Shown: in pieces, positions 1 to 64,000 of the stretch | Layout: every line of letters begins with the position of its first letter | Position numbering within the stretch: position 1 is the first letter of the stretch | Virus record (IMG/VR): IMGVR_UViG_3300042566_000678 | Span: 1 to 64,000 of that record | Direction: 5' to 3' (one strand) | Length of the DNA stretch: 64,000 bases | Origin: a virus | Made by a program: the position numbers and the translations under genes | The notes under the pieces: generated by a model | Databases searched by the model: none | The model's input: only the letters and a program-made list of their open reading frames with translations | What the model was told of the DNA's origin: nothing

Positions 1-185
1 TCATCTAATAATTGTTTTGCTTGGTTTTCTAAAATTACAGCCATTCCGTGCTCTTCAGTTGCACCAGTTAAGCCTTCTAATAAACCAGTTTTTTCCCACT
101 TGTTTTTCAACCCGCGAGTTTGCTCAAGCATAACCGCAGTTGGGTTTTTGCCTTCCATTAATTTGTTTAAATCAAATTGTGCCAT
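1..185 (-). CDS. 23: Major capsid protein (T4 gp23-like), N-terminal part only
   Basis: Only the first 61 codons are in the window; the gene continues off the left edge. The protein opens MAQFDLNKLMEGKNPTAVML and goes on with KNKWEKTGLLEGL and a GMAVILENQAKQLLDE stretch. This matches the N-terminal propeptide region of gp23-type capsid proteins, where a WxxxLE...LP/L segment is followed by (V/M)LENQxK. In T4 this part is removed by the gp21 protease during prohead maturation. Its position just after the scaffold gene reproduces the T4 order 21-22-23. An AAGGAA stretch lies about 10 bases before the ATG and could act as a weak Shine-Dalgarno. The call is confident from motif plus synteny, although most of the protein is unseen. 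Confidence 0.85.
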   Translation of the reverse strand, partial: MAQFDLNKLMEGKNPTAVMLEQTRGLKNKWEKTGLLEGLTGATEEHGMAVILENQAKQLLD

Positions 186-205
186 TTGTTTTTGTTCCTT
201 ATTTG

Positions 206-1390
206 TTATTTAATTAATCCTGCTAATTGTTTAAATCTATCAGAGTAAGCAGAATTTTCGCTGATGATTTGTTTTTTTACACCTGTACTCTTTTGTGGTT
301 TAGAAGCTCCTTCAGTAATTCTTTTTACAGATTCTACTTTCTTAACACTTCCACCCATCTTCATAGATTCGGCGATTGTTGAGTAAACCAATTTAACTTC
401 ACGAATTGTTCCAGTTCTATCGAATGAATCAATAACTTTAGATTTTTGTTCGTTAGTTAAGTTGTATCCTCTAAATAATTTGTTAGAATATAAAAGTTTA
501 GCGTTCAATAAGTTAATCTCATTGATTGTAGACTTCAAAGTTTTGATTACAGATATTGCTTGTCTCAATTCATTTTTCAATGATTTTGCTTCTGCTACTG
601 CTGCTTTCTCTTCTTCTTCTGCTGCTTCTTCGTCTTCTAATTCTTTGATGATAGATTCGATGTTTAATTCTTCTTCTTCACCTTCTTCTTCACCTTCTTC
701 CATTTCAGAAGCTTCTTCGTCTTCACCATAGCCTTCTAATTTAGCTATTTCTTTTCTTAATTCAGCGATTTTTTCTGCGTTAGGATTTTCTTCTTCTTCA
801 TCTTCTTCCGAAATTGATGAATCTGAATCATCTGCGTTCATGTAAGTATCAACATCATCTGCATCTTCTTCCATTTCATCATCTGTTCCTAATTCGTCTT
901 CTAATTCACGAATAATAGCTTCTAAATCTAAATCATCTTCAGATGGAGCTTCCATTTCTTCTTCGCCTTCTTCCATTTCCATTTCGTCTTCACCTTCACC
1001 TTCTTCCATTTCCATTTCTTCTTCCTCTTCTTCTGTGATTGATTTAGCGAAATCATAATCTTCAACCTCATCCTCTGGCTTACCAGAAGTTTTAGTTACG
1101 TCTGCTGCACCTAACTCATCTTCAGCTTCTGCTGAATCTAAAGTTGGTTGTGCACCACCCCCAATGTTAGAAGAACTTAATTCTTCTTCCATTTTGTCTT
1201 CTTCTTCTTCCTCATGCATTTCGTCATCAGCTTCCATATCTTCAGCTTCTGCACGTAATTTTTGAGAAAGAATTGACTTCAAACGAGGAGTAAATGCTTC
1301 CTCTAATTGAAGTTTTGCGTTTGCTAATGCAGTTTCTCTTACAGCTTTAGCATCAGCGATTGCTTCTTTTAACAATTTTGAACTTGCCAT
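206..1390 (-). CDS. 22: Prohead core scaffolding protein (T4 gp22-like)
   Basis: 394 residues, extremely rich in Glu and Asp between about residues 45 and 265. A basic, helix-prone N-terminus and a C-terminal lysine-rich helical part flank the acidic region. It sits between the prohead protease region and the capsid gene, where T4 places gp22, the assembly core that gp21 degrades before packaging. Two acidic repeats carry the same motif, EAIIRELEDE near residue 155 and ESIIKELEDE near residue 240. The (L/I)xE tripeptides throughout fit the known T4 gp21 cleavage rule. Upstream (1391-1558) is a 168-bp AT-rich gap with a short inverted repeat (ACCAA...TTGGT, 1502-1517) that may hold its promoter. 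The gp22 identity is inferred from composition and position, since such scaffolds diverge quickly. Confidence 0.75.
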   Translation of the reverse strand: MASSKLLKEAIADAKAVRETALANAKLQLEEAFTPRLKSILSQKLRAEAEDMEADDEMHEEEEEDKMEEELSSSNIGGGAQPTLDSAEAEDELGAADVTKTSGKPEDEVEDYDFAKSITEEEEEEMEMEEGEGEDEMEMEEGEEEMEAPSEDDLDLEAIIRELEDELGTDDEMEEDADDVDTYMNADDSDSSISEEDEEEENPNAEKIAELRKEIAKLEGYGEDEEASEMEEGEEEGEEEELNIESIIKELEDEEAAEEEEKAAVAEAKSLKNELRQAISVIKTLKSTINEINLLNAKLLYSNKLFRGYNLTNEQKSKVIDSFDRTGTIREVKLVYSTIAESMKMGGSVKKVESVKRITEGASKPQKSTGVKKQIISENSAYSDRFKQLAGLIK

Positions 1391-1558
1391 TCTTTATACT
1401 TGATTTTTTCTAAACCCATTGATTTCGGGCCTAATAGAATTGTGTTAGATTTTCGGTGAGTTTATATAAGGATAAACTATTCATCAACTAACAGGATATT
1501 AACCAAATTATATTGGTATTACATAATATACATATATACTTTTTGAAAAAAAAGTAAA

Positions 1559-1801
1559 TTATTTGTATAAACTACGAAATTTTTTTGGTATTTCTTTTAA
1601 TTTTTTACCTCTGTAAAGGTCTTTTTGCTGAACTAATTGTTTTCTTTCAGCTTTTTCCATCATTTCTCTCTTTGTAACTGATGGTTTTGTAAATTGTTGT
1701 CTATCTCTTAATTCTTTAACAACACCAATTGCATCAAACTTTTTCTTTAATTTCTTTAATGCTCCGGTTATATTACCGTCTTTTACTTCAATGTTAATCA
1801 T
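1559..1801 (-). CDS. rpsU: Ribosomal protein bS21 homologue
   Basis: 80 residues. The core IGVVKELRDRQQFTKPSVTK aligns with the bS21 signature (G-(V/I)-(L/V)-x-E-(L/V)-R-x-R-x-x-(Y/F)-x-K-P-(S/T)-x-x-(K/R)), and a basic tail follows. The N-terminus INIEVKDGNITGALKKLKKK also follows the family pattern. Cellular bS21 sits at the 30S platform next to the anti-Shine-Dalgarno end of 16S rRNA and influences initiation; phage copies are known from metagenomic phages. Here it lies between the scaffold gene and a row of capsid-targeted proteins. It could replace host bS21 on ribosomes late in infection (inference). No strong Shine-Dalgarno precedes it. Confidence 0.88.
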   Translation of the reverse strand: MINIEVKDGNITGALKKLKKKFDAIGVVKELRDRQQFTKPSVTKREMMEKAERKQLVQQKDLYRGKKLKEIPKKFRSLYK

Positions 1802-1808
1802 AATAACT

Positions 1809-2171
1809 TTACTTTTGCTCTACTTTGGTGTAACGTTGATTTTTATCGTTTTGTATTCTTTTCTTTGTTGATTTTACTTTATCATATGATGGAGCACCAT
1901 TTATATATCCACCTGGTAATGATAAACCTACACCTGCTCCACCTGGAAATCCATCTTCTTTAACCATAGACTCCGAACACCCAATTGCGTTGTAGAATTT
2001 ACTATAATCAAATTTGATACCTTCATCTTTGAATTGTCTTACCATATTATCGGCAATAGATTTACGATTTTCTACATCTAATACTTGATTTAGAATATCA
2101 ATAATCCCATCTACCATTTGGTATTCGTTATTATCTAACTTTTCCTTTAATATACTTTTTAACTTTATCAT
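1809..2171 (-). CDS. Putative internal head protein with capsid-targeting peptide
   Basis: 120 residues beginning MIKLKSILKE. I chose the ATG at 2171 over an upstream TTG because four upstream neighbours start with the same peptide and the same DNA around the ATG; it then begins one base after the preceding stop. The first ten residues resemble T4 capsid-targeting sequences (about ten residues ending in (L/I)xE, cut by gp21), with predicted cleavage after LKE. The body has a helical middle (DGIIDILNQVLDVENRKSIADN) and a C-terminal GFPGGAGVGLSLPGGYINGA segment that is common in phage virion-associated proteins. The function after cleavage is unknown. Packaging in the head is an inference from the N-terminus and location. 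Confidence 0.75.
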   Translation of the reverse strand: MIKLKSILKEKLDNNEYQMVDGIIDILNQVLDVENRKSIADNMVRQFKDEGIKFDYSKFYNAIGCSESMVKEDGFPGGAGVGLSLPGGYINGAPSYDKVKSTKKRIQNDKNQRYTKVEQK

Positions 2172-2172
2172 G

Positions 2173-2760
2173 TTATTTACAGGTTTTCCAACCACCACCT
2201 TTTGATTTGTAGTTTTTTGCTGCCCAACCATTTGCATATGCAGATGGATAAACATCAAACTTTGATTTTGCTGCGGATTTAGAAGCAGACCATTTTGCTG
2301 GGTCAGTTGGGCAATTCTTTTCTAAAAATAAATCTAACTTTTCTGCCAACTCATTTTTCTTTGTAGAAACATATATAGGAGTTTTACCTTGTCCTTTACT
2401 ATCACTACCACCTCTATCTGCTGCGTTTTGTGCTGCTCTCTTTCTACGAGTTGCAGACTCCTTTTCTTTTTTACTCATTCCAGCTGCTTTTGCCGCAGGA
2501 ACACATTTAGCATATCCACTCTTTTCACCAGATGTACCACATGGTGGGTGTTTTCCATCAACCTTTTTACCTATGTTTACCCACTTTTCTTTAAACCATT
2601 TCCGTAGGTCTTCTTTTATAGGTGTATTATCAGTACCGCATTTATGACAAGTGTATGGTTTATCACCACCTTCAGCTATATCCCACATCCAATCACAGTT
2701 ATCACAAATTACTTTGTTTCCTTCTACCTTTTCGTTTAATATATCTTTTAACTTAATCAT
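2173..2760 (-). CDS. Putative internal head protein: targeting peptide, zinc ribbon, DUF5872-like domain
   Basis: 195 residues. It starts MIKLKDILNE, a likely capsid-targeting peptide with a cut after LNE. Residues about 17-45 contain CDNC...CHKC, a zinc ribbon. A central part, LRKWFKEKWVNIGKK followed by PPCGTSGEKSGYAKCVPAAK, looks like the DUF5872 family of phages and large viruses. The C-terminus has KFDVYPSAYANGWAAKNYK, a motif shared by many phage proteins of unknown role. The many Lys and Arg residues are compatible with DNA binding inside the capsid. It overlaps the preceding stop by one base. The biochemical role is unknown. Confidence 0.75.
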   Translation of the reverse strand: MIKLKDILNEKVEGNKVICDNCDWMWDIAEGGDKPYTCHKCGTDNTPIKEDLRKWFKEKWVNIGKKVDGKHPPCGTSGEKSGYAKCVPAAKAAGMSKKEKESATRRKRAAQNAADRGGSDSKGQGKTPIYVSTKKNELAEKLDLFLEKNCPTDPAKWSASKSAAKSKFDVYPSAYANGWAAKNYKSKGGGWKTCK

Positions 2761-3149
2761 TATAGTTTCTTCAATAATGTATCCATATCTATTTCAAATG
2801 AATACCCAGCACCACTATGTCTTTTATTTGCAACTACTTTTAATCCTAATTTCTTTTCTATACGAGTTTCTAATGCTGATAAAAAATCATTATCTCCCAA
2901 ACTCTTTTTAATTGTATCTACATTTGTAGAATCTTTTATTGAAGCTGGAATTAAAACAATATTGCCATCTTTTGATGATGCGTAGAACTTAACTCCGCCA
3001 GCTTTAGCAAAATCAATACTAACAGATTGTGCTTCTTCTAATACCTCTTCTTTAACTTGCGGTTTGAATGCAGTATGGTATGGGTTAGAATAAACAACTC
3101 CTTGTTCAAACTTACCATGTCCTTTCATCAAATCGGTTAGCTTTATCAT
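2760..3149 (-). CDS. Small virion-region protein with degenerate targeting peptide
   Basis: 129 residues starting MIKLTDLMKG. The start resembles its neighbours but lacks a Glu at the expected cleavage point; a later LEE (EEVLEEAQSVS, about residue 39) fits the protease rule and could be used instead. The rest is a compact alpha/beta sequence (FAKAGGVKFYASSKDGNIVL ... KKLGLKVVANKRHSG) without a family I recognise. It is co-directional with the other MIKLK genes and overlaps the next one by one base (TAATG). It may be an internal head protein, with less certainty than its neighbours. Confidence 0.65.
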   Translation of the reverse strand: MIKLTDLMKGHGKFEQGVVYSNPYHTAFKPQVKEEVLEEAQSVSIDFAKAGGVKFYASSKDGNIVLIPASIKDSTNVDTIKKSLGDNDFLSALETRIEKKLGLKVVANKRHSGAGYSFEIDMDTLLKKL

Positions 3150-3160
3150 ACTTTTATTAA

Positions 3161-3664
3161 TTAATTTACAGATTCTATTCCATTTTCATCACCTCTGCTA
3201 GCAGTTTTAATACCACCTTCAATTGAAGATAATTTATGTCTAACTTTCTTTGAACCTTTTACTCTCCCATATTCATCCGATGGTACTAATGTTGCGGTTG
3301 TATCATCCATTTCAACAACTTTATAGTATTTACCACCTTCAATTCCTTTTAATCCGGTAAAACCAATTCCTAAAATTACAGAACCAACATATAAATTAGT
3401 TGGATACTTAACCTCTTTTACATATCCTTTCTTAACATATGCGTGTCTTGCTTTAAGATAATCGGCTTTGTGTGCTTTTATATAAGCCAACATTTCACCT
3501 GTTGTATCAAATGATTTTTGACCTGAACCTTTTATGTTGTCCATCCAAAATGAATCTGAATCTCTATCGTATGAATAATCGCCAACTTTTTCACCATCCA
3601 AAGTTATTACACTTTTTTCTGCTTTCCAAGTTTCCTCGTTCAATAATTCTTTTAACTTTATCAT
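3161..3664 (-). CDS. Putative internal head protein with capsid-targeting peptide
   Basis: 167 residues, N-terminus MIKLKELLNE with predicted cut after LNE. After it come WKAEKSVITLDGEKVGDYSY, a helix with ALKADY-like spacing, and a beta-rich C-terminal half with GGKYYKVVEMDDTTATLVP that looks like a small SH3-like barrel. The start codon overlaps the upstream stop by one base. No enzyme motif is visible. The N-terminus and gene order suggest that it is packed in the prohead and trimmed by the gp21-type protease; that is inference. Confidence 0.7.
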   Translation of the reverse strand: MIKLKELLNEETWKAEKSVITLDGEKVGDYSYDRDSDSFWMDNIKGSGQKSFDTTGEMLAYIKAHKADYLKARHAYVKKGYVKEVKYPTNLYVGSVILGIGFTGLKGIEGGKYYKVVEMDDTTATLVPSDEYGRVKGSKKVRHKLSSIEGGIKTASRGDENGIESVN

Positions 3665-4461
3665 TATCCTATATAGCAGTTTAATTCGTATCCGTTTTTC
3701 ATTCCGTATACCTGAATGTGTAATTGTTGTTTTGCTGGTTTACCACCTTTGGTAAGTTCTACCGACATCTTATTAGTTTTACCTTCGGATGGTCTTTTTG
3801 GTCCCATTCCAATTTTTCTAAATGAGTCATCATCATCTACCATATACCCTCGTTTCAAAGCGTATTCTTTTGCAGTTTGTATTGCTTCGGTATATGATTT
3901 GTGATATACTTTCAAATCATTTGCTTCGGTTACGGTTTCAACTTTTTTTTTACCAGCTCTTAAATCTGCCAAATCGTCTGAACCAATATCACCATCCTTA
4001 TCCAAATCTAATTTATGTTGATTACCAACTAATTCTTCGCTACGGATACCCAATCTTTGGTTTACTTCTTCTTCACTCAATTCACTAACACCATAGTAAC
4101 GTCCTATAATGTGTCCCATATCTTCGTATAGATTTTCCATTTGTGAATGTAATGACTTTGCCTCGTTAGCTATCTTTTCGAATTGAGATGATAGTTTGTT
4201 CAACTCATTCATATTACGTTTAACAGTCACATCATCAAAGTGATTACCGGCTTCTTTAATAGCAAACTCACTAGCTGCATCTGTGATTGCACCCAATGTT
4301 TCAGCAATTTGTGCCAAATCATTCTCATTCTTTAACTTTGGTCCAAATGAACCATAAGTAGAAATGATTTCTAAAAAGTGTCTTCTTGCTTCGTTGCTTA
4401 AAGTTTGTTTAGGTGCTTTTTTATCTTCACCTTCTCCCAATAATTTCTTTAACTTTATCAT
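3664..4461 (-). CDS. Putative internal head protein with targeting peptide and EF-hand-like loop
   Basis: 265 residues from the ATG at 4461 (MIKLKKLLGE). An in-frame TTG 15 bases upstream is less likely, because 4461 reproduces the one-base gap seen between neighbouring genes. The predicted cut is after LGE. Residues about 60-125 are helical. At about residue 148 the sequence LDLDKDGDIGSDDLADL is a calcium-binding EF-hand or dockerin-type loop (D-x-D-x-D-G-x-I). The C-terminal domain begins KVYHKSYTEAIQTAKEYA and ends with a beta-rich tail. The mosaic of modules resembles other head-cargo proteins of T4-like marine phages. Function unknown. Confidence 0.72.
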   Translation of the reverse strand: MIKLKKLLGEGEDKKAPKQTLSNEARRHFLEIISTYGSFGPKLKNENDLAQIAETLGAITDAASEFAIKEAGNHFDDVTVKRNMNELNKLSSQFEKIANEAKSLHSQMENLYEDMGHIIGRYYGVSELSEEEVNQRLGIRSEELVGNQHKLDLDKDGDIGSDDLADLRAGKKKVETVTEANDLKVYHKSYTEAIQTAKEYALKRGYMVDDDDSFRKIGMGPKRPSEGKTNKMSVELTKGGKPAKQQLHIQVYGMKNGYELNCYIG

Positions 4462-4462
4462 A

Positions 4463-4687
4463 TTATTTTGCTTCAAATTGTTCTATAAGTTTGATTGCCA
4501 TATCAATGTGCTTGATAGCTTCTTTGCTATAAGGTGCAATGTTGTGTTTGACCTCTTTTAATCTATCTAATGATTTTTCACGAGTCATAGCGTGCATTGC
4601 TGCTTCTAATAAATCTCTTCGTTCTTGCTCATTGGATTTGGCTTTAATCTTATTAGAAGCCATATATTGCGTTATATTAAATGCCAT
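4463..4687 (-). CDS. Conserved small head-region protein, unknown function
   Basis: 74 residues, predicted all-helical, with a basic middle and an amphipathic C-terminal helix (KEAIKHIDMAIKLIEQFEAK). It lies between the prohead protease and the first MIKLK gene, with short gaps on both sides, so it is part of the head operon. It does not start with the MIKLK peptide, though DLLEAA near residue 27 contains an LxE triplet. T4 has small core proteins (gp67, gp68) in a comparable place, but I see no sequence proof of homology. Confidence 0.6.
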   Translation of the reverse strand: MAFNITQYMASNKIKAKSNEQERRDLLEAAMHAMTREKSLDRLKEVKHNIAPYSKEAIKHIDMAIKLIEQFEAK

Positions 4688-4694
4688 ATTTTTA

Positions 4695-5279
4695 TTAGTT
4701 TAATTCTTCTATTATTTGTCTCATTAGGTCTTGTGCTTTACACCACTTACCACACTCTTCAATTTCTCTTTGTACGCTTTCATTCATAGCCGTTGGAGAC
4801 ATAAATGCACCATGTGTAGATGGGTTAGATACAAAATCCCAACCAATTAGTTCGAAATCTTCTTGTACCATTACCGTATTCTCTCTCATAGGTTTAACTG
4901 AACCCATACCTCTACTACTAATACCCAAACGAATATTGTGTTTGAATAACTCTTTTAAGATGTTACCAGACGGAGTTGAAAGAACTTCTACTGTACCACA
5001 TAAATCTTTACCATCCCACCAAATCTCTTTGATGTTGTGTGATACGTTCTTTAAGTTGATTACAGTTGATTCTGGATGGTCTAATTCACCTAATGCTCTA
5101 CGTTCTTGTATTAGGGTTTCGTATTTCTTTGCTTCCCTCTGTAATATGTTAAGAGGATAGATACGATGATTTTGGTTAGGAGCATCTGCTCTTTGCAAAA
5201 CGCCTTTAACCAAAAACTTTCCGTTTTCATCTTCTTGTATCTTACCTTCAAAAAGGTTGTGTTCTATTAATAATGCCAT
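4695..5279 (-). CDS. 21: Prohead core protease (T4 gp21-like)
   Basis: 194 residues, close to T4 gp21 (212). The fold and active-site landmarks of the phage prohead serine protease family are visible: His68 in GELDHPES and Ser121/Ser122 in LGISSRGMGSV, separated by the expected spacing, plus RIYP near residue 40. This enzyme cuts scaffold, capsid and internal proteins after (L/I)xE in T4-like phages. It is therefore the likely processor of the MIKLKxLLxE proteins encoded just downstream. It follows the endolysin gene by three bases and belongs to the same operon. Confidence 0.9.
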   Translation of the reverse strand: MALLIEHNLFEGKIQEDENGKFLVKGVLQRADAPNQNHRIYPLNILQREAKKYETLIQERRALGELDHPESTVINLKNVSHNIKEIWWDGKDLCGTVEVLSTPSGNILKELFKHNIRLGISSRGMGSVKPMRENTVMVQEDFELIGWDFVSNPSTHGAFMSPTAMNESVQREIEECGKWCKAQDLMRQIIEELN

Positions 5280-5282
5280 ATC

Positions 5283-6167
5283 TTATGATAGTAAGTAGTA
5301 ATACTCTTTAAAATGACGAATACGGTCTGCCAATCCTATTGTACCACCATTTACTCTTTTTGTTATTTGTGTAACTACCGCATCGGAAGAACCACCATCA
5401 GCTAACTTATGTAATCCGTTTTTAGAGAAGAACCAAGCTGCCGAGAGTAAAGCGTATTTGGAGGCAACCACATCTGGGTTTGCACAAACATCTTCACCGA
5501 TGGACTTACCGAATGCGGTATAGTTTTCCTTTCCAGTTAATTGAATATACCCACGTCCTCTGAACTTATAGCCCTCACGAGTTGCTTCAGCTCCATTTCC
5601 CATACGTCCACCATATACTCTACTTGCAATCATCTCTGGCTTTCTCTCATATGCCGTTGCCATTGCTACCGTTGGAAAGTATTTCTTAAATATACCCATC
5701 AATCCTTTTGCAGAATAGTTTAGGTTTTCTTGTGTTGCCTTAAAACCACCACTCTCATGTCCACATTGTGCCAAAAAGTGTGCTAATCTTAAAGGAGTAT
5801 TTATATTGAACTTTACTGCAGTATCTGGAATCATAGCGATTACATTAGCAGGAATGTGTCCTTTTAATTTATCTAATTTTAAACCAGGATAAGATGGCGA
5901 TGATACTACTGTTGGGGCAGGTGCTGCAACAGGTGCAGGAGCTGGAGGAGGTGTAGGTGCTGCTACTGGCTTTGGAACTACGGTAATACCCATAATTTTA
6001 TTCCAAGTATTAGGTCCCACAATACCATCTGCTGCCAAACCATTTTTTGCTTGCCATGCTTTAACTGCATCTTCCGTTTTTGGTCCAAAATTACCAACTG
6101 GGTCTAAACCCAATTTAACCTGTAATTTCTTTACATCTTCGTTATTATCACCTCTCTTTAGTAACAT
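5283..6167 (-). CDS. Endolysin: peptidoglycan-binding domain plus GH19 chitinase-type muramidase
   Basis: 294 residues from the ATG at 6167, two bases after the upstream stop; a TTG 30 bases earlier would overlap the neighbour and is less likely. Residues 1-55 are a PG_binding_1 repeat (LQVKLGLDPVGNFGPKT...GIVGPNTW). Residues about 63-90 form a Pro/Ala linker. Residues about 95-294 are a glycoside hydrolase family 19 domain with the catalytic region FLAQCGHESGGF and the family motif FRGRGYIQLTGKENY. It should cleave cell-wall glycan at lysis. There is no signal peptide, so a holin or another export route is needed. Its place inside the head cluster, between head genes and the prohead protease, is unusual. 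Confidence 0.9.
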   Translation of the reverse strand: MLLKRGDNNEDVKKLQVKLGLDPVGNFGPKTEDAVKAWQAKNGLAADGIVGPNTWNKIMGITVVPKPVAAPTPPPAPAPVAAPAPTVVSSPSYPGLKLDKLKGHIPANVIAMIPDTAVKFNINTPLRLAHFLAQCGHESGGFKATQENLNYSAKGLMGIFKKYFPTVAMATAYERKPEMIASRVYGGRMGNGAEATREGYKFRGRGYIQLTGKENYTAFGKSIGEDVCANPDVVASKYALLSAAWFFSKNGLHKLADGGSSDAVVTQITKRVNGGTIGLADRIRHFKEYYYLLS

Positions 6168-6169
6168 AA

Positions 6170-6868
6170 TTAATCTCTCTCCGTTTTTGCTTTCCAAGCT
6201 GTATCTACTTTATTAAAAAATGCTTTCTTTTCATCATCACTCATAGATGGAATAGATTTACCAGCTTTATCCATTACTTTTTGGAAAAACTTTTGGTATT
6301 CTGCTTCCTCTTGCATTACCTCTCTTACGATTGATTTTAATGCTTCTCTCTTTAATGATTTTTGTTTACCCATAGTTTGTGGTAAACCATTTGCTACATT
6401 TTCAATATTTTCTTCAACAAATCCTTTACTTTTATAATCTTTAATTCCCCTTTCCAAATCTACTTTGTTCTTAAAAATCTGTATATCATAAAAATCACTA
6501 CCATCTTTGTGTTTTTTAACACCATCGTGAGAACTGATACTATACTTTGAACTACCAATACCAGGATTTACTTTGAATACTTTCTTACCTTCGTTTACTG
6601 ATTCAAACTTAAAGTCTTGATTTTTTTGAGACTCTGCACTTACAACTGCTAATAAACCAACTTTTGATTTAGGAACTTTTAATTGAGTAATTGCTTTTTG
6701 TTTTGCATCATAAAGGTCTTTTCCATCAATATCAATTTTCTTACCCATAAAGAATGCGATGAACTTTGTTTCCTCTAATTGTTGCTCTTGAACTTTTGCA
6801 GTTCTTGAACCAATTGGTCCACCTAATGCTTGAAGAGTAACGATACCCGATTTTGATAAATGTCTCAT
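6170..6868 (-). CDS. Head-region protein of unknown function
   Basis: 232 residues. The N-terminus (HLSKSGIVTLQALGG) is followed at about residue 30 by EQQLEETKF, which contains an LxE site, so a propeptide is possible. The middle is beta-rich and Lys-rich. The C-terminus carries a motif recurrent in T4-like virion proteins, roughly EYQKFFQKVMDKAGK followed by DDEKKAFFNKVDTAWKAK. The recurring C-terminal motif suggests a shared docking or packaging module (inference). The gene lies between conserved head genes and overlaps none. Confidence 0.6.
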   Translation of the reverse strand: MRHLSKSGIVTLQALGGPIGSRTAKVQEQQLEETKFIAFFMGKKIDIDGKDLYDAKQKAITQLKVPKSKVGLLAVVSAESQKNQDFKFESVNEGKKVFKVNPGIGSSKYSISSHDGVKKHKDGSDFYDIQIFKNKVDLERGIKDYKSKGFVEENIENVANGLPQTMGKQKSLKREALKSIVREVMQEEAEYQKFFQKVMDKAGKSIPSMSDDEKKAFFNKVDTAWKAKTERD

Positions 6869-6869
6869 A

Positions 6870-7301
6870 TTAAAAATCTATAATTGTTCTTGCTATTTTA
6901 TTTAATCTTTCTTTTATACGAAAGATACTTGTGTTTGTTCTTTTGTAGAAATCTTCGTTCTTTACTCCGTTTTCCATTTTAAGTTTGTTGTACCAACCTA
7001 AAAATCTTTCTACCTCTGCTAATTGGTTTTTGATTTCTCTAACACCTAAATTGATTTTTTGTTCTGGTGAACGAGTTTCATCTCTTTTAAGTGCTAACCA
7101 ACGATTTTCAGCTAATTCATATCCAGTTCCAGATGATTTAGCTTTACGCTCTTTATCAGCTTGTGTGTTTTTACCGAATGCAAATGGAGTTTGATACCCA
7201 TCAACTGAAGCAGTTGTAGTTTCTTCGTTAGTTGTTGTATTTCTTTCACGAAGTTTTGTACGGATAATTTCCTTTAATCTATCTCTACTAGATAATGCCA
7301 T
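6870..7301 (-). CDS. Conserved head-region protein, unknown function
   Basis: 143 residues, basic, helical, starting MALSSRDRLKEIIRTKLRER. The first 14 bases overlap the end of the upstream gene. An AGAGGAAC stretch about eight bases before the ATG is a Shine-Dalgarno-like site inside the upstream coding sequence and may support coupled initiation. The C-terminal half has long helices (REIKNQLAEVERFLGWYNKL). It sits in the portal-to-protease interval where T4 has gp67/gp68-type core proteins, but homology cannot be shown by eye. Confidence 0.6.
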   Translation of the reverse strand: MALSSRDRLKEIIRTKLRERNTTTNEETTTASVDGYQTPFAFGKNTQADKERKAKSSGTGYELAENRWLALKRDETRSPEQKINLGVREIKNQLAEVERFLGWYNKLKMENGVKNEDFYKRTNTSIFRIKERLNKIARTIIDF

Positions 7302-8163
7302 TTTGAGTTCCTCTTAATACTTTCTCTAACTCATATCCCATAATAACAGATGTAATATGTGTATCTGTAATTTTAGATGCGGTTTTAATTTTGTTTAACT
7401 GATTGATTGTTTCAGCCAACTTAATTTTGGTAACTTTATCTTTTATTTCTTTACCCGTTTTAGTTAGTTCTTTAGTTAGAGCAACAACTTCGTTTGTAAT
7501 AAATGCTTTAAGATTATCCGAGTTAGTAAATGAATTGATATATTCTTTTAATATACCCTTTTGCTTATCATTTAAGGATTTGTATTTTTTATTAAAGTTC
7601 TCCACCAACATTTTGTATGTTAGTAAACGGATTTCTTTATCTTCTTTTTTAAGAGCTTCGTTGATTTTATCTATCGCTTTTGCGTTTGCAACTGGTTTAG
7701 ATGTAAGATGTTCTACGATTGCAAATTTAGTATTTACAAAATCTTTCGGGTCATAAGAACTTTCAGTATTCAAATTAAATTCAAATATCTTATATACCGA
7801 AGCAAGAACTTTATAGTTTGGAATTTGTGATTTTAAAAAATCATCTATTTGATAATTTTCTTTTATTTCTTTGATAAGATTATACTTTTCTTTAAGTATT
7901 TTTTTCTCATCTAATTTTTTGCGATTATCAATTACCGCATCAATAAATCTTTCAGCACGATTTTCATTATTATATTTTTCATTTACAATGAATTGATATA
8001 ATTTTAATTCGTTTGCTAATTCCGTTTTAGAGTTGAAATACTTCTTTAACAACCCTTCTGCAATACTTTTGCGATTGGAAAGGATGTCAGAGGTTACTTG
8101 ACGAACCAATAGTTCGAAAAGAAAGCCCGTATTTCTAAACTTTGAGTGTTTTATCTGTTTCAT
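7288..8163 (-). CDS. Conserved portal-adjacent protein of T4-like phages, unknown function
   Basis: 291 residues, Lys-rich and mainly helical. The N-terminus KHSKFRNTGFLFELLVRQVT follows a pattern I associate with a conserved protein next to the portal gene of marine T4-like myoviruses. No enzymatic motif is visible. A proposed late promoter (ATATTTATA) lies 17 bases upstream, making this the first gene of a unit that runs through the protease, the internal-protein genes and possibly to bS21. A core or portal-associated assembly role is possible but unproven. Confidence 0.65.
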   Translation of the reverse strand: MKQIKHSKFRNTGFLFELLVRQVTSDILSNRKSIAEGLLKKYFNSKTELANELKLYQFIVNEKYNNENRAERFIDAVIDNRKKLDEKKILKEKYNLIKEIKENYQIDDFLKSQIPNYKVLASVYKIFEFNLNTESSYDPKDFVNTKFAIVEHLTSKPVANAKAIDKINEALKKEDKEIRLLTYKMLVENFNKKYKSLNDKQKGILKEYINSFTNSDNLKAFITNEVVALTKELTKTGKEIKDKVTKIKLAETINQLNKIKTASKITDTHITSVIMGYELEKVLRGTQNGII

Positions 8164-8180
8164 TTATTCTTTATTCCAAA

Positions 8181-8189
8181 TATAAATAT
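8181..8189 (-). promoter_or_regulatory. Proposed late promoter word ATATTTATA
   Basis: The minus strand reads ATATTTATA 17 bases before the ATG of the gene at 8163. The same word, or ATATTTATT, precedes thirteen other genes in this window. A TATATTTG, which matches the host -7 consensus, overlaps it, so host polymerase could also start here. Confidence 0.55.
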
Positions 8190-8212
8190 ATAATATCTAT
8201 TTAATAATAATT

Positions 8213-10057
8213 TTATTCGATTATATTTTGCTCATCCATCATACTCTTACCTTCCATTATCACCTTTGCTCCACCCGATTTCAAAGTTTTTTTGATTGAT
8301 TTGATGAAATTTTCATTACTTCTACTCAATTTCCTCAACTCCTTATCACCTAACGCATCTCTACCATACATATGGTCATCTTTACCCATACGATTTACAT
8401 GACGAGGTCTACCTGCTGCTTTTACTGATTCGTTTGGTGTTTGTCCTAACTTTGATTTTAAATCTTGTATAGTCTTTTCAACATCCAATGGTTCACCTGT
8501 TGGGAACTCATCTTCTTCTGGTTGGTCTTCTGTTGGTTGTTCTTCACCACCCATTTCAGGTTGTCCACCCATCATTCCACCTTGCTCTTGTTGTCCTTCT
8601 GGCTTTCCAGTTGTTTCTAAATTAGTTAATACAAATAGATTTTTAGCATCTTTAATTAAACCTTCTTTCATATCTTCAACATCATCATCGCTGAAATTGA
8701 ATACATTTTTGTAAACCCAATCTTTAGAAATCAATTTTAAATCGCCCATCGTTCTAGCCAAATCTACTTTAGATGACCATAATTCAATTTTAGATTGCTC
8801 ATAAATTGTGTATGGGATAGTCAATGATAATTCAAAATCAGTTAATTGTTCATCCTCAATACCTTGTGAGTATAAGTGAATGATTGCTATCTTTTCTAAT
8901 TCAGATGTTACAATTCTTTGAACTCTTTCAATAGTTTTGGCAAATCTCATATCCATAGCTGCTAATGTAGCTTTAGAATTACCATCCTCCAAAAATCCTA
9001 AATGTTGTTTTGGTATTTTTAATGCCGCAAACATTTTATCTTTTAAGTAGTTAATATCATCAATAGGAGCATACTCTAAACCATCTAAATTAGAGATTTC
9101 AGTACCACTATCACTACCACGAACTGGCAGATAGAAATCTTCCATCAAGTTTTGGATATTATACTTTAAGTTGTACTCACCAGTATCTGCGTTGATAATA
9201 GGTGCTTTCTTTGATTTGTTGATAATACGTTGAATGTAGTTATCAATCTCATTTGTAGGAATATTACCCACATCAATTTTGTAGATACGTTTTTGTGGTG
9301 CTCTACTGATACGGTGTATAATCATCGCATCTTCCATCAAAGTAATTTGCTTCCACAATCTTCTTGCACTCTCTAACATTGATTTACCATAAGGTAAAAA
9401 GTTAGTATCAGTCAACATACGAAAGTGAGCAATCTCATAGTTTTCGTATTCTGTTTTTTGTCCAGCTACATAAAGTGATTTAGTTGCTAATGGAGTGTGT
9501 ACAAACTTAACTGATTGCCAATTGTTTGGGTCATATCCTTCAACACGAGTAATTTCATAAACTGAAAGTGGTTGTATTCCTACAACACCCAACTCTTCTG
9601 CAATTTCAATATGTAAAAAATGGTCACCATATTTAACCAAACTTCTTACCCAAGGGAATAAGTTGAACTCAACGTTTATAATATCATAGAATAAGTTTTC
9701 TAATATAGATTTTATTTGTTCGTTGTTTGTTCTAACTTCTAATACTTTTCCGTACTCGTTTTTAGATGTAGATTCTTCTGCGTAAATATCTAATGCGGCA
9801 CCAATAATTGGGTCAGCATCCATAGCATCATAATCTCTAAAAAGTTCTTGACGGATTTGTTGGTATGCAAGATAATTCTCATAGGTATTATTCATAGCCG
9901 ATGAGTGTAATCTCATATATCTATCACGTAGATTAGTTGCAATTGATTGAGTTTCATCGTAATCAATTACCTTTAACTTATTCCCCTGCTTTCTTACGAT
10001 TACCGATGTAGAGAATAGTTTGTTTAACCTACCAAAAAATGATTTATCTGTTGCCAT
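8213..10057 (-). CDS. 20: Portal vertex protein (T4 gp20-like)
   Basis: 614 residues (T4 gp20 is 524). The family landmarks are present: a RYMRLHSSA-type opening, YDAMDADPIIGAALDIYAEE near residue 78, the wing region LVKYGDHFLHIEI, and the clip/stem stretch EYAPIDDINYLKDKMFAALK with PKQHLGFLED. An acidic, Gly/Gln/Glu-rich tail near residues 490-540 extends the usual length and probably is disordered. Twelve copies form the ring at the packaging vertex that binds terminase and nucleates scaffold assembly. It is placed between the terminase side and the head operon, as in T4. Confidence 0.92.
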   Translation of the reverse strand: MATDKSFFGRLNKLFSTSVIVRKQGNKLKVIDYDETQSIATNLRDRYMRLHSSAMNNTYENYLAYQQIRQELFRDYDAMDADPIIGAALDIYAEESTSKNEYGKVLEVRTNNEQIKSILENLFYDIINVEFNLFPWVRSLVKYGDHFLHIEIAEELGVVGIQPLSVYEITRVEGYDPNNWQSVKFVHTPLATKSLYVAGQKTEYENYEIAHFRMLTDTNFLPYGKSMLESARRLWKQITLMEDAMIIHRISRAPQKRIYKIDVGNIPTNEIDNYIQRIINKSKKAPIINADTGEYNLKYNIQNLMEDFYLPVRGSDSGTEISNLDGLEYAPIDDINYLKDKMFAALKIPKQHLGFLEDGNSKATLAAMDMRFAKTIERVQRIVTSELEKIAIIHLYSQGIEDEQLTDFELSLTIPYTIYEQSKIELWSSKVDLARTMGDLKLISKDWVYKNVFNFSDDDVEDMKEGLIKDAKNLFVLTNLETTGKPEGQQEQGGMMGGQPEMGGEEQPTEDQPEEDEFPTGEPLDVEKTIQDLKSKLGQTPNESVKAAGRPRHVNRMGKDDHMYGRDALGDKELRKLSRSNENFIKSIKKTLKSGGAKVIMEGKSMMDEQNIIE

Positions 10058-10102
10058 TTAGCTTTCTGTTTGTTTAATTATATAACCTTTATTATTTTTA
10101 TT

Positions 10103-10609
10103 TTACCACTTTCTGCAAGACCAATATCTTGCTTTGTGTCTTGGACCGGGTTGGTCACAATTGTGTCTTGCTCTAAAAGACCTTCTTGCATCAGGATTAG
10201 ATTTTCTTATTCTCATTGTTTTTTCACCTTTAGATGCTGCTGATGTACCACCATGTCCAAAGTTTACTTTAACAACATTACCTGCTGGATTTTTTACATA
10301 TACTTTAAACTTTTTAACATCACCTCTCATTGGTTTACCCAATTTAACATCTCTACCTTGATATTCTGCTTCAAATACACAATTACAATTGGCTTCATCT
10401 AATGTATTTTTATATGCTTTTAAGAAAGCAATAAAATCATCAATATCTTCCTCTTCTACATCCAACTCATCGTAATCATCATCCTCAATAGCTTCGTTTG
10501 AATTTGGTACACAATTAGGAACTTCCTTTCCGTTCTTCATTTTCATACCAATTTGCTTATATCCATCCCAACAAGGAGAGTTTTCTTTAAGTAAATCCCG
10601 TAGTTTCAT
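10103..10609 (-). CDS. Putative internal head protein with MKLRDLLKE targeting peptide
   Basis: 168 residues from the ATG at 10609; the frame extends to a TTG upstream, but the ATG gives the conserved start. The N-terminus MKLRDLLKE matches the (L/I)xE-ending peptides of the cluster at 1.8-4.5 kb. A Cys-containing segment (SPCWDGYKQIGMKMKNGKEV, then PNCVPN) follows, then an acidic stretch, and a basic C-terminal domain with KVNFGHGG, SFRARHNCDQPGP and KARYWSCRKW. The last part is strongly reminiscent of a conserved protein of T4-like marine phages. It lies between terminase and portal and has its own proposed late promoter 26 bases upstream. Confidence 0.72.
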   Translation of the reverse strand: MKLRDLLKENSPCWDGYKQIGMKMKNGKEVPNCVPNSNEAIEDDDYDELDVEEEDIDDFIAFLKAYKNTLDEANCNCVFEAEYQGRDVKLGKPMRGDVKKFKVYVKNPAGNVVKVNFGHGGTSAASKGEKTMRIRKSNPDARRSFRARHNCDQPGPRHKARYWSCRKW

Positions 10610-10635
10610 ATTAGTATTATTAAATCTATACAATA

Positions 10636-10644
10636 TATAAATAT
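10636..10644 (-). promoter_or_regulatory. Proposed late promoter word ATATTTATA
   Basis: ATATTTATA on the minus strand, 26 bases before the ATG at 10609, in the gap after the terminase gene. Confidence 0.55.
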
Positions 10645-10662
10645 AACAAAATTGAGTTTAAC

Positions 10663-12258
10663 CTATCGTAACAACCATCTTAAATCTTCAAACTCATCAC
10701 CATGCCCAGTTTGCATTTTGTATGGGTCATCACCAAACATACCAGGTGTGTATAAACTATCATGCGATGTTTGAACAAACCCCTCAATAGAACGTCTTGT
10801 CAAATCAATTCCTTCTTGTCTTAAACGTAATGCGGTATCTCTAATCCACAATCCCATACCCAATGCCATCACCAAGTCATCATTGTAACCTCTTGCCGCT
10901 TCCGCTCTACCATTATTCCAAATAAATGTAAAGAACTCATCAATTGTTCTCTTACTATGAATAATAACACTCATATCTCTCATATAAGTGTCTATCTTTG
11001 ATATTACCAACGGGCGGGTTTTAGATGATATACTAAAGCCAGGAACCATTTGCTTTTCATCTCTGTAAAACTTATTAGTAAATTGAGTATCAATATCTAC
11101 ATATTTAATATCTCTGTTAGACCAGAATAAATTTTTGTAGTTTCTATCTAAACATTGTTGGATAGTTGTCCAACCAATTGATGCATTATCAATGATTAGT
11201 AAAGCATCGTTATATTCAGTTGCTAAATTGATTAGGAAATTACCAAAATCTTTTGGTTCAATTTTACCTCTATATTCAGCAACTTGCTCACAACTCTCTG
11301 CTTCTATAACATGGGCAGTAGAATAATCTTCCCCATCTCCCCTTGCAACGTCAGCCGTAACTATATAACTCTTTGTATAATTTACATCTTCCCAAACCCA
11401 TAAGTTATTATCAAACCCACGCTTATACATTGGGTCTTTAACATATGCTTCTATGTACTTTGTTAAAATTTCTGGTTGAATTACCGTTGCTCCAGAACTG
11501 ATAAAGTCACAATCACATTCCTGTGCTGCTCCCTTTGGTCCTAATTGCTTTTCCTGCTCCTCTCTCCAACTATTATCTCTTTCAGGGTGAACCGTCCAAT
11601 GGAGTTTAATTGGATGAAATAAATTCTCACCATTTTCTGCTTTTACCCAAGTTTGGTGAAACCAATTACCAATACCATTTGGTGTAGATAATGCTATACA
11701 CGCACCACCCGTTGATAGAGTAGATTGTGCCGATGTCCAAATCTCTTCAATGTAATCAATAAAGGCTGCCTCATCAAATACCAATAGTGATAAGGCTTCC
11801 GAACGTCCTGCATCTGGTTTGGATGAAATTGCTTTGATTTGAGAACCATTCTTTAATCTTAAAGATAGTTTGTTATCTTCAGACTCTTGTACCCTTAACC
11901 ATACTGGTAAGAATTGGTTCATTACTCTCACCTTTAATACCAAGTTTTTTGCAACTTCTTGCTTTGTTGCAATAACCAACACGTTATAATCTTCGTTGAA
12001 TATCATACACCATAGTGCATAACCCGCAACTAATGTAGATATACCTAATTGGCGTGATTTTAGAACAACATTAAAACGATTATCTTTAAAATCGTTTAAT
12101 ACTCCTTCTTGAAAATCATATAAATCGAATGGTATTTTCCCACGAACTGGGTGTTGGATTTTACAAAACTTACGCATGAAATAGACGGGGTCTTTTGCAC
12201 AACGTTTGTATTGTTCTTTTACTGCATCTTGCAGAGATTTTGTTTGATTTACGGCCAT
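10663..12258 (-). CDS. 17: Terminase large subunit (T4 gp17-like)
   Basis: 531 residues. The N-terminal ATPase has an adenine-binding YDFQ motif near residue 47, a Walker A variant SRQLGIST near residue 69, Walker B LLVFDEAAFID near residue 157, and the coupling motif LSTPNG. The C-terminal RNase-H-like nuclease shows ADVARGDGEDYS and LLIIDNASIG with the expected acidic residues. The enzyme docks on the portal, pumps DNA into the prohead and cuts the concatemer. No clear small-terminase gene is visible next to it; the two upstream genes do not look like gp16. Confidence 0.93.
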   Translation of the reverse strand: MAVNQTKSLQDAVKEQYKRCAKDPVYFMRKFCKIQHPVRGKIPFDLYDFQEGVLNDFKDNRFNVVLKSRQLGISTLVAGYALWCMIFNEDYNVLVIATKQEVAKNLVLKVRVMNQFLPVWLRVQESEDNKLSLRLKNGSQIKAISSKPDAGRSEALSLLVFDEAAFIDYIEEIWTSAQSTLSTGGACIALSTPNGIGNWFHQTWVKAENGENLFHPIKLHWTVHPERDNSWREEQEKQLGPKGAAQECDCDFISSGATVIQPEILTKYIEAYVKDPMYKRGFDNNLWVWEDVNYTKSYIVTADVARGDGEDYSTAHVIEAESCEQVAEYRGKIEPKDFGNFLINLATEYNDALLIIDNASIGWTTIQQCLDRNYKNLFWSNRDIKYVDIDTQFTNKFYRDEKQMVPGFSISSKTRPLVISKIDTYMRDMSVIIHSKRTIDEFFTFIWNNGRAEAARGYNDDLVMALGMGLWIRDTALRLRQEGIDLTRRSIEGFVQTSHDSLYTPGMFGDDPYKMQTGHGDEFEDLRWLLR

Positions 12259-12271
12259 AATGCCTTACCTA

Positions 12272-12931
12272 TTATTTAATACGGATTTTCCAATATACAC
12301 CACCACCTATGTATGGAACTACCTGATTTCCACCATTGGTTGATTGCTGATTGGATATACCAAGATTTAATTGGTATAATTTATCTGTTTTTGTTTTTAG
12401 GATTACACCTGTACCAATTGAATTGCCGAAATTTACCTTATCTAATGCTCCGTTTATACCAACATATACTTGATTTTTAGGTAGTTCTTTTACTATCTTT
12501 GTATCAGTAATAGTTCGTTCTTTAATCGTAGCGTTCCACTTTCTACCTAATATTTTATTTTGGTATAAAGTATCTGTAAGTTCAATCATTCCCAAATCAT
12601 TATCTAAAACTAATTTATCTTTATACAAAACCTTTTGGTTATACGATTGAACTATTCTAATTGTATCTCCTTTTGTGTATACGGGAACTTCTATTTTTTT
12701 TTCTTTTTCAACAATTGTTTCGTGGTAAATATCTTTACCTCTAACATATTTTATTTTGGTGTGGTCTATTATTACAGTATCAATTTTGTGTTTTAACAAC
12801 TCGTAGTTTTTTCCATCTACATTTATAGTTTCACCTACTTTACCATCGCCTTTAGTACATTTGTACCATACGATTCCAGCAGTTGCAAAAATCACAATCC
12901 ATTTGATATTATTCTGTAAAAACTTTAGCAT
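12272..12931 (-). CDS. Membrane-anchored protein with C-terminal beta-barrel-like domain, paralogue of the gene at 57053
   Basis: 219 residues. A transmembrane helix (IKWIVIFATAGIVWY, residues 9-24) is followed by a charged, beta-prone periplasm-type region. The C-terminal third has alternating polar/hydrophobic strands (QVYVGINGALD...GVILKT...LYQLNLGIS...VPYIGGGVYWKI), as in small outer-membrane barrels. The stretch LGMIELTDTLYQNKILGRKW matches VGRIQITDTISHNRLVSRKW of the gene at 57053, so the two are paralogues. An envelope-spanning role at lysis (spanin-like) is one possibility. The gene overlaps the upstream one by 23 bases. Confidence 0.6.
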   Translation of the reverse strand: MLKFLQNNIKWIVIFATAGIVWYKCTKGDGKVGETINVDGKNYELLKHKIDTVIIDHTKIKYVRGKDIYHETIVEKEKKIEVPVYTKGDTIRIVQSYNQKVLYKDKLVLDNDLGMIELTDTLYQNKILGRKWNATIKERTITDTKIVKELPKNQVYVGINGALDKVNFGNSIGTGVILKTKTDKLYQLNLGISNQQSTNGGNQVVPYIGGGVYWKIRIK

Positions 12932-13547
12932 AATCTTCTTTTATTATTTCCCAGCTATCATCTTTTATTTTCTGATAACCAGATATGTTTTCTTCGGCTT
13001 CTGCAATATCATTTTTGATATTACTTTTTAACTCTTCCAAATCACCATCGTATGACCACTTTTCAGTTGTACCATCCGAGTTGGCAAATATATGTTCTTT
13101 ACTTGCATCTACTAATGCTTCGTTGAACTTTTTAATTAAATCTTTTAAAAACTCAATTTCGTAAGATGCAATTTTCCACTTTTCGTATTCGTTCCAATTA
13201 CCTTTTACTCTGAATGTTTGTTCTTTTTCAGCTAAACAATCTATACAGTAACCAGTCTTACGAATAAATTGTAAATGTTTTTGAGTTTTCTTAACTGTTC
13301 TACAATTTTTACTTTTACAAGTAGATAATGATTGTATGTATTCCCTAATTCCATCGAATTTAGATTTAACAATCTTATATCCCTTTTCTTGTACCCAAGT
13401 TACACCATCACTATCCGTCCACTCTTCACCAACTGCTCTATCCTGCTTTGTAGTAGACCAACCATGTGTGTTTGTTCCACCATTATCTCTGTTAAAAGCT
13501 ATATCCAAAATCTTTTTTCTGGATGGGTGCATATATTTCTTACTCAT
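12909..13547 (-). CDS. Conserved phage protein with paired Cys motifs, unknown function
   Basis: 212 residues starting MSKKYMHPSRKKILDIAF, which resembles a protein family I associate with T4-like marine phages near the terminase. Cys residues at CKSKNC and YCIDC (about residues 77-100) could bind zinc. The C-terminal half is a long helical, coiled-coil-prone segment (YEIEFLKDLIKKFNEALVDA). Its place just upstream of the terminase region would suit a packaging or small-terminase role, but no helix-turn-helix is evident, so I leave the function open. Confidence 0.6.
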   Translation of the reverse strand: MSKKYMHPSRKKILDIAFNRDNGGTNTHGWSTTKQDRAVGEEWTDSDGVTWVQEKGYKIVKSKFDGIREYIQSLSTCKSKNCRTVKKTQKHLQFIRKTGYCIDCLAEKEQTFRVKGNWNEYEKWKIASYEIEFLKDLIKKFNEALVDASKEHIFANSDGTTEKWSYDGDLEELKSNIKNDIAEAEENISGYQKIKDDSWEIIKEDYAKVFTE

Positions 13548-13572
13548 ATAACTTATTGTTTTGTTTTATATA

Positions 13573-13581
13573 TATAAATAT
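13573..13581 (-). promoter_or_regulatory. Proposed late promoter word ATATTTATA
   Basis: ATATTTATA on the minus strand, 25 bases before the ATG at 13547, inside a 48-bp purely AT-rich gap. Confidence 0.55.
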
Positions 13582-13595
13582 ATAGTTTTTATATT

Positions 13596-16500
13596 TTAGT
13601 AAAATATTCCTAACAATTGATTTAATGAAGCAAATGCTCCAGTCATCTTAAATACATTACCTTTGTATGTGAATATAATTCCTTCATTTGGAACTATCTT
13701 TTCAAATCCACCAATTGAATTTAATCTTTCTAATTCCAATTTCATTTTTTCAATTTGAGCGGGTGTACCTTCTGCTTTTATTTTATCTATCGTAGAGTCT
13801 AATCTTTTACGGATTGCTTGTAGTGCTTCATTTGGAGATGCAGTCAATACTGATTGCATAAATTGTAAAACTTCTGCGCCTACACCTAAAAATATTTCTT
13901 CAAATTTCATTAGGTTTTCCTTTGCAATCTTATCCTTACTTTGTTTTTCAATACCATCAGCCCAAGCTCTAGCTTTTTCATCACCAATTAAATTGATTCG
14001 GAATGATTTATCACCAAACGCCCATCTTTTTGTTAAACCTTCGATTTCCAATGATGTTAAACCTTTAGAACCTTTTTGTATATAAGTTTTCCACCACGCT
14101 TGATGGTAATCTGCTACTCCAGCATTATCTGGCAAAGTAAACTCACCTTGTAATTTAGATATTTTTGCAAGGAATTTACTTTTCTGTGAGCTTAAATTTT
14201 CACTCTTTGGTAATTTAACAATTGGTGGGCCTTGTATTGTATATTTAGATTGGATATGTGCATTTACTTGCTTTATCATACCGGCCAATATACTTTCAGC
14301 TCCTTTTATTTGTCCAATAGCGTTTCCGGCTTCGTTGTATTCTACTGCGTTGTGAAATACTAACAATGCTTGCCCATAAGGAATAACATTTACAGATGTT
14401 GGATAAATAACCTCTAAATTCATAAATGCTTTACCATTCATAAAGATTTTATCTTTTTGTGCTTGCGATAATCCTCTAATAGCACTTTCCAAATCTTTCA
14501 TAGCAAAGTTGTATGCATCACTCAATGCTCCTCTACCAGCAAATTTTGAAGCCATACCAGAAGCATCCAATGCATTTTCCCCAGCATTTGCCAAATGCCC
14601 TTTGTTTCTTGCTGCAATTAATCTACCATTTTTCCAACTGATTGCTAATGCCTGTCCATCCGTTTTTTCTCTAACTACACCCAACTCACCATCCAATGCT
14701 TTACTAACAATAGTTTTTAAATCTTTAAATGTTAGGTTTATATCAGTATCAAATGGATGATTCATATGTCCATAAGCACCACCTTCCATTAACAAACTTT
14801 CGTTTACAGATTTTGTTTTCTTTTTGTATGGTTCGTATCCACGATTTTGAGTATCTTTTGTATCAGTTTGATGGCCTGGTTGCTTTTCTCTATTATCATC
14901 ATCAAAATCTATCGTATCAAACTCCGGTTCATATCCGTAATCCGGTGTATATGATGAACTCTTATGGTGTTTATTAAAGTTAGCATCTGCTGTACCAACT
15001 GGTTCGTGATTTTTACTAGTAATTGCTTCACCAAACGCACTATGTTTAACTTTATACCAACCGCCGCCGGGTGTTGTAAATAATCTTGCTGGTATTCTAA
15101 ATGTAGAACCTATTGGTAATTTACTGAAATACTTACTATCTATGTGAACCACTTTTGTCACAAACTCTCTAGTCTTGTTATCGGCACCAATCAATTCAAC
15201 CTCAATCTTTACAGGTTGTCCACCTATTTTGATTGTTCCACCAAATATGCCCTTTGTTATTTCATTTAATTTATCTTCTACTTGATAAACAGGTGTTGAT
15301 GATTTGAAATCATCTTTTCTCATTATAGTTTTAGCAATCAATTTGTTTGCTTGAACCATAAATGGAATGTTAATACCAGTTCGTTTATCCTTTACTACAA
15401 ATTCATTGTATTGTTTGATAAACTCTAAAAACTTTTTCTTATTCTTTGCTAATCTTTTAAAGAAACCAGTTAGTTCTGCTGGTGATATTTCTTTACCATT
15501 ACGAGGGTCATTCAATCTTTGGAAAAAATGGTCTGTTTCTTTTCCTAATACAACATCTTCAGGTGATAATTGAGAGTCAGCGTATTTTTCTACCTTATCC
15601 ATATCAACCTTTGCCATTTCTTTTAATTCATTTGGGTTTGTAGTTTCCCAATCTGTTTCACTAACCTTGCCACTTTCCTTGTCTTTATTATATCCATCAA
15701 CCGCTTTTGCCCAAACCGCTGGTGGTATAGCTCCATTCATTATATTATCGGCAAGTTGTAATGTAAAGTATTCAATGTAAGTTTCATCTGTAATGTTTTC
15801 TGCACCGGCATTTAATACTGCCTTACCAATACCCATAGTTGCAACTTCCACTGCCATATGTTCCGCAAGGTGTAAACCTACACCTGCCAACAATTTAGCA
15901 GGTCCTACTGCAAGTGAAGCAACACCCCCCGTCAATAACATACTACCAACAGTCAAACCTACTGTTTTAGCAATACCAATCATTGCTTTCTTTTGTTTTT
16001 CATCTGGTTTTTTACCAGAGAAAACTGCTTTAAATCCTTCCCCTGCTTCTTTTATTTCGTGCCCTAAATGTTTTGCTTCTCTAACTACACCCTTTACAAT
16101 ACCTTTTGCTTTATCAGCCATCCACTGTCCAACACTACGTCTTTCTTCAGATTGAGGCTTATGTGCTCCTTTGAAAAAATCTTTTTCCTTTTCACTCCAA
16201 TTTTTTATTTTTTGGCCCACTGCTCTTAATACCGCTTTTGGATTTGATACTGCCGTTTTAGCAACCTTTGTTGCGGATGCTTGCGAATCTTTTTCTCCAC
16301 TTTTTGCAACTGATGGTGATTGTACTTTTTGTTTAACCTTTTGTAATTTTTGCTTATCCGAGCCACCGGCTTTTGCAACCAACATCATTGCAGCTTTGTA
16401 AGCAGGATGGTCTCGTTTATAGTTCAATGCGGAACTTACTTTAATATCTTCACCCGTATCTGGGTTTTTTACTAACTGATTTAGGATTTGTGGAGAATAC

Positions 16501-17615
16501 CCACTACCCTTTACGGATGCTTCTTTTACAATGCTCTCACCATAACCAGTATATAAACCCAAATTAACTTGGTTTACTTTATCACTCTTTGGTGATGATT
16601 GTCCCTTTTCTATGTTACCCGGTACTTGTCTTTGTTTCATCAAAGCATGAGTATGTAATACACGCATTGCTTCTTGGTATGCAAATTCTTTTCTATCCAA
16701 TTTAATAGCATCTTTGATACGGTATTTCTTACCAGTTGCCTGGTCAGCAATTTCCATATTCATTATGTTTTCCCAACCTACCGCATCTGGTTCATAATCA
16801 ATATCACCTTCAATGGTCATTAACTTATCGTAGTATTTAGGGTCTTCGAATATATGGTCTCTTGCAATCTCTGCTGCTACTCTCATATCGGTAGTGTGTT
16901 CCATTTCCACATTCACACCCTTCTTAAACTCTTTCTTTATAGTATCTAAATCTACTTTGTGTTTATCTGCTATTTGAGCCAATGTCATACCTTTAGATAA
17001 TCCACCCGGTATAAACTCCTTTGCTTCGTTTAATTCTTTATTTAACATTTGGAATATATCTTTATTGTATTTACCAAAAAACTTTTGGAATTGCTTTTCC
17101 TTTTCGTCTGCTGATAAATTACTACGAAACATATTTCTTACATCGGTTGCACCAAATGAGTTTGATGGAGTTTTAGAATATACATAACCTCTTGTCATAT
17201 AACCTTCCATATCCTTATCATTTTTGTAAGGTTTAAAGTATTGTCCACCCAATCTCATTGCATCCTTTTCACCCAATGCTATAATAAGAGCAGTAGTGGT
17301 TGAATCAAAATCACGTAAGATTTCTACTGGTTGGTATGGGGATTTTACTTGAATGAACTTTGATGGTGGGATACCAAACACTTTAACTGCAATATCACGT
17401 TTCTCATTAAAAGAAAGTGGTGATTTATTTGAATCTTGCACATTTGATGTTGCAATATAAACATTCTTTGCTCCAAATACCGAACAAAGGTGTTTGTATG
17501 TTTTATAGTGACCAGCGTGAAATGGTTGAAATCTTCCACCATATACTACCATCTTTTCTTTTACTGCTTCGGTTAGCAAGAAAGTTTCCACTAAATAGTT
17601 TGATAATTCATTCAT
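13596..17615 (-). CDS. Giant multidomain protein: NMNAT-like domain, helical middle, ligase-like nucleotidyltransferase
   Basis: 1339 residues. Residues 1-16 (MNELSNYLVETFLLTE) may be a targeting peptide ending in an LxE site. Residues about 20-200 form a cytidylyl/nicotinamide-mononucleotide adenylyltransferase fold, with GRFQPFHAGHYKTY and a GATDVRNMF motif (ISSTxxR-type). At about 230-275, MEHTTDMRVAAEIARDHIFE looks like the DUF5661 family. A hydrophobic helical region lies near 545-600. The C-terminal 380 residues (DUF6267-like; AYGHMNHPFD entry) carry nucleotidyltransferase motifs: EKTDGQ near 982, AARNKGHL, MNLEVIYP near 1067, EGIIFTYKG near 1308 and FKMTG. Internal LNE (about 195) and LME (about 950) sites could allow cutting by the prohead protease. 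It may be a packaged enzyme acting early in the host. Substrates are unknown. Confidence 0.75.
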   Translation of the reverse strand: MNELSNYLVETFLLTEAVKEKMVVYGGRFQPFHAGHYKTYKHLCSVFGAKNVYIATSNVQDSNKSPLSFNEKRDIAVKVFGIPPSKFIQVKSPYQPVEILRDFDSTTTALIIALGEKDAMRLGGQYFKPYKNDKDMEGYMTRGYVYSKTPSNSFGATDVRNMFRSNLSADEKEKQFQKFFGKYNKDIFQMLNKELNEAKEFIPGGLSKGMTLAQIADKHKVDLDTIKKEFKKGVNVEMEHTTDMRVAAEIARDHIFEDPKYYDKLMTIEGDIDYEPDAVGWENIMNMEIADQATGKKYRIKDAIKLDRKEFAYQEAMRVLHTHALMKQRQVPGNIEKGQSSPKSDKVNQVNLGLYTGYGESIVKEASVKGSGYSPQILNQLVKNPDTGEDIKVSSALNYKRDHPAYKAAMMLVAKAGGSDKQKLQKVKQKVQSPSVAKSGEKDSQASATKVAKTAVSNPKAVLRAVGQKIKNWSEKEKDFFKGAHKPQSEERRSVGQWMADKAKGIVKGVVREAKHLGHEIKEAGEGFKAVFSGKKPDEKQKKAMIGIAKTVGLTVGSMLLTGGVASLAVGPAKLLAGVGLHLAEHMAVEVATMGIGKAVLNAGAENITDETYIEYFTLQLADNIMNGAIPPAVWAKAVDGYNKDKESGKVSETDWETTNPNELKEMAKVDMDKVEKYADSQLSPEDVVLGKETDHFFQRLNDPRNGKEISPAELTGFFKRLAKNKKKFLEFIKQYNEFVVKDKRTGINIPFMVQANKLIAKTIMRKDDFKSSTPVYQVEDKLNEITKGIFGGTIKIGGQPVKIEVELIGADNKTREFVTKVVHIDSKYFSKLPIGSTFRIPARLFTTPGGGWYKVKHSAFGEAITSKNHEPVGTADANFNKHHKSSSYTPDYGYEPEFDTIDFDDDNREKQPGHQTDTKDTQNRGYEPYKKKTKSVNESLLMEGGAYGHMNHPFDTDINLTFKDLKTIVSKALDGELGVVREKTDGQALAISWKNGRLIAARNKGHLANAGENALDASGMASKFAGRGALSDAYNFAMKDLESAIRGLSQAQKDKIFMNGKAFMNLEVIYPTSVNVIPYGQALLVFHNAVEYNEAGNAIGQIKGAESILAGMIKQVNAHIQSKYTIQGPPIVKLPKSENLSSQKSKFLAKISKLQGEFTLPDNAGVADYHQAWWKTYIQKGSKGLTSLEIEGLTKRWAFGDKSFRINLIGDEKARAWADGIEKQSKDKIAKENLMKFEEIFLGVGAEVLQFMQSVLTASPNEALQAIRKRLDSTIDKIKAEGTPAQIEKMKLELERLNSIGGFEKIVPNEGIIFTYKGNVFKMTGAFASLNQLLGIFY

Positions 17616-17619
17616 ATAC

Positions 17620-17628
17620 TATAAATAT
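17620..17628 (-). promoter_or_regulatory. Proposed late promoter word ATATTTATA, four bases from the start codon
   Basis: ATATTTATA on the minus strand ends only four bases before the ATG at 17615. If it acts as a -10 element, transcription would begin at or just inside the start codon, giving a leaderless message. Confidence 0.5.
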
Positions 17629-17633
17629 ATATT

Positions 17634-20600
17634 TTATAGAGAACCACTAATTTTTGCCTCTAATTCTTCTACTCTTTTATTTAAGTCTTGTACTACTTTA
17701 AGCATGGATGAAAATATAGATTGATAATATACACCATCTACACTTCCAGAATTATCATATATTACCCAATCCGTATAATTCAAATCAGCTACTTCTTCTG
17801 CTATAAGTCCTGCATGCAGTACATTAGAAACTGTTGTATCTTTATCTTTAAAAGATACAATATTCAAATCCAAAATTCTTTTTGCTGTTTCTAATGGTTG
17901 GGGGGTTATTTCTTTTTTATATTTTCTAGATGATGAAACCTTTTTTACATTACCAAGACCATCAACACCTAAAGTAGTTAAACCAGATGCCGAATATAAA
18001 AAATCAAATGATAATGAATCATCGCCTCCGCTACCTCCGGTATTTTGATACAATCGTATTCGTGGAGTAAACATTGCTTCTCGAAGTAGATAAGTAGAAA
18101 ATCCAAAGGGTTCAAAAACTATTTGACCACCATTACTTATTCTCAAATCACCACCGCTTAAACTTGCACCAGCTAGATTACCAGCAAAAGTTCCAGTTGC
18201 ACCTGTTATGTTTGCACCACTTAAATTTCCACTAAAAGTTCCACTCGCTCCCGTAATGTTACCAGTAAATGTACCACTACCATTTATAGAAAGTGTACTA
18301 CCATTAAAAGTTAATTTATCACCTAATGAAAAATTACCATTATTATCTACATAAAATCCAGTACCACCAGAACCAAATGTACCACCACCTATGTATATTC
18401 GTTTATTTACACCATCCAAAACAATTCCAGAACTACCTACTCTAAATTGTTCACTAAAATAACCAACCTGTCCACCAATTACAGGTGAATAAATAGTAGT
18501 AGAACTAATAAATGTACCTGAATATCCACCATTTGCTAATGATGCTACTTGTGCCGCTGCGTTATTAAATGCGGTATTTGATTTGTTTGTAGCATCGGTT
18601 GATGCAGCTGATATTGCCGCATTTCGTGCTGCATCTGATTTGTTAGTTGCATCACTAGATGCTACGGATACTGCGTTATTATATGCATTATTGGCTTTTG
18701 TAGTTGCATCTCCGGATGCAGTTGATATTGCACTATCACGCGCCGAATCGGCTTTTGATTGTGCACCACTTGTGGTTTCAGCATTACCACCCGTAACATT
18801 TATTGTACCCGTTATAGTTGCACTAGTTGCGGTTAATGCACCCGCCATACTTACTCTAAATGGTGCAGATGAAAATGTTGCATTTCCTAAATATATACCA
18901 TTGCTATCTGCTTTGAATATATTGTTACCACTACCAATTGAAATAGTACCTCCACTCAATGCCCCACTAAATGTACCCCCAGCTGCTGATAAATCGCCAC
19001 TAAATGTACCATTACCATTTATCGAAAGATTAGTACCATCAAATGTAAGTTTATCGGTTAGTGAGAATTTACCATCACTATCTAAATATACTTTTGTGTT
19101 TGTGTTGTTATATGTACCAGTTCCTATATAAATTCTACGAGTAGATGTGGTTGCATCCAATACAATTGAGTTTGGTGGTGCACCTACTGTGAATTTACCA
19201 CTAATGTAACCAGCCGTACCACCAATTACAGGTGCAAATACCGTTGTACCATCTATAAACGTACCACTAAATCCACCATCTGCCAATCTTTGTAGATTAT
19301 AAAATGATTGCGAAGTTGAAGTTGCAACACTTCTACTTACACTTTGAGACAATTCAGATACGGATTTTGAAATACTGCTTGTTAAACTTCCACTTAAACT
19401 AGCACTACCACTAAATACATCTTCAAAATACGAACCAGAAAAAGTATCAATAGCACCACTAACGGCTGTTATAGTAGTTGCTAATGTAGTTAAATTATCG
19501 TTACCACCAGTAAATGTTTTTGAAGCAGTAACTGCTACTGGAATGTAGTTATTATTTACATCGAAAAACTCAAATTTAAAGTTGAATGTTTCGTTTGATA
19601 TATTGGTTGGCATTGATACAATAAACGATACCTCATTTGGTGAGAATACCGTTTCCGCAGATGCTCTTAAACTAATATCTTTTAGAAACCAATTACCTTG
19701 CGTTTGTTTGAAATATAATGATGCAGTTGGTTCTGATTTTGGTAATGAGAATTGTGCTACATAATTTGTAAAATTACGAGTTGGAAATAATCCATTAATT
19801 GTATTTATCGTTCTATCACCATTTTGAGAACCACTTATGTGTATTTCTAAATTACTTTGAGATGAACCAGTATAAAAACCATCCAATGATAATTCATAAA
19901 CGGTAATATCACTTAAATCTAAAGATGATGTATATCTAAAATTACCACTTCCATTTAATCTAACTGCCGTTGAACCAGAAAATTGTGTTGTATCTAATGT
20001 TGCTGACAAGGAACCAGTATTCCAAAACTTTGAAAGTATTTGAGAATTAAAAACGCCGGTATCGGTTATTACACTACCAGTTGCTTCAAACGTTTGCAAT
20101 AATTCTTTTGCTTCAATTTGAATATCTTGTATTAATTCAAAATCACTAACCGTACCTTCCGATGTACGATACACCTTTACCCGTTTTACATCACCTGCGA
20201 ATGTTTCTAAACGAGATAGTTTTATGTTTGCATATGAAGCGGTAATGGCAGATGCGGATACCGATGAACCAGATACACTATAAATTGGTTTTAATAATTC
20301 GGTAATTGTTGCTTGTGGTCTTCTAAAGAAACGAACACGTGTTGTGTTTGCTAATGTTGGGTTTATATTTGCTTGCCCAATATATCTAACATTATATTTA
20401 CCCTTCCATATTTCAGGTACTTCAGTTTTACTACCATTATTATCGTAAAACTTTAACTCCCCTAAAATTGTAATTGTACAAGGACCGAATGCGGTTGAGT
20501 CAATTGCTTGTTCTACACTATCCGATGGATAAACATAAACTGCTATAACCTTTGATATACCTTCATAGTATTCAGGTAAACCATCTGAACTTTCTGTGTA

Positions 20601-20816
20601 AACAACTTTACCATTTGAATCTTTAATCTGAACTAACACTTCTGTGTTTGGTTCTAAATAATCAGTACCCGCTATTAAGAACGCATTTTTACCACCCGTA
20701 AAAGTATCGGGTAATTCGGTAAGATTAAAATATTGTGAAGTTACTCTCCTATCTTCAAGAAATACCGATTTTAATTCTAGTTGATTATCAGGTGCAACTT
20801 TAACTTCTACTGCCAT
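17634..20816 (-). CDS. Tail fibre protein with C-terminal S74 intramolecular chaperone
   Basis: 1060 residues. The N-terminal part (about 1-400) is beta-rich with a lectin-like segment. A helical linker follows, then two copies of a beta-structured module starting ADGGFSGTFIDGTTVFAPVI (about residue 509) and ANGGYSGTFISSTTIYSPVI (about 762). Between them is an Ala/Ser-rich heptad region typical of trimeric fibres. The last 90 residues are a Peptidase_S74 chaperone (SSSRKYKKEITP, LHAGLIAEEVADL, and a terminal coiled coil DLNKRVEELEAKI) that trimerises and then cleaves itself off. The domain set suggests receptor binding at the cell surface. The duplicated module may provide modular host range. 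Confidence 0.88.
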   Translation of the reverse strand: MAVEVKVAPDNQLELKSVFLEDRRVTSQYFNLTELPDTFTGGKNAFLIAGTDYLEPNTEVLVQIKDSNGKVVYTESSDGLPEYYEGISKVIAVYVYPSDSVEQAIDSTAFGPCTITILGELKFYDNNGSKTEVPEIWKGKYNVRYIGQANINPTLANTTRVRFFRRPQATITELLKPIYSVSGSSVSASAITASYANIKLSRLETFAGDVKRVKVYRTSEGTVSDFELIQDIQIEAKELLQTFEATGSVITDTGVFNSQILSKFWNTGSLSATLDTTQFSGSTAVRLNGSGNFRYTSSLDLSDITVYELSLDGFYTGSSQSNLEIHISGSQNGDRTINTINGLFPTRNFTNYVAQFSLPKSEPTASLYFKQTQGNWFLKDISLRASAETVFSPNEVSFIVSMPTNISNETFNFKFEFFDVNNNYIPVAVTASKTFTGGNDNLTTLATTITAVSGAIDTFSGSYFEDVFSGSASLSGSLTSSISKSVSELSQSVSRSVATSTSQSFYNLQRLADGGFSGTFIDGTTVFAPVIGGTAGYISGKFTVGAPPNSIVLDATTSTRRIYIGTGTYNNTNTKVYLDSDGKFSLTDKLTFDGTNLSINGNGTFSGDLSAAGGTFSGALSGGTISIGSGNNIFKADSNGIYLGNATFSSAPFRVSMAGALTATSATITGTINVTGGNAETTSGAQSKADSARDSAISTASGDATTKANNAYNNAVSVASSDATNKSDAARNAAISAASTDATNKSNTAFNNAAAQVASLANGGYSGTFISSTTIYSPVIGGQVGYFSEQFRVGSSGIVLDGVNKRIYIGGGTFGSGGTGFYVDNNGNFSLGDKLTFNGSTLSINGSGTFTGNITGASGTFSGNLSGANITGATGTFAGNLAGASLSGGDLRISNGGQIVFEPFGFSTYLLREAMFTPRIRLYQNTGGSGGDDSLSFDFLYSASGLTTLGVDGLGNVKKVSSSRKYKKEITPQPLETAKRILDLNIVSFKDKDTTVSNVLHAGLIAEEVADLNYTDWVIYDNSGSVDGVYYQSIFSSMLKVVQDLNKRVEELEAKISGSL

Positions 20817-20819
20817 ATT

Positions 20820-20849
20820 GTAGGATATTCTTTTATATAAATATCCTAC
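20820..20849 (-). promoter_or_regulatory. Late promoter word inside a perfect 10-bp inverted repeat before the tail fibre start
   Basis: GTAGGATATT and AATATCCTAC (20820-20829 and 20840-20849) are perfect inverted copies around ten AT bases. The minus strand reads ATATTTATA at 20836-20844, straddling one arm and the loop. The hairpin ends three bases before the ATG of the fibre gene, so it could bind a dimeric regulator as DNA or hide the start site as RNA. It could also act as a weak terminator for the gene at 20863. Confidence 0.5.
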
Positions 20850-20862
20850 TTATGGTTTTTTG

Positions 20863-23800
20863 TTATTTGTGTGAGATTTTTGAGTATCCGTTTTCCTTTT
20901 TGATTTCCACCAAAGTATCTACCACATCTCTAATCTGGTCTAAATGGGAAATGATTGTTACAAAATCAAATTGAGTTTTAAGGTACTGAAACAATAGGAA
21001 TGTTGATTGCAGGTTTTCACCATCTAATGTTCCAAATCCTTCATCCAATACTAAAAAGTTAGGACGAGGTAAGTTACATACATTAATAAGTGCAACCCTA
21101 ATTGCCAACCCACTAATGAACTTCTCCATACCACTACACATCTCCAATCCCCATTCTTGGTCTTCATATACAATGTTAGCAGTTATGTTCTTCCCATCCA
21201 TTGTTAAAGTAATACCAAAATCTACAATCTGTGATAGGATATTATTTACCTCACCTTCGATTACAGGTAATGATTTAGCAATCAAATCGTAAGATACACC
21301 ATCTCTTTTTACTGCATCTAAATAGAAATCGTATGTTACATATTTTTCTTCCAACTCACTTGCTTCTTCGATTTTTTGGTACATACCAGCAATCTTTTCT
21401 AGCAATCTAGAGCTTGAACCAGTTATTGACAACATTTCTTTTTGTACGGAGGCAATACCTTTATCAGCAATTTCAATATTACCTTTAGCAATATCAATAT
21501 CTTTTTGAAGAACTTTATTGTTTTTGATTGTAGCTTCATTTTCGTGATACCTTTGTATTAAAGTTTCAATGTTCTGTAACTCAAGTTCAGCTGCTTGCTT
21601 TTTACTTTCATATGATTTAATATCAACTACTAATTTTTCAGCACTCAACTTACCTTTATCAAACTTTTGTTTAAATGATGTGTATTCATTATAATTATCA
21701 ACTACACCATTCAATTGCTCTAATTTATATAAAGTTTTTGCGTAGTTTTTTTCTAACTCATCTAATACAATCTTTTGACTACGAACTTCTTCTTCCGTTT
21801 TTTGTGCATCCTTTACGAATACATTATTCATACAGAAATTACAATTTGGGTCATACTCATGCTCTGCCAAATGTACCAACTTTTCCTCATTCTTTTCCAA
21901 CGAAATTTTACACTTTTCAATTGAGTGCAAAGATGATGTTTGTAAAGATGCTAAACGAATATAATCTGTGTGTGCAGTTTCAATATCTGTATCACCAAAT
22001 GTTGCCAACTCATTTATACTTTGTGAGATTTGAATTAAAGCATCTTTGAATTGTTCTAATTGTTCCAACTTTTTAGATTCATCATTTTTAAGTTGCTGTA
22101 TTTTATCTAACTGATTTTGTTTCTTATTATCCAACACATCAATATCCACAATACTAGCATCTACTGCCACCAATTGTTGTGTAAGTTTTAATAGGGTATT
22201 GTTGTGTTCTAAACGACTTTCAGTTAGTTCTTCGTACTTTCTCTCCTCAATCGAATAACTATCGTTTAGAGCCACTACTTTTAACTCGTCATTAGCCAAT
22301 TCCGTTGTGAAATCATTTGATTTAAATTTCTTTAATAAAATTTGAACTTCTTTGATGTCTTCCAATGCATGAGCGTATAATTTATCAAACACATTTATTC
22401 CCATAAATTGTGCCAATAAATCTTTTCTTTCTGATTGAGATTTATCAATGAACAAAGCGTTGTTTCCTTGTAAAGATAAAGCGGTTAATACAAAATCTTC
22501 ATAAGTACCCAAATATTGTGAGATGTTTTTGTTTGTATCTCTACGTTCTGTTCCGTTTAATAAGATTTGTTGTCCATCTACCTCTTTCCAAAACTGAACA
22601 TCTACTTTTACATTTGTTCCTTTTGAGTTTTGGTGTGCGGTTCTTTCGATAAAGAAATCCTCATCGTTAATTTGGAAATGTAATTTACATTTGAAATTAG
22701 ATTTACGATTGTTTAATATAGCAGATGCTCTAAATGCTCTACTACATTTATCAAATGCGCAGAATGATACTGCATCAAAGATAGATGATTTACCACTTGC
22801 ATTCGGTGCAAATAGACCAATTACACCATTTAACTTTGTGAAATCAATAACATTATCTTCTCCATATGAGAACATATTTGAAAACTCAAATTTAATAGGT
22901 TTCCATACAATGTTTTTAGCCAAATCTTCATCTGTAAGTCTTTTGTTTAATTCTGTGTTTAATGATTTAACATTTGCAAGGTTGTGTGCATCAATTGAAA
23001 ATGAACGTACTAAATAATCTTCAATCAAACTGTTTTGATAATCTACATCGTTAATATCGCCAACATTAATTTTACCATCTCTAACACCATTACGGAGTTT
23101 AGATAAACTGTCTGTTTTAGTAATCGTAAATTCATCAACATTATATTTCTTTTTAATTTCAGTAGTAACCCGCTTCATATCTCCAACATCCGTATTGGAT
23201 ACATAGACACGAAGACGTGGTTTTTTAGGCATATCCGTTACAATAGGAACTATACCATTATCAACGTGTAATGTGTAGTAACCATAATCGTTTGGAATAT
23301 CAACGTAAGTAGGAGTCAAAGTTTCAACATCCCAAATAGCATACCCGTGATTTTCTAATGCTTCACCATGTGATTGCTGAATAAGAGAACCCGGATAAAC
23401 TACAATTGGATTTGATTGTTTAACAGTTTGACGTTTATGAATATCACCTAATAAAGCTGCATCATATCCTTCAAAAATATCTGTGGTAAAATTACGAGAG
23501 CTGATAACGTATCCAATATCTGTTTGGGATTTATCAATAGGTCCGTGGAAAAGTGCTATCTTAACATCACCTTGAATATCAGTTCCTTTTGGCCAATTCT
23601 CTTTCTTATCAAAGATACTGAATACACCAAATGTAATATTATGAACTTTAACTACATCGGTATCTCGTAGGTAATATAAATTAGGCAGATTAAGTCCATC
23701 TACGATTGGAGATAAAGCATCCAATCTGTGGATATTATTTAAATTACAATCGTGATTACCTGCGATTAAGAATGTAGGACATAATTCTGAACACTCTCTT

Positions 23801-24030
23801 AAAAAAGCTGAAATCTCTTTTACTAATTCGGGTGATAATTCCAATTTAGCATGAGCTATATCCCCAGCTAAATAAATTATTGCATCCTCTGTACCACGTT
23901 GCTTAATATCTGAATATAATTTTTGGAACACTTCCTTATATTCTTCATGTCTCTTCAAATTGCGAATGTGGACATCTGCAATATGATAAATGGTCTTAAT
24001 TTTCTTAAAACCTAAATCTATATTTCTCAT
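20863..24030 (-). CDS. 47-46: Fused Mre11-Rad50-type recombination nuclease/ATPase (gp47-gp46 in one polypeptide)
   Basis: 1055 residues. Residues about 12-265 are a calcineurin-like nuclease domain with IADVHIRN, LAGDIAHAK, IAGNHDC, LFHGPID and LLGDIHKRQ, as in T4 gp47/Mre11/SbcD. From about 375 comes an SMC-type ATPase: Walker A FAPNASGKSS near 407, a long coiled coil, a zinc hook CNFC near 728, the signature CSGMEKFISGLA near 963, Walker B FLVLDEGFGTLDG near 992 and a switch His (SHLDQ). In T4 these are two genes, 47 and 46; here there is one continuous frame with no internal stop. It should process DNA ends for recombination-dependent replication and host DNA breakdown. The ATG overlaps the primase stop (ATGA), so the two are coupled. 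Confidence 0.92.
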   Translation of the reverse strand: MRNIDLGFKKIKTIYHIADVHIRNLKRHEEYKEVFQKLYSDIKQRGTEDAIIYLAGDIAHAKLELSPELVKEISAFLRECSELCPTFLIAGNHDCNLNNIHRLDALSPIVDGLNLPNLYYLRDTDVVKVHNITFGVFSIFDKKENWPKGTDIQGDVKIALFHGPIDKSQTDIGYVISSRNFTTDIFEGYDAALLGDIHKRQTVKQSNPIVVYPGSLIQQSHGEALENHGYAIWDVETLTPTYVDIPNDYGYYTLHVDNGIVPIVTDMPKKPRLRVYVSNTDVGDMKRVTTEIKKKYNVDEFTITKTDSLSKLRNGVRDGKINVGDINDVDYQNSLIEDYLVRSFSIDAHNLANVKSLNTELNKRLTDEDLAKNIVWKPIKFEFSNMFSYGEDNVIDFTKLNGVIGLFAPNASGKSSIFDAVSFCAFDKCSRAFRASAILNNRKSNFKCKLHFQINDEDFFIERTAHQNSKGTNVKVDVQFWKEVDGQQILLNGTERRDTNKNISQYLGTYEDFVLTALSLQGNNALFIDKSQSERKDLLAQFMGINVFDKLYAHALEDIKEVQILLKKFKSNDFTTELANDELKVVALNDSYSIEERKYEELTESRLEHNNTLLKLTQQLVAVDASIVDIDVLDNKKQNQLDKIQQLKNDESKKLEQLEQFKDALIQISQSINELATFGDTDIETAHTDYIRLASLQTSSLHSIEKCKISLEKNEEKLVHLAEHEYDPNCNFCMNNVFVKDAQKTEEEVRSQKIVLDELEKNYAKTLYKLEQLNGVVDNYNEYTSFKQKFDKGKLSAEKLVVDIKSYESKKQAAELELQNIETLIQRYHENEATIKNNKVLQKDIDIAKGNIEIADKGIASVQKEMLSITGSSSRLLEKIAGMYQKIEEASELEEKYVTYDFYLDAVKRDGVSYDLIAKSLPVIEGEVNNILSQIVDFGITLTMDGKNITANIVYEDQEWGLEMCSGMEKFISGLAIRVALINVCNLPRPNFLVLDEGFGTLDGENLQSTFLLFQYLKTQFDFVTIISHLDQIRDVVDTLVEIKKENGYSKISHK

Positions 24031-25016
24031 TTAATAAAAGATAGTTTCTGTTTAATTAAACTTTCAAAACTCAAAGTTACGGAATTTTTTTGATATATCA
24101 AAATATCTTTGAACTTTAATTCCCCAGCATCCTTTTCCTGAAAGTCTATTAACTTTATTGTTGGTATTATTGTATTATACTTTTCGTAAATCTTTAAAGA
24201 ATCTTGTTTCGCATCATTATCCAATGCAATTACCATTTCTTTAACTTCTCCATCAGCTACCCTCTTTTTAATTTCAGTATCTAACTTTCTTGGTACAAAT
24301 TTACCAAACAAAGGAATAGCGTTACGTTTTAAAGCAATAGCATCAAATGCCCCTTCACATAATGTAATTGGTTCACTCCAATCTATTTGGTTTTCAAAAG
24401 CAATAATATTTTTACTTACTGGTGGGTTTTTGTATTTGTATTTACTTTGTGGGTCAATATGCCTTGCGATAAAGTAATTCAGCATCCCATCTTTATCATA
24501 TGATGGAATAATAACTCTATCCTTATACATACCCTCCGATGTAAATCCAATATTATATTTAATAATTTCTTTCTTACCCAATCCCCTACCCTTTAGATAT
24601 TGAATAGCATGCCCTTCTATTGGATTAGTAACATTTGGTTTTAATTCCAAAGCCGATTTGAAACCCGGAGGTAATGATAAGTACACATGGTTTTCATTAT
24701 CTTCTTCCTCATACGTTTCCCACATATCTAAAAACTGCGCATTCAGTGTCTTATCTGAACTCATAGCTGCTTTTAGTTTTGTATTGGACTCACCAAAGAT
24801 TATTTGTAAATCATCTGTATTCATACCAATACGTTTTGCCAGATATGTTATACTACCACCAGAATTACATACCCAACAATGGAACTTATTTGTTCTTGTA
24901 TTGACTTGTAGCTTTGGTTTGTGGTGATGACAGAATGGACAATGGAAAGCGTGCTCATCTTTTTTAAGAGTGAGAGAACCACCTAAATACTTTTGGAAAA
25001 GACTTATTAACTGCAT
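24027..25016 (-). CDS. 61: DNA primase, CHC2 zinc finger plus Toprim (T4 gp61-like)
   Basis: 329 residues. An N-terminal zinc-binding domain has HCPFC near residue 25 and HCWVCNSGG near 46 (CHC2 type). The central RNA-polymerase domain includes RVIIPSYDKDG and FIARH. Toprim motifs are CEGAFDAIALK near 218 and ALDNDAKQD near 267. It makes RNA primers for lagging-strand synthesis; the partner helicase is not in the window. A promoter with TATATTTG ends four bases before the ATG, implying a leaderless message. The end overlaps the recombination gene by four bases, so replication and recombination functions are co-expressed. Confidence 0.88.
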   Translation of the reverse strand: MQLISLFQKYLGGSLTLKKDEHAFHCPFCHHHKPKLQVNTRTNKFHCWVCNSGGSITYLAKRIGMNTDDLQIIFGESNTKLKAAMSSDKTLNAQFLDMWETYEEEDNENHVYLSLPPGFKSALELKPNVTNPIEGHAIQYLKGRGLGKKEIIKYNIGFTSEGMYKDRVIIPSYDKDGMLNYFIARHIDPQSKYKYKNPPVSKNIIAFENQIDWSEPITLCEGAFDAIALKRNAIPLFGKFVPRKLDTEIKKRVADGEVKEMVIALDNDAKQDSLKIYEKYNTIIPTIKLIDFQEKDAGELKFKDILIYQKNSVTLSFESLIKQKLSFIK

Positions 25017-25020
25017 AAGT

Positions 25021-25054
25021 CAAATATACGAAATTATTTTTGTAATTCCTAATT
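25021..25054 (-). promoter_or_regulatory. Promoter of the AATTAGGA-N16-TAnnTTTG class before the primase
   Basis: On the minus strand AATTAGGAAT (25054-25045), 16 bases, then TATATTTG (25028-25021). TAnnTTTG is the Bacteroidota -7 consensus. The -7 box ends four bases before the ATG at 25016, the same geometry as at 58371. Confidence 0.6.
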
Positions 25055-25057
25055 TAT

Positions 25058-25465
25058 TTACTCATTTATCCAAGAATCAGGAATAAGTTTATCGGCATAC
25101 TTAAAACCATTCTTAACACACCAATCGGCGTAAGTTGTTTTAGATGCTTTACTAATTTTGTTTTTGGATGATGTGAATACAAAACGAATATCCAAATTAG
25201 GATGTTGTTGTTTGATTAGTAAATGTTTCTTCCTATCGGACAATACAAATCTACCTTTGGTTTCAATTATAATACCATTGGGCAATTTAAAATCAGGAAG
25301 ATATTTGTGATTTGTAGCAGGAACTATATATGGAATTATATTATCCTTACTTTCGTATTGAGTAACTATTCCATTAGATGTGAGTTGGTTAGAAACAACT
25401 TCTTCCAACCCACTTCTAAATCCATTTTTTATTGCTGTACCTTTGTAACTTTTCTTTTTGGCCAA
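25058..25465 (-). CDS. Holliday-junction resolvase, T7 endonuclease I-like
   Basis: 135 residues (T7 gp3 is 149). The catalytic set matches in order and spacing: Glu21 in FRSGLEEVV, Asp58 in KYLPDF, and Glu68 with Lys70 in NGIIIETKGRF (T7: E20, D55, E65, K67). It should cut branched DNA before packaging, the task of gp49 in T4. The reading frame has no ATG near its beginning; I take the TTG at 25465, seven bases after the upstream stop, which gives MAKKKSYKG. It is transcribed toward the primase, whose promoter overlaps the gap after this gene. Confidence 0.85.
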   Translation of the reverse strand: MAKKKSYKGTAIKNGFRSGLEEVVSNQLTSNGIVTQYESKDNIIPYIVPATNHKYLPDFKLPNGIIIETKGRFVLSDRKKHLLIKQQHPNLDIRFVFTSSKNKISKASKTTYADWCVKNGFKYADKLIPDSWINE

Positions 25466-25472
25466 AACTTTA

Positions 25473-25760
25473 TTATTTATTTACTCCTTGGCTATATTTT
25501 TTACCAATAGGGTAGGTTGATTTTTCAGCTGAATGTGTTCTAACTGCAATTAATATATCATCATCTAGAACCATACCAGATTTATCTTTTGTCATATGTG
25601 GTATAAACCCATTTACTGCAATTTTTCCACCAACCATTGGTTTAATAAAATCAACTGCTTGCTTATCTGCGTCTTTTGCGCTTTCACCACTGCGTCCACC
25701 GAATGTTGTATTTTTTTCGTATGTATCTAAAATACTACCTTTCCAAGATACTGATGCCAT
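25473..25760 (-). CDS. Small protein of unknown function
   Basis: 95 residues, no recognised family. It has a Gly/Ser-rich N-terminal third and a compact second half (FIKPMVGGKIAVNGFIPHMT). It leads a unit with the resolvase gene. Its leader holds AAAGGAGAAC, with GGAG ten bases before the ATG. This is one of the few good Shine-Dalgarno sequences in the window and suggests strong or specially regulated translation. Confidence 0.55.
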   Translation of the reverse strand: MASVSWKGSILDTYEKNTTFGGRSGESAKDADKQAVDFIKPMVGGKIAVNGFIPHMTKDKSGMVLDDDILIAVRTHSAEKSTYPIGKKYSQGVNK

Positions 25761-25784
25761 AATTATTGTTCTCCTTTTATATAA

Positions 25785-25793
25785 TATAAATAT
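25785..25793 (-). promoter_or_regulatory. Proposed late promoter word ATATTTATA, followed by a GGAG ribosome site
   Basis: ATATTTATA on the minus strand 24 bases before the ATG at 25760. Between them lies AAAGGAG, ten bases from the ATG, a genuine Shine-Dalgarno-like sequence that most neighbours lack. Confidence 0.55.
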
Positions 25794-25806
25794 ATAGTAT
25801 TATTTT

Positions 25807-27051
25807 TTAAGTATCTATTCTAACAATAAAGTTTACCGGAAAATCTGGTAGTGATTTTATTGGTCTACCCAATTTAGCTACTGCAACCATTGTCATTGAG
25901 TCATCATATAAACCAATTGTTGTTATATATGGTGCAAGATATGAACCCGTTGGGTCTATTGATGATGAAACTTCGTAATCACCAAACCCACCTTTAACTG
26001 AACCACTGTACATGGATGTTATGTTGTAATCCAATTCAGTACCATCTGATAATGTACTTTTCTTTTTAATGTACTTTACACCATCTATATGATATTTGTA
26101 TGTATAGGTATTCTTATCATTTGATGTAGAACTAAAATCAAATATAGATGCTGATGCTATTGTTCCACCAATTTCTACTATCGCAGTTGGGTTTGTAGAT
26201 ACGTTAAATTCATCTTCACCAACTATAATATAATATTCGTTTTCATATATTGTGTTCGTACCTTTATATTCTAATTTAAAATTAGCCACTTCGGTTTCAA
26301 AATCTGTACTCTTTGTTAAAGTAATTATACCATGCTCATAACTAACATTACCAACAACATTCTTTGCATATTTAAATTGCGTAATGTTTGCTTCGGTTTC
26401 AACTTTTCCTATATCATAAAGTTCCGAGTCACTTCCATCGCCATCACCAGATGTTAATTTAAATACTATAAATCCACTATCACCAAAATCGGTTTGAACT
26501 ACTAAAATTTGAGTATCCGCATCAAATGAAACAATTGTTAAATCAATAATATTAGTACCATCGCTAATTTGAAATTGTGATGTTTGTAGGTTTAAAACCA
26601 ATACATCAAATATTTCTTTACTACTTAATAGATTACCATACCCATCATCAACTATTAATTTTGGAGATTCCGTTTCTAAACTATCAATATCGGTTAGTGT
26701 TATTGATTTTGGTTTTATTTCTTCACCATAGTGATTCTGTGGTAGTGTAAATACAACGCATTTAGCACCCAACACCCGTTTGCCATAGGTAGTGGTATCT
26801 ATTACATAATCTGGTATTTCTCTACTATATGTTCTTAATGGATTGTAAACTTGGTCATAATACATTCTATGTACTTGATGCCATAGTGAATGTAAAAACA
26901 ATTCGTTAGAAGTCAAAGTATGCTCCGGAGCATATTTATTTTCAGCCAAATATCTATTATAACCACTACCACTATCCGCATTAGTTGCGGTGTATGATTT
27001 ATAGACCTTAAATGGTCTTATACTAATATCACTTTTAGGTATTTTCTTCAT
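25807..27051 (-). CDS. Virion structural protein, baseplate-region paralogue
   Basis: 414 residues, mainly beta-rich. The C-terminal PYITTIGLYDDSMTMVAVAK followed by LGRPIKSLPDFPVNFIVRID corresponds to AYITSIGLYNDANELLAVAK...KPIEKSFSKELVLKVKLDF at the end of the next gene. The two therefore share a C-terminal domain that I also associate with structural proteins of T4-like marine phages. It is separated from that gene by a terminator and has its own proposed promoter four bases before the ATG, which would give a leaderless message. The exact place in the particle is unknown. Confidence 0.65.
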   Translation of the reverse strand: MKKIPKSDISIRPFKVYKSYTATNADSGSGYNRYLAENKYAPEHTLTSNELFLHSLWHQVHRMYYDQVYNPLRTYSREIPDYVIDTTTYGKRVLGAKCVVFTLPQNHYGEEIKPKSITLTDIDSLETESPKLIVDDGYGNLLSSKEIFDVLVLNLQTSQFQISDGTNIIDLTIVSFDADTQILVVQTDFGDSGFIVFKLTSGDGDGSDSELYDIGKVETEANITQFKYAKNVVGNVSYEHGIITLTKSTDFETEVANFKLEYKGTNTIYENEYYIIVGEDEFNVSTNPTAIVEIGGTIASASIFDFSSTSNDKNTYTYKYHIDGVKYIKKKSTLSDGTELDYNITSMYSGSVKGGFGDYEVSSSIDPTGSYLAPYITTIGLYDDSMTMVAVAKLGRPIKSLPDFPVNFIVRIDT

Positions 27052-27056
27052 CTATA

Positions 27057-27064
27057 ATAAATAT
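27057..27064 (-). promoter_or_regulatory. Proposed late promoter word ATATTTAT(T)
   Basis: The minus strand reads ATATTTATT and ends four bases before the ATG at 27051. It lies directly between the terminator at 27066-27099 and the gene, as at three other loci. A leaderless message is implied if it is a -10 element. Confidence 0.5.
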
Positions 27065-27065
27065 A

Positions 27066-27099
27066 ATAAAAAGAAAAACCCATCTTTTTGGGATGGGTT
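27066..27099 (-). terminator. Rho-independent terminator
   Basis: On the minus strand AACCCATC, a seven-base loop, GATGGGTT, then TTTCTTTTT. The 8-bp stem with a U-rich tract lies just after the stop of the structural gene at 27122 and isolates it from the next gene. Confidence 0.85.
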
Positions 27100-27121
27100 C
27101 AACTCTTATAGTTTGTTTAGA

Positions 27122-28348
27122 TTAGAAATCTAATTTAACTTTTAATACTAATTCTTTTGAAAATGATTTTTCGATTGGTTTAGAAGTTTTTGCTACTGCT
27201 AATAATTCGTTTGCATCATTGTAAAGACCGATTGATGTAATATACGCCTTTGGGTCTGTTTTGAAAGTATCTTGTGAGAAAGAACCTTGTGAACCACTTG
27301 TGTAAGTTGGGTTGTTTGAGTAGTTAAACTCTCTGTTAAACACTCTTACAAAGTAGTGTGATGTAGAAACGTTTTCTGTTCTTCTAGCTTCGAAATCTGC
27401 ACCACCTTTAATTGCGTTGAACAATCTTCTATGGTTAAATTCATAAGAAATATAAGAACCAGATGGTGTTAATTCAGAACCAACTGCTGCTGTTAATGCT
27501 CTAGGGTTTAATAAGATAATACCTTGCTCTGGATAGAACTTACCAAATCCAGCTAAATTAGAAGCAGTTACGCTTGTAATAGTTGCTGGGCTATTAGTTC
27601 CTAAATTTAATGAACCAGAAACCATATTAAATTCTCTTACACCATAGTTGGTTTGGAAATCGAATTTTTGTCCACTATCATCAATTAAAGTAATTGTACC
27701 AGCTGAACCAGATAATGTCAATGAGATATTACCCGCGTCCATTCTTTCTCTGTATCTTGCACGAGAAACGTTAATGATATAAACATCATCACTTTCCAAT
27801 CCATCAGCTACACTTCCACTATAAAACTTAAATTTAGGTGCAAGTCCATCTAATAAAAGAGAACGATATTGTACATACGTTGCTTTTGTTGGTAAAGTTG
27901 AAATATCATTTGCTGCCAAATTAGGAGCTCCAGCACCACTAATGTGTCCGTATGCTACTGCGAACTCAACTTCTGCACTTGCAGTTGTTGCGCTTCCGTA
28001 AATATTATAGTAATACTCATCCGTAGCTGAACCACTTTGCCCTGCTACTGCCGGTGTTGAACCAGTAAAGAATGTAGTTAAACTACCATCTCCACTACTC
28101 CATAATCCAGTTGTTACTATTTCATTCTGTGCAGTTACAATATCAGTTGTATTAAATTGCTTGTAGATTGAGTTTGTAACAACACCAGTTTCAGTTACTA
28201 ATTGTTCACCTGTTGTTAAATATCTGTTAATGATACCAGCCAATTGAGTTGTATCTAATGAACCGTTAGCTGTTTGCCTTTGTGCATTTAGATACTGTGC
28301 TAAATCGTTGATAAGTTGGGTACCTGTATTTTGTCCTAAAGTTGCCAT
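27122..28348 (-). CDS. Virion structural protein, baseplate region
   Basis: 408 residues. A helical N-terminus (NTGTQLINDLAQYLNAQRQ) is followed by a beta-rich body containing VRVFNREFNYSNNPTY and the C-terminal module AYITSIGLYNDANELLAVAK. That set recurs in structural proteins of T4-like marine myoviruses. The C-terminus is shared with the neighbouring 414-residue protein. A terminator follows directly. Likely a component of the baseplate or tail periphery; the exact T4 counterpart is not identifiable by eye. Confidence 0.7.
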   Translation of the reverse strand: MATLGQNTGTQLINDLAQYLNAQRQTANGSLDTTQLAGIINRYLTTGEQLVTETGVVTNSIYKQFNTTDIVTAQNEIVTTGLWSSGDGSLTTFFTGSTPAVAGQSGSATDEYYYNIYGSATTASAEVEFAVAYGHISGAGAPNLAANDISTLPTKATYVQYRSLLLDGLAPKFKFYSGSVADGLESDDVYIINVSRARYRERMDAGNISLTLSGSAGTITLIDDSGQKFDFQTNYGVREFNMVSGSLNLGTNSPATITSVTASNLAGFGKFYPEQGIILLNPRALTAAVGSELTPSGSYISYEFNHRRLFNAIKGGADFEARRTENVSTSHYFVRVFNREFNYSNNPTYTSGSQGSFSQDTFKTDPKAYITSIGLYNDANELLAVAKTSKPIEKSFSKELVLKVKLDF

Positions 28349-28370
28349 ATTTTTTTATTATCCAATTTTA

Positions 28371-29000
28371 TTATTCAGGTGTTACATAGGTTACTGTAAC
28401 TGGAATTGTTACCGAACCACCTGTCTCATTTCCAAATATCGTAATAGTAGTAGAAATTGTAGAAGTTAATGAACTATTAGGTATGAAAGAGAAAGTTAAA
28501 CCTTTAGCAACTTCTGCGGTTGTTGTAATATTAGAACCCAAGAAAGTTGTTGTAGTTGTGTTTGCACTTGTCAAACCTTCACCAATAATAGAACCTGCGT
28601 TTTTGTTTGCTAAAATTGCCGTATAACCAGCGTTTTTATTACCGGCAGGAGATGTAGTTGGTGTGATTGGGAATTGACCCGATGTTGTTCTAGCTGCTAC
28701 CGTTGTAACGTTCAATGAAACTTGTGGGATTTTTGTAGTATTCTTTGGTAATGTAACCAATTTATACTTCAATACTTGAGTTTCATCTGGCGATGCTTCT
28801 AAAATAGGAGTAGCTTTGATTGATGCATCGTAGTAAGCAGAACCCTTTGGGTGAGCTGCATCATATAATGCGTAATCAATTTCATCATCACCCAAAGCAA
28901 ATTGAGTAATGTTTAATGATTGTCCTGATGCTAATTTCTCTCTTCCTTTTTTTGTAAGAATAGCATCAACAGTAATTGTAGTATTATCTAAATATCCCAT
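28371..29000 (-). CDS. Virion structural protein with conserved N-terminal module
   Basis: 209 residues. The opening MGYLDNTTITVDAILTKKGR, then EKLA and ITQFALGDDEIDYALYD, is a widespread phage structural motif (VDAxLTKKGRexLA...FALGDDEIDY). The C-terminal half is a beta-sandwich-like Thr-rich domain. It sits at the head of the 28-29 kb unit with a proposed late promoter 19 bases upstream. Probably baseplate or tail-associated (inference from neighbours and the motif). Confidence 0.7.
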   Translation of the reverse strand: MGYLDNTTITVDAILTKKGREKLASGQSLNITQFALGDDEIDYALYDAAHPKGSAYYDASIKATPILEASPDETQVLKYKLVTLPKNTTKIPQVSLNVTTVAARTTSGQFPITPTTSPAGNKNAGYTAILANKNAGSIIGEGLTSANTTTTTFLGSNITTTAEVAKGLTFSFIPNSSLTSTISTTITIFGNETGGSVTIPVTVTYVTPE

Positions 29001-29019
29001 ATTTGTATTTTATATCATT

Positions 29020-29028
29020 AATAAATAT
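29020..29028 (-). promoter_or_regulatory. Proposed late promoter word ATATTTATT
   Basis: ATATTTATT on the minus strand, 19 bases before the ATG at 29000, in the gap after the 1725-residue gene. Confidence 0.5.
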
Positions 29029-29063
29029 ATAATATATAATTTTTTACTTTTTTTTTAAGTTTA

Positions 29064-32000
29064 TTAGTCAACAACCAATATTGGTTCGTTATTAGGTCTT
29101 CCATTCTCATTAACACGTAGGATAGTAGGGTTAGAAATAAATTCTTCGATTGCCGCTCTACCATCAATAGTAGTTGCTATTGTTTGTTTAGAACCTTTGA
29201 AGAATGTGTTTTCCAAACCTACACTTCTATCTTTAGTATATATATAGTGAGATTTTAAATATCCACTCGCAGTTGTGATTGAAACTATATTTAAATCATT
29301 TGCCAACGATGCAGTTTGTGAACCTTCTTGTAATACCAACTCTTGCTTATATACATCTGTTAAAATATCTTCATAAATTGAACCGGATATTCCACCAACA
29401 TTCATAGGTACGATTAAATCACTTCTACGAGTAACTACAAATCCCCTTACTTGTCTGGACTTGTATGTACCATCATAATCTTGGTAGTTCAATCTAGTAT
29501 AACCATTATCAAAATAAGAATTGTAACCAATATCGTTATATAATTCACCAACATTTACAACAGTACTACCAAATAATTCAAATTCAGCAGTTATACTTGC
29601 AGATAAAATACGAGTATCAATTGATGCCGTTTGGTTCGTTTCGAAATAATTATCAGTAAAAATTAAATTATTTACATCAAAGTTATTTATATCTGCCTCA
29701 TAAGTATTGTTTTCTACATCTAATACATTTGGAGTTTCTAAACTGATTGATGTTGTATAGCTATTAAACTCACCAACCAATGTAGTAGATGCCGTTAAAG
29801 TTAATTGTGTATCATATATATTTACATCTCCACTAATTAAAGTAGTTTCGGTAGTATCAATAAATGTATCACCCAAAGTAACATCTTCCGCTATTGGTTT
29901 GTGAACTTTGTGCTTACTTCTCTCTAATAGGTGAGGAGCAATAAGTAAACCAGTTGTTGCCTTTACTCTTGCCGGCAACATTTGTTTTAAATTTTCAAAT
30001 AAAGATTTATCATACAAACGAATTAAATTGATAAACTGATAAATATCTCTTTCACCTACTCTTTCAAAATAGTAGTTTCTTAAATCAGTTAAATCTTTGT
30101 AAGTATCTTGGTATTGGTCATCGTATGCTCCAATATAATCATCTATACTTACACCACCAAATGATTTAGCAATATCCAAATCCAAATCTTTATTTGGAGA
30201 GAAAAATATACCCAATCGGTTACTATCTTTTTTAGATGTTTCGTATGCTTTTCTAGTTGAACGAGATTTATATGATAAATCACTCACCAACGTTTGGTCT
30301 TCAAATCTAACTTTGTTAGAACTATATCTAGATGCACCTGAATTTGGTATTTCTAAACTAACAGTTCTATCTATAATTTCATATTGATTTGGATATGTGG
30401 TTATATTACTAAATCCACTTGCACTTACATATGTTTGATATGTATTATTTGGTGCTACGTTTTTAACAGAAGCAGTTAATGCTAAATTCTTTGGCCACTC
30501 AAAATCTAAACGAACTTGTAAATCGGTTGTAGATGAAGATATATGATTACCATTTATTGCTTCAGGATGTAAAACGTGTAGGTTAAATGAGCTTTCACTT
30601 AATGCATTGTTCCACATACGAAACTCATCCATTTCACCAACATAAGTTCCCCCTATTTGAACAGTTGAACCAGTATTCCATATAGCGTTATCTACGATAT
30701 AATCAAATGTACCTTCTTTTACAATTCTGTCCTTTTCACCATTCTTATAATAAAATGTGAATGTAGAAGATGTACCAAACGTTTCTTTGTTTAATAAAAT
30801 ACTATGGTAGTTCCCATCATAAAATTGATACTGATTTGTTACAATAGTTTCCAAAGAACCAGTACCAGTAGATGATGAAATTGCTAATTCCAAACTACCA
30901 GATGTTTGTGCAGCATGATTACCGGGTACTAATGATAATGTGAATGAATTACCTTTTACCAAAGTCATACCACTACCAGAGTATGCTGGCTTAATTCTTA
31001 ACTCAATTGCGTTAGAACCACTCCATCTCGTAGTTAAATACGAACCAGATGTAAAATTTAAGTTAGCCGTTTGGGTATCATAGATATATTTGGTAGATTC
31101 CAATGCATCATCCGTATCAGGTCCACCAAACTCAACAATTGAAAGGTTTGAGTTTGCAATACCATAGCAATTTAATAATGCACGAATACCTCTATTAGTA
31201 CCTTTATGTTTTAATAAATAAGGTAAGTTATTTGCAATTCTTCTCCAAACAATTTTAGTACGTTTTTCGGATGTAATTTCTTCAACTGTGTTACCATCCA
31301 CATCTTGTCCAAATAAGTAACTCCACAATTGTTTATTTGAATTTAAATTTCTAGCATCCCATCCAAAAGATTTTAGGTAATTATATAACATATCGTCGTG
31401 GATACCAGTCGTATCATTTTCCGTTATGTTATTTACATCACCCATACCTTTAATATAAGACCAGATAACATCGAAATGATGCCCAATCATATCCAAAAAT
31501 AAAGGATATTCGGTGGTTTCGCATCCATTATCATCTAATATATAAAGTGGTATATTATTTTTTAATGAGTTCCGATTATTAGTATCAAAGTTATTTGCAA
31601 TTGTTAATGTAGTATTAAACCAAGCCGAAGCAGATGTTAAATAAACTACATTGTAATTACCATTAGAGTCAAATGAACCAGATGTAAATCTTTGTGCAAA
31701 TTCATTTTCAAGTTTTGGAAAATCTGAATTAGATGATGAAACTAAATAGTTTTCCCAACCATCAAATGCGTTTAATAAATTTATTTTTTTAGTTTCAAAA
31801 TTTGCAATCTCTGTTATAGTATTTACAGAACCAGTAAAATTTTGCAAATAGAACAATCTGTCATCGTAATATTCTATTAACTCTTTTTTATATTTAAAGT
31901 TTGCCAATCTTTCAACGGCTGCACTATACTTTACAAAATTAGAAAAACTACTATAATCTATGTTTACTTTATCTACATTAAATAAGTTATCGTATAGATA

Positions 32001-34241
32001 TTTATCTACTATTTGCTGTGATGAAACTGAACCAGAAAGTATAAGTTGGTCTAATGATTCAAATGAAGTGGATTGTTGCTTTATAAAATCAACTTCAATA
32101 TCAAAGTTTGGTCCTCTTAAAAATTTAGCATCTTGCTGACTTTCACCACCAACTGTAATTGTTCTTACAATTGGTAAAGACATGAGTCTACTAATCCAAA
32201 GAGTATCATTTTTATTTATACTAACTGGTAGCGGTTCGTATAACTTTAATACTATTGTTCTTGCTACATTTATCGGTATTTTATTACCTAGGTCATCAAA
32301 ACCATAATTTGTAAAAGTAGTTGGGTCGGTATCCCAATTTGAAATAACAATTTGCTTATCTTCTTTATCAAATTCAGCTAAATGATTTAAATACTTTGAA
32401 CTATCTTGTAAATTTAAATCAAAATTTCTTATTACCGCATCGAATAAATCTTGCTTTAATTTATCGGTTGAAATATAAAGAGCAGGTTCTGTTACTGATA
32501 TTGTAATTTTAGTTTCATCACCCCTAATAGCCTCCATTATGGATTGACCATTCACATTACTTTCATCGAATGGAACAAATATTAAATCTATATTTGATGA
32601 TGAATTTAAAGCACCTTTTCTTTTTAAATCATTAAAATTAAAGTTTAAAGTTTCTGCTTTATTATATTTACCCACTATGTTTCTATCATCTTCCGTTGTA
32701 TGATAAACAATCACATAATCCGCAGTGTCTGAACGATATGAAACACTAAACGGATAATCACCCAACGTATAGGTTGGAATTGTTATAGAATCAGGAAAAT
32801 CTATTTCATTTATTAGTGGTACATCATACCCCTCACTCAAATTTATAGTTGTATAACCTGGGTTTGGTGTGTCACCAAAAGCGCTATTTGTTGATATAAA
32901 TACAACTTTAAATGAACCAATATTATTTTTAAAATCGGTTTTTAAATCTAATGTTATTACTTTACTTTCATATGAACTACCAGCAGTTACACCAACAACT
33001 CTCTGTCCAAACGGAGTTTTAATAATAACACCCTCTGCGTTTCTTATTTCAATTGGAACTTGAATTTCCTTTGTTTTGAATTTTGAACGTAAAGTTGTAC
33101 CTGGAATGTTAAAGTTAGGTTGTACTGGTGCAACTTGTACACCTGCGATTTTATTTTGGCTAGGTTTTAAATCAACAAATACGTTTATATTACGAATCAG
33201 TTTATTAGCCGGTATTACTAATTTACCATCACGAAATCCTTCGTTTGTATAACTTCCATCGCCAGCGTATCCCCAAGCCAAATCTACCAAATCATAATTA
33301 CCAGTATTCGATACAGATATACTTACATCACGTATTTCTTTGTTACTAGCAGTAATGGTAGCAGTATCCGCTGGTTTTAGTACCAACGTTGATGGTAAAT
33401 CTGCACTTTCAACCCGTATGTTAAAGGGAGATTGTGAGTAGTTTGTTAAAAATCCAATTTGTTGGGTTATATCAAATCTAGATGTAGCAGTAGTTGTTTT
33501 GGGGGTTTGTTGGTTTACAACAATTGCCTGATATTTAAAATTTAATTCAAGTGTTGTAGGTATTTTATTAAAAAATTGTGTTTCCTTTGGAGTACTACCT
33601 TCGGTTTCGTTTAAAACTATACCATCACCATTTTTACCAATTATAAATCTGTTTAAGACAGTATATTTGTTTGTATCATAATTTGGAAAGATTATTGTAC
33701 TATCATTTAATTTATCTAAATCAAATTGAGTAGTACTACCCTCTTCTACTCGTTGACCATTTATAAGATAATGGGTAGTACCCTTTGATACCGAATTATT
33801 TACTACCTTTATGTTGATTGTTTTAACCGGTCGGGTGATTGGTACATCTACATTTTTACCAGTGTTGTTATCTAAATAATTTATATTAACAACATCTTTC
33901 ATTAAGTTATCAATCCTTGTTTGCGATGATAAATCTTGCGTAGGATTGGTTGTTGATATGACCTCTCTAGAACCATCATCTCTTGTTAAGGTAATACCAC
34001 TTTGTATTGGTCCAATAGTATCACTACCCAACATTGTGAGTGGATTTATATTACCGATATTATCGGCTATACCTGCTCTTAATGCGGCTTGTCCTTCGGC
34101 GGTGTTTATGCCACCAGGAGCATCAAATGACGCAATTGCTGCAGCCAAATCAGCAATCATTTGATTTATTGTGGCTTCGTATGTATCGTAGGGTATTCCT
34201 AATCTATCCGCTTCCGCCTGTTGCTCTGGTGTTAAAGCCAT
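29064..34241 (-). CDS. Very large baseplate/tail structural protein with LamG-like domain
   Basis: 1725 residues, the largest protein in the window. The N-terminal 500 residues are beta-rich with repeated Ig-like segments. A central conserved block near residues 945-1050 contains HDDMLYNYLKSFGWDARNLN and LKHKGTNRGIRALLNCYGI. A concanavalin/LamG-like domain follows at about 1055-1230 (GEMDEFRMWNNALSESSFN is its typical end). Its position after gp25, gp6 and associated genes corresponds to the T4 gp7-gp10 wedge region. It could combine wedge and fibre-attachment functions, but no direct T4 homology is visible. No ATATTTATA word precedes it, so it is probably transcribed with the genes to its right. 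Confidence 0.72.
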   Translation of the reverse strand: MALTPEQQAEADRLGIPYDTYEATINQMIADLAAAIASFDAPGGINTAEGQAALRAGIADNIGNINPLTMLGSDTIGPIQSGITLTRDDGSREVISTTNPTQDLSSQTRIDNLMKDVVNINYLDNNTGKNVDVPITRPVKTINIKVVNNSVSKGTTHYLINGQRVEEGSTTQFDLDKLNDSTIIFPNYDTNKYTVLNRFIIGKNGDGIVLNETEGSTPKETQFFNKIPTTLELNFKYQAIVVNQQTPKTTTATSRFDITQQIGFLTNYSQSPFNIRVESADLPSTLVLKPADTATITASNKEIRDVSISVSNTGNYDLVDLAWGYAGDGSYTNEGFRDGKLVIPANKLIRNINVFVDLKPSQNKIAGVQVAPVQPNFNIPGTTLRSKFKTKEIQVPIEIRNAEGVIIKTPFGQRVVGVTAGSSYESKVITLDLKTDFKNNIGSFKVVFISTNSAFGDTPNPGYTTINLSEGYDVPLINEIDFPDSITIPTYTLGDYPFSVSYRSDTADYVIVYHTTEDDRNIVGKYNKAETLNFNFNDLKRKGALNSSSNIDLIFVPFDESNVNGQSIMEAIRGDETKITISVTEPALYISTDKLKQDLFDAVIRNFDLNLQDSSKYLNHLAEFDKEDKQIVISNWDTDPTTFTNYGFDDLGNKIPINVARTIVLKLYEPLPVSINKNDTLWISRLMSLPIVRTITVGGESQQDAKFLRGPNFDIEVDFIKQQSTSFESLDQLILSGSVSSQQIVDKYLYDNLFNVDKVNIDYSSFSNFVKYSAAVERLANFKYKKELIEYYDDRLFYLQNFTGSVNTITEIANFETKKINLLNAFDGWENYLVSSSNSDFPKLENEFAQRFTSGSFDSNGNYNVVYLTSASAWFNTTLTIANNFDTNNRNSLKNNIPLYILDDNGCETTEYPLFLDMIGHHFDVIWSYIKGMGDVNNITENDTTGIHDDMLYNYLKSFGWDARNLNSNKQLWSYLFGQDVDGNTVEEITSEKRTKIVWRRIANNLPYLLKHKGTNRGIRALLNCYGIANSNLSIVEFGGPDTDDALESTKYIYDTQTANLNFTSGSYLTTRWSGSNAIELRIKPAYSGSGMTLVKGNSFTLSLVPGNHAAQTSGSLELAISSSTGTGSLETIVTNQYQFYDGNYHSILLNKETFGTSSTFTFYYKNGEKDRIVKEGTFDYIVDNAIWNTGSTVQIGGTYVGEMDEFRMWNNALSESSFNLHVLHPEAINGNHISSSTTDLQVRLDFEWPKNLALTASVKNVAPNNTYQTYVSASGFSNITTYPNQYEIIDRTVSLEIPNSGASRYSSNKVRFEDQTLVSDLSYKSRSTRKAYETSKKDSNRLGIFFSPNKDLDLDIAKSFGGVSIDDYIGAYDDQYQDTYKDLTDLRNYYFERVGERDIYQFINLIRLYDKSLFENLKQMLPARVKATTGLLIAPHLLERSKHKVHKPIAEDVTLGDTFIDTTETTLISGDVNIYDTQLTLTASTTLVGEFNSYTTSISLETPNVLDVENNTYEADINNFDVNNLIFTDNYFETNQTASIDTRILSASITAEFELFGSTVVNVGELYNDIGYNSYFDNGYTRLNYQDYDGTYKSRQVRGFVVTRRSDLIVPMNVGGISGSIYEDILTDVYKQELVLQEGSQTASLANDLNIVSITTASGYLKSHYIYTKDRSVGLENTFFKGSKQTIATTIDGRAAIEEFISNPTILRVNENGRPNNEPILVVD

Positions 34242-34304
34242 TTTTGTATTATTTCTTTACTATAATTATTACTTTTTAGGATTTTGGGTTGTTGTTTTAT
34301 ATTG

Positions 34305-35606
34305 TTACCTCAACCCACCACCCGGAGCGGCATCTTCAGTTCCACTTCTACCACTACCAGGCCCACCACTACCATTATTACGATTAATTACATCATTAAT
34401 ATCACTTTCTAACGGGATAGTTCTTCCATCTGAACCTTCAGAGCCACCTTGTCCACCACCTGAAGCCACATTTCCAGCAGGTTCTTTATATTGTATAGGC
34501 GGGTCTTTTGGTGGCGATTCTTTCTTTTTCTCTTCTTCGAGTATAACTCTATCAGCTAATTTTGTTGTTTTTCTATTTGTTTGCGTTGGAGCTACACCAG
34601 TTGTATCTTGAATTGATTCCAATTTGGTAATTGAATTATAACCAGTATTTAATAAAGATTGTAAAACAGCGGATGGTTGATATTGACCAACAGCTTCCTT
34701 ATATGTCAATGAGTATTCTCTTTTACGGAGAAACTGCATGTTGTACTCAACTGAATCTTGTAATCTGTTTTCTATAATCAATCTAAATTCTGCGGTAGAT
34801 ATAAAATTATCCAAATCTATTCCACTGGATATTTGCTGTCCGTAATCAGGTACTCCTAATTTAAATTGCTTACCATCTATTTCATATATTACCGATTTAC
34901 GAAAATCTACATATATTTTATTTTTAAAATTAGTATATCCTTCTGCACCACCAAATAAAAAATCTGTGTTTATAACTTCAATATATTTAGGACCAAATGC
35001 AGATATAAAATAATCATCTATTAAAGTTGATATATTTACTTCAACTTTATCTAAAAATTGCTGTATTTCTTTGTAGGATTGACGTAGTTCTAATACATTA
35101 TCCATAAAAGAAAAGTATCTATCTTCTAAATCTGCGTTTATATCTTTATCTAAACCCAATAGTGGCAAAACACGTATCTCTGTTCTTGATGGAGATACTT
35201 CATGTATCCAAACTCTTTTTTTAGGATTTTCGTTACCAACATAGTTTTTAACAAATGAAAAACTTACCCTAAATTCACCATTCGAATATCCAGCTTCAAA
35301 AATTAACTTTTCAACATCAATTTCAAATATTTTTTCACCGGTAATTGTATCTAACGAACTTTTTAAATAAAATGGTAATTTATCTTTGTGAATATACTTA
35401 ACTCTAACACCATTTTGTTGTTCTAATAGGTTGTTTGATATATCATACAAACGAAACTCTATGGCATCATTTTTAGATAATCCAAAATCATCTACATTTT
35501 TTGCAGATGTTTTGAATATATTTAAATCAGTAGGTTTAATTATTTGAGCCGTAGACTCTAACTCCTGATTTATTTTTTCAATATTTTTAAAATCGTTTAT
35601 TGCCAT
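34305..35606 (-). CDS. Virion structural protein, baseplate operon
   Basis: 433 residues. A mostly alpha/beta body with a conserved stretch ISTLIDDYFISAFGPKYIEV carries a low-complexity tail (about residues 345-433) rich in Pro, Gly, Ser and charged residues, ending GTEDAAPGGGLR. It starts one base before the upstream stop ends (TAATG), so it belongs to the baseplate operon. I do not recognise a T4 counterpart. A wedge or tail-tip component is the likely role. Confidence 0.62.
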   Translation of the reverse strand: MAINDFKNIEKINQELESTAQIIKPTDLNIFKTSAKNVDDFGLSKNDAIEFRLYDISNNLLEQQNGVRVKYIHKDKLPFYLKSSLDTITGEKIFEIDVEKLIFEAGYSNGEFRVSFSFVKNYVGNENPKKRVWIHEVSPSRTEIRVLPLLGLDKDINADLEDRYFSFMDNVLELRQSYKEIQQFLDKVEVNISTLIDDYFISAFGPKYIEVINTDFLFGGAEGYTNFKNKIYVDFRKSVIYEIDGKQFKLGVPDYGQQISSGIDLDNFISTAEFRLIIENRLQDSVEYNMQFLRKREYSLTYKEAVGQYQPSAVLQSLLNTGYNSITKLESIQDTTGVAPTQTNRKTTKLADRVILEEEKKKESPPKDPPIQYKEPAGNVASGGGQGGSEGSDGRTIPLESDINDVINRNNGSGGPGSGRSGTEDAAPGGGLR

Positions 35607-36619
35607 TATTGATTTGCTAAATTTCTTTTACCCATTGTTTGATTATATACATAATAACAATATTGTTTACCAACATTATGAATAATTTTTCCTATAAAAT
35701 TATCATTGGGTAATTCACCCATCTCATACGCCATATGCTCTGTCCAAGGTTTAACTACCGTATAAATCCATTTGGTATATTTAGGCTTTTCTTTCATAAA
35801 CTTAACTACATCCCTTGCCCACATCATATACCCTAATACTAATTTTGGTTCTCTATCAAACATCATATTACCATAACGCTCATCTGCATTCCAAATATTT
35901 TGTGGTAAATAACCTTGATTATATAATTCGTTACAAATAATTTTCTTTTTCTTCGTATTAGCTAATTGTGCTTGAACTCTAGCAGCTTGTTCAGCCGCCG
36001 CCCTAGCTTGGGCTTGTGAGTTTGAAGTCTGTGCATCTGCTAAAGCTCTTTGTGAATCAGCCAAAGCCGATTGGACTGATGCTAACGAACCACCTGCGGC
36101 TTTTACTAAATTGTTTAGAGTATCTATTTGTTTTAATAGAGCAGTTTTTTGTGCAGTTAAACCAGAGGTTTCAGCTTCTAACCCAGTTCGTTCTGCGTTT
36201 TCCGAAATTGCCTTTTGTATAGCAGTTGATAGACCTGTTCTCAATTCACTAACTATATTATTTTGTGCTGCCAAATTGTTTTCTAAAGTTGCATTTGTAA
36301 CTTTAAGAAAATCATTTGAAACATACAAAGAACTACTATCTGATGTTTTTTGGTTTAATTGTGTGGTTAAATCTTCTATTGTAGTATTTAAATCTGCAAT
36401 TTGTAGATTTAATTCAGCATTTAATTCTACTTCGGCATCGTATATTGGTTTTGGGACCAAATCCAATTTTACCTTTGGAAGTGGTTTAATAAGTTCGGTT
36501 ACTTTAGTATTTACAGATTTTTCTAATTCGTTACTATTAAATTCATCTGTATATAATTTTGTTGTAAAGGTTTCCGTACTTTTGTTTGCTAAATCAATAT
36601 TTTGTCTTTCTATCGCCAT
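35606..36619 (-). CDS. Coiled-coil baseplate-operon structural protein
   Basis: 337 residues. Residues about 65-230 are continuous heptad-type coiled coil (LQIADLNTTIEDLTTQLNQK and Ala/Gln-rich repeats). The C-terminal 110 residues form a compact aromatic domain beginning CNELYNQGYLPQNIWNADER, with GYMMWARDVV and KPWTEHMAYEMG; I have a sense of seeing this domain in other marine T4-like phages. The coiled coil suggests an elongated trimeric component such as a short fibre or tether. Confidence 0.65.
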   Translation of the reverse strand: MAIERQNIDLANKSTETFTTKLYTDEFNSNELEKSVNTKVTELIKPLPKVKLDLVPKPIYDAEVELNAELNLQIADLNTTIEDLTTQLNQKTSDSSSLYVSNDFLKVTNATLENNLAAQNNIVSELRTGLSTAIQKAISENAERTGLEAETSGLTAQKTALLKQIDTLNNLVKAAGGSLASVQSALADSQRALADAQTSNSQAQARAAAEQAARVQAQLANTKKKKIICNELYNQGYLPQNIWNADERYGNMMFDREPKLVLGYMMWARDVVKFMKEKPKYTKWIYTVVKPWTEHMAYEMGELPNDNFIGKIIHNVGKQYCYYVYNQTMGKRNLANQ

Positions 36620-37728
36620 TATTTGATTATTTCAAAATCACCCAATTCAAATTCTTCTTCGTTGTAATCTTCAATTGTTTTTACTACTAACGTATAAACT
36701 CTACCATATGCAAAGTTTGTAAAGTTTAAACGTATTAAGTTACTATCAGTTCCCATTATTACTTTTGAGTTTGCATCATAAGGAACAATTGTTTCTTTTG
36801 TAATTGTATCTTTTATTGTATAGTAACTTTCGGTTGGTAATTTGTATCCAGTCTGATATTCAAACGTTGGATATACATTTCCAGATGTTATTGGGTTAAA
36901 TTGTTTAACCGGATATAACTCTCTTGCTACCAATTTAATTGTTACCTTTTGGTTTACTTTATATTGGTTTTTCAAATTAGATGAATAAACTCTATATTGT
37001 CTACTACCAACGGATGCTAAACTACCAGTAGATAAATTACTTTCTTGCCAACTAACTCTTAATTTTGGTTGGTATATTGTGTTGGTTTCTTTTGAAAAAA
37101 ACTTAACACTACCATAATCAACTCTATCTTCTTCTGCCGATGAATTGTATTTAATAATTAATCCGTTGTTTGGATAGCTACCACTTAACCAAGTACGAAC
37201 TTGTTGTGTAACATCAAACGTTACATCTTCTAACTCATATGAGTAAGTGTTTGTATCAGCTGATTGTGTGTACCAGCTACCACCATAACCAGTCCAAGAA
37301 CCAGTTGTTCCAGCGTTGAATGATGCAGTAATACCAACAATATTATCGTTCCATATAGAGGTTGTATCATCCCCATTTTTGTAAATCCAAGTTACACCAT
37401 TAGTAGATATTTTATCAAATCTAGTACCAGTACCATTTTCCCAACTCTGTGATATTGCGTATGCTTCTAACGTAATTGTTGCAGGTATTTCATTTGCTTC
37501 TGCTAACTTTAATTCCAAAGATGCCGTAAAAGAACCAGATGGTATTTCACCACTTGCTATACTACGAGATATAGCAGCTATATCAAACTTTATTAAAGTT
37601 CTAGCTACATCCATAGTATCACCGTAGTATTGTTTAGATACTTCTAATATCTCATCAATACCAGTATTTTGGTATGGTTGTTGTAAATATATACTTGCGT
37701 CCGATGATGCTGTGTAAAATAAATTCAT
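36619..37728 (-). CDS. Baseplate-operon protein with DNRLRE-like jelly-roll domain
   Basis: 369 residues. The first 230 residues have the layout of DNRLRE-type beta-sandwich domains: an N-terminal SDASIYLQQPYQNTG, then RTLIKFDIAAISRSI, then DVTQQVRTWLSGSYPNNGLI. The rest is another beta domain ending EEFELGDFEIIK. Its stop and start overlap the neighbours by one base, in the gp6 operon. A surface-exposed or fibre-anchoring role is plausible. Confidence 0.65.
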   Translation of the reverse strand: MNLFYTASSDASIYLQQPYQNTGIDEILEVSKQYYGDTMDVARTLIKFDIAAISRSIASGEIPSGSFTASLELKLAEANEIPATITLEAYAISQSWENGTGTRFDKISTNGVTWIYKNGDDTTSIWNDNIVGITASFNAGTTGSWTGYGGSWYTQSADTNTYSYELEDVTFDVTQQVRTWLSGSYPNNGLIIKYNSSAEEDRVDYGSVKFFSKETNTIYQPKLRVSWQESNLSTGSLASVGSRQYRVYSSNLKNQYKVNQKVTIKLVARELYPVKQFNPITSGNVYPTFEYQTGYKLPTESYYTIKDTITKETIVPYDANSKVIMGTDSNLIRLNFTNFAYGRVYTLVVKTIEDYNEEEFELGDFEIIK

Positions 37729-39743
37729 TATAGTGCTCTTCCTTTAATATCTGTATTTGGGTATTTTATTTCAAAAACCGCTGGGTCTAAAGATGGGTAT
37801 ATTATCTTATTACGGGTTGCCTCTTTAATGTTATATGCATAAGCCGAATAATTTCCACCTCTTAAATTTACCACCTCTACGTTTTGAACTGCCGCAACAC
37901 CATCAATGTTTGCAATTTCTAATTCAATTTCACTTAAATTTATTGGTTGGTTTATTTTCCACTTTGTAATATCAAATAAATTTTTTAATGCATTATTTAC
38001 CTTCAATAGAACTTCACGCTTATTGTAGTTATTAAATGTTGTTATTTCATAATTTATTCCAATGTTTATAACAAAACCATCCAACATATTAACCGCATCT
38101 GTCAACATACGATAATCTTCCAAATACGTTTTAAGGTTTTGTTTAATTGCATCATTTAATACCGTTAGGTTTCCGTTTACATCGTAACCCAATAGATGCA
38201 TATTGATTGCAAATGGGTTATTAAATTCCGCGTTTATAGTTTTTTGCTGTAAAATGTATCTTTCAATTTGGTCACCAATTTCAGTATCGGTTTTACCAAC
38301 GGACGATTTTACTAAATTTAAGAATTGTTGTCTTGCGGTATCATCTCTTAAAACCGCTTGAACTTTTGTATCATCCAATGCCGTATCTTGTTCCACATAC
38401 ACTTTAGCAATACTACCAAATTCAGATGGCATTGCCAATGTTCTAATTTCATAATCAGCTTTGGTTACTGCTCTATTTTGAGAACCATAATTTGCTATTG
38501 CATTTTCTCTTATTTCATCAATAGTTTCAGCTGAACCACCCCCTACCGCTGGTTCCAAATTAGTAACCGCGACTGATGTCTTTGATGCATTATATACAGG
38601 CAATGTTATTGGTGTATATTGTAATAAATCTTCATCAAATTCAATTAGATTTATAGTAGTTAAATCGCCAGATGGTATATTTGAACTTATACCACCACCC
38701 GATAAATACGTTACAGTCAATATTGTATTTGATGGGGCTATACCATATGTAGATGTTTTTAAGAAATTGGATGGGTCGAATGTTTCTCCCAATTTATCAA
38801 TTGAGTTATTCAATCCCAACCCCACATTTTTAGTAGATGGTACTAATATCTCATCACTCACATTTGAACTACCACCACCAAAACGAAGTTGTACCGAATT
38901 AGTTGATGTAATTTTTGTTGTAAATCTACGTGGTGTTTTTAATAATTTTAACAAATATGGTGTAGTTGAACGATATTGTGAAAGTTCTGCGTCATTCGAT
39001 TCAACATTTGGCATTTTTGTATATATCATTTCTTGCGCCAAATAAGGTACTTCATAATATACGTTTCCATTTGAATCAACCACACGTTCTACACTAATAA
39101 ATGAATTATCTTCTATTGTAAATGTAGGATTTTTGGTGAAATTACCAACGGTAAATGTTTGAGTTTTAACAGTTGCACTTATTGCTTTTACTTTTTTTGT
39201 TAAAAGATATAATGCAGTTTCACTACCATTTGTTTGAAAAACACTTACTTCTCTATCGGTAGGGTCATTGAAATCTACATCATCTGCTGTTACAAATGTC
39301 AATTCACTACGCAAATTAGATTTAATTTGCATACCCTGTCTAATTTTTAAAGCGTATGAGTAATCTGGTTTGTTATTAAGACCAACTCCAACATTTGGTA
39401 CAGTTTGATAAACCGTTATTGTAGTTGTTGCTGGTCTAGATAATTTTGGTTTGTATCCCAAATTTTGAGCCTGCATCAGTACGTTTGAGTAATTACCGGC
39501 TAAATTTATGAAAGATTCTTTTAACTGCGAATCTGTATAGTATGAAAGAACATCACCTACATAAGCCGCTTGCTCAATAAACATCATACCAGGAGATGCT
39601 TCATTGAAATCACTAAAGGTATCAGAATAATATGTTTTAGTAAATTCAACAAGAGCATTTCGCAATGATGTAAAATCTCTGTTTAGATACTTTATATCTT
39701 TATTGTTTTTACCCCAATTTTTTTCCGTAGGTAGTAGTGCCAT
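37728..39743 (-). CDS. 6: Baseplate wedge protein gp6-like (baseplate J family)
   Basis: 671 residues, close to T4 gp6 (660). The N-terminal YSDTFSDFNEASPGMMFIEQ with AAYVGDVLSYYTD is diagnostic of gp6/baseplate J proteins. Further conserved parts are ETIDEIRENAIANYGSQNRA with VTKADYE near residue 410, and the C-terminal ISLSEIELEIANIDGV-type segment. gp6 dimers form the inner ring of the contractile-tail baseplate. The gene starts one base upstream of the end of the gp25 gene region and runs in the T4 order 25-6. Confidence 0.93.
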   Translation of the reverse strand: MALLPTEKNWGKNNKDIKYLNRDFTSLRNALVEFTKTYYSDTFSDFNEASPGMMFIEQAAYVGDVLSYYTDSQLKESFINLAGNYSNVLMQAQNLGYKPKLSRPATTTITVYQTVPNVGVGLNNKPDYSYALKIRQGMQIKSNLRSELTFVTADDVDFNDPTDREVSVFQTNGSETALYLLTKKVKAISATVKTQTFTVGNFTKNPTFTIEDNSFISVERVVDSNGNVYYEVPYLAQEMIYTKMPNVESNDAELSQYRSTTPYLLKLLKTPRRFTTKITSTNSVQLRFGGGSSNVSDEILVPSTKNVGLGLNNSIDKLGETFDPSNFLKTSTYGIAPSNTILTVTYLSGGGISSNIPSGDLTTINLIEFDEDLLQYTPITLPVYNASKTSVAVTNLEPAVGGGSAETIDEIRENAIANYGSQNRAVTKADYEIRTLAMPSEFGSIAKVYVEQDTALDDTKVQAVLRDDTARQQFLNLVKSSVGKTDTEIGDQIERYILQQKTINAEFNNPFAINMHLLGYDVNGNLTVLNDAIKQNLKTYLEDYRMLTDAVNMLDGFVINIGINYEITTFNNYNKREVLLKVNNALKNLFDITKWKINQPINLSEIELEIANIDGVAAVQNVEVVNLRGGNYSAYAYNIKEATRNKIIYPSLDPAVFEIKYPNTDIKGRAL

Positions 39744-39744
39744 A

Positions 39745-40173
39745 TTAAACCCTTATATTTATTGAGTCTCTTGAATTATTTCCAGTAAATGGTAATCTAT
39801 AATTTAATTGAACTTGTATTGAATTATTATCTCTTGAATTATTATCGGAATATACGGATACATTTTCTACCACAACAAACGGTAACCACCTTGCAATCGC
39901 AGTTTCTATTTCCGTTTGTATATACAAAAATACACCCGCCCCATCATCTATTTGTTCAAAAAGTGCTTGCCTTAAATTACAGCCAAATTCAGGTTGCATT
40001 AATCGTTCTCCTCTATTGGTTAGTATTAAATTTCTTAAATCCGATTTTATTTGTTCTTTAGTTGTATAGTTTACGGCAAAATATCCATTATTTCCTTTTG
40101 TAAAGCAATCGGATACACCCACACTTTTATCTTGGGTATCAATAATCGGTTTATTTTGTATAATGTATGCCAT
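39745..40173 (-). CDS. 25: Baseplate wedge protein gp25-like
   Basis: 142 residues (T4 gp25 is 132). The family pattern is clear: VNYTTKEQIKSDLRNLILTN, then GERLMQPEFGCNLRQALFE (the GERxMxPxFG signature), a long helix, and a terminal beta strand pair. gp25 nucleates the baseplate wedge together with gp6 and gp53 and connects to the sheath. It overlaps the upstream stop by one base and precedes gp6 directly. Confidence 0.95.
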   Translation of the reverse strand: MAYIIQNKPIIDTQDKSVGVSDCFTKGNNGYFAVNYTTKEQIKSDLRNLILTNRGERLMQPEFGCNLRQALFEQIDDGAGVFLYIQTEIETAIARWLPFVVVENVSVYSDNNSRDNNSIQVQLNYRLPFTGNNSRDSINIRV

Positions 40174-40604
40174 TATTTCTTAAACTTTTTAACTAATTGT
40201 GAGTAATCTCTTGTCATTGCTTTCATCAACACATCTACACCCTCTGGGTTTTTATGTGCCATCATTCTTGCTTGCTCTAATACTGATGGACCACCTGCCG
40301 AAGCACCATATTGGTCTGCCATATTTGATTCCTCACCGAATGAGTTATCTCCGTATCCTAACATATCAGGTGTAATTCTTGGAGTATGTGGATTTGCACT
40401 TCTTTTATCAAATCTCATTTCACCCCAGCTACCATCTGTTTTAGATACTGCTTGGTAATTTTCTTTTATCTGTGGTTTAGATGGTGCTTCTAGTTCTTCA
40501 TTTAACACATCTCTTACCGCTTTGCGGATTTCTTCTTTAAGAGTTTTTTTCATATCTTCTCTTAAAACTTTTACTAAACCTTTAATTAGTTCCGTTTGAT
40601 TCAT
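40173..40604 (-). CDS. Baseplate-operon small protein, unknown function
   Basis: 143 residues. A helical, highly charged N-terminus (KGLVKVLREDMKKTLKEEIRK) is followed by a Gly/Ser/Asn-rich middle with RITPDMLGYGDNSFGEES and a short C-terminal helix. The N-terminal half contains DVLNEE, an LNE triplet of the prohead-protease type, but its location among baseplate genes makes cleavage doubtful. It is the first gene of the unit reading into gp25-gp6, with a proposed promoter 21 bases upstream. Confidence 0.58.
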   Translation of the reverse strand: MNQTELIKGLVKVLREDMKKTLKEEIRKAVRDVLNEELEAPSKPQIKENYQAVSKTDGSWGEMRFDKRSANPHTPRITPDMLGYGDNSFGEESNMADQYGASAGGPSVLEQARMMAHKNPEGVDVLMKAMTRDYSQLVKKFKK

Positions 40605-40625
40605 AATAAATTGTAGTTTATCTTA

Positions 40626-40634
40626 TATAAATAT
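40626..40634 (-). promoter_or_regulatory. Proposed late promoter word ATATTTATA
   Basis: ATATTTATA on the minus strand, 21 bases before the ATG at 40604, in the 78-bp gap after the CHAP-domain gene. Confidence 0.55.
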
Positions 40635-40682
40635 ATGTTATTGAAAATGTGGATATTTTGTTAGGTAATCATTGATACCATT

Positions 40683-42098
40683 TTAATCCCTTATAGGATT
40701 ACGTGCTCTTTCTACGGGAATAACAAAACCGGATAATTTATTATCTTTTAATAATTGTTTTAATGATGTTTTTTTTCTATATACACCACCACCATCTCTA
40801 CTATAACCTTTCTCTTGTGGAACGGTGTTACCCTCTATTGTTACTATTTCACCCGTTTTTGGATTATAACTTTCCACTACACCAATATGAGACTCTCTAT
40901 ATCTTTTTAAATCTGTATCATAACTTTTATATATTATTGCCCCACCAACTGTTGGATTTTTTGTAAATAATCCATTTTTTTCACCCCACTTTTTCCAGTT
41001 TACACACGAAGCATCTCCATCAAAAGGCGCACGAATATTTGGAGTTAAAATACCAGCTTTTCTCCACCAATCGGATAGTGCTGCTGCGCACCATGGTTCA
41101 CCTTCTTTACCTTTAATTTTTGGAGGAGGAAACCCAACAGCTATTAACATTTCTTCTATCCTTGCACCTCTGTTATTACCACCCTGTTCTCTAACATTTA
41201 AATCAGCACGAGCAGCATCAAGGATTCTATTTATATAATCATTTAGCTCTATATCATCATCTACACTACTTTCATCGGCATCTAATGATACATGTCTTTT
41301 AGTATCTAGTTTACCTTTCTCATGTATTATTAGTTCTTCATATGTATCAACAATGCGTGCATCCCGAACATCTCGCTCTTCTTGTTTTATAAGCTCAAGT
41401 TGTTCTTCAGCTTCCCTTTGTCTTGCTAGTGATACTTCAGTATCTATATCACTCATTATAAAATCTTTATCAGATAATTCAGGTTTTGGTTGAAGAATTT
41501 CTTCTGCATTTTTAGTATTTGGTTGTGATGCCGGTGATACTTCAACATTAAACCCAACCCAAGGTAATACAGCAGGACCAGGAGGTGCCGTTGGTGGATA
41601 TTGGGATATTGTATTACAAAAACCACTTACCGTTTGCAAGTGTATAGTTGCTTGTAATATAAACGCATCTAAATATGGGTCATTGGATGTAGATGGAAAT
41701 ACAGGAAATGGTGTAGGTGGCCAAGTACCAGGATTTGTTGTAGTATTAGTTACAACTGAAAGATTTAGAATTGTTCCTGGAGCTGGTATTAATGGTGGTA
41801 TTTTTCCCAACTCCGCACCGGTCCAATAGGCAACCGCCCCCTTACCTAATAATGCTATTGATTGATTATAGAATACTGGTGTTTTTGCGGTTAAACCAGC
41901 TTCCAATGCATACAATATAGTTGCACGCATTAATTCTGTGTTACCTTTTATTACGGTATTTTGTGTGGTTACATCTAAACCACGCTTCATACATTGGTCA
42001 TATTTTTGAGTAAAGAAATCGGCAAATTCATTGGTACTCTTAAATGAAGAGTTTACCATCTTTGCTTTCATTTCTTGTTTAAAAATACTCCAAGACAT
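40683..42098 (-). CDS. Tail-associated protein with C-terminal CHAP peptidoglycan hydrolase
   Basis: 471 residues. The first 160 (MSWSIFKQEMKAKMVNSSFK onward) resemble a conserved structural protein of T4-like phages located by the spike gene. A charged linker (about 190-290) follows. The C-terminal 150 residues form a CHAP domain: catalytic Cys in GEPWCAAALSDWW near 338, His in SHIGVVESY near 405, and VTIEGNT. It probably digests peptidoglycan locally during injection. T4 instead carries lysozyme within gp5; here the spike gene next door has none, so the activity seems to have moved to this protein. Confidence 0.8.
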   Translation of the reverse strand: MSWSIFKQEMKAKMVNSSFKSTNEFADFFTQKYDQCMKRGLDVTTQNTVIKGNTELMRATILYALEAGLTAKTPVFYNQSIALLGKGAVAYWTGAELGKIPPLIPAPGTILNLSVVTNTTTNPGTWPPTPFPVFPSTSNDPYLDAFILQATIHLQTVSGFCNTISQYPPTAPPGPAVLPWVGFNVEVSPASQPNTKNAEEILQPKPELSDKDFIMSDIDTEVSLARQREAEEQLELIKQEERDVRDARIVDTYEELIIHEKGKLDTKRHVSLDADESSVDDDIELNDYINRILDAARADLNVREQGGNNRGARIEEMLIAVGFPPPKIKGKEGEPWCAAALSDWWRKAGILTPNIRAPFDGDASCVNWKKWGEKNGLFTKNPTVGGAIIYKSYDTDLKRYRESHIGVVESYNPKTGEIVTIEGNTVPQEKGYSRDGGGVYRKKTSLKQLLKDNKLSGFVIPVERARNPIRD

Positions 42099-43390
42099 TA
42101 TACTAGGTAGTTAGTAGATGAAAGGCAATCTTTTAGTTCTTTGGCTAAACTATTAAAAGTTGCTTTATCAATTGGACCAGGCGCAGATGGACCAGATGGG
42201 GTTGCAATTGTCATTAGGTTAATTGCCTGTATAAGCCTATCAATCAAATTTATTAGTTTGTTACCCATTATCATTTGATTAGCTTCAACCGAATTATCAG
42301 TATTATCTGCTCCCAATAAAACTTTTCCACCTGAAACACCTATGATTACATCATTATTACCCAATGCGTTTATTCTGACATTACCATCATTTGCAGTAAA
42401 ATCTATTGTATTTGCATCAATACTTACAATATTATTTGCAAACATAGATAAATTACGATTTGAAATTAAATACAAATCTTCACCCTTTGATGATAGCGTT
42501 ACTCTATCCGAATTTATAATTATTTGGTCACCTTTAGCTTGTTCTGGAAATTTGTATCGTTGACTATTAGTAGATACTGGAGTATATGATGTTATATATT
42601 CACCCGATGTGATGTGTATAGATGAACCATCTTTATTTATATCTTCATTAACAATATCAAATATTTTTTTAGATTTATTGTCGGAATTTTCTCCATTCCG
42701 TATCATAAATGCTGGATATGCTATACCATCTGTTTTATTTTCGTGCATATACCCACTTAAACGAATAGAATTTCCAAATCTACCTTGAAATATATTATCA
42801 CCCTCTCTCAAAGAAAGTTGATGAAACTTTACATCAGATTTAAAATAATCTCCCTGAAATCCATTTTTTCGTTTTTTGGATGAATTAGTATCTACCGTAC
42901 TATTTGGTATTCCAGTTTTAACAACTTCTTCTATTCTACCATTTGATGTATTACTACCACCCGAACCCTCTGGAGTTGTTTTTACTATACGAGAAACATA
43001 TGGATTTGTATTATAGTTTACTAAATTATTGTGATTTAATTTACTATAAAAATATTGTGTACCAATTCTAGTTATATATACACTTTCGGTTTCAACGGGA
43101 ATACTCTGATTGTTTCTATCAAATGGAAATGCAATATTTACATTTTTTTCATCATACTCCGCCTCTGCGTCAAACTTAAATTTTATAGTTCCATATAATA
43201 TTGTATTTTCTCCATAATAATCTGCTGCTTCAAAATCAGGAAATATTTGTTCTAACGTATTAACTGGAATATCTTTTATATCTTCCAATTTAGTAAAAAC
43301 TTTTTCAACAATAGCAACGGATTGTGGTGTAGTTTTACCATATGTAGTTATAGAACCGCCTGAAAGTGAACCTCTATATAATAATGACAT
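42098..43390 (-). CDS. 5: Central spike/hub protein, gp5-like without lysozyme domain
   Basis: 430 residues. An N-terminal OB-fold-like part is followed by the conserved segment HQLSLREGDNIFQGRFGNSI (about 198-217), where gp5-type proteins pass into their spike. The C-terminal third is a repetitive triple-stranded beta-helix pattern (DRVTLSSKGEDLYLISNRN, VSIDANTIDFTANDGN, VIIGVSGGKVLLG). The lysozyme domain of T4 gp5 is absent. Trimers should form the needle below the tail tube. The gene overlaps the CHAP gene by one base, supporting joint action at the membrane-puncturing tip. Confidence 0.82.
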   Translation of the reverse strand: MSLLYRGSLSGGSITTYGKTTPQSVAIVEKVFTKLEDIKDIPVNTLEQIFPDFEAADYYGENTILYGTIKFKFDAEAEYDEKNVNIAFPFDRNNQSIPVETESVYITRIGTQYFYSKLNHNNLVNYNTNPYVSRIVKTTPEGSGGSNTSNGRIEEVVKTGIPNSTVDTNSSKKRKNGFQGDYFKSDVKFHQLSLREGDNIFQGRFGNSIRLSGYMHENKTDGIAYPAFMIRNGENSDNKSKKIFDIVNEDINKDGSSIHITSGEYITSYTPVSTNSQRYKFPEQAKGDQIIINSDRVTLSSKGEDLYLISNRNLSMFANNIVSIDANTIDFTANDGNVRINALGNNDVIIGVSGGKVLLGADNTDNSVEANQMIMGNKLINLIDRLIQAINLMTIATPSGPSAPGPIDKATFNSLAKELKDCLSSTNYLV

Positions 43391-43806
43391 TACTTAATCC
43401 CTTGTCTTAATTGTTCTAATTCTTGTTCGATTTCTTCTAACTTATCATCAGTCTTTTGCTCAATTTTTGTAGCAGTATCTTCAATCTCTTCCATCAACTG
43501 CTTTCTATCTTCATCACTTAACCATCCATCTTCACCATTACTCTTACCTTCCGCAAGAATCAATCGTTGAGCAATAGTAGCCATCTTAACTAAATGGTCA
43601 TCGTTACTAATTGATGCATTAATTAATTGTGTAATCATCGGTGTTAGTTGTATAGCATCTTGTGGATTACGAATTAACTTGCGTAATTCCTCAATAAGAC
43701 CTGAAATGTTTTTCTTTTTACCTTGTTGGTTTTCGTATATATCTTTTAATAAGGAAGAAAATGATTTTCCTTTAAAGATTTCAAAATCCATATCAATATT
43801 ACCCAT
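43390..43806 (-). CDS. Conserved small protein before the spike gene, unknown function
   Basis: 138 residues from the ATG at 43806 (MGNIDMDFEIFKGKSFSSLL); the frame also opens further upstream with a GTG, but that would run into a terminator. It is predicted helical, with a strongly acidic coiled-coil C-terminus (KLEEIEQELEQLRQ). It overlaps the spike gene by one base and is the first gene of the unit, with a proposed late promoter 17 bases upstream. A chaperone or hub-assembly role is possible. Confidence 0.62.
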   Translation of the reverse strand: MGNIDMDFEIFKGKSFSSLLKDIYENQQGKKKNISGLIEELRKLIRNPQDAIQLTPMITQLINASISNDDHLVKMATIAQRLILAEGKSNGEDGWLSDEDRKQLMEEIEDTATKIEQKTDDKLEEIEQELEQLRQGIK

Positions 43807-43823
43807 AATAACTCTTTGTTTAG

Positions 43824-43832
43824 TATAAATAT
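43824..43832 (-). promoter_or_regulatory. Proposed late promoter word ATATTTATA
   Basis: ATATTTATA on the minus strand 17 bases before the ATG at 43806, immediately after the terminator at 43842-43866. Confidence 0.6.
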
Positions 43833-43841
43833 CGTACATAG

Positions 43842-43866
43842 AAAAAAGGTGGTACAAGACCACCTT
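43842..43866 (-). terminator. Rho-independent terminator after the late sigma factor
   Basis: On the minus strand AAGGTGGT, loop CTTGT, ACCACCTT, then a run of T. The 8-bp GC-containing stem starts four bases after the stop of the sigma gene and ends that operon. Confidence 0.88.
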
Positions 43867-43870
43867 CTAA

Positions 43871-44599
43871 CTACCTTTTAATTGTTTTTGCCCAAAATGG
43901 GTCATTTTCATCATCCATTATATCACCATCATCTAAAAATTGGTCATATAACTTAACTTGTGTTTCTTTCATTTTAGCCACAACCTTTGTAATATAGTGT
44001 GTTTTGTGACCTGTCATCTCTCTTACCAAAAGGTATAAAGATTTCTTATTAAAACTTTCTATGTATTCTGCTCTACGGAATAATTCTAAAATAGAATCTG
44101 CAATCTGAATATCTCTTTTCTTTGTAAAAATACGATTTAGATTTTCATCCCAATATTGAAGCATCCTATCGTTAAATATTTTGAACTCTTCATTATGTTG
44201 TGTTTCTTTGAAATCATTTTCAGGGTTCCAATTCTCTGGCATCTCTGAAATCTTTGATGTACTTTTGTATCTTTTATAATTGGAGTTGTTATTTAAGATT
44301 AAATAGTTTCTAACTGCAATTGTAAAGTATGAGAATGCTTTTCCTTTATCCTGTTGGTATTTGTGTATTTTTTCCAATAAGAAAGAAATAACTTCTTGTT
44401 TCGTATCTTCTTTATCATCATCAAAGTAAGTAAATTTCCAAGTGTTCAAAACATTCTCTGCTAACTTATAAAAAGAATAGTAGATATGGTCTCTAAACAG
44501 TATGTTACGTTCTCTTTCGCTTGTTGAGTTATTGTATGCTATTATAGCAGCTTCAGTTTCTTCCGTAAAGTAACGGGTATCTTTTTTCTTCCTTCCCAC
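43871..44599 (-). CDS. 55: Late-transcription sigma factor (T4 gp55-like)
   Basis: 242 residues. A sigma-70 region 2 pattern is visible at about residues 58-105: DDDKEDTKQEVISFLLEKIH followed by KGKAFSYFTIAVRNYLILNN, as in gp55 and other small phage sigmas. The C-terminal part has a helical ITKVVAKMKETQVKLYDQF and an acidic end PFWAKTIKR. gp55 directs host polymerase to AT-only late promoters such as T4 TATAAATA. This makes it the best candidate reader of the ATATTTATA words found here. Translation starts at GTG (44599). It shares an operon with the deformylase and ends at a strong terminator. Confidence 0.85.
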   Translation of the reverse strand: MGRKKKDTRYFTEETEAAIIAYNNSTSERERNILFRDHIYYSFYKLAENVLNTWKFTYFDDDKEDTKQEVISFLLEKIHKYQQDKGKAFSYFTIAVRNYLILNNNSNYKRYKSTSKISEMPENWNPENDFKETQHNEEFKIFNDRMLQYWDENLNRIFTKKRDIQIADSILELFRRAEYIESFNKKSLYLLVREMTGHKTHYITKVVAKMKETQVKLYDQFLDDGDIMDDENDPFWAKTIKR

Positions 44600-44601
44600 T
44601 A

Positions 44602-44874
44602 TTATTCCCCCTCTTCTTTACCAAACTCCGAATTTAATAGTTGTTCGTTTCTTTCCACCACATTTTTTAAATCTGCAAATACAGAACCAACTTCATCATC
44701 GGATTCAAATGCCCCAGTAGAATCTATATCTTTCATAGTTTTATAGATTCCTCTAAATATAGTTAGATTGCTTTCAATCTCATCTTCTAATACTTCTAAT
44801 TTGCGAAATAAATTATAATTCACATAAACCGAAGCAATCAAAAGAGAAGATACAATTAGTGTTGTTACTATCAT
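44602..44874 (-). CDS. Small membrane-anchored protein, unknown function
   Basis: 90 residues. One N-terminal transmembrane helix (VTTLIVSSLLIASVYVNYNL) is followed by a coiled-coil segment and the stretch STGAFESDDEVGSVFADLKN. I recognise this type from T4-like marine phages, always without known function. It lies between deformylase and sigma genes with gaps of one and two bases, so it is co-translated with them. Confidence 0.65.
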   Translation of the reverse strand: MIVTTLIVSSLLIASVYVNYNLFRKLEVLEDEIESNLTIFRGIYKTMKDIDSTGAFESDDEVGSVFADLKNVVERNEQLLNSEFGKEEGE

Positions 44875-44875
44875 A

Positions 44876-45493
44876 TTAAATTACTTCATATCCAGCGTGT
44901 AAGTATTCCTGAACTTTCTTCTTTTTAACCATTTCAGTTTTACCTTCTGGAGATTTTAACATTAACTTTTCATTTCTACCCAATTTATCATAAGAAGATT
45001 TTTCAACGGTTGTAGTATATTGTCTATCACGAATTGTTAAACCATTTAAATGGTCAATCTCATGCTGAACACATACTGCTTCTAATAAATCAACATCATC
45101 CATTAATTCATAACCATCTTTGTATTCTCTGCGAGATGTACCAAAATGCAACTCATCTGAATAGTTATCAGCTTTAATTGTAACTTCATAGTTACGGATA
45201 GTCTTTAATGGTTTTTCTAATGTCTTTGGAATAGATAAACAACCTTCTAAATAAATTAAAGTGTCCTCACTACTTTTAACAATAGTAGGATTTACCAAAA
45301 TCATAGGTTCTTCTCTTATGTTGATTACACAAATACGTTTGTTTAACCCAATTTGATTTGCACTCATACCTAAACACTTATGTTCTACGATAGCAGTTAA
45401 AAGTGCAGCGGATGCTAACTCTTGCTCTACATTATCAAACTTTGTGTTTGGAATAGGTTGTTTTAGTGCATGAATATCTGTTACTAATTTCAT
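44876..45493 (-). CDS. def: Peptide deformylase
   Basis: 205 residues. All three catalytic motifs are present: GMSANQIGL (residues 42-50; family GxGLAAxQ), EGCLSIP (83-89, metal-binding Cys) and QHEIDHLNG (143-151, HExxH). It removes the N-formyl group from nascent proteins. The C-terminal 45 residues are an extra basic tail. Phage deformylases are common in marine myoviruses and are thought to support high-rate phage protein synthesis. Together with the phage bS21 at 1.6 kb it gives this phage two tools acting on translation. It has a host-type promoter upstream. Confidence 0.93.
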   Translation of the reverse strand: MKLVTDIHALKQPIPNTKFDNVEQELASAALLTAIVEHKCLGMSANQIGLNKRICVINIREEPMILVNPTIVKSSEDTLIYLEGCLSIPKTLEKPLKTIRNYEVTIKADNYSDELHFGTSRREYKDGYELMDDVDLLEAVCVQHEIDHLNGLTIRDRQYTTTVEKSSYDKLGRNEKLMLKSPEGKTEMVKKKKVQEYLHAGYEVI

Positions 45494-45517
45494 TTGTTTT
45501 ATTTTTATTTACTTTTA

Positions 45518-45549
45518 CAAATATACAACTTTTAAATGATTTTACCAAA
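45518..45549 (-). promoter_or_regulatory. Host-type promoter (TTTG-N20-TAnnTTTG) before the deformylase operon
   Basis: On the minus strand TTTG (45549-45546), 20 bases, TATATTTG (45525-45518). Both boxes match the Bacteroidota consensus. The leader to the ATG at 45493 is about 20 bases. It drives deformylase, the membrane protein and the sigma factor. Confidence 0.7.
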
Positions 45550-45552
45550 TAA

Positions 45553-46137
45553 TTAATGGGTTTTGTGAATTACAATAAGATTACTAGCCCCGTTTGGCTG
45601 AATATTATTATCACCTACTACTTTTTTAAGTACTTCAAATTCATTATTAAATAATACACTACCACCCCCAGCTTCAATATCTTCTATTACATAATAACCA
45701 CCAACTTTTACTCTATTGAATAAATTGGTAATTGTATCCAGTTGTGCTTCCCATTTGTGCCAACCATCATCAATGATAATATCAAAATCCATATTTTTTA
45801 GAGTAGTATCACATGCTTCTTTACTTGTTGAATCAAAAAGGAATGTTTGGATTCTTTCTTCTGTAAATTGTGTATCTTCCTGAATATCCCCACCATATAT
45901 AAAAGATTTACCAAAATATTCTTTCCAAACCCGTAAGGATGCGCCTGGCTTGTAATTTTGTATTTGGGTACTTGCCATAGAACTTTGAGCTCCTCTTATT
46001 ATTGTACCAATACCAATTTCCAATATGTGTAGTTCATTATCTTTAATTGGTTCAAATATTTCAGTATAGGTTGAAGTGTATCCACTTAAATTTTTATCAC
46101 TACCAAATTTGTTAATTATTTCTGTTAATGTTTTCAT
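45553..46137 (-). CDS. Class I SAM-dependent methyltransferase
   Basis: 194 residues. The SAM-binding motif is HILEIGIGT near residue 38, the acidic loop YGGDIQED near 82, and DFDIIIDDGWHKWEAQ near 115 resembles sugar O-methyltransferases of the macrocin/TylF group. It is the last gene of a run with an epimerase, a glycosyltransferase and another methyltransferase, so it may decorate a glycan on virion or host surface. The exact acceptor cannot be deduced. Confidence 0.75.
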   Translation of the reverse strand: MKTLTEIINKFGSDKNLSGYTSTYTEIFEPIKDNELHILEIGIGTIIRGAQSSMASTQIQNYKPGASLRVWKEYFGKSFIYGGDIQEDTQFTEERIQTFLFDSTSKEACDTTLKNMDFDIIIDDGWHKWEAQLDTITNLFNRVKVGGYYVIEDIEAGGGSVLFNNEFEVLKKVVGDNNIQPNGASNLIVIHKTH

Positions 46138-46139
46138 AT

Positions 46140-46772
46140 TTAAAATAAATTATAATATTCTTTTAATTGTAAATCTTTTTGTTTAATTGGATTTAATGTT
46201 GGTGTTAAATCTGCGTTTTCTAATGTACCAGAAACTTCTCCATTTAGTTTAAAACCTGTAATTTTGTAGTTTTGTTTACCACCATTTCTATTTTTAACAA
46301 ATAACCAATCATCACCACCCCATAATTTCATTTCAAATGGAATATTTAACCAGCTATTCTTATGTATAAAGAAAGCACATGCAAATCCACCATTTCTATG
46401 AGTTATAGGTTCTAAACCAAACTCGTTTGATGGATTATCAAAGTTCTCCTCTGCCATTCCTATCATTGCTATATCTTCGGTTATATGGGGTTCTAATGTG
46501 TGTAAAATATCCCAATCAAACCATAAATCATCATTTAATACTAATAATTTATCATATTTAGCCAATGATACACCTTTATTCCAAGCCGGGTTGATATAAG
46601 TGTTCTTTTCTTCTTTAATGTGATTTAGTTTCTTCAATTTTAATGAATCCACGTCCATTTCGGAATTATCTATTAGGATAATCTCACCAACTAACGGATG
46701 TTTATCTAATTCAGTAAGAGTTTCTTTAAATCTCTCACATTTCCACATTGTTAATGCTACAACTGAATACAT
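46140..46772 (-). CDS. Glycosyltransferase, GT-A (family 2-like)
   Basis: 210 residues. The N-terminal YSVVALTMWKCERFKETLTE with GEIILIDNS is the nucleotide-sugar-binding beta-alpha-beta. NPAWNKGVSLAKYDKLLVLN followed by DDLWFDW gives the DxD-like metal site. A third conserved part is GGFACAFFIHKNSW with WGGDDWLF. It transfers a sugar, probably onto a glycan or protein built with the neighbouring epimerase. It is cytoplasmic, with no membrane segment. It starts three bases after the epimerase gene ends. Confidence 0.78.
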   Translation of the reverse strand: MYSVVALTMWKCERFKETLTELDKHPLVGEIILIDNSEMDVDSLKLKKLNHIKEEKNTYINPAWNKGVSLAKYDKLLVLNDDLWFDWDILHTLEPHITEDIAMIGMAEENFDNPSNEFGLEPITHRNGGFACAFFIHKNSWLNIPFEMKLWGGDDWLFVKNRNGGKQNYKITGFKLNGEVSGTLENADLTPTLNPIKQKDLQLKEYYNLF

Positions 46773-46775
46773 ATT

Positions 46776-47768
46776 TTAGTTTTTCCAAAATGAGTAAATA
46801 CCATTATCTATCTCATACGAATCCCAAACGAATTGTTCTCTTTTAGGTTGCTTTTGAGCCCACTCCCACATATCCTTCAATCCATCTTCTAATTCCATTT
46901 TGTGTTCAAACCCCAATATATCAATTGATTTCTGCCAAGTTGGAATAGCATGTTTTACTTCATGTCTACCCTCTTTGTATTCGATTGTACCACCACCAAT
47001 TACTTTTTGTAATACTTTACACGCATCGTTGATTGTCCATTCCTCTACGCCACCTAAATTGATAATTTCTTTAGATGCTTCTGGTAAGATTGCTGATTTC
47101 CATAGTGGTTCAACAATATCATCAATACAACTGAATGCTCTAGTCTGTTCTCCATCGCCAAATATAGTCATAGGCTTGTCATTTAGGTGTTGGTACATCC
47201 AAATACCTAAAACATTACGATATTTATCCCAAATGTTCTGATTTCTACCATAAACGTTGTGTGGGCGGATGATACACCAATCTAAACCATGTTGTTCTCC
47301 TGCAATCTGAATATCCATCTCACAGCCATACTTTGCTACTCCATACGGGTCAATCGGTGCTTGTTGTTGGTTCTCATCAAAGATTCCACCTTCACCATGT
47401 CCATATACTGCAAGAGTTGATGTAAATACCAACCTCTTAACATTATATTTAATACAATTGTTTACAATTTTAGCAGTTGCAACTAAATTGTTCTCATAGT
47501 TATACTTTCTGATAAATGGTGATAATCCTTCTGCTGCATAAGCCGCTAAATGGAACACATAATCAAACTTATACACCTCAAAACAATTTTCAATTGGATG
47601 GTTGACAATATCTTGATTCCAAAACTTTACTTTTGGGTTAATATTCTCTATATATCCACCACTTAAATCATCAATACCTACTACTTCTGCTTCTGGTACA
47701 TTTTCTATGATGTAATCTGCTAATCTACTACCTAGTAATCCAGCTACACCTGTAATTAATACTTTCAT
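46776..47768 (-). CDS. NAD-dependent nucleotide-sugar epimerase/dehydratase
   Basis: 330 residues. A Rossmann NAD site GVAGLLGSRLADY begins at residue 7, followed by VFHLAAYAAEG, the active-site FTSTLAVYG, and YGVAK (YxxxK). The later RPHNVYGRNQNIWDKY and FGDGEQTRAFSCIDDIV are typical of the extended SDR sugar epimerases/dehydratases (GalE/RmlB group). The substrate, probably a UDP- or GDP-sugar, is not determined. One-base overlap with the upstream methyltransferase gene places it in one operon with glycan enzymes. Confidence 0.88.
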   Translation of the reverse strand: MKVLITGVAGLLGSRLADYIIENVPEAEVVGIDDLSGGYIENINPKVKFWNQDIVNHPIENCFEVYKFDYVFHLAAYAAEGLSPFIRKYNYENNLVATAKIVNNCIKYNVKRLVFTSTLAVYGHGEGGIFDENQQQAPIDPYGVAKYGCEMDIQIAGEQHGLDWCIIRPHNVYGRNQNIWDKYRNVLGIWMYQHLNDKPMTIFGDGEQTRAFSCIDDIVEPLWKSAILPEASKEIINLGGVEEWTINDACKVLQKVIGGGTIEYKEGRHEVKHAIPTWQKSIDILGFEHKMELEDGLKDMWEWAQKQPKREQFVWDSYEIDNGIYSFWKN

Positions 47769-48334
47769 TATTTCCTCTTTAATATAGTTAAACCATTGTT
47801 ATTTGTATATCTTTCGTGTAATTCCCAATGTGGGTTTACGTCTAAAAATTCTTCAATTGCTTTCCACAATCCTTTACCTTCTTCTTTATTTGCTACATTT
47901 GGGTCATTTGTATAGATTTCACCAACAGATTCAAATAAAGTTGTATCGTGGAATGCAATATATTTTCTTGCTTTATTGCCATGCAATTCTAACTCAATTT
48001 TTAATTGGTCATAGTGATGTAAAGTATCAATAAATAAAAAATCAGTTTCTTCAATTGTTAAATTACGAGTATCTGCTTTTTCAAACTTAAAATCAATATC
48101 ATGCATTCCTGCTAATTCATATACAACATTCATACCAGGTGAATCATTGTAATCATATGAAATTAAAGTTTTAGGATTACCCATCATAAACGCAAATGTA
48201 GATACTATCCAACGAACACCCATTTCGGTAATGTGTTCGCATTCTTCTGCGTATTTTTTTAATGTAGGTAAATGTTCGTTAATATCAGATGGAGTCTGAC
48301 AACGTTGGTTGTAAATTGCTTCTAGTGGAGACAT
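47768..48334 (-). CDS. Class I methyltransferase-like protein, glycan cluster
   Basis: 188 residues. The motif ITEMGVRWIVSTFAFM near residue 35, SYDYND near 59 and DFLFIDTLHHYDQLKIEL near 97 match family-24/TylF-like O-methyltransferases, and FHDT follows. Motif I is somewhat degenerate (MGVRW instead of a glycine-rich loop), as in many of this family. It overlaps the UV endonuclease gene by 50 bases in another frame, a rather long overlap that may couple translation; a later start cannot be excluded. Confidence 0.65.
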   Translation of the reverse strand: MSPLEAIYNQRCQTPSDINEHLPTLKKYAEECEHITEMGVRWIVSTFAFMMGNPKTLISYDYNDSPGMNVVYELAGMHDIDFKFEKADTRNLTIEETDFLFIDTLHHYDQLKIELELHGNKARKYIAFHDTTLFESVGEIYTNDPNVANKEEGKGLWKAIEEFLDVNPHWELHERYTNNNGLTILKRK

Positions 48335-49250
48335 GTTTGATTGTTAATTCGTTAATAAAAGGTAGAATAGCTAATTCTTTTGCTTTTGCTTCTACCATAA
48401 TATCTACATCAATATTATAAGTATCTGGTAGATTTGTAATATAATCGGAATGTGCTTGTGGTTTTATTTTTGCATCACTTTCGTGTAACGCTTTGGATTC
48501 TGAATAATGAACTTCTGGCTTAACACCTGATTTGTTCCAAGTTGATACGGCAAGAATAAGTGCTTGTTGTTCTGATAAATCACCGGTACAGAATTGGTGG
48601 TGGTGATAATCAAATACAATTGGAATACCGATTTTATGATGGATATACATTAAATCTTTTACAGAGTACATACTGGCCTTATCATCATTTTCCACAGTCA
48701 ATCGTTTCCTTACACTGTCAGAGAGTTTCGTAAAGTTTTCACAGAATCTATCCATAGCAGATTGTTTATCTCCGTAGACACCATTACAATGAATATTAAT
48801 ATTGTTGTATGGTGTTTGGGATAATCCCATAAGGTCAAATACTTTACCATGTAGTTCTAAATCCGTGAAAGTGTTTTGGACTACTTTTTGGTTGGGGGAA
48901 ACCAATACGTTGAAAGGACCTGGATGCGAATTAATACGCAAACCATTTTCTTTAGCATAAGTACCACATCCTTTGAGTATATTTGCTATTTTATTGTAAT
49001 CAGGTAAATCTTCTAAATTGTATTCACTACCCCACGGAAACACATCGGATGAAATACGAAATAGTTTGATATTATTCTTTACATTCCATTTGATAATCTC
49101 AAATAGGTCACGTGCGTTCTGCAATCCTAATTCGGATGCATAAGCAATACCACGTTCATTGAATGTTTTTTTGACCATACTACGATTGGTAGTAATTCGT
49201 GGAGTCTGTGCTCCCAATGTCATATTGATACAAGCGTAACCTAAATTCAT
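48285..49250 (-). CDS. uvsE: UV damage endonuclease (UvsE/UVDE)
   Basis: 321 residues. The TIM-barrel family marks are present: MNLGYACINMTLG at the start, FRISSDVFPWGSE near residue 63, GLRINSHPGPFNVL, LTVENDDKASMYS and PIVFDYHHHQFC, ending with PQAHSDYI. The enzyme nicks DNA 5' to pyrimidine dimers and other lesions, starting excision repair; T4 uses DenV instead. It is preceded by a promoter of the AATTAGGA class and is the first gene of the unit that continues into the glycan cluster. Confidence 0.92.
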   Translation of the reverse strand: MNLGYACINMTLGAQTPRITTNRSMVKKTFNERGIAYASELGLQNARDLFEIIKWNVKNNIKLFRISSDVFPWGSEYNLEDLPDYNKIANILKGCGTYAKENGLRINSHPGPFNVLVSPNQKVVQNTFTDLELHGKVFDLMGLSQTPYNNINIHCNGVYGDKQSAMDRFCENFTKLSDSVRKRLTVENDDKASMYSVKDLMYIHHKIGIPIVFDYHHHQFCTGDLSEQQALILAVSTWNKSGVKPEVHYSESKALHESDAKIKPQAHSDYITNLPDTYNIDVDIMVEAKAKELAILPFINELTIKHVSTRSNLQPTLSDSI

Positions 49251-49280
49251 ATTTTTATAGTTTATAGTTTAACTGAAAAT

Positions 49281-49314
49281 CAAATATACAAATAATTTTT
49301 GAGAAATCCTAATT
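49281..49314 (-). promoter_or_regulatory. Promoter of the AATTAGGA-N16-TAnnTTTG class before uvsE
   Basis: On the minus strand AATTAGGATT (49314-49305), 16 bases, TATATTTG (49288-49281), with a leader of about 25 bases to the ATG at 49250. The upstream box overlaps the stop codon of the zinc-ribbon gene. Confidence 0.6.
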
Positions 49315-49552
49315 ATATTTCCCATTTATTTTCTGGACAAGCAGTTTTTTCTGGTACAAATACTTTTGCTTTCAAAACACACCCACATTGTCCACATATT
49401 TTTATTTTACCAAAAATATCACCCGTCTCTGTTATAAACGGACATGCGTTGCATGTTTCTAAACGCTGTGCAGCAATTGCAGATTGTTCCGTTGTTGGGT
49501 CTACCATAACACGGTATGCGTTAAATATTTGTTGTATTTTAGATAATTTCAT
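49313..49552 (-). CDS. Small zinc-ribbon-like protein
   Basis: 79 residues. Four Cys form two knuckle-type pairs (ETCNACPF and ICGQCGCVLKAKV), followed by a conserved end KTACPENKW. This Cys-rich pattern with CPxxKW is common in phages and seems to be a zinc-binding module of unknown role. It starts one base after the membrane-protein gene and is co-transcribed with it. Confidence 0.7.
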   Translation of the reverse strand: MKLSKIQQIFNAYRVMVDPTTEQSAIAAQRLETCNACPFITETGDIFGKIKICGQCGCVLKAKVFVPEKTACPENKWEI

Positions 49553-49553
49553 A

Positions 49554-50603
49554 TTAGTAACTTTTTTGTGTAAAATCTTCGTCTTCTTTTAATTTATTTA
49601 ACTCATTTTGATTACCATTATATGTACGCATCCAATATTTTATAGCATGTCTATCGTTAATCCATAGAGATTTATTATCCCAATCAAAATCTGGTAAGGT
49701 ATAATATGGTGCTTTTGGTGTAATTGAAACAACTTCTTCCGATGTTTCTTCTGGTTTTTCTTCTATTTTTTGGGGTTCTTCTACATCATCACCATAGATT
49801 TCATATAAACCTAATTTTTGGTCGTTTTCCATCATTTCGGTTAGAATTTTTTCTCTATTTTTAGGTTTTTTCTTCCTATCTTCTTCCATTGCAGTGTTAA
49901 ATGCGATGATAAGCGTTACTGCCATTGGGTCAAACACAAAAATTAGTAAAAATATGAAGAATTTTACAACTGAATTGATTGGTAAATCAAATGCTTCGGC
50001 GATAAACTTAAATCCACCGATTTCTCGCTCTAAATCTAGGTTATTATTCTTAATTTCGTTGATTTTTATGTTCCAAACTGCTATTGAATCGTTCAAAATA
50101 CCCATTTTGTTGGATAATTTGTTGATTTGTTTATCTCTGTTATCAATTGAACGGATTAATCGGTTATTTACCTTACCACTACCCAATAAAGTGCCTGAAT
50201 TTTGTTGTAGATTACCCATTTGTGAGTTAAGTTGAGCAATTTGTTGCTCATTTTGGGTAATTTTGCTTTGAAACACTCCAATTTCGCGTGTAACTACATC
50301 AGACTTGAGTGATGTTGATTGATATGCGTTGGATAAGAACCCAAAAATACCCGCCGATGTGATTACAACTAATATAACAACACCCAAAAGTAGGTAAAAA
50401 CGTAATAATTTGTTGGTTTCATCCCAAAACCTATGTAAATAGGACGCAGCAACGAGTTTAGCAATTTCTAATGATGTTCCCATCACTCCAACTGCTAAAC
50501 TCGCACCACTAAATAATAAAGCTAAACCCGTTACTGAAAAGAATGCTGCACATCCGGCGATTGCTAAAGCCGCAAATCCAACTAATAAAGTAAATGGTCT
50601 CAT
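49554..50603 (-). CDS. Polytopic membrane protein with periplasmic/cytoplasmic coiled coil, unknown function
   Basis: 349 residues. Three hydrophobic segments lie in the first 95 residues (FTLLVGFAALAIAGCAAFF; LALLFSGASLAVGVMG; LLLGVVILVVITSAGIFGF) and one near 215-240 (VVKFFIFLLIFVFDPMAVTL). Between them is a coiled coil of about 100 residues rich in Gln and Asn. A charged C-terminal tail of about 110 residues follows. I recognise this architecture from marine T4-like phages without a known function. It could act in superinfection exclusion, lysis timing or envelope remodelling (speculative). Confidence 0.65.
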   Translation of the reverse strand: MRPFTLLVGFAALAIAGCAAFFSVTGLALLFSGASLAVGVMGTSLEIAKLVAASYLHRFWDETNKLLRFYLLLGVVILVVITSAGIFGFLSNAYQSTSLKSDVVTREIGVFQSKITQNEQQIAQLNSQMGNLQQNSGTLLGSGKVNNRLIRSIDNRDKQINKLSNKMGILNDSIAVWNIKINEIKNNNLDLEREIGGFKFIAEAFDLPINSVVKFFIFLLIFVFDPMAVTLIIAFNTAMEEDRKKKPKNREKILTEMMENDQKLGLYEIYGDDVEEPQKIEEKPEETSEEVVSITPKAPYYTLPDFDWDNKSLWINDRHAIKYWMRTYNGNQNELNKLKEDEDFTQKSY

Positions 50604-50609
50604 TTGATT

Positions 50610-50801
50610 TTAGTATGGTCCTTCGTTGTTCTCTAAATCAACTAGCTCTCTAATCTTTTGAGAGGTGTAGCCAATTTCTTCGATTAATTTAATTGCATCG
50701 TCTTGGGTTGCTTGCGTTTCACCTTTGGCGATTTTCATTAAGTAATCTTTACGAACATCCACTCTTGATAATAGTTCTCTAACTTGGTCTCTGTATTTCA
50801 T
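50610..50801 (-). CDS. Small helical protein, unknown function
   Basis: 63 residues, helical and charged (YRDQVRELLSRVDVRKDYLM; AIKLIEEIGYTSQKIRELV). It begins a unit with the membrane protein and the zinc-ribbon gene and has a proposed late promoter 15 bases upstream, directly after a terminator. No family assignment is possible by eye. Confidence 0.6.
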   Translation of the reverse strand: MKYRDQVRELLSRVDVRKDYLMKIAKGETQATQDDAIKLIEEIGYTSQKIRELVDLENNEGPY

Positions 50802-50816
50802 AAAACATTTCTTTAT

Positions 50817-50825
50817 TATAAATAT
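50817..50825 (-). promoter_or_regulatory. Proposed late promoter word ATATTTATA
   Basis: ATATTTATA on the minus strand, 15 bases before the ATG at 50801 and immediately downstream of the terminator at 50829-50857. Confidence 0.6.
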
Positions 50826-50828
50826 GGT

Positions 50829-50857
50829 AAAAAATAAAAGGGTAGAAAATCTACCCT
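50829..50857 (-). terminator. Rho-independent terminator after hsp20
   Basis: On the minus strand AGGGTAG, loop ATTTT, CTACCCT, then TTTATTTTTT. It lies 27 bases after the Hsp20 stop. A TATATTTG matching the host -7 sits between stop and stem but would start transcription into the terminator, so it is probably fortuitous. Confidence 0.85.
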
Positions 50858-50883
50858 CTTATTACAAATATACGAAACAAATT

Positions 50884-51267
50884 TTACTTTAACAACTTTA
50901 TTGGTAGTTTTTTTGCTAATGTATCCTCTTTCTTTGGAATAACGATTAAAAGGATACCATTTTTAATTGAGCATTCTGCTTTTTCTAAATCGTAATCTTT
51001 GTTGATTGTAATTGTATCATCAATCTCCTTAATTAAATTGGATTGGATACTCTCAACATCTTCTTTTTTAGCCTTTACTTTTAAAATGTTGTTATTGGCC
51101 TCTACTGTAACATCTTCTTGCCCATACCCTAATACAGAATAGGCAATTTCTAATTGTACATCATCTTTTGACTGATATACTGCGTTGTGTGATAAACGAA
51201 CTACCGAAGATTTTTCGGTTGTTGGTGTGTTTTGTAATCTACTCATTTCTTGTAATAATTCAAACAT
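50884..51267 (-). CDS. Small heat shock protein (Hsp20/alpha-crystallin)
   Basis: 127 residues from the ATG at 51267; a TTG eight codons earlier is the alternative, but the A-rich leader favours the ATG. The alpha-crystallin domain spans about 30-120, with the family end GILLIVIPKKE and the strand EIAYSVLGYGQEDVTVEANN. Hsp20 proteins hold unfolded proteins. They are frequent in T4-like cyanophages, where a role in particle assembly or infection stress is assumed. The upstream gap contains two direct repeats that could control it. Confidence 0.88.
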   Translation of the reverse strand: MFELLQEMSRLQNTPTTEKSSVVRLSHNAVYQSKDDVQLEIAYSVLGYGQEDVTVEANNNILKVKAKKEDVESIQSNLIKEIDDTITINKDYDLEKAECSIKNGILLIVIPKKEDTLAKKLPIKLLK

Positions 51268-51314
51268 ATTATTTTTATTTAGGTTAAACAATTAAATTAT
51301 ACCATAGTATTATC

Positions 51315-51354
51315 AATTGTCATACCACATATAAAATACTGACAAATTGTCATA
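51315..51354. repeat. Direct repeat pair AATTGTCATA upstream of hsp20
   Basis: AATTGTCATA occurs at 51315-51324 and 51345-51354, 30 bp apart start to start (about three helical turns), in the 88-bp gap before the Hsp20 ATG. The spacing would put two bound proteins on the same DNA face, so an operator is possible; chance cannot be excluded in such AT-rich DNA. Confidence 0.4.
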
Positions 51355-51355
51355 A

Positions 51356-52000
51356 TTATTCATTATTTTGTGACTCGATTACTGTACTCATATGGTCAGC
51401 CCAATGCATTATGTAAGGAATTTTATATTTCATTCGTTTAGTGGTATCAAAAACTTTTAGATATTTTACATTATCCTCATCATACATACCATCTGTAAGT
51501 TTCATTCCAAAATATTCAGCTTCCGAAACCTCAATTCCATATTGCTGTAATAAGAACATAGTTCTATCGGTATGAGTCATATGTGATAACTCTGGATTAG
51601 CTATAAATACTTTACCTTGATTTTTAACGTGCCATTCTGATTGGTTTACTACATAGTATGGTTTACCTTTAGTACCCAACTTACCTAAATCGTGATGTAA
51701 TGCACAGAAAATTAATTCTTCATCTGTAAAATCGGTTGTACCACCCATAGAAACAAATAGTTCCTTTACCTTTAATGCATTTTTACATACATTAAAAATA
51801 TGGTCTATGTATCCACCTTCGTAGCAATTATGATACCCCTTATTGCCACTTGCAGGTGATAGAGCTAAACTAACTCCCAATTCCCCTTCGGAATACATGT
51901 GTAGTAATTTGTTTAACCTATCACCACTAAAGTATTTGTTGACAATACCAATGAACCTATCGTAATTTTTCTGTAACTCTTCGTTTGTATATTTTTTCAT
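51356..52000 (-). CDS. HD-domain phosphohydrolase
   Basis: 214 residues. HD-superfamily metal ligands are present: His in EGGYIDHIFNVC near residue 65, HHDLGKLGTKGKP near 102 (HD motif), and HWADHMS near 200 (distal Asp). Such proteins hydrolyse phosphoesters, often nucleotides or cyclic nucleotides. The phage could use it for nucleotide metabolism or against nucleotide-signalling defence; the substrate is unknown. The gene starts two bases after the neighbouring gene and ends before the Hsp20 leader. Confidence 0.8.
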   Translation of the reverse strand: MKKYTNEELQKNYDRFIGIVNKYFSGDRLNKLLHMYSEGELGVSLALSPASGNKGYHNCYEGGYIDHIFNVCKNALKVKELFVSMGGTTDFTDEELIFCALHHDLGKLGTKGKPYYVVNQSEWHVKNQGKVFIANPELSHMTHTDRTMFLLQQYGIEVSEAEYFGMKLTDGMYDEDNVKYLKVFDTTKRMKYKIPYIMHWADHMSTVIESQNNE

Positions 52001-52002
52001 AA

Positions 52003-52329
52003 CTATTTTTTTCTTTTTACTAAATTTTCTTGTGTAATTATTTTGTAAAGTAATTCTACATCTTCCTCTGTTTCTAAAAGCGGGAGTTCCCCGTAATCAA
52101 ATACAGATATTTTGTATTCTCCTTTTTTTACTCCAATAATATTACATTCATCGGAAGCAGTACTTAATAAAGCAGGACGAGCTGACATATCACCATCCCA
52201 ATTATTAGGTAAAGGTAAAATGTAGTAGTGATAAACTTCACCTGTTTCATCATTTTCTTCTTCATGTTTAATAGCGTTCCATTTTTTAAAAGAAGCGTCT
52301 GTAATAGGTGTTTTAGGAAATGTTAGCAT
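52003..52329 (-). CDS. Small protein of unknown function
   Basis: 108 residues, acidic, with a conserved-looking middle VYHYYILPLPNNWDGDMSAR and a C-terminal acidic helix. No motif identified. A perfect host-type promoter lies upstream, so it and the HD hydrolase are probably expressed early as a pair. Confidence 0.6.
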   Translation of the reverse strand: MLTFPKTPITDASFKKWNAIKHEEENDETGEVYHYYILPLPNNWDGDMSARPALLSTASDECNIIGVKKGEYKISVFDYGELPLLETEEDVELLYKIITQENLVKRKK

Positions 52330-52357
52330 GAAATAATTGACATTTTAAATTTGAACT

Positions 52358-52389
52358 CAAAGTTACAAAATTTTGAGCACATAATCAAA
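52358..52389 (-). promoter_or_regulatory. Host-type promoter TTTG-N20-TAACTTTG
   Basis: On the minus strand TTTG at 52389-52386, a 20-base spacer, TAACTTTG at 52365-52358; leader about 22 bases to the ATG at 52329. Both boxes match the Bacteroidota consensus. Confidence 0.7.
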
Positions 52390-52402
52390 TAATTTCAGAC
52401 TT

Positions 52403-52816
52403 TTATTTTGAAGTAGTAACTAATGTAGGTTCAGTTTGTTTTTTAGCTCTTTTTCTCTTTGGTTTTACAGCTATTAACTCTTTAACTTTTATATCAACAA
52501 TAAGGTCTCTGATTTCAGCGCAGATTTCATACTCTTCTGTTTTTTCGTAGTACTTAATCAATTCAGCTAAAAATAAAGTATAATCTTTTGATTTGATTGT
52601 TGCGTAGATTTTTGTTTCTTGGAAACGTAAGATGGCAACCTCATCCAGTTTATGTTCAAGTGAATACTTTATAGTATCATACAAATGTGGGAATATGGTA
52701 TCTTTATTATCAGAAATATATTTTTTGATGGATTCCGAAGCATCCTCCCCAAAATAATCTTTCCAATCAACTTTAGCGTACATATCCGTAATTTTTAATA
52801 ACTTGCGTACATCCAT
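52403..52816 (-). CDS. Small helical protein, unknown function
   Basis: 137 residues, mostly helix, with a basic C-terminal tail (KPKRKRAKKQTEP). The middle contains YTLFLAELIKYYEKTEEYEI, a helix pair often seen in phage proteins of unknown role. A proposed late promoter lies seven bases before the ATG, so the message may have a very short leader. The gene is monocistronic or joined loosely to the one at 52329. Confidence 0.6.
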   Translation of the reverse strand: MDVRKLLKITDMYAKVDWKDYFGEDASESIKKYISDNKDTIFPHLYDTIKYSLEHKLDEVAILRFQETKIYATIKSKDYTLFLAELIKYYEKTEEYEICAEIRDLIVDIKVKELIAVKPKRKRAKKQTEPTLVTTSK

Positions 52817-52823
52817 ATTCTTC

Positions 52824-52832
52824 TATAAATAT
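52824..52832 (-). promoter_or_regulatory. Proposed late promoter word ATATTTATA
   Basis: ATATTTATA on the minus strand, seven bases before the ATG at 52816. Confidence 0.5.
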
Positions 52833-52859
52833 AAAGAGTTAGATTAAAACTTTAAGAAA

Positions 52860-54527
52860 TCAGGGTTTATTTCCTATACTAAATGTATTAGATTTTCCAC
52901 CTGATGCTGGTAGGATAATACTATTAGCCCCAGCCGCTGTTCGTGGAATACTAACTGTATTAGATTTTCCACCTGATGCTGGTAGGATAATACTATTAGT
53001 ACCGGCTGGTGTTTGCGAAATACTAAATGTATTAGATTTTCCACCTGATGCTGGTAGGATAATACTATTAGACACTCCACTTGATGGTGATATGGTAAAT
53101 GGATTACTACTTGGCGTAGTTGGTATCGTAAATCGATTACTATTTGGTGTAGTTTTAATATCCAATAAACTTTCCTCCGCTCTATCCATCGCAGCTTTCT
53201 TTTTAATATTAGCCAATGTATTTTGATACTTTATAGTATCGGCTGGGTCATCGTACACTCTATTTCCTAATTCGTCTTCATCGTAACTATCATCTAATCC
53301 AGATAATCTAGCTGCTTTTTCTCGCATAAATATTTCATCTTGTTCAGCATTAAATTTATCTTGTATTTTTTTAATTTCAGCATCACGTGATGATGGGATA
53401 GTTATTTTATTAGATACCGCATCTTTTGGTGGTATATTAAATTTGTTTGACTCTCCACCTTCGGCTTTTAGTGTTACTGATTTTTTATATTGTGAACCTA
53501 AAGAGTTTGATGTAGAAAACAATCCTTTATTAGTATTAAGAGTACCAGTTGCTGCCCCACTAACACCGCTATCCGACACCGTTGTTTGTCCTAATGATGA
53601 ACTACCCAATGCCTTTGATTCTGCTAATTTCTTTTGAGCCCTTTGAGCCTTTATTTGAGATAATTTATCTTTTGCACCACCAAATAAAGGTGCAACTTTA
53701 GATAAACCATTCATAGCTAAACCTAAAACCTTTGGTGCATTTATAATTTTTTCTTCTAATGTTATGTTATTCTTATATATTGAATTTACATCTGTTAAAG
53801 TTTTATCTGTGGTATCTTTTAGAAAATCGGGTAATTGTAAAATAGATTTAATTGTAGTATCTTCAATTTTTATGTTTTCTGCACTATTTAGCAAACTTTC
53901 TTTAAATTTACCACTACTATCAAAATAATTTGATATAAATGTAAAATCTCCTAAAATTCTATTTGATTTATACCCACGTGCCTTTACAATATCATCCGTA
54001 ACCATTTGAATATCTTTATCAACAAAAATTATATCATTTTGTTCTTCAAATAAATACAATATTTGTTTTAATATATCCTCATCAATTGGATTACCAGCTC
54101 CATCAAACCCAGCATAACTTTTTATACCAGTTGAACCCGCATTTCCTATTTTAGATAAGTCAGTACCTTTTGTGGTTTCATATTTTGTTTTTAAGTATGT
54201 TACTAAACCATTACCACTATCTGTGAAATCAAGTTTAATAATCGTTATATCTTTTATGGTATAATATGGATTGTTTTCAGAATATGCTATCTGTAAATCC
54301 TTATATATGTGTTGGGGTATATAAACTACCTGTGGGTTTGTCCCACCTACTATTTGTATTGCAAAGTTTATTGCTTTCTTTGGAGATACAAATACTTTAT
54401 AGTTAAGTTGTTCGTCTGGATTTTTTGTACGCAAGAATATATTATTCTTTTCAAAATTTCCCCTAAACTCAATAGTTTCACTATCTTCGGTTAGATAGTA
54501 CCCATAAGAATTTGTTGCGTTTTTCAC
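52860..54527 (-). CDS. Putative structural protein with three C-terminal 24-residue repeats
   Basis: 555 residues; translation starts at GTG (54527), two bases after the stop of the small basic gene. The N-terminal 250 residues are alpha/beta (KKAINFAIQIVGGTNPQVVY; IKDITIIKLDFTDSGNG). The middle is Ser/Lys-rich and helical. The end consists of three nearly identical units containing NSIILPASGGKSNT, with related degenerate units before them (NRFTIP, NPFTIS). The repeats look like adhesin or fibre-type binding motifs. No homologue is recognised; a virion role is suggested by the late promoter shared with the upstream gene. Confidence 0.62.
   Translation of the reverse strand: MKNATNSYGYYLTEDSETIEFRGNFEKNNIFLRTKNPDEQLNYKVFVSPKKAINFAIQIVGGTNPQVVYIPQHIYKDLQIAYSENNPYYTIKDITIIKLDFTDSGNGLVTYLKTKYETTKGTDLSKIGNAGSTGIKSYAGFDGAGNPIDEDILKQILYLFEEQNDIIFVDKDIQMVTDDIVKARGYKSNRILGDFTFISNYFDSSGKFKESLLNSAENIKIEDTTIKSILQLPDFLKDTTDKTLTDVNSIYKNNITLEEKIINAPKVLGLAMNGLSKVAPLFGGAKDKLSQIKAQRAQKKLAESKALGSSSLGQTTVSDSGVSGAATGTLNTNKGLFSTSNSLGSQYKKSVTLKAEGGESNKFNIPPKDAVSNKITIPSSRDAEIKKIQDKFNAEQDEIFMREKAARLSGLDDSYDEDELGNRVYDDPADTIKYQNTLANIKKKAAMDRAEESLLDIKTTPNSNRFTIPTTPSSNPFTISPSSGVSNSIILPASGGKSNTFSISQTPAGTNSIILPASGGKSNTVSIPRTAAGANSIILPASGGKSNTFSIGNKP
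52881..53071 (-). repeat. Three tandem 72-bp units in the C-terminal coding region
   Basis: Copies begin at 52881, 52953 and 53025, an exact 72-bp period. A 47-bp core differs by a single base between copies, and the remaining 25 bp diverge. The unit is a multiple of three and in frame (24 codons), so copy-number change keeps the protein readable. Not a CRISPR: it is coding and tandem without unique spacers. Confidence 0.9.
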
Positions 54528-54529
54528 TA

Positions 54530-54664
54530 TTATCTACCTTGACCTCTATACTTTTTAGGCTTTTCTTCGTATTTACTATACGATTTCTTTGCCTTACCTT
54601 TTGTTCTTTTTCCGAAAGTTACTTTTTTGTTGCTAGAACCAACACTTACTTTAGCTTTTGCCAT
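54530..54664 (-). CDS. Small basic protein of T4-like phages (44 residues)
   Basis: MAKAKVSVGSSNKKVTFGKR is followed by a Lys-rich tail ending KPKKYRGQGR. This tiny basic protein type recurs in T4-like marine phages. One third of the residues are Lys or Arg, suggesting binding of nucleic acid or of acidic partners in the particle. It leads the unit with the repeat-ended protein. A proposed late promoter lies 27 bases upstream, directly downstream of a terminator. Confidence 0.72.
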   Translation of the reverse strand: MAKAKVSVGSSNKKVTFGKRTKGKAKKSYSKYEEKPKKYRGQGR

Positions 54665-54691
54665 AGTCTTAATTATTATAGGTTTATTTCC

Positions 54692-54700
54692 TATAAATAT
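54692..54700 (-). promoter_or_regulatory. Proposed late promoter word ATATTTATA
   Basis: ATATTTATA on the minus strand, 27 bases before the ATG at 54664 and just after the terminator at 54711-54743. Confidence 0.6.
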
Positions 54701-54710
54701 CGTAGACACA

Positions 54711-54743
54711 AAAAAAGTAGTAGATAAAATCCACTACTTTTTT
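54711..54743 (-). terminator. Rho-independent terminator, symmetrical
   Basis: AAAAAAGTAGT and ACTACTTTTTT form an 11-bp stem, extended by GAT/ATC around an AAA loop. A and T runs on both sides let it work in either direction. On the minus strand it would end the RNA that starts near 54875. Confidence 0.85.
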
Positions 54744-54875
54744 ATAATCGAGTTAAACATAAAATCTTTTGTACGGGAGGTAAGTGGGGTTTGGTGTTGT
54801 TTCTTTGGGAGTAACTATGGACCAAATATTATATTTCCCCACCAACCATCGTACTATATCGTAACCTTAATTTCT
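54744..54875 (-). ncRNA. Predicted structured non-coding RNA with own promoter and terminator
   Basis: No open frame of useful length exists here. The minus strand has a host-type promoter at 54912-54882 and a terminator at 54743-54711, defining a transcript of about 165 nt with the stem. The RNA can fold into a long helix: GUACG (54854-54850) with CGUAC (54775-54771), and GGUUGGUGGGG (54847-54837) with CCCCACUUACC (54789-54779), broken by one U-U mismatch and a small internal loop. Inside is a small AU hairpin (AAAUAUAAUAUUU). It may be a regulatory RNA or decoy. The gap 54665-55052 is otherwise without genes. Confidence 0.6.
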
Positions 54876-54881
54876 ATAAGT

Positions 54882-54912
54882 CAAAGATACGAAAATTAAT
54901 TCACTAATCAAA
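54882..54912 (-). promoter_or_regulatory. Host-type promoter TTTG-N19-TATCTTTG for the structured RNA
   Basis: On the minus strand TTTG (54912-54909), 19 bases, TATCTTTG (54889-54882). Predicted start near 54875; the only downstream content before a terminator is the stem-forming sequence. Confidence 0.65.
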
Positions 54913-55010
54913 ATCTTTTAAGGTTTTTTTATAAAATTGTATTATATAAAGAACTATCGGTAAATATCGTAGAAAACGTTGTATTATTCTTCTTTTGGTA
55001 CGGAAATGTT

Positions 55011-55019
55011 ATATTTATA
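55011..55019 (+). promoter_or_regulatory. Proposed promoter word ATATTTATA on the plus strand
   Basis: The same word used before minus-strand genes appears here on the plus strand, 33 bases before the only plus-strand gene. This shows that the word follows the direction of transcription. Confidence 0.5.
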
Positions 55020-55052
55020 TGTAAATAATACAAAATATAAATTTATAAAAAA

Positions 55053-55187
55053 ATGCAATTACTTTTAATTCTTACTTTATGTGCAAGTTTGGCTAGTGGT
55101 ATCCTAGTTAAATTTAGTAACGATAGACCTACTAAATTCCGTTCTCATCAAAAGAATTTGGATAATAACAAATTGTGGCCTAACTAA
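55053..55187 (+). CDS. 44-residue membrane or lipoprotein-like peptide, plus strand
   Basis: The only credible plus-strand gene. It encodes MQLLLILTLCASLASGILVK, then a polar tail with DRPTKFRSHQKNLDNNKLW. The first 19 residues form a signal or transmembrane segment, and LTLC resembles a weak lipobox. An A-rich leader (TAAAAAAATG) and an ATATTTATA word precede it. The gene converges with, and overlaps by eight bases, the minus-strand 55-residue gene. A holin- or spanin-like lysis peptide is conceivable, but nothing proves it. Confidence 0.5.
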   Translation: MQLLLILTLCASLASGILVKFSNDRPTKFRSHQKNLDNNKLWPN

Positions 55188-55347
55188 AAAAGAAAGCCAC
55201 AAACAAGCTAATCGAAAATAGCCAACCCGTTTCCCTTCGAAACTGACTAGTTCTAAAAAAGTATAATCCATTTTCTTCTAAACTATGCATTAGATTTACT
55301 GCATAATATACTAAAATAAATGCAATAGCGTTGCCTGTATGTATCAT
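55180..55347 (-). CDS. 55-residue two-helix membrane protein
   Basis: MIHTGNAIAFILVYYAVNLM forms one hydrophobic segment; a charged turn (HSLEENGLYFFRTSQFRRE) and a second hydrophobic end (WLFSISLFVAFFFS) follow. The ATG overlaps the upstream stop as ATGA, a strong sign of a real, coupled gene despite its size. Two transmembrane helices in 55 residues would fit a small holin or inhibitor-type membrane protein; function unknown. Confidence 0.62.
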   Translation of the reverse strand: MIHTGNAIAFILVYYAVNLMHSLEENGLYFFRTSQFRRETGWLFSISLFVAFFFS

Positions 55348-55589
55348 TGTATGTATTGGGATAGTAGACGATATGAGTATTGTAGCATGTACTCTTCAAA
55401 ATCTTTTTTGTTTGCAAAATCAACCGATTCTGTTTTGATGTAATCGGTACAAAAAGAAGCCAGTTGTTCTGGCTCCTCTTCTATATCCGTTTGCAAATCT
55501 TTTATTGCTTCTTTATATCCAATTTGATAACCTGAATCATATAGTTCAAGCAAACTAGATAGTTGTGTGGTTGAGTTTGACAAATTCAT
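55344..55589 (-). CDS. Small acidic protein, unknown function
   Basis: 81 residues from the ATG at 55589; a TTG start further upstream is less likely. It has an acidic helical sequence (YDSGYQIGYKEAIKDLQTDI and EEEPEQLASF). It overlaps the end of the upstream gene by 35 bases and the start of the 55-residue gene by four, so the three form a tight accessory cassette. No family recognised. Confidence 0.55.
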   Translation of the reverse strand: MNLSNSTTQLSSLLELYDSGYQIGYKEAIKDLQTDIEEEPEQLASFCTDYIKTESVDFANKKDFEEYMLQYSYRLLSQYIQ

Positions 55590-55797
55590 ATTTGTTATAA
55601 AAAAGGTCTCTAAACGCAGTACCTTTAGATTCTGCCGATTCAAACTCTTCAAATACCTCTACTGGTACATTTTTGTAAGCGTAACTGATTGCAGCGAAAC
55701 TACTCTTAAAATGTAAAAGCATTTCCAAAGTTTCATCGTTATGCGATGCGGAGTGAATTGTACTACTATCCGCTTCTGAATTAAATTCTCTAATCAT
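55555..55797 (-). CDS. Small protein, unknown function
   Basis: 80 residues, no motif seen. The N-terminus MIREFNSEADSSTIHSASHN is polar; the middle is helical (EMLLHFKSSFAAISYAYKNV). It overlaps the membrane-protein gene upstream by eight bases, supporting translation as part of the same cassette. Confidence 0.55.
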   Translation of the reverse strand: MIREFNSEADSSTIHSASHNDETLEMLLHFKSSFAAISYAYKNVPVEVFEEFESAESKGTAFRDLFYNKYEFVKLNHTTI

Positions 55798-56002
55798 TGT
55801 TATTTTTGTTTTTAGGTTTGTGAAATAAGTCTATAAATATAACTACTAATATTGTTACTACAACAGGTAGCCACATTGGGGCAAATACGATTACCCAAGG
55901 TATATCTATGTACCACTCAATTTTTACTATGAGTAGAACCATAAATAAACCTAGTAGAAATGTAACTAATGCATCTCCACCTTCGTTTGGTTTGCTATCC
56001 AT
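55790..56002 (-). CDS. 70-residue membrane protein
   Basis: Two hydrophobic segments, ALVTFLLGLFMVLLIVKIEW and IPWVIVFAPMWLPVVVTILV, with a polar N-terminus and a Lys/Asn tail (HKPKNKNNND). The start overlaps the previous stop by one base (TAATG). It is probably an inner-membrane protein; a role in envelope change or exclusion is possible. Confidence 0.62.
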   Translation of the reverse strand: MDSKPNEGGDALVTFLLGLFMVLLIVKIEWYIDIPWVIVFAPMWLPVVVTILVVIFIDLFHKPKNKNNND

Positions 56003-56262
56003 TAAATTATATTTAAGTTATATAAAATGGTATCACCAAATTCTGCTTTTAAATCTTTTGTAATCCCATTTGGTTTAGGAGCACGAATGGCAGCCTTTGC
56101 TTGGATTTCCAAAAATAATTGAGTTGAATACTTTTCAGCATTCTCAAACGAAATAAAGGTTTTTATACGTTCTCCTTTATTACTAAACACACCATAGATA
56201 ATCCCTAAATTGGGAGAATCAATTTCTTTAATTGAATAAGGATTCTTTTTAAGTCTAGCCAT
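56002..56262 (-). CDS. Small protein, unknown function
   Basis: 86 residues: MARLKKNPYSIKEIDSPNLG followed by a compact alpha/beta sequence with a basic middle (AKAAIRAPKPNG). No recognised domain. It lies 18 bases from the next small gene and belongs to the cassette downstream of the tRNA-like RNA. Confidence 0.55.
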   Translation of the reverse strand: MARLKKNPYSIKEIDSPNLGIIYGVFSNKGERIKTFISFENAEKYSTQLFLEIQAKAAIRAPKPNGITKDLKAEFGDTILYNLNII

Positions 56263-56280
56263 TGTAGTAATTGTTTAAGA

Positions 56281-56463
56281 TTATTGATTACGGCGTCCAC
56301 CGCCACCTTGTGAGAAAATAGATTGAGAACTTGCGTTTCCAAATGGATTCCACTCTCGAACCAATTGAACTCTGCCAGATTCGTTGTTAGTACGTTTTCC
56401 GTAGATAGAAGCGGCTTCTTCTCTCAAAGCCGAAATGCGTTTTGTAACTGATTGATTACTCAT
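56281..56463 (-). CDS. 60-residue basic protein, unknown function
   Basis: Helical N-terminus (SVTKRISALREEAASIYGKR), Gly/Ser/Arg-rich tail ending FSQGGGGRRNQ. It is the first protein gene after the tRNA-like RNA, so it is probably transcribed from the same promoter at 56.7 kb. No family recognised. Confidence 0.55.
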   Translation of the reverse strand: MSNQSVTKRISALREEAASIYGKRTNNESGRVQLVREWNPFGNASSQSIFSQGGGGRRNQ

Positions 56464-56506
56464 AGATTTTTGTTTTATGTTAAACTGATTAATAAAAAAT
56501 AATTAG

Positions 56507-56635
56507 TGCGGATGGGAGGATTCGAACCTCCAGTTACCACTTCACCGTAAATAATTACGATGGCCGGCCTTTATTTTTGTTATCTCCTTACGTTATGGAG
56601 TTCCCACATTACCATATTGTTAGCCGGTCACCCGC
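56507..56635 (-). tRNA. tRNA-like RNA with canonical T arm and acceptor stem but non-standard core
   Basis: On the minus strand a 7-bp acceptor stem forms between GCGGGUG (5' end, 56635) and CAUCCGC (followed by discriminator A at 56507). The T arm is canonical, GGAGG-UUCGAAU-CCUCC. The interior is about 95 nt rather than about 50. CCGGC near the 5' end can pair with GCCGG further on, enclosing some 50 nt. An 8-bp hairpin, CAUCGUAA-UUAU-UUACGGUG, stands where the anticodon arm should be, without a 7-nt loop. CCA is not encoded. It is either a tRNA with an insertion, a decayed tRNA, or a tRNA-like RNA; the amino acid cannot be assigned. Confidence 0.5.
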
Positions 56636-56671
56636 TTTGTAATAATGAAGGTCGTTTCCCTCATTGTTTTA

Positions 56672-56702
56672 TAAAGATACGCAAAAAATATTTAAAAGTC
56701 AA
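56672..56702 (-). promoter_or_regulatory. Near-consensus promoter before the tRNA-like RNA
   Basis: On the minus strand TTG (56702-56700), 20 bases, TATCTTTA (56679-56672). The last base departs from TAnnTTTG. The predicted start is about 30 bases before the RNA. Confidence 0.5.
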
Positions 56703-56740
56703 GTCTTTTGTAAAATATTTTTCAATTATCTTTAATTTTT

Positions 56741-57034
56741 TTATTTAATATAAATGTAATTTAAAATCATAGATTGTTGTATTTGCTTATCTACAACCTG
56801 CGCTTCTAAAATATAATTACGAGCTTCGTTTTCACTACTCAATGGTTGGTTTGAAACATCTACCCAACGCTTAACAATAAATGAGGGAACTTTCTTTTTT
56901 ACTTGTGGGATATATTTTATTGTTCCCTCAATTTGTTTAATAACGATACGATACTTTTCCCTTGCCATAGTTTGGAATGGCGTTAATAATGGTAGTAATC
57001 CTACACATAATGCAATAATTTTAAACTGCTTCAT
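56741..57034 (-). CDS. Small exported protein
   Basis: 97 residues with a signal peptide: MKQFKIIALCVGLLPLLTPF, then cleavage probably after TMA near residue 24. The mature part is basic and beta-prone (KYRIVIKQIEGTIKYIPQVK). It follows the exported beta-barrel-like protein by 18 bases and is likely secreted with it to the periplasm. Function unknown. Confidence 0.62.
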   Translation of the reverse strand: MKQFKIIALCVGLLPLLTPFQTMAREKYRIVIKQIEGTIKYIPQVKKKVPSFIVKRWVDVSNQPLSSENEARNYILEAQVVDKQIQQSMILNYIYIK

Positions 57035-57052
57035 TTTTTTAAGTTTTAAGTT

Positions 57053-57691
57053 TTAATTAAGTTTTAATAATCCTCCTATACCGATATAAGGGTTTGGTCT
57101 CATTGTACCTTCATGCACATTACCACCAATTTGAAATTGAATTAAATTATCATTTAAAGATTTACGAACAACTGATATTCCAAATGATTGGAAAGGTTGC
57201 GAAAAATTTGTAGTGATATGTGGTCCCATATACCATTGTACTGTTTTTGGACGATAAATCTCTACAATCTTTTCTTTAACTTGTGGTTTTACATCCGCTA
57301 CCCATTTTCTACTAACCAAACGATTGTGTGAAATCGTATCAGTAATTTGAATCCTACCCACACCATCTTCCAATGTAATGGTTTCATTATGTACATTCTT
57401 TGGATAGTATTGTTGTAAGATTGCCGTAGTATCTAACGCAGTCGCCTTTGTTGGAATTTCTACTAATTTGTATTCAATCTTTGGAACTTTTACAATTTTT
57501 GTTTTTGTAATTGTTCGTGTCTTTGGTACAACTTTGGTTTGTGTTACATTGATTGGTTGGATTATATTGTACGTCTGTGTACCTATAATCTTACCATCTT
57601 TGTATGATTTAACACGCAATACTTTTGCGGTTTGTGCAGTTGCTAACATAGAAGATAGCATCAAAGCACTCATTACTAATAGTTTTTTCAT
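57053..57691 (-). CDS. Exported protein with beta-barrel-like C-terminus, paralogue of the gene at 12272
   Basis: 212 residues. A signal peptide (MKKLLVMSALMLSSMLATAQ) precedes a charged, strand-rich part with KVVPKTRTITKTKIVKVPKI. The C-terminal third has alternating strands (VQWYMGPHITTNFSQP; LIQFQIGGNV; NPYIGIGGLLKLN). VGRIQITDTISHNRLVSRKW parallels LGMIELTDTLYQNKILGRKW of the gene at 12272, so they are paralogues, one exported and one membrane-anchored. The last strands resemble outer-membrane barrels of Bacteroidota phages. Role unknown; envelope disruption or surface modification is possible. Confidence 0.65.
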   Translation of the reverse strand: MKKLLVMSALMLSSMLATAQTAKVLRVKSYKDGKIIGTQTYNIIQPINVTQTKVVPKTRTITKTKIVKVPKIEYKLVEIPTKATALDTTAILQQYYPKNVHNETITLEDGVGRIQITDTISHNRLVSRKWVADVKPQVKEKIVEIYRPKTVQWYMGPHITTNFSQPFQSFGISVVRKSLNDNLIQFQIGGNVHEGTMRPNPYIGIGGLLKLN

Positions 57692-57706
57692 TTTTATTTT
57701 ATTTAA

Positions 57707-58366
57707 TTATCTGTAATTCTCTACAATCTCGTGATGGTCATTTGGCATCATACTTTTAATAGGCTGGTTCTTCATAATAGTTAAAACCTCTTTCATATCA
57801 ATTGGCTCTAATCCATTCCCATCTACACCTACATCCATCATCTTACCTGGTCCAATCCTACGATGTTTAGGTAAGTGAACGTGTCCATGTAAATGTATAA
57901 CACCTCTTGCTAAATTATCCCAACTTGCAATTGGAAAGTGCATTAACATAAACTTTGCTTCATCTTGCGTTGGTGTCCCAACATTCCACTTTACAATCAA
58001 ATCTAACATATTATGTACGGAAGAAAATATTTCTTGTACATCATCTTTGTTTCTAGCAATGTGTTGGTCGTGGTTTCCTAAAATAAGGTGAATGTTTTTA
58101 CAGACCAATCTATCTCTAAACTGACGGATACTTTCAAACCCACCAAAACTCCAATCACCCAAATGAAACAAAATATCATCTTGCCCAACGGATGCGTTTA
58201 TACCTTCGACTAACCTATCATTCATCGTATCTAATGAATTGAATATACGAAAATTATTACCACTTCCCTTATTCCAAGTAGTAGTGGCAGAGCAGATGTT
58301 TGCATGGTTAAAGTGAGTATCACTAGTAAACCATAATCTTTGTCCTTTATTTAATGTAATTTTCAT
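57707..58366 (-). CDS. Calcineurin-like metallophosphoesterase
   Basis: 219 residues. The full motif set is visible: WFTSDTHFNH (metal Asp/His), ILFHLGDWSFGG, LILGNHDQH, FMLMHFPI and IHLHGHVH. Such enzymes remove phosphates from nucleotides or RNA/DNA ends, or hydrolyse cyclic phosphodiesters. It shares the accessory region with the RNA ligase and kinase, and the kinase lacks a 3'-phosphatase domain, so this protein may supply that step (inference). The promoter ends four bases before the ATG, implying a leaderless message. Confidence 0.85.
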   Translation of the reverse strand: MKITLNKGQRLWFTSDTHFNHANICSATTTWNKGSGNNFRIFNSLDTMNDRLVEGINASVGQDDILFHLGDWSFGGFESIRQFRDRLVCKNIHLILGNHDQHIARNKDDVQEIFSSVHNMLDLIVKWNVGTPTQDEAKFMLMHFPIASWDNLARGVIHLHGHVHLPKHRRIGPGKMMDVGVDGNGLEPIDMKEVLTIMKNQPIKSMMPNDHHEIVENYR

Positions 58367-58370
58367 ATAT

Positions 58371-58404
58371 CAAAGGTAAGTAAAAAAATCCACAATTCCT
58401 AATT
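58371..58404 (-). promoter_or_regulatory. Promoter of the AATTAGGA-N16-TAnnTTTG class before the phosphoesterase
   Basis: On the minus strand AATTAGGAAT (58404-58395), 16 bases, TACCTTTG (58378-58371). The 34 bases match 61156-61189 at all but one position. The -7 box ends four bases before the ATG at 58366, as at the primase gene. Confidence 0.65.
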
Positions 58405-58406
58405 TT

Positions 58407-58847
58407 TTAATCGAAAAATTCTACAATAATTCCGGCTTCTTTAAACATTTGATTGGAGCGTTCTGCTGACTCTTGCCACTTTGGACTCATTGCACCTTTA
58501 CCACTCCGTAGTACAATCTTCTCTACACCTGCTGATATAATTGCTCTTGCACAATCTGCACAACTAATACCACACGTCATATACATAGTAGTACCCAATG
58601 TGGATACACCGATACGAGCTGCGTTGTAAATACAATTTCGCTCTGCGTGTTCAAACCAAAAGTATTTCTCCGGCTTCTCTTGTCTTTCTACAACATCATC
58701 GTTTATACCACGAGGAAATGAGTTATAGCCGGTAGATACAATTTCATTGTTCTTACCAACTAACACCACACCAATCTTTGTATTATTATCTTTTGATTTC
58801 AACTTAACCTGTTCGGCGATGTTGATAAAGTATTCATCCCAATTCAT
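58407..58847 (-). CDS. Deoxycytidylate (dCMP) deaminase
   Basis: 146 residues. The zinc deaminase motifs are HAE at residues 67-69 (FEHAERNCIYNAA) and GISCADCARAI near 93-103 (Ser replaces the usual Pro in PCxxC). It converts dCMP to dUMP to feed thymidylate synthesis for phage DNA. T4 encodes the same activity as gene cd. It overlaps the upstream gene by one base. Confidence 0.88.
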   Translation of the reverse strand: MNWDEYFINIAEQVKLKSKDNNTKIGVVLVGKNNEIVSTGYNSFPRGINDDVVERQEKPEKYFWFEHAERNCIYNAARIGVSTLGTTMYMTCGISCADCARAIISAGVEKIVLRSGKGAMSPKWQESAERSNQMFKEAGIIVEFFD

Positions 58848-59221
58848 TATCCTATAACTCTGTTTATATAACTTCTTAAAAATAAATAAAGTAAATCGTA
58901 GTGTCTAATTACTTCCATAGGAATAACTGTATCTTTTAATATGTTATACGATGGTTTACTATTTTCCCACAACTTTACATCCAATTTACACACATCTCTA
59001 TATCTACCCAGTTCATCTGGGTAATTTAGTATCTCTCTATTTAAATTAAAGCAACCATTATAAGTTGTATTATTTGTATTGTTTGTATAATCAAACGGAA
59101 TGGAATATACATCATCAAATGTAGATAGATTAAACATCTTAAACTCAAACAACTCGCTATTACTACCAAACTGACTTTTATCAATCAGTTTATCAATCTT
59201 ATCTATGTTTATTCTTTTCAT
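58847..59221 (-). CDS. Protein of unknown function
   Basis: 124 residues. Lys/Asp-rich N-terminus (KRINIDKIDKLIDKSQFGSN), an Asn/Thr patch (DYTNNTNNTTYNG), and a helical C-terminus (VIRHYDLLYLFLRSYINRVI). No motif recognised. Its stop overlaps the dCMP deaminase start, so the two are translated together. Confidence 0.58.
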   Translation of the reverse strand: MKRINIDKIDKLIDKSQFGSNSELFEFKMFNLSTFDDVYSIPFDYTNNTNNTTYNGCFNLNREILNYPDELGRYRDVCKLDVKLWENSKPSYNILKDTVIPMEVIRHYDLLYLFLRSYINRVIG

Positions 59222-59258
59222 ATGTTTAACTATTAAATTGTAATATACAACAAATATT

Positions 59259-59474
59259 TTACTTTTCCAAATTTTTCACACCATATTTTATGTATTTATA
59301 CCAAAATCTTTCGTGAAGAAAATAGATGAATGGTTTTAATACCAACTCACCCAAACTAAATGCTACTCCTATACGGACATCGCCACTCAAATACCACATA
59401 GTTAAGAAGCCAATAGAACTACTGATTATTCTGTAACTAATTGTTTTTAATATATGTCTTTTTACATCTATCAT
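59259..59474 (-). CDS. DUF2061-type small membrane protein
   Basis: 71 residues. The pattern RHILKTISYRIISSSIGFLT, then a second hydrophobic segment (GVAFSLGELVLKPFIYFLHE) and ERFWYKYI matches the DUF2061 family (KalsYRixg...Kxx-YyxHERxW). Members are predicted two-helix inner-membrane proteins of unknown function, found in bacteria and phages. It stands alone, with gaps of 18 and 37 bases to its neighbours. Confidence 0.8.
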   Translation of the reverse strand: MIDVKRHILKTISYRIISSSIGFLTMWYLSGDVRIGVAFSLGELVLKPFIYFLHERFWYKYIKYGVKNLEK

Positions 59475-59492
59475 TATATAACTAGATTAGCT

Positions 59493-60566
59493 TTACTCAT
59501 CATTGTTTCTAAATGGCTTCTCATACTTTGGTTTAATCATACTCCATATAATATGGTCATATGGTTGTTTATCCCACATCTTAAACATTACCGCAGATAA
59601 TTCTTTTGGAAATTGCTTAACATATTCTGCGAACTCCTTTTTAGTTGGTTCTACCTCCTTATCATTATACTTACCATAACGGAAACTATCGTGATATTTA
59701 CCTGCTCTCTCATCTATTGAGTGAAAACTATATCGTAAGTTCATAGCAGTTCGCTTAACCCAATCATCAAACTCATCGGGTACTCTTTCCAAAAATGGTC
59801 CTAAATCTTCTCCGTTTTTTAATAACTCCCATATATCTTTGGTAGAAAAGTTGGTAAGTATTCTGTGTAATCTCACATACTCATCTCCTTTAATCTTCAT
59901 ACGCATACCACCTGAAAAACGAATTACATATCCTTCGTTATCCTTTGAGATTTCTTTTTTAAGAGTTTTCCAATCTTCTCCCCAAGTCTTATACATCTTA
60001 ACAACTTCCCATCCACTCATCGCCTCAATCTTAACCTCTTCACCCGTTTCGTTATTATATGCACCCAACAAAACTAATTTCTCATCAGTACCATAATCTA
60101 CAACGATACGATTTTCTGGATAAATGATTTCAGCCAAATAAGTGTTATTAGTATCCAACACATCTAATGGTAACTTATCCAACATCTCCTTACCTTTGAT
60201 TGATTGTTCGGACGTGAATGAACCACGAGTTGCTATCAACCACTCACCTTCGTAATGGAATATAATACCTAACGAACCATCCATCTTCTCATACACCTCA
60301 AACGATTCACTTGGGATTGGTGGTAATTTAGAACCTTCGGCAGCATGTTCTTCGTAGTTGAAGAATTTTGGGAATGGCTTGGCAATAACATTGCCTTCTA
60401 AATCTAAAACCAATCCTCTACAATTTAAAGTAATATCATCCCATATACCACTATATTGTGTGGTACGAGAATAGTTGTATATTAACAACGGGAGTGTGGG
60501 GTGTCTTTGTGCAATCACATAATCACCTTCCAAATAATCCGATATATCACTTAAATTGTATTTCAT
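59493..60566 (-). CDS. rnlA: RNA ligase 1 (T4 RnlA-like)
   Basis: 357 residues (T4 Rnl1 is 374). The adenylation motif is EKMDGSLG with Lys94. Upstream NCRGLVLDLEGNVIAKPFPK and FFNYEEH are typical of Rnl1. Motif III is TYLAEIIYP, motif IV EGYVIRFSGG, and motif V RMKIKGDEYVRLH. In T4 this enzyme, with polynucleotide kinase, repairs tRNAs cut by host anticodon nucleases. The start overlaps the kinase stop (ATGA), confirming the pairing. Confidence 0.92.
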   Translation of the reverse strand: MKYNLSDISDYLEGDYVIAQRHPTLPLLIYNYSRTTQYSGIWDDITLNCRGLVLDLEGNVIAKPFPKFFNYEEHAAEGSKLPPIPSESFEVYEKMDGSLGIIFHYEGEWLIATRGSFTSEQSIKGKEMLDKLPLDVLDTNNTYLAEIIYPENRIVVDYGTDEKLVLLGAYNNETGEEVKIEAMSGWEVVKMYKTWGEDWKTLKKEISKDNEGYVIRFSGGMRMKIKGDEYVRLHRILTNFSTKDIWELLKNGEDLGPFLERVPDEFDDWVKRTAMNLRYSFHSIDERAGKYHDSFRYGKYNDKEVEPTKKEFAEYVKQFPKELSAVMFKMWDKQPYDHIIWSMIKPKYEKPFRNNDE

Positions 60567-60946
60567 AATTTTATACTGAAACGATTTCGCATGTTTCCTA
60601 ATGTTGCATCTGGTACGTTGTGGATACTCTCACCATTGTGTCGGTTCTCTATAATCACCGATGTTACTTTGTATCCATATGTTTTGGCTAACTCATAGTA
60701 ATCTTCCATTTCCCACTCTTGTGTAAAAGTGTTGGATACAATTACTTTTGGTTTCTCTCTTTCCATATAGGATTGACATTGTTCTTTACACCAACGATGG
60801 GCTTCTTTGATTTTATTTATATCAAACTTATACTCACCACCTACCATAAAGTACATATCCGCCTCACAACGGAAACCACCAATCAAATCTGCGAATGTAG
60901 ATTTACCACTACCCGGCAATCCCCTTACTAATATCAGTTCCTTCAT
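60563..60946 (-). CDS. Polynucleotide 5'-kinase-like P-loop protein
   Basis: 127 residues from the ATG at 60946 (MKELILVRGLPGSGKST); an earlier TTG is less likely. Walker A is GLPGSGKST. The lid and end (NRHNGESIHNVPDATLGNMR) match the kinase half of T4 Pnkp and related AAA_33 proteins. The phosphatase half of T4 Pnkp (301 residues) is missing, so it probably only phosphorylates 5'-OH ends. It overlaps the upstream gene by 38 bases and the RNA ligase by four. Confidence 0.8.
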   Translation of the reverse strand: MKELILVRGLPGSGKSTFADLIGGFRCEADMYFMVGGEYKFDINKIKEAHRWCKEQCQSYMEREKPKVIVSNTFTQEWEMEDYYELAKTYGYKVTSVIIENRHNGESIHNVPDATLGNMRNRFSIKL

Positions 60947-61133
60947 TTGTTTTTTTAATTTCTTTCTTATGTTTAACAATTGCTTCACTCAACTCTTCCT
61001 TACTCATCTCCAAATAATTTGGAATACCTTTCTTCTTTGCGATAAACTGCAACTCATGCAAAAACAATTTGCCTGATTGTATAAATGATTTAGCGGGAGC
61101 TTCATCGTACTGAAATTCATTTGGATGTGTCAT
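60909..61133 (-). CDS. Small helical protein, unknown function
   Basis: 74 residues from the ATG at 61133. A middle segment GKLFLHELQFIAKKKGI, followed by NYLEMSKEELSEAIVKHKKE, looks like a SAP/Rho-N-type helix-extended-helix used for nucleic-acid binding (tentative). It is the first gene downstream of the AATTAGGA promoter at 61156 and leads into the kinase-ligase pair, so it may be part of RNA repair. Confidence 0.6.
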   Translation of the reverse strand: MTHPNEFQYDEAPAKSFIQSGKLFLHELQFIAKKKGIPNYLEMSKEELSEAIVKHKKEIKKTNEGTDISKGIAG

Positions 61134-61155
61134 ATGTGTTTGTTTTAGTGAATAA

Positions 61156-61189
61156 CAAAGGTAAGTAAAAAAATCCACATTTCCTAATT
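61156..61189 (-). promoter_or_regulatory. Promoter of the AATTAGGA-N16-TAnnTTTG class before the kinase-ligase genes
   Basis: On the minus strand AATTAGGAAA (61189-61180), 16 bases, TACCTTTG (61163-61156); leader about 20 bases to the ATG at 61133. One mismatch in 34 bases against 58371-58404. Confidence 0.65.
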
Positions 61190-61190
61190 A

Positions 61191-61550
61191 TTAGTAATTT
61201 ATTTTATAACGAGGATGGGGTACTACAAATTGTTCTATAATATCACCGATACGAAGCATGAAATCACCAGCTGGTTTTCTCAACCAATTACGAGTAACCC
61301 AATGTTCGTATATGATATAGGAGTTTTTATTTAAGAATTGGAGTTTATAGGTCTTATCACCAAGCATCTCTTCATCATATCCTTTTCTATGTAATCTTAT
61401 TTTTAAAAATTGTTTACCTTTATCCTTATCTAAATATATGGAATAATAATCTTCTACTAAATCACTAGCATCAATTATTTCCCAACCATTAAAATCAGCG
61501 TTCTCACTAATTTCAGCCAATCTATCCATAAAGTTTTGTATGGTTAGCAT
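61191..61550 (-). CDS. MLTIxN-family small protein
   Basis: 119 residues starting MLTIQNF, a start shared with five other genes to its right. The body has a Trp/Tyr-rich alpha/beta pattern (WEIIDASDLVEDYYSIYLDK) and a C-terminal GDFMLRIGDIIEQFVVP helix, as in its paralogues. It overlaps the upstream gene by one base. Function unknown. Confidence 0.65.
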   Translation of the reverse strand: MLTIQNFMDRLAEISENADFNGWEIIDASDLVEDYYSIYLDKDKGKQFLKIRLHRKGYDEEMLGDKTYKLQFLNKNSYIIYEHWVTRNWLRKPAGDFMLRIGDIIEQFVVPHPRYKINY

Positions 61551-61813
61551 TATAGTAATTGGATTCCTTTTAATAACTCCGTAACTCCTTCTTCATTCAA
61601 ATATCCATGCACATCACCTTCGGCAACTGCATTATCATAATGTAATTCACCATCCGTATCCAACACTGCCAACTCATACAAACCATCCTTACCTCCGTAT
61701 GAATATTTATGACGTATCACACTTGCACCAAATCCGTTCTCAAACATAGTGCGAGAGTATATACCGCTCCCATCGGGTAACTCCTTAAACTCTAAATCTT
61801 TAAATTCTTTCAT
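61550..61813 (-). CDS. Small protein inside the MLTIxN array, different family
   Basis: 87 residues, MKEFKDLEFKELPDGSGIYS; it lacks the MLTI start. It has a Gly/Tyr-rich beta sequence (VIRHKYSYGGKDGLYELAVL) and an acidic end. It is overlapped by the 41-residue membrane peptide gene upstream (ATGA) and by the next gene (TAATG), so it is tightly embedded. No family recognised. Confidence 0.6.
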   Translation of the reverse strand: MKEFKDLEFKELPDGSGIYSRTMFENGFGASVIRHKYSYGGKDGLYELAVLDTDGELHYDNAVAEGDVHGYLNEEGVTELLKGIQLL

Positions 61814-61935
61814 AATGTGTGTTTGTTGTTTTTAATTCTAAATATAATTTCTCTAATCAGCCAGCCGGGAAATACAATCATCCATATCAATACGATAGAT
61901 GATAGTAATAGTAAATTGTTAAAAAAATGTTTCAT
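61810..61935 (-). CDS. 41-residue single-pass membrane peptide
   Basis: MKHFFNNLLLLSSIVLIWMI begins a hydrophobic helix that continues to FPGW, and a basic tail follows (REIIFRIKNNKHTL). The stop overlaps the next ATG as ATGA, which supports a real coupled gene. A membrane role is clear; the function is not. Confidence 0.6.
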   Translation of the reverse strand: MKHFFNNLLLLSSIVLIWMIVFPGWLIREIIFRIKNNKHTL

Positions 61936-61960
61936 AGTCGGTTTACGATTTTTTGATAGT

Positions 61961-62302
61961 TTAGTTATTCTGTAATTGGTAATCTAATGTATCTACTACG
62001 GATTGGATAAACGAATCTCTATCCTTTAATCCATTGGCACTTATCCCACCACTATCAAACTTCTTTTGATTTAAATAAATTATATACCTATATTGGTTCT
62101 TATAATCCTTATCAAACTCCCTACCAATAAGTATCTTACCTATGTTATTGCCTCCCAACTCAAATCCAATTGAATAGTATTCAGGTTCTAAAATGGTCAA
62201 ATCGGCATCATCGTATAAATGGACACCTTCGCTTACAAGATTAATCATCCACCCATTACAACGTATCCCTTCTAATGACCTAAAGTTTTTAATTGTTAGC
62301 AT
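61961..62302 (-). CDS. MLTIxN-family small protein
   Basis: 113 residues, MLTIKNFRSLEGIRCNGWMI. It shares the start, size and layout of the family: an N-terminal leader, a Trp, a Tyr-rich strand set (EPEYYSIGFELGG), an RYIIYLNQKKF strand and a terminal helix (FIQSVVDTLDYQLQNN). It begins one base after the preceding gene ends. Function unknown. Confidence 0.65.
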   Translation of the reverse strand: MLTIKNFRSLEGIRCNGWMINLVSEGVHLYDDADLTILEPEYYSIGFELGGNNIGKILIGREFDKDYKNQYRYIIYLNQKKFDSGGISANGLKDRDSFIQSVVDTLDYQLQNN

Positions 62303-62303
62303 G

Positions 62304-62627
62304 TTATGTATGTTTATTAACTTGTTTATTAACTATTTTGCATAGAAATTCAATCATCATATTCATATCTTTAATGTAATCGGCATCTACACAAAATCCG
62401 ATTTTTTTATTTTCGTAATAAAAGAAGTATCTCCATTCACCATTACCCAATGATTCTAATCTTCTACTCAAATGAAATTCTTTTGTATCAATAATAGGTG
62501 AATATGCAGGATTCTTTAAATGTATTGCATATGTATCCGCTTTCTCTATGCAAAATTCTACTCCCCACCCTCCGGTAAAATCTAAAAACCTTCCTTCTAA
62601 TTTAGTGTAGTTTTGTATTGTTAGCAT
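62304..62627 (-). CDS. MLTIxN-family small protein
   Basis: 107 residues, MLTIQNYTKLEGRFLDFTGG. Same family plan: WGVEFCIEKADTYAIHLKNP, WRYFFYYENKKIG, terminal helix MNMMIEFLCKIVNKQVN. It sits three bases after the T5orf172-like gene and is a divergent paralogue of its neighbours. Confidence 0.65.
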   Translation of the reverse strand: MLTIQNYTKLEGRFLDFTGGWGVEFCIEKADTYAIHLKNPAYSPIIDTKEFHLSRRLESLGNGEWRYFFYYENKKIGFCVDADYIKDMNMMIEFLCKIVNKQVNKHT

Positions 62628-62630
62628 ATC

Positions 62631-63107
62631 TTATTTTTTAATAACAAACCACTCCGTACTACCCCAATTACCACTATACCTATTATGGTATCTATTTCCA
62701 TCACGCCTCATTTCATCAAAATACCTAAACATTTTATTTTTGCTCAAAATCATTTTTTTAGTCCAACCATTAAAAATATCATTACCATATACTCGTTTAA
62801 GTAGTTTAGTAGTATCATCAAACTTTTTTGGAAATGGGAACTCATCATTAACTACATACCTATTCTTAAATGAATACCCACATATACCTTTTATGGACAA
62901 AACACATTTTTCTTCTTCTATTAGCATATCCGTAATAGATGCGTTTTTATCAAATAACTTAAAACTGACTATCTCCAAATTTTTGTAGTTGGGAAATTGC
63001 TTTAATCTTTTGTAAACGTTATAAGAATACCCAATTTTACATAGTTCGTATTTAGGAAACATTGAACCAAACTTTTTATCTCTAATATAATAAACACCAG
63101 TACTCAT
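62631..63107 (-). CDS. GIY-YIG/T5orf172-like protein
   Basis: 158 residues. The N-terminal STGVYYIRDKKFG and ELCKIGYSYNVYKRLKQFPN correspond to the GIY-YIG-type core of T5orf172/MUG113 proteins (xVYYI...KIGxSxxVxKRL), with a Glu in the helix LIEEEKCVLS. A basic, aromatic C-terminus follows. Such proteins may nick DNA or be inactive relatives. It interrupts the MLTIxN array and may be a recent insertion (inference). Confidence 0.7.
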   Translation of the reverse strand: MSTGVYYIRDKKFGSMFPKYELCKIGYSYNVYKRLKQFPNYKNLEIVSFKLFDKNASITDMLIEEEKCVLSIKGICGYSFKNRYVVNDEFPFPKKFDDTTKLLKRVYGNDIFNGWTKKMILSKNKMFRYFDEMRRDGNRYHNRYSGNWGSTEWFVIKK

Positions 63108-63129
63108 ATCTTATTGTAGTTTTCTATGG

Positions 63130-63462
63130 TTAGCATAATTTTGGTAAAAGTCTAGATGAAATCCATTCTAATAAATGAATAGGGTCTTTTAAGTATTGAC
63201 AATGAATCCTATATCTTCTATTTGTTAATGATAGGCAATCTATTTGGTACTCAAATCCATTATCCATTAGCTGTCTCCATACCCATATATACTCAACCTT
63301 TTTTATGTTATATACTCTATTACCTTCATCTGGCATCAACGAAAGTTTATAGAACTCTGGTTGCTCATCTATGGATGCAACTATCCATTTGGTTATTCCA
63401 CCCGGTGAAAACGATTGGGTTTCCATACCCCTTATCTTATCGTAGTTTTTTATGGTTAGCAT
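63130..63462 (-). CDS. MLTIxN-family small protein
   Basis: 110 residues, MLTIKNYDKIRGMETQSFSP. Family traits: KWIVASIDEQPEFYKLSL, a VWRQLMDNGFEYQIDCLSLT segment, and a terminal helix (PIHLLEWISSRLLPKL). It starts one base after the gene to its right ends. Function unknown. Confidence 0.65.
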   Translation of the reverse strand: MLTIKNYDKIRGMETQSFSPGGITKWIVASIDEQPEFYKLSLMPDEGNRVYNIKKVEYIWVWRQLMDNGFEYQIDCLSLTNRRYRIHCQYLKDPIHLLEWISSRLLPKLC

Positions 63463-63463
63463 A

Positions 63464-63808
63464 TTACTTATATTCTTCCATAGTTTTAAGCATAAGTGAA
63501 TAGAAATCCACTTTCTTTTTTAGTAGGATTCTTCCAACTTTAGTTTCAACTACAAACCCATCTCTATTTGTACCCGGCGTTGCCAGTTTAGTATCGTAAA
63601 GTCGTAAACGATATATGGATTGTTGGTAACTCGCCGGTACTCTATCCAAAAGAAACTTAAAACGTCGGGGTATCCCATAGGCATTCCAATAGAATGAATA
63701 ATACTCTCCATCACCATTTGGTTTTACAGAAGATAACCCGCCATCGCATAATGTGTACTCACCTATGGTCAGACCTATATCTTTTCTTACGTTTTGTATT
63801 GTTAGCAT
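63464..63808 (-). CDS. MLTIxN-family small protein
   Basis: 114 residues, MLTIQNVRKDIGLTIGEYTL. The middle has GEYYSFYWNAYGIPRRFKFL, and the end is VDFYSLMLKTMEEYK, the family's terminal helix. The ATG follows the preceding stop after one base. Function unknown. Confidence 0.65.
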   Translation of the reverse strand: MLTIQNVRKDIGLTIGEYTLCDGGLSSVKPNGDGEYYSFYWNAYGIPRRFKFLLDRVPASYQQSIYRLRLYDTKLATPGTNRDGFVVETKVGRILLKKKVDFYSLMLKTMEEYK

Positions 63809-63809
63809 A

Positions 63810-64000
63810 TTAAAAATGAAAAGTAAATTTGTCTAATGCTTTTAGTAGATTGTTCATATCTGCTATATAATCTATGGTTACACTTTGGTTGGTAGCTTTG
63901 CGAGATTCATCGTAGAATCTATATACAAACCTATCACCAATGTGTAAGGTCTTCTTTCTTTGTAGATAAACCTTTATAGATGATAAATGTTTGTGTTCTA
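63810..64000 (-). CDS. MLTIxN-family protein, C-terminal part at window edge
   Basis: 63 codons of a gene entering from the right edge, ending VTIDYIADMNNLLKALDKFT-FHF. The IGDRFVYRFYDES strand and the last helix match the C-terminal layout of the MLTIxN proteins, and spacing to the next gene is one base as within the array. The family assignment is therefore probable, though the start is outside the window. Confidence 0.6.
   Translation of the reverse strand, partial: EHKHLSSIKVYLQRKKTLHIGDRFVYRFYDESRKATNQSVTIDYIADMNNLLKALDKFTFHF

What the first reader, a model, noticed from the sequence alone, without database searches (positions are those of the whole stretch)
1809..4461. Row of five proteins with a common MIKLKxLLxE N-terminus: a capsid-cargo array
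Five consecutive genes start MIKLKSILKE, MIKLKDILNE, MIKLTDLMKG, MIKLKELLNE and MIKLKKLLGE; a sixth start, MKLRDLLKE, is at 10609. The bodies are unrelated (zinc ribbon/DUF5872-like, EF-hand-like, barrel-like and others). T4 internal proteins (IPI-III, Alt) carry about ten-residue capsid-targeting sequences ending in (L/I)xE, removed by gp21, and a gp21-type protease is encoded at 4695-5279. The shared peptide on unrelated bodies is best explained as a packaging tag. The cargo would be injected with the DNA, so these proteins are candidates for early anti-defence or takeover functions.
Basis: partly seen in the sequence, partly recalled or inferred. Interest (0 to 1): 0.8.

Follow-up and report, generated by a model that had tools for sequence, protein, structure and literature searches.

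The report
Capsid-cargo tags on phage effector proteins
A virus of aquatic bacteria carries a row of unrelated proteins that share one ten-residue "pack me into the head and cut me free" tag like that of phage T4, and the same tag marks dozens of different proteins in other environmental viruses, so proteins likely to be injected into the host can be picked out by sequence alone.

Summary
In detail: five consecutive genes start MIKLKxLLxE (one ends in G), and three further genes of the 148-kb record carry the same or a related tag. The tag has the register of the T4 capsid-targeting sequence (hydrophobic 4, 7, 8; E10), whose positions 4/7 target and 8/10 allow gp21 cleavage. Among 38 T4 genes the register picks only gp24 and Alt, both gp21-cut. 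Permuted-codon controls give 0 hits against >=120 in viral contigs; 257 Gb of prokaryote genomes give 6, one of them a phage array. Tagged genes cluster downstream of the S77 protease (111/368 against 10/548 upstream). Bodies fall into >=38 clusters (NUDIX, GNAT, zeta-like kinase, ADP-ribosyltransferase, Acb1-like 2H phosphoesterase). Modules are shuffled; where one lies inside another protein a glutamate usually sits at the junction. In S-CREM2 the register is enriched among unexplained virion enzymes; NMN-adenylyltransferase-like proteins detected in three cyanophage virions all carry it. Packaging, cleavage and injection of these particular proteins are untested; cargo functions are mostly unknown. 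The principle is that of the T-even internal proteins; new are the breadth, the modular architecture and the link to existing proteomes.

The parts
1809..2171 (-). tagged cargo 1, MIKLKSILKE|KLDNNEYQMV..., 120 aa, body of unknown function
   Evidence: ORF and tag; 10 of 10 relatives tagged
2173..2760 (-). tagged cargo 2, MIKLKDILNE|KVEGNKVICDNC..., zinc-ribbon + DUF5872 + DVYPSAYANGWAAK modules
   Evidence: DUF5872 E 1.4e-8; module shared with a protein labelled virion protein in cyanophage S-SCSM1
2760..3149 (-). tagged cargo 3, MIKLTDLMKG (no E10), body KFEQGVVYSNPYHTAF...
   Evidence: relatives keep G10; by T4 mutant data targeting without processing is expected
3161..3664 (-). tagged cargo 4, MIKLKELLNE|ETWKAEK..., two modules joined at YVKE|VKYPTNLY
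   Evidence: second module is a separate tagged protein in L006
3664..4461 (-). tagged cargo 5, MIKLKKLLGE|GEDKK..., helical body + C-terminal module joined at ETVTE|ANDLKVYHK
   Evidence: M1, L4 and E10 invariant in 35 homologues; C-terminal module is a separate tagged protein in L005/L006
10103..10609 (-). tagged cargo 6 between TerL and portal genes, MKLRDLLKE|NSPCWDGYKQIG...
   Evidence: module found internally behind GMNE| in L052/L054
13596..17615 (-). 1339-aa NMN-adenylyltransferase-like protein with tag-register N-terminus MNELSNYLVE and a second possible site FLLTE|AVKEK; internal SLLME|GGAYGHMNHPFD
   Evidence: CTP_transf_like E 1.1e-4; register hit; NMNAT-like proteins of three cyanophages are virion-detected and tagged
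4695..5279 (-). prohead protease, gp21-type, Peptidase_S77: presumed tag-removing enzyme
   Evidence: Pfam 2e-26, PHROG 3e-48
206..1390 (-). gp22-like scaffold (prohead core), presumed binding partner of the tag
   Evidence: acidic, at gp22 position directly before gp23 in relatives
4463..4687 (-). small untagged protein between protease and array
8213..10057 (-). portal protein (gp20-like), by position after TerL as in Flavobacterium phage immuto
10663..12258 (-). terminase large subunit (gp17-like), 57% identical to Flavobacterium phage immuto

Best explanation
The shared N-terminus is a T4-type capsid-targeting propeptide. Its ten residues (hydrophobic 4, 7, 8; E10) bind the scaffold core while the prohead assembles, so any protein bearing it is enclosed. 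The gp21-type protease then cuts after (L/I/V/M)xE and frees the cargo, which leaves the head with the DNA at the next infection. Cargo genes are tag-plus-module cassettes swapped between phages, and several are polyproteins with further cut-like sites between modules. Shown by sequence: the tag, its register, its swapping, its linkage to the protease and its enrichment in a published virion proteome of a relative. Inferred: scaffold binding, cutting, injection and early host-takeover or anti-defence roles.
For: Five array tags and three more in the genome. At least 120 viral stretches against 0 and 0 for permuted controls; all 81 matches read lie at or near ORF starts; only 6 in 257 Gb of prokaryote genomes, one of them a phage array. 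Downstream of the protease 111/368 genes tagged, upstream 10/548. S77 protease in 22/46 tagged records against 5/47 random records, p 8.5e-5. At least 38 body clusters. 14/16 internal junctions have E within 2 residues, 4.7 expected. MCP relative has LLDE|TTKTG in the gp23 cut region. T4 control: register hits only gp24 and alt among 38 genes. T4 genetics: residues 4/7 target, 8/10 process. Virion MS: S-CREM2, 5 of 6 register hits detected as non-structural virion proteins, p 2.4e-4; NMNAT-like tags in S-SCSM1 and S-SZBM1. Untagged homologues of the tagged 2H protein exist.
Against: No virion or N-terminal peptide data for this phage. The register was fixed after the S-CREM2 N-termini had been seen. 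In S-SCSM1 only one of three annotated register hits is a detected virion protein, and several detected ones lack the tag. Cargo 3 lacks E10. Authors of the proteome papers note possible carry-over of abundant proteins. About half of the tagged records show no S77 gene, though most are fragments. Structure models were too poor to use.
Confidence: 0.85

Rival explanations
1. The tagged proteins are structural or assembly parts of the prohead core or shell (like T4 gp67, gp68 or gp24) with a cleavable propeptide, not injected effectors.
For: T4 gp24, a shell protein, has the same kind of propeptide, MAKINELLRE; the tagged family next to the protease is conserved, with 65 of 66 members tagged.
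Against: Most other array members are sporadic, swapped and unrelated; some tagged proteins are enzymes: NUDIX, zeta-like kinase, ADP-ribosyltransferase, GNAT, 2H phosphoesterase.
Confidence: 0.2
2. The five are diverged paralogues of one ancestral gene in which only the N-terminus is still recognisable.
For: Tag codons are somewhat more alike than codon usage predicts (57 against 42 of 87).
Against: Bodies belong to different families and occur in different combinations; untagged homologues of a tagged protein start differently.
Confidence: 0.04
3. The shared start reflects AT-rich translation initiation or codon bias, not a peptide signal.
For: Genome is 32% GC; ATG ATA AAG TTA AAA is AT-rich.
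Against: Permuted versions keeping the same codons, or keeping MIKLK and rearranging LLxE, give 0 hits; prokaryote genomes give 6 hits in 257 Gb; M1, L4 and E10 invariant in 35 homologues.
Confidence: 0.02
4. The tag localises proteins elsewhere (membrane, phage body in the cell or host target) and the protease linkage is incidental.
For: A short amphipathic helix could serve many purposes.
Against: Same register as the T4 CTS, gp24 and Alt; linkage to the protease; virion detection of register-bearing proteins.
Confidence: 0.05

Closest known systems
T4 internal proteins IPI/IPII/IPIII with capsid-targeting sequence, and Alt
   Same: About ten N-terminal residues ending in (L/I)xE, hydrophobic at 4/7/8, on unrelated bodies; S77 protease; variable gene set; T4 Ip1-3 block GmrSD (PMC9026906, PMC12373910)
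   Different: MIKLKxLLxE in place of the T4 IP leader; array sits directly behind the protease; modules fused with internal cut-like sites; cargo includes varied enzymes; phage lineage far from T-evens; function untested
T4 gp24 vertex protein propeptide MAKINELLRE
   Same: Closest sequence match to the tag seen in the T4 region read; gp24 is gp21-cleaved (PMC9026906 table)
   Different: gp24 is a shell protein, not cargo
P1 Dar system (DarB N-terminal 30 residues target to the capsid)
   Same: N-terminal targeting of an anti-restriction protein into a head with a prohead protease (PMC9024508)
   Different: Longer signal (more than 9, at most 30 residues), one large cargo set, no tag similarity tested
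SPN3US / phiKZ ejection proteins processed by the prohead protease
   Same: Many packaged proteins, several cut by a prohead protease (PMC7411985, PMC10052503)
   Different: Not searched for a shared tag here; jumbo phages
Virion-associated enzymes of cyanophages (NMNAT-like, SAM hydrolase, APH kinase)
   Same: Carry the tag register at the N-terminus
   Different: The papers read propose no targeting signal; their F-type tag (MKxFxxFLTE) differs in residues from MIKLKxLLxE

Membership tests
T4-type capsid-targeting sequence (CTS) proteins | N-terminal ~10 residues, hydrophobic at 4, 7, 8 and E at 10 | tested here: met
   Four of the five array tags fit exactly, the fifth has G10; 10609 fits with E9
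T4-type capsid-targeting sequence (CTS) proteins | Same leader on bodies without homology | tested here: met
T4-type capsid-targeting sequence (CTS) proteins | gp21/S77 prohead protease, gp22-like scaffold and gp23-type capsid in the same phage | tested here: met
   S77 E 2e-26; scaffold by position; gp23 homologue read in near relatives, since this record ends before the capsid gene
T4-type capsid-targeting sequence (CTS) proteins | Tag sufficient for packaging into the head | not testable with these tools
   Only indirect: enrichment of the register in a published virion proteome of a cyanophage
T4-type capsid-targeting sequence (CTS) proteins | Cleavage after residue 10 by the protease | not testable with these tools
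   Consistent site logic in the MCP relative (LLDE) and at module junctions
T4-type capsid-targeting sequence (CTS) proteins | Injection into the host | not testable with these tools
   inference only
T4 IPI/IPII/IPIII (as protein families) | Sequence homology of the mature body to an IP | tested here: not met
   No Pfam or PHROG match of the five bodies to a named internal head protein; they may work like IPs but are not members of those families
Acb1 anti-CBASS phosphodiesterases (protein at 139891-140421, outside window) | Acb1 profile score above curated cut-off | tested here: not met
   25.2 bits against 27; 2_5_RNA_ligase2 passes with 35.4 against 27
Acb1 anti-CBASS phosphodiesterases (protein at 139891-140421, outside window) | Two HxT-type motifs of the 2H fold | tested here: met
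   PHITLLYG and HPHMTVAY; only PDB matches are Acb1, E 0.0085 and 0.059
Acb1 anti-CBASS phosphodiesterases (protein at 139891-140421, outside window) | Hydrolysis of CBASS cyclic nucleotides | not testable with these tools
   needs an assay

The most novel reading that the evidence does not exclude
T4-like viruses of aquatic bacteria share a large, fast-exchanging delivery system: a common packaging propeptide is attached to any useful enzyme or domain, modules are strung together as polyproteins with internal protease sites and released inside the head. They thus arm the virion in advance with, among others, cyclic-nucleotide phosphoesterases, NAD-synthesising and ADP-ribosylating enzymes.
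Probability: 0.45. Interest if true: 0.85.

Novelty: new variant of a known kind. Interest (0 to 1): 0.72.

Why it matters
Which phage proteins travel inside the head and enter the cell with the DNA is known for few phages. The register M-x-x-H-x-x-H-H-x-E (H hydrophobic) is a sequence-only predictor that recovers T4 gp24 and Alt and picks out puzzling virion-associated enzymes of cyanophages, so existing virion proteomes can test it at once. It turns a pool of unknown environmental genes into candidate injected effectors, including an Acb1-like protein that would meet CBASS before any phage gene is expressed.

Tried and rejected
A loose N-terminal test ([LIV]xE with E at 8-17) does not separate detected from undetected S-CREM2 proteins (p 0.19-0.26); only the full register does. 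Single-sequence and 35-row AlphaFold models (pLDDT 34 and 52) were too poor for a fold search. PADLOC gave no meaningful hit for the cargo. Rfam and tRNA scans of the window are empty. Papers holding the tag string: none in the library. The paralogue and codon-bias readings were rejected.

Full report
What is there. The window is the first 64 kb of a 148,235-base virus record of a T4-like phage whose terminase is 57% identical to that of Flavobacterium phage immuto. On the minus strand the head genes run TerL (10663-12258), 10103-10609, portal (8213-10057), several small genes, an S77 prohead protease (4695-5279; Pfam 2e-26), a 74-aa protein, the five tagged genes (4461 down to 1809), an 80-aa protein and a gp22-like scaffold (206-1390). 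The record ends before the capsid gene; near-identical relatives show gp23 next. All five starts are as described. The bodies do not resemble each other; one contains DUF5872. The rest of the record adds MIKLKDLLVE on a HAD-like protein (101449-101979) and MKLRKILKE on a 2H phosphoesterase (139891-140421). The 1339-aa NMN-adenylyltransferase-like protein (13596-17615) starts MNELSNYLVE, in the same register.

More than chance. All 81 matches read are at or near an ORF start, with a median of 4 and at most 44 open codons upstream. The same codons in another order gave 0, and MIKLK with the LLxE part rearranged gave 0. In 257 Gb of prokaryote genomes there were 6 matches. Five look like chance inside ordinary bacterial DNA. 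The sixth is a phage-like contig with three tagged genes in a row, two of them an ART-PolyVal-like protein and a relative of this phage's HAD protein. Tag codons vary synonymously while the peptide is kept, with some excess codon identity (57 of 87 against 42 expected), which fits old cassette copies.

Linked to the protease and swapped. In 80 loci found by the protease alone, genes within 4.5 kb downstream are tagged in 111 of 368 cases against 10 of 548 upstream; by family 14 of 44 against 1 of 21 have a tagged majority. Many of these loci are close relatives, so the family count is the safer figure (p 0.025). Close relatives of this phage keep 3-5 tagged genes with different bodies in different order. 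Records fetched by the tag alone carry an S77 protease in 22 of 46 cases, against 5 of 47 records fetched by a random 14-mer (p 8.5e-5). Both sets are mostly fragments, so the absolute fractions mean little. Tagged bodies form 38 single-linkage clusters, an underestimate because fusions chain unrelated modules. Recognisable cargo: NUDIX (2e-19) and zeta-toxin-like kinase (7e-7), GNAT acetyltransferase (3e-8), ART-PolyVal (4.5e-12). A homologue of the tagged 2H protein in Maribacter phage Molly and one in the uncultured phage LR756508 begin without the tag, so the tag is an add-on.

Modules and internal sites. Where a module that follows the tag in one protein lies inside another tagged protein, the residue at the join is nearly always glutamate: ETVTE|ANDLKVYHK and YVKE|VKYPTNLY in the window's own proteins, SVNE|A, SLNE|A, GMNE|A elsewhere. 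Of 16 such joins 14 have E within two residues (4.7 expected at random) and 10 have [LIVMF]xE (1.4 expected). Some joins share ancestry, so the effective number is smaller. The capsid protein of relatives has LLDE|TTKTG in the gp23 cut region (placed by eye next to the shared ENQ-K motif). This suggests polyproteins processed in the head.

Why T4-type. In T4 IPIII the first ten residues are sufficient for packaging, residues 4 and 7 matter for targeting, 8 and 10 for processing, and Asp at 10 blocks cutting but not targeting (PMC9026906). The window tag has hydrophobic residues at 4, 7 and 8 and E at 10. The register M-x-x-H-x-x-H-H-x-E applied to 38 T4 genes at 95.5-128.5 kb finds only gp24 (MAKINELLRE) and alt (MELITELFDE), both gp21-processed (PMC9026906). 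In 35 homologues of the protein at 3664-4461, M1, L4 and E10 are invariant. MIKLTDLMKG, with G10, is therefore predicted to be packaged but not cut there.

Published virion proteomes. In S-CREM2 (219 genes; MS table in PMC10665884) the register occurs in six genes. Five are MS-detected virion proteins without known structural role (SAM hydrolase, APH-like kinase, cytidylyltransferase, two hypotheticals); the sixth is a 55-aa ORF (p 2.4e-4). I settled the exact register after seeing these N-termini, and a looser motif is not significant, so this needs outside confirmation. In S-SCSM1 the virion-detected NMNAT starts MKSFLQFLKE|AAES, but two other register hits are not detected and several detected proteins lack it. 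In S-SZBM1, looked at last, the only enzyme listed apart from structural proteins in virions starts MRFRQFIIE|AVAA, the one-residue-shorter form also seen at 10609 in the window. The authors left open whether such enzymes are packaged or carried over; a targeting peptide favours packaging. The DUF5872 module of the window's 2173-2760 protein is also in S-SCSM1 gp029, annotated virion protein.

Function of the cargo. Most bodies are unknown. The 2H protein matches 2_5_RNA_ligase2 (1.4e-8) and, just under the cut-off, Acb1 (1.5e-5); its only PDB matches are Acb1. Packaged, it could remove CBASS signals at once; this is inference. T4 Ip1-3, which share only the leader, block GmrSD enzymes (PMC12373910), so anti-defence is a fair prior for the array.

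Known or new. The principle is known from T-even phages, and a review suggests that the CTS lets T4-like phages take in varied proteins. I found no paper in the library that holds this tag string, and only that review holds both 'capsid targeting sequence' and 'cyanophage'. New here are the MIKLKxLLxE class far from T-evens, the array behind the protease, module shuffling with internal cut-like sites, the range of tagged enzymes, and the explanation offered for cyanophage virion enzymes.

Noticed in passing
61191-63808 (-): Five neighbouring small genes share an MLTI(Q/K)N start (61191, 61961, 62304, 63130, 63464); probably a diverged paralogue family rather than a tag.
   Followed up: no
1559-1801 (-): 80-aa protein between array and scaffold; Microcystis phage Mel-JY01 has a gene annotated RpsU (ribosomal protein S21) in the same region between protease and scaffold.
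   Followed up: no
13596-17615 (-): NMNAT-like protein has a C-terminal half with an EKTDG nucleotidyltransferase-like motif behind SLLME|GGAYGHMNHPFD; Mel-JY01 has IIAE|GGLGGHMNHPFD (L003 11243-13162).
   Followed up: partly
L358 340-5818: Tagged ART-PolyVal protein flanked by MHIKLSSLLPYLLLE and MISLANLARSLLTE proteins and a MIKLKDLIG NUDIX protein: another cargo cluster in record G020.
   Followed up: partly
L364 1596-3671: Contig binned as a Flavobacteriaceae MAG carries three consecutive tagged genes: likely a phage contig in a bacterial bin.
   Followed up: partly
L329 and L334: Methylophilales phage Melnitz and Pelagibacter phage HTVC008M have clusters around a cytidyltransferase with tag-like starts (MQGFKTFLSEA, MKKFSEIIEA, MIPFILKEG before a P-loop kinase).
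   Followed up: partly
40173-40604 (-): Start MNQTELIKGLVKVLREDMKKTLKEEIRKAVRDVLNEELEAP: long amphipathic N-terminus, perhaps another kind of head signal.
   Followed up: no

Follow-up and report, generated by a model that had tools for sequence, protein, structure and literature searches.

The fused gene and its head-gene setting

Positions 1 to 64,000 of the IMG/VR virus record IMGVR_UViG_3300042566_000678 were analysed, and this whole stretch of 64,000 nucleotides is called the window here. A single frame of 1339 residues had been proposed at 13596-17615 by an earlier reading of the letters alone (the original prediction), which named no strand. The frame was confirmed and lies on the minus strand, where it is intact from its ATG start; the plus-strand reading of the same interval is riddled with stops. 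The features are collected in Table 1, in which residue r of the protein corresponds to nucleotides 17615-3r+1 to 17615-3(r-1) and a slash marks the predicted scissile bond.

Table 1. Features of the fused gene and its surroundings in the window
Feature	Residues	Positions	Strand	Remark
Whole ORF, 1339 aa		13596..17615	-	ATG start, intact
Capsid-targeting-like start MNELSNYLVETFLLTE	1-16	17568..17615	-	[LI]xE ends at 10 and 16
NMNAT-type nucleotidyltransferase domain (predicted)	17-197	17025..17567	-	predicted release at LTE16 and LNE197
Variable middle piece	198-666	15618..17024	-	with DUF5661 and a hydrophobic stretch
DUF5661	214-269	16809..16976	-	E 4.7e-15
Shuffled module phrog_14518	667-785	15261..15617	-	between LKE666 and LNE785
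Variable module	786-944	14784..15260	-	LME944 at its end
Predicted cleavage site LME/G		14784..14792	-	joint before ligase-like domain
Ligase-like nucleotidyltransferase domain (predicted)	945-1339	13599..14783	-	K984, D986, G987, E1068, E1311, G1312, K1323
212-aa ORF		12909..13547	-	directly 3' of the fused ORF; without Pfam match
Large terminase		10663..12258	-	downstream of the fused ORF, same direction
Portal protein		8213..10057	-	
Prohead protease, gp21-type		4695..5279	-	candidate cutter; Peptidase_S77, E 2e-26

The head-gene setting is a property of the family. Among 96 relatives whose loci have sufficient flank, the large terminase gene lies downstream of the fused gene in 94 and a portal gene is present in 93, and the 212-aa downstream ORF is retained in many relatives. 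The phage of the window also encodes its own Rnl1, a kinase and 25 tRNAs. The family-wide terminase adjacency was absent from the original prediction, as were the swappable middle and the split-gene relatives in cyanophages described below.

The first 16 residues have the capsid-targeting-like form known from the start of T4 internal proteins. Every sequence motif previously listed for the protein is present, namely GRFQPFHAGH (27-36), GATDVR (155-160), KTDG (984-987), LEVIY, EGIIF and FKMTG. These motifs are not chance matches, because the alignments of relatives (41 C domains, 31 N domains and 37 whole proteins) show no variation in GRFQPF, in the lysine, aspartate and glycine of KxDG, in the glutamate of motif III, in EG or in the last lysine. 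The module at residues 667-785 shares 55-57% identity with its counterpart in Flavobacterium phage immuto. No peptidase model was found in the protein by domain search.

The two terminal domains

The N-terminal domain was matched to CTP_transf_like with an E value of 1.1e-4 in the domain search, and its profile matched archaeal NMNATs at E 1.4e-7. Its AlphaFold model (pLDDT 82.6) has an NMNAT-type fold, with a match to NMNAT at Z 12.6 and rmsd 2.5 over 145 residues. NadM-type NMNAT, NadD and phosphopantetheine adenylyltransferase are tied in this fold comparison, at Z 12.6 to 11.3. The domain carries the HIGH-superfamily fold together with the GRFxPFHxGH and TxxR motifs, and its active-site residues are conserved in the 31 aligned N domains. 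The NMNAT-like N-terminus claimed originally is borne out at the level of the modelled fold, and the domain may form NAD from NMN and ATP. In a marine clade of relatives, FGPHH stands in place of FHxGH.

No model in Pfam or NCBIfam names the ligase-like domain of the window protein. Its AlphaFold model is of middling confidence (pLDDT 74.2), and the best structural matches are RNA ligases at a weak Z of 5.4; in a Foldseek search with the same model, nearly all of the top rows were RNA ligases, with E values from 0.015. By the alignment ranges, the KTDG lysine coincides with the nucleophilic lysines of the two T4 RNA ligases, which we take to be K99 of Rnl1 and K35 of Rnl2. Around motif III, 35 aligned columns show 37% identity with the phage Rnl1 family (E 0.0032). 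As a yardstick for sequence-profile comparison, Rnl1 against LigA scored no better than the C domain against the Rnl1/Rnl2 ligases. The domain resembles T4 RNA ligases 1 and 2 in fold and in the register of motif I, whereas some 190 additional residues, mostly helical, separate its motifs III and IV, and it also differs from them at motif V. In the usual naming of ligase motifs, motif V of Rnl1 and Rnl2 is KxK, whereas KxT is found in 41 of 41 aligned C domains, with K388 and T390 invariant. Structure prediction, run for both end domains, returned a nucleotidyltransferase fold for each, and the active-site residues of the C domain are conserved across its 41 aligned members. The ligase/capping-type C-terminus suggested beforehand is thus upheld with a weak fold match, and the C domain is assigned as an RNA-ligase-like nucleotidyltransferase of predicted activity.

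Other assignments of the C domain were tried and rejected. For an NAD-dependent ligase, the best match to E. coli LigA covered motif I only (E 0.015, or 0.013 with five LigA sequences), and what we take to be the NMN-binding region of LigA was not aligned with the C domain. The motifs of T4 DNA ligase gp30 failed to align with it. The C-domain profile against PDB sequences gave ribosomal S6 and TetR matches only, which are implausible, and the NCBIfam search with 41 members gave seven weak families, among which LigA matched a single member at E 0.055 and was taken as chance.

Relatives and [LI]xE sites

Relatives are found in hundreds of uncultivated, aquatic viral contigs, in which the NMNAT and ligase-like ends are fixed and the middle is variable. 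Complete ORFs that carry the C domain number 78; the N domain is present in 74 of them, and the middle between the two domains spans 147-842 residues in the 72 ORFs measured. Middle modules include a kinase in some relatives, a CCA/poly(A)-polymerase domain in one, and HD modules. Microcystis phage Mel-JY01 is the one named isolate found to carry a fused gene; a literature search on this phage returned no paper.

In cyanophages, relatives of both ends are encoded by adjoining genes. The window N domain matches the cyanophage NMNAT-like/cytidylyltransferase family at E 1.1e-10. NMNAT-like proteins were reported in the virions of S-SCSM1, S-SZBM1, S-CREM2 and S-CBWM1 and interpreted as NAD enzymes (PMC9602691, PMC10665884, PMC9146016). 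One of them is the cytidylyltransferase SSZBM1_140, reported in purified S-SZBM1 virions (PMC9146016), which starts with a targeting-like peptide with IIE ending at residue 9. These proteins have an N domain homologous to that of the window, and SSZBM1_140 shares its kind of start, whereas they stand alone beside a DUF6267 gene instead of being fused. In S-SZBM1 this neighbour is SSZBM1_141, which has KWDG and EGFV motifs and no targeting-like start, and is not named in the available main text of the virion paper (PMC9146016). Like the C domain, DUF6267 (PF19782) has H-L/M-x-H-x-x-D close to its start, and its KxDG, EG and last lysine stand at matching positions, whereas none of 37 fused-family members reaches the PF19782 model. 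Profile comparison between the two was weak, E 0.039 against 0.13 and 0.69 for unrelated controls. A tblastn search with DUF6267 matched 469 of 50,697 phage records, and its gene neighbours an NMNAT-like gene in six of eight records inspected; a literature search on DUF6267 returned no paper.

The original prediction had also placed LxE sites at domain borders and proposed that the prohead protease might cut there. In the window protein, [LI]xE ends at residues 10, 16, 116, 197, 257, 523, 585, 666, 785 and 944. LTE/A at 16, LNE/A at 197, LNE/I at 785 and LME/G at 944 are present as claimed, whereas some of the other sites fall inside domains. At the joint, 153 of 160 ORFs and 79 of 81 distinct contexts have [LI]xE immediately before the ligase-like domain, and the joint pattern [LI]xE/GG in these 153 compares with a background of 0.94% per position across those proteins (the 160 are those, out of 165 ORFs with the C domain, that have the GG-start motif and at least four preceding residues). 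Of 52 distinct N-termini among the relatives, 51 have [LI]xE ending at 6-22. Among the 198 ORFs of the phage, [LI]xE within residues 6-20 occurs in 42 (9 of 20 in the head region, 33 of 178 elsewhere); the fuller capsid-targeting pattern occurs in 5 of 198, against a mean of 0.08 and a maximum of 2 in 500 shuffles, a descriptive figure since the pattern was set post hoc.

The per-position depletion test and the border test used 34 non-redundant of 72 complete proteins. [LI]xE occurs at 0.25% per position within the two end domains and 1.89% outside, against 1.5% and 1.6% for the reversed pattern. Counted by alignment columns, the C domain showed avoidance (11 against 25) and the N domain none (5 against 5). 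At the ends of shuffled BLAST segments, [LI]xE reached 1.32 times expectation and the reversed pattern 1.33 times, so that border enrichment found no support. T4 Alt, a known cut cargo, has eight sites in 682 aa without depletion, and depletion is therefore not a general mark of cargo. In a jumbo-phage relative (L004), 22 sites are scattered along the protein.

Probable packaging and possible purpose

These features are probably best explained if the protein is a cargo polyprotein that is packaged in the prohead, cut by the protease and brought into the cell at infection. They strongly suggest packaging and cleavage, which, like ejection, we infer from them. The N-terminal capsid-targeting peptide would take the polyprotein into the prohead core, where the gp21-type protease would cut after [LI]xE. 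The cuts would detach this peptide and separate the NMNAT-type and ligase-like enzymes from each other and from one or more modules of the middle. The freed enzymes would be ejected with the DNA and could act ahead of phage gene expression. Against this reading weigh the result of the border test, the missing avoidance in the N domain, the undepleted sites of T4 Alt, the scattered sites of L004, the SSZBM1_141 start, which is not targeting-like, and the middling model and weak fold match of the C domain.

Two known systems come close. PMC9026906 describes the L/I-X-E specificity of gp21 and what the targeting sequence does. The window protein is like T4 IPI-III and Alt of that source in its head-gene setting, in the gp21-type protease of the genome and in a short targeting-like peptide at the N-terminus with L/I-X-E at its end, whereas the T4 proteins shed end propeptides and the window protein has several sites that separate its enzyme domains. 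Polyvalent proteins, predicted to enter the host along with DNA (Iyer et al. 2017, PMC5512222), likewise combine several unrelated enzyme domains per chain with strong domain shuffling, and the window protein, as they do, joins two or more domains whose biochemical activities are disparate. They differ in that processing is by embedded zincin peptidases, a common though not universal theme among them, whereas the prohead protease is the candidate here, and NMNAT does not occur as a term in the accessible text of that paper, which also states that 2H domains were never found together with RNA ligases (PMC5512222). Among the literature matches listed for polyvalent proteins with a prohead protease or capsid targeting, no such fused protein is described.

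What the cargo does is a guess. The two constant enzymes would most likely act jointly on the damage that host defence does to nucleotides or RNA ends, the ligase-like one by sealing RNA ends or by another adenylate transfer, the NMNAT-type one on NAD or a related dinucleotide. Repair of RNA ends or of NAD is plausible. RNA-end repair gains from the kinase and CCA/poly(A)-polymerase modules of relatives; NAD repair is weakened because a NadV-type enzyme (PF04095) was not found in the virus record, which may be incomplete. Alternatively, the same packaged and cut cargo may have a metabolic purpose, supplying NAD for phage growth, with the ligase-like domain performing an unrelated or non-RNA adenylate transfer. 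The interpretation of the cyanophage virion proteins as NAD enzymes and the invariable KxT at motif V speak for this, whereas the missing NadV-type enzyme, the kinase, polymerase and HD modules of relatives, and the Rnl1, kinase and 25 tRNAs of the phage itself, which point to RNA, make it unlikely. The protein may otherwise be a multifunctional enzyme made late and kept in the cell, its LxE sites being incidental linker composition. The result of the border test and the undepleted sites of T4 Alt would fit, and no virion proteomics or other virion report was found in the literature for the window phage or any fused relative. However, the joint site keeps its place next to a varying linker, nearly all starts are of one kind, the gene stays within the head operon and the split relative SSZBM1_140 was reported in virions (PMC9146016), so that this seems quite improbable. 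A structural or scaffold head protein with recruited, inactive enzyme folds would suit a gene among head genes and is very improbable, because decayed enzymes would lose the active-site residues, which show no variation in the aligned N and C domains (31 and 41 sequences).

Within the reading as packaged, cut cargo, a more specific and tentative proposal is a virion-borne repair kit, composed of an RNA-end sealer and an NMNAT-type enzyme, which in relatives would be joined by a CCA-adding enzyme and a kinase for 5' ends. Freed by the prohead protease, the kit would mend tRNAs and NAD that host defence has damaged, ahead of the reading of the first phage gene. A far more doubtful one is that the ligase-like domain draws AMP from NAD and its NMNAT partner returns the released NMN to NAD; such a cycle would explain why both enzymes are retained together. 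If the cargo reading is true, the polyprotein route adds to the known forms of phage protein delivery, with many enzymes carried by one targeting peptide and set free by a protease already present in every such head. For DUF6267, a function as ligase-like nucleotidyltransferase alongside a virion NMNAT could then be tested, and the constant ends with their swappable middle would mark a genomic place to seek new counter-defence enzymes.

In phage immuto, which shares the module noted above, an 841-aa protein had no relative among the loci then compared and a 907-aa protein had none by BLAST. By eye, the 907-aa protein contains an NMNAT-like motif and metalloprotease-like stretches.

The fused protein and its two ends

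A 1339-aa ORF joining an NMNAT-like domain to a C-terminal ligase-like nucleotidyltransferase had been predicted at 13596-17615; the ORF was borne out, on the minus strand of an IMG/VR virus record of 148,235 bases. On this strand it stands between a tail-fibre-like gene and two small ORFs, followed by the terminase, portal, prohead protease and likely scaffold genes (see table). The scaffold is our own reading, the candidate having no match in PHROGs. At 20863-24030 (minus strand), SbcD-like and SbcC-like parts, counterparts of T4 gp47 and gp46, are joined in a single 1055-aa ORF.

Pfam places CTP_transf_like at residues 24-72 and DUF5661 at residues 214-269. Both predicted domains are supported. 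The N domain (residues 17-197) is modelled (pLDDT 82.6) with an NMNAT/NadD/PPAT-type fold; its Z of 12.6 against M. thermautotrophicus NMNAT is tied with NadD/PPAT-type cousins, and archaeal NMNATs are its first sequence-profile matches (E 1.4e-7). For the C domain (residues 945-1339; pLDDT 74.2, pTM 0.60), the support is an RNA-ligase fold match, weak (Foldseek hits all at least 0.001, Z at most 5.4) with RNA ligases filling nearly all top rows, and the register of the KTDG lysine. Residue 50 of the model pairs with 36 in T4 Rnl2 and 100 in T4 Rnl1, which puts this lysine (model 49, protein 984) on the nucleophiles. Motifs IV and V, which fall where the model has low confidence, are assigned by sequence pattern only. 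RNA ligases carry KxK at motif V; here it reads KxT, which cautions against naming the domain an RNA ligase. It is classed here as a ligase-like nucleotidyltransferase forming a separate family, probably akin to DUF6267. A literature search found in print neither the ligase-like nature of the C domain and DUF6267 nor a fused multi-site polyprotein.

Coordinates of features (record, positions of the virus record; L-numbers, loci)
Feature	Position	Strand	Remark
Likely scaffold	206-1390	-
Small ORFs, MIKLKxLLxE-like start	2173-2760, 3161-3664, 3664-4461, 10103-10609	-
Prohead protease	4695-5279	-	S77
Portal	8213-10057	-
Large terminase	10663-12258	-
Two small ORFs	between 1339-aa ORF and large terminase	-
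Tail-fibre-like gene	17634-20816	-	upstream neighbour of 1339-aa ORF
Rnl1-type RNA ligase	59493-60566	-	E 1.4e-19
P-loop kinase	60563-60988	-	adjoins Rnl1-type ligase
Small ORF, MIKLKxLLxE-like start	record 101449-101979 (L169)
2H phosphoesterase-like protein	record 139891-140487 (L171:15891-16487)	-	2_5_RNA_ligase2, E 1.9e-8
Split relative, two ORFs	L099:128-1747 and 1747-4929
Split relative, two ORFs	L081:365-2692 and 2735-3568

Relatives, fused and split

The protein is real, conserved and unusual. C-domain relatives are encoded by 203 of 206 pattern-matching viral-contig stretches, and relatives of the Microcystis phage Mel-JY01 protein by 304 of 304; the best 80 of each were retained. The 165 ORFs with the C domain include 78 starting inside their locus, and 74 of these also have the N domain, with lengths of 639-1642 aa. 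The four lacking it comprise one ligase-only gene that occurs twice (L005/L086), L068, and L099, where the gene is naturally split. Between the two ends the fused proteins vary and their modules switch order; in marine members as many as 631 residues precede the NMNAT. Among 37 proteins scanned, CTP_transf_like was found in 33, DUF5661 in 14, P-loop kinase as AAA_33 in 12 and Zeta_toxin in 11, PolyA_pol_RNAbd in two, and PolyA_pol, HD and Zn_protease in one each. Kinase, CCA/poly(A)-polymerase, HD, NMNAT and ligase-like domains share one 2428-aa ORF in L087. Among 50,697 phage records, the two-ended protein was detected only in Mel-JY01 and one uncultured jumbo phage, and the C domain in a second. 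Four bacterial MAG contigs match and are probably phage. In Flavobacterium phage immuto, a 907-aa protein ahead of the terminase (L002:8875-11598), annotated NMNAT/NadR, apparently joins pol-beta-like, NMNAT-like and metalloprotease-like parts by eye; its domain match is only a sub-threshold Peptidase_M91.

In Pelagibacter phage HTVC008M, the genes for DUF6267 and an NMNAT-like protein lie near one another and near that of a kinase, which shares 44% identity with the kinase module of L133. A HIGH-type-motif gene lies one to three genes beyond DUF6267 in six of eight records examined, being absent from its flank in S-CRM01 and ACG-2014f. Several NMNAT-like neighbours (S-RIM8, Melnitz, S-SZBM1) have a capsid-targeting-like start. 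S-SZBM1_140 is reported from virions with 2 peptides (PMC9146016), and virions of S-CREM2, S-SCSM1 and S-CBWM1 reportedly contain similar proteins (PMC9602691, PMC10665884, PMC9146016); thus, NMNAT-like proteins in virions are already known.

Probable packaging and cleavage

Packaging and cutting of the protein, as predicted, are likely. First, TerL comes next, in the same orientation, in 94 of the 96 loci whose downstream flank reaches 4.5 kb or more (the exceptions being the L005/L086 copies), and portal was found in 93. Second, [LI]xE ends at residues 6-22 in 51 of 52 distinct N-termini of relatives, compared with 42 of 198 ORFs of this phage (residues 6-20). Third, 153 of 160 ORFs, covering 79 of 81 distinct contexts, have [LI]xE immediately ahead of GGAYGH at the C-domain joint, with a free middle residue and a variable linker; ahead of the kinase module, 9 of 17 contexts have [LI]xE, six VxE and two neither. 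Fourth, [LI]xE is scarce within both domains and frequent outside, a depletion that in part reflects shared ancestry, holds by alignment columns in the C domain but not in the N domain, and is not seen in T4 Alt. Finally, the phage encodes an S77 protease, and T4 gp21 cleaves after L/I-X-E and takes off targeting peptides (PMC9026906). These five observations argue for head cargo.

The small ORFs with MIKLKxLLxE-like starts are likely further head cargo. Five of 198 ORFs match the strict pattern, devised after inspecting the ORFs, against a mean of 0.08 and a maximum of 2 in shuffles.

Possible functions

RNA-end repair, a predicted role, is compatible with the kinase and CCA modules of relatives, with the phage's own Rnl1 and kinase and 25 tRNA genes (L171 and L172, record ~140.8-147.7 kb), together serving all 20 amino acids. 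It also agrees with two more ORFs whose starts look targeting-like, with matches to a polynucleotide-kinase PHROG and a 2H family. The 2H phosphoesterase-like protein at record 139891-140487 also matches Acb1 anti-CBASS (E 2e-5); within it, a targeting-like MKLRKILKE follows an internal methionine. NAD repair, likewise predicted, is in line with the NMNAT fold and with what has been proposed in print; NadV was not found in the phage record, which may be incomplete, and this weakens the case. The Rnl1-type ligase and adjoining kinase (59493-60988) have no targeting-like start. Beyond them, about nine small ORFs (107-132 aa) starting MLTIxN, lying at 61191-64497 and as left-over copies up to record 76890 (minus strand), are a multi-copy paralogous family.
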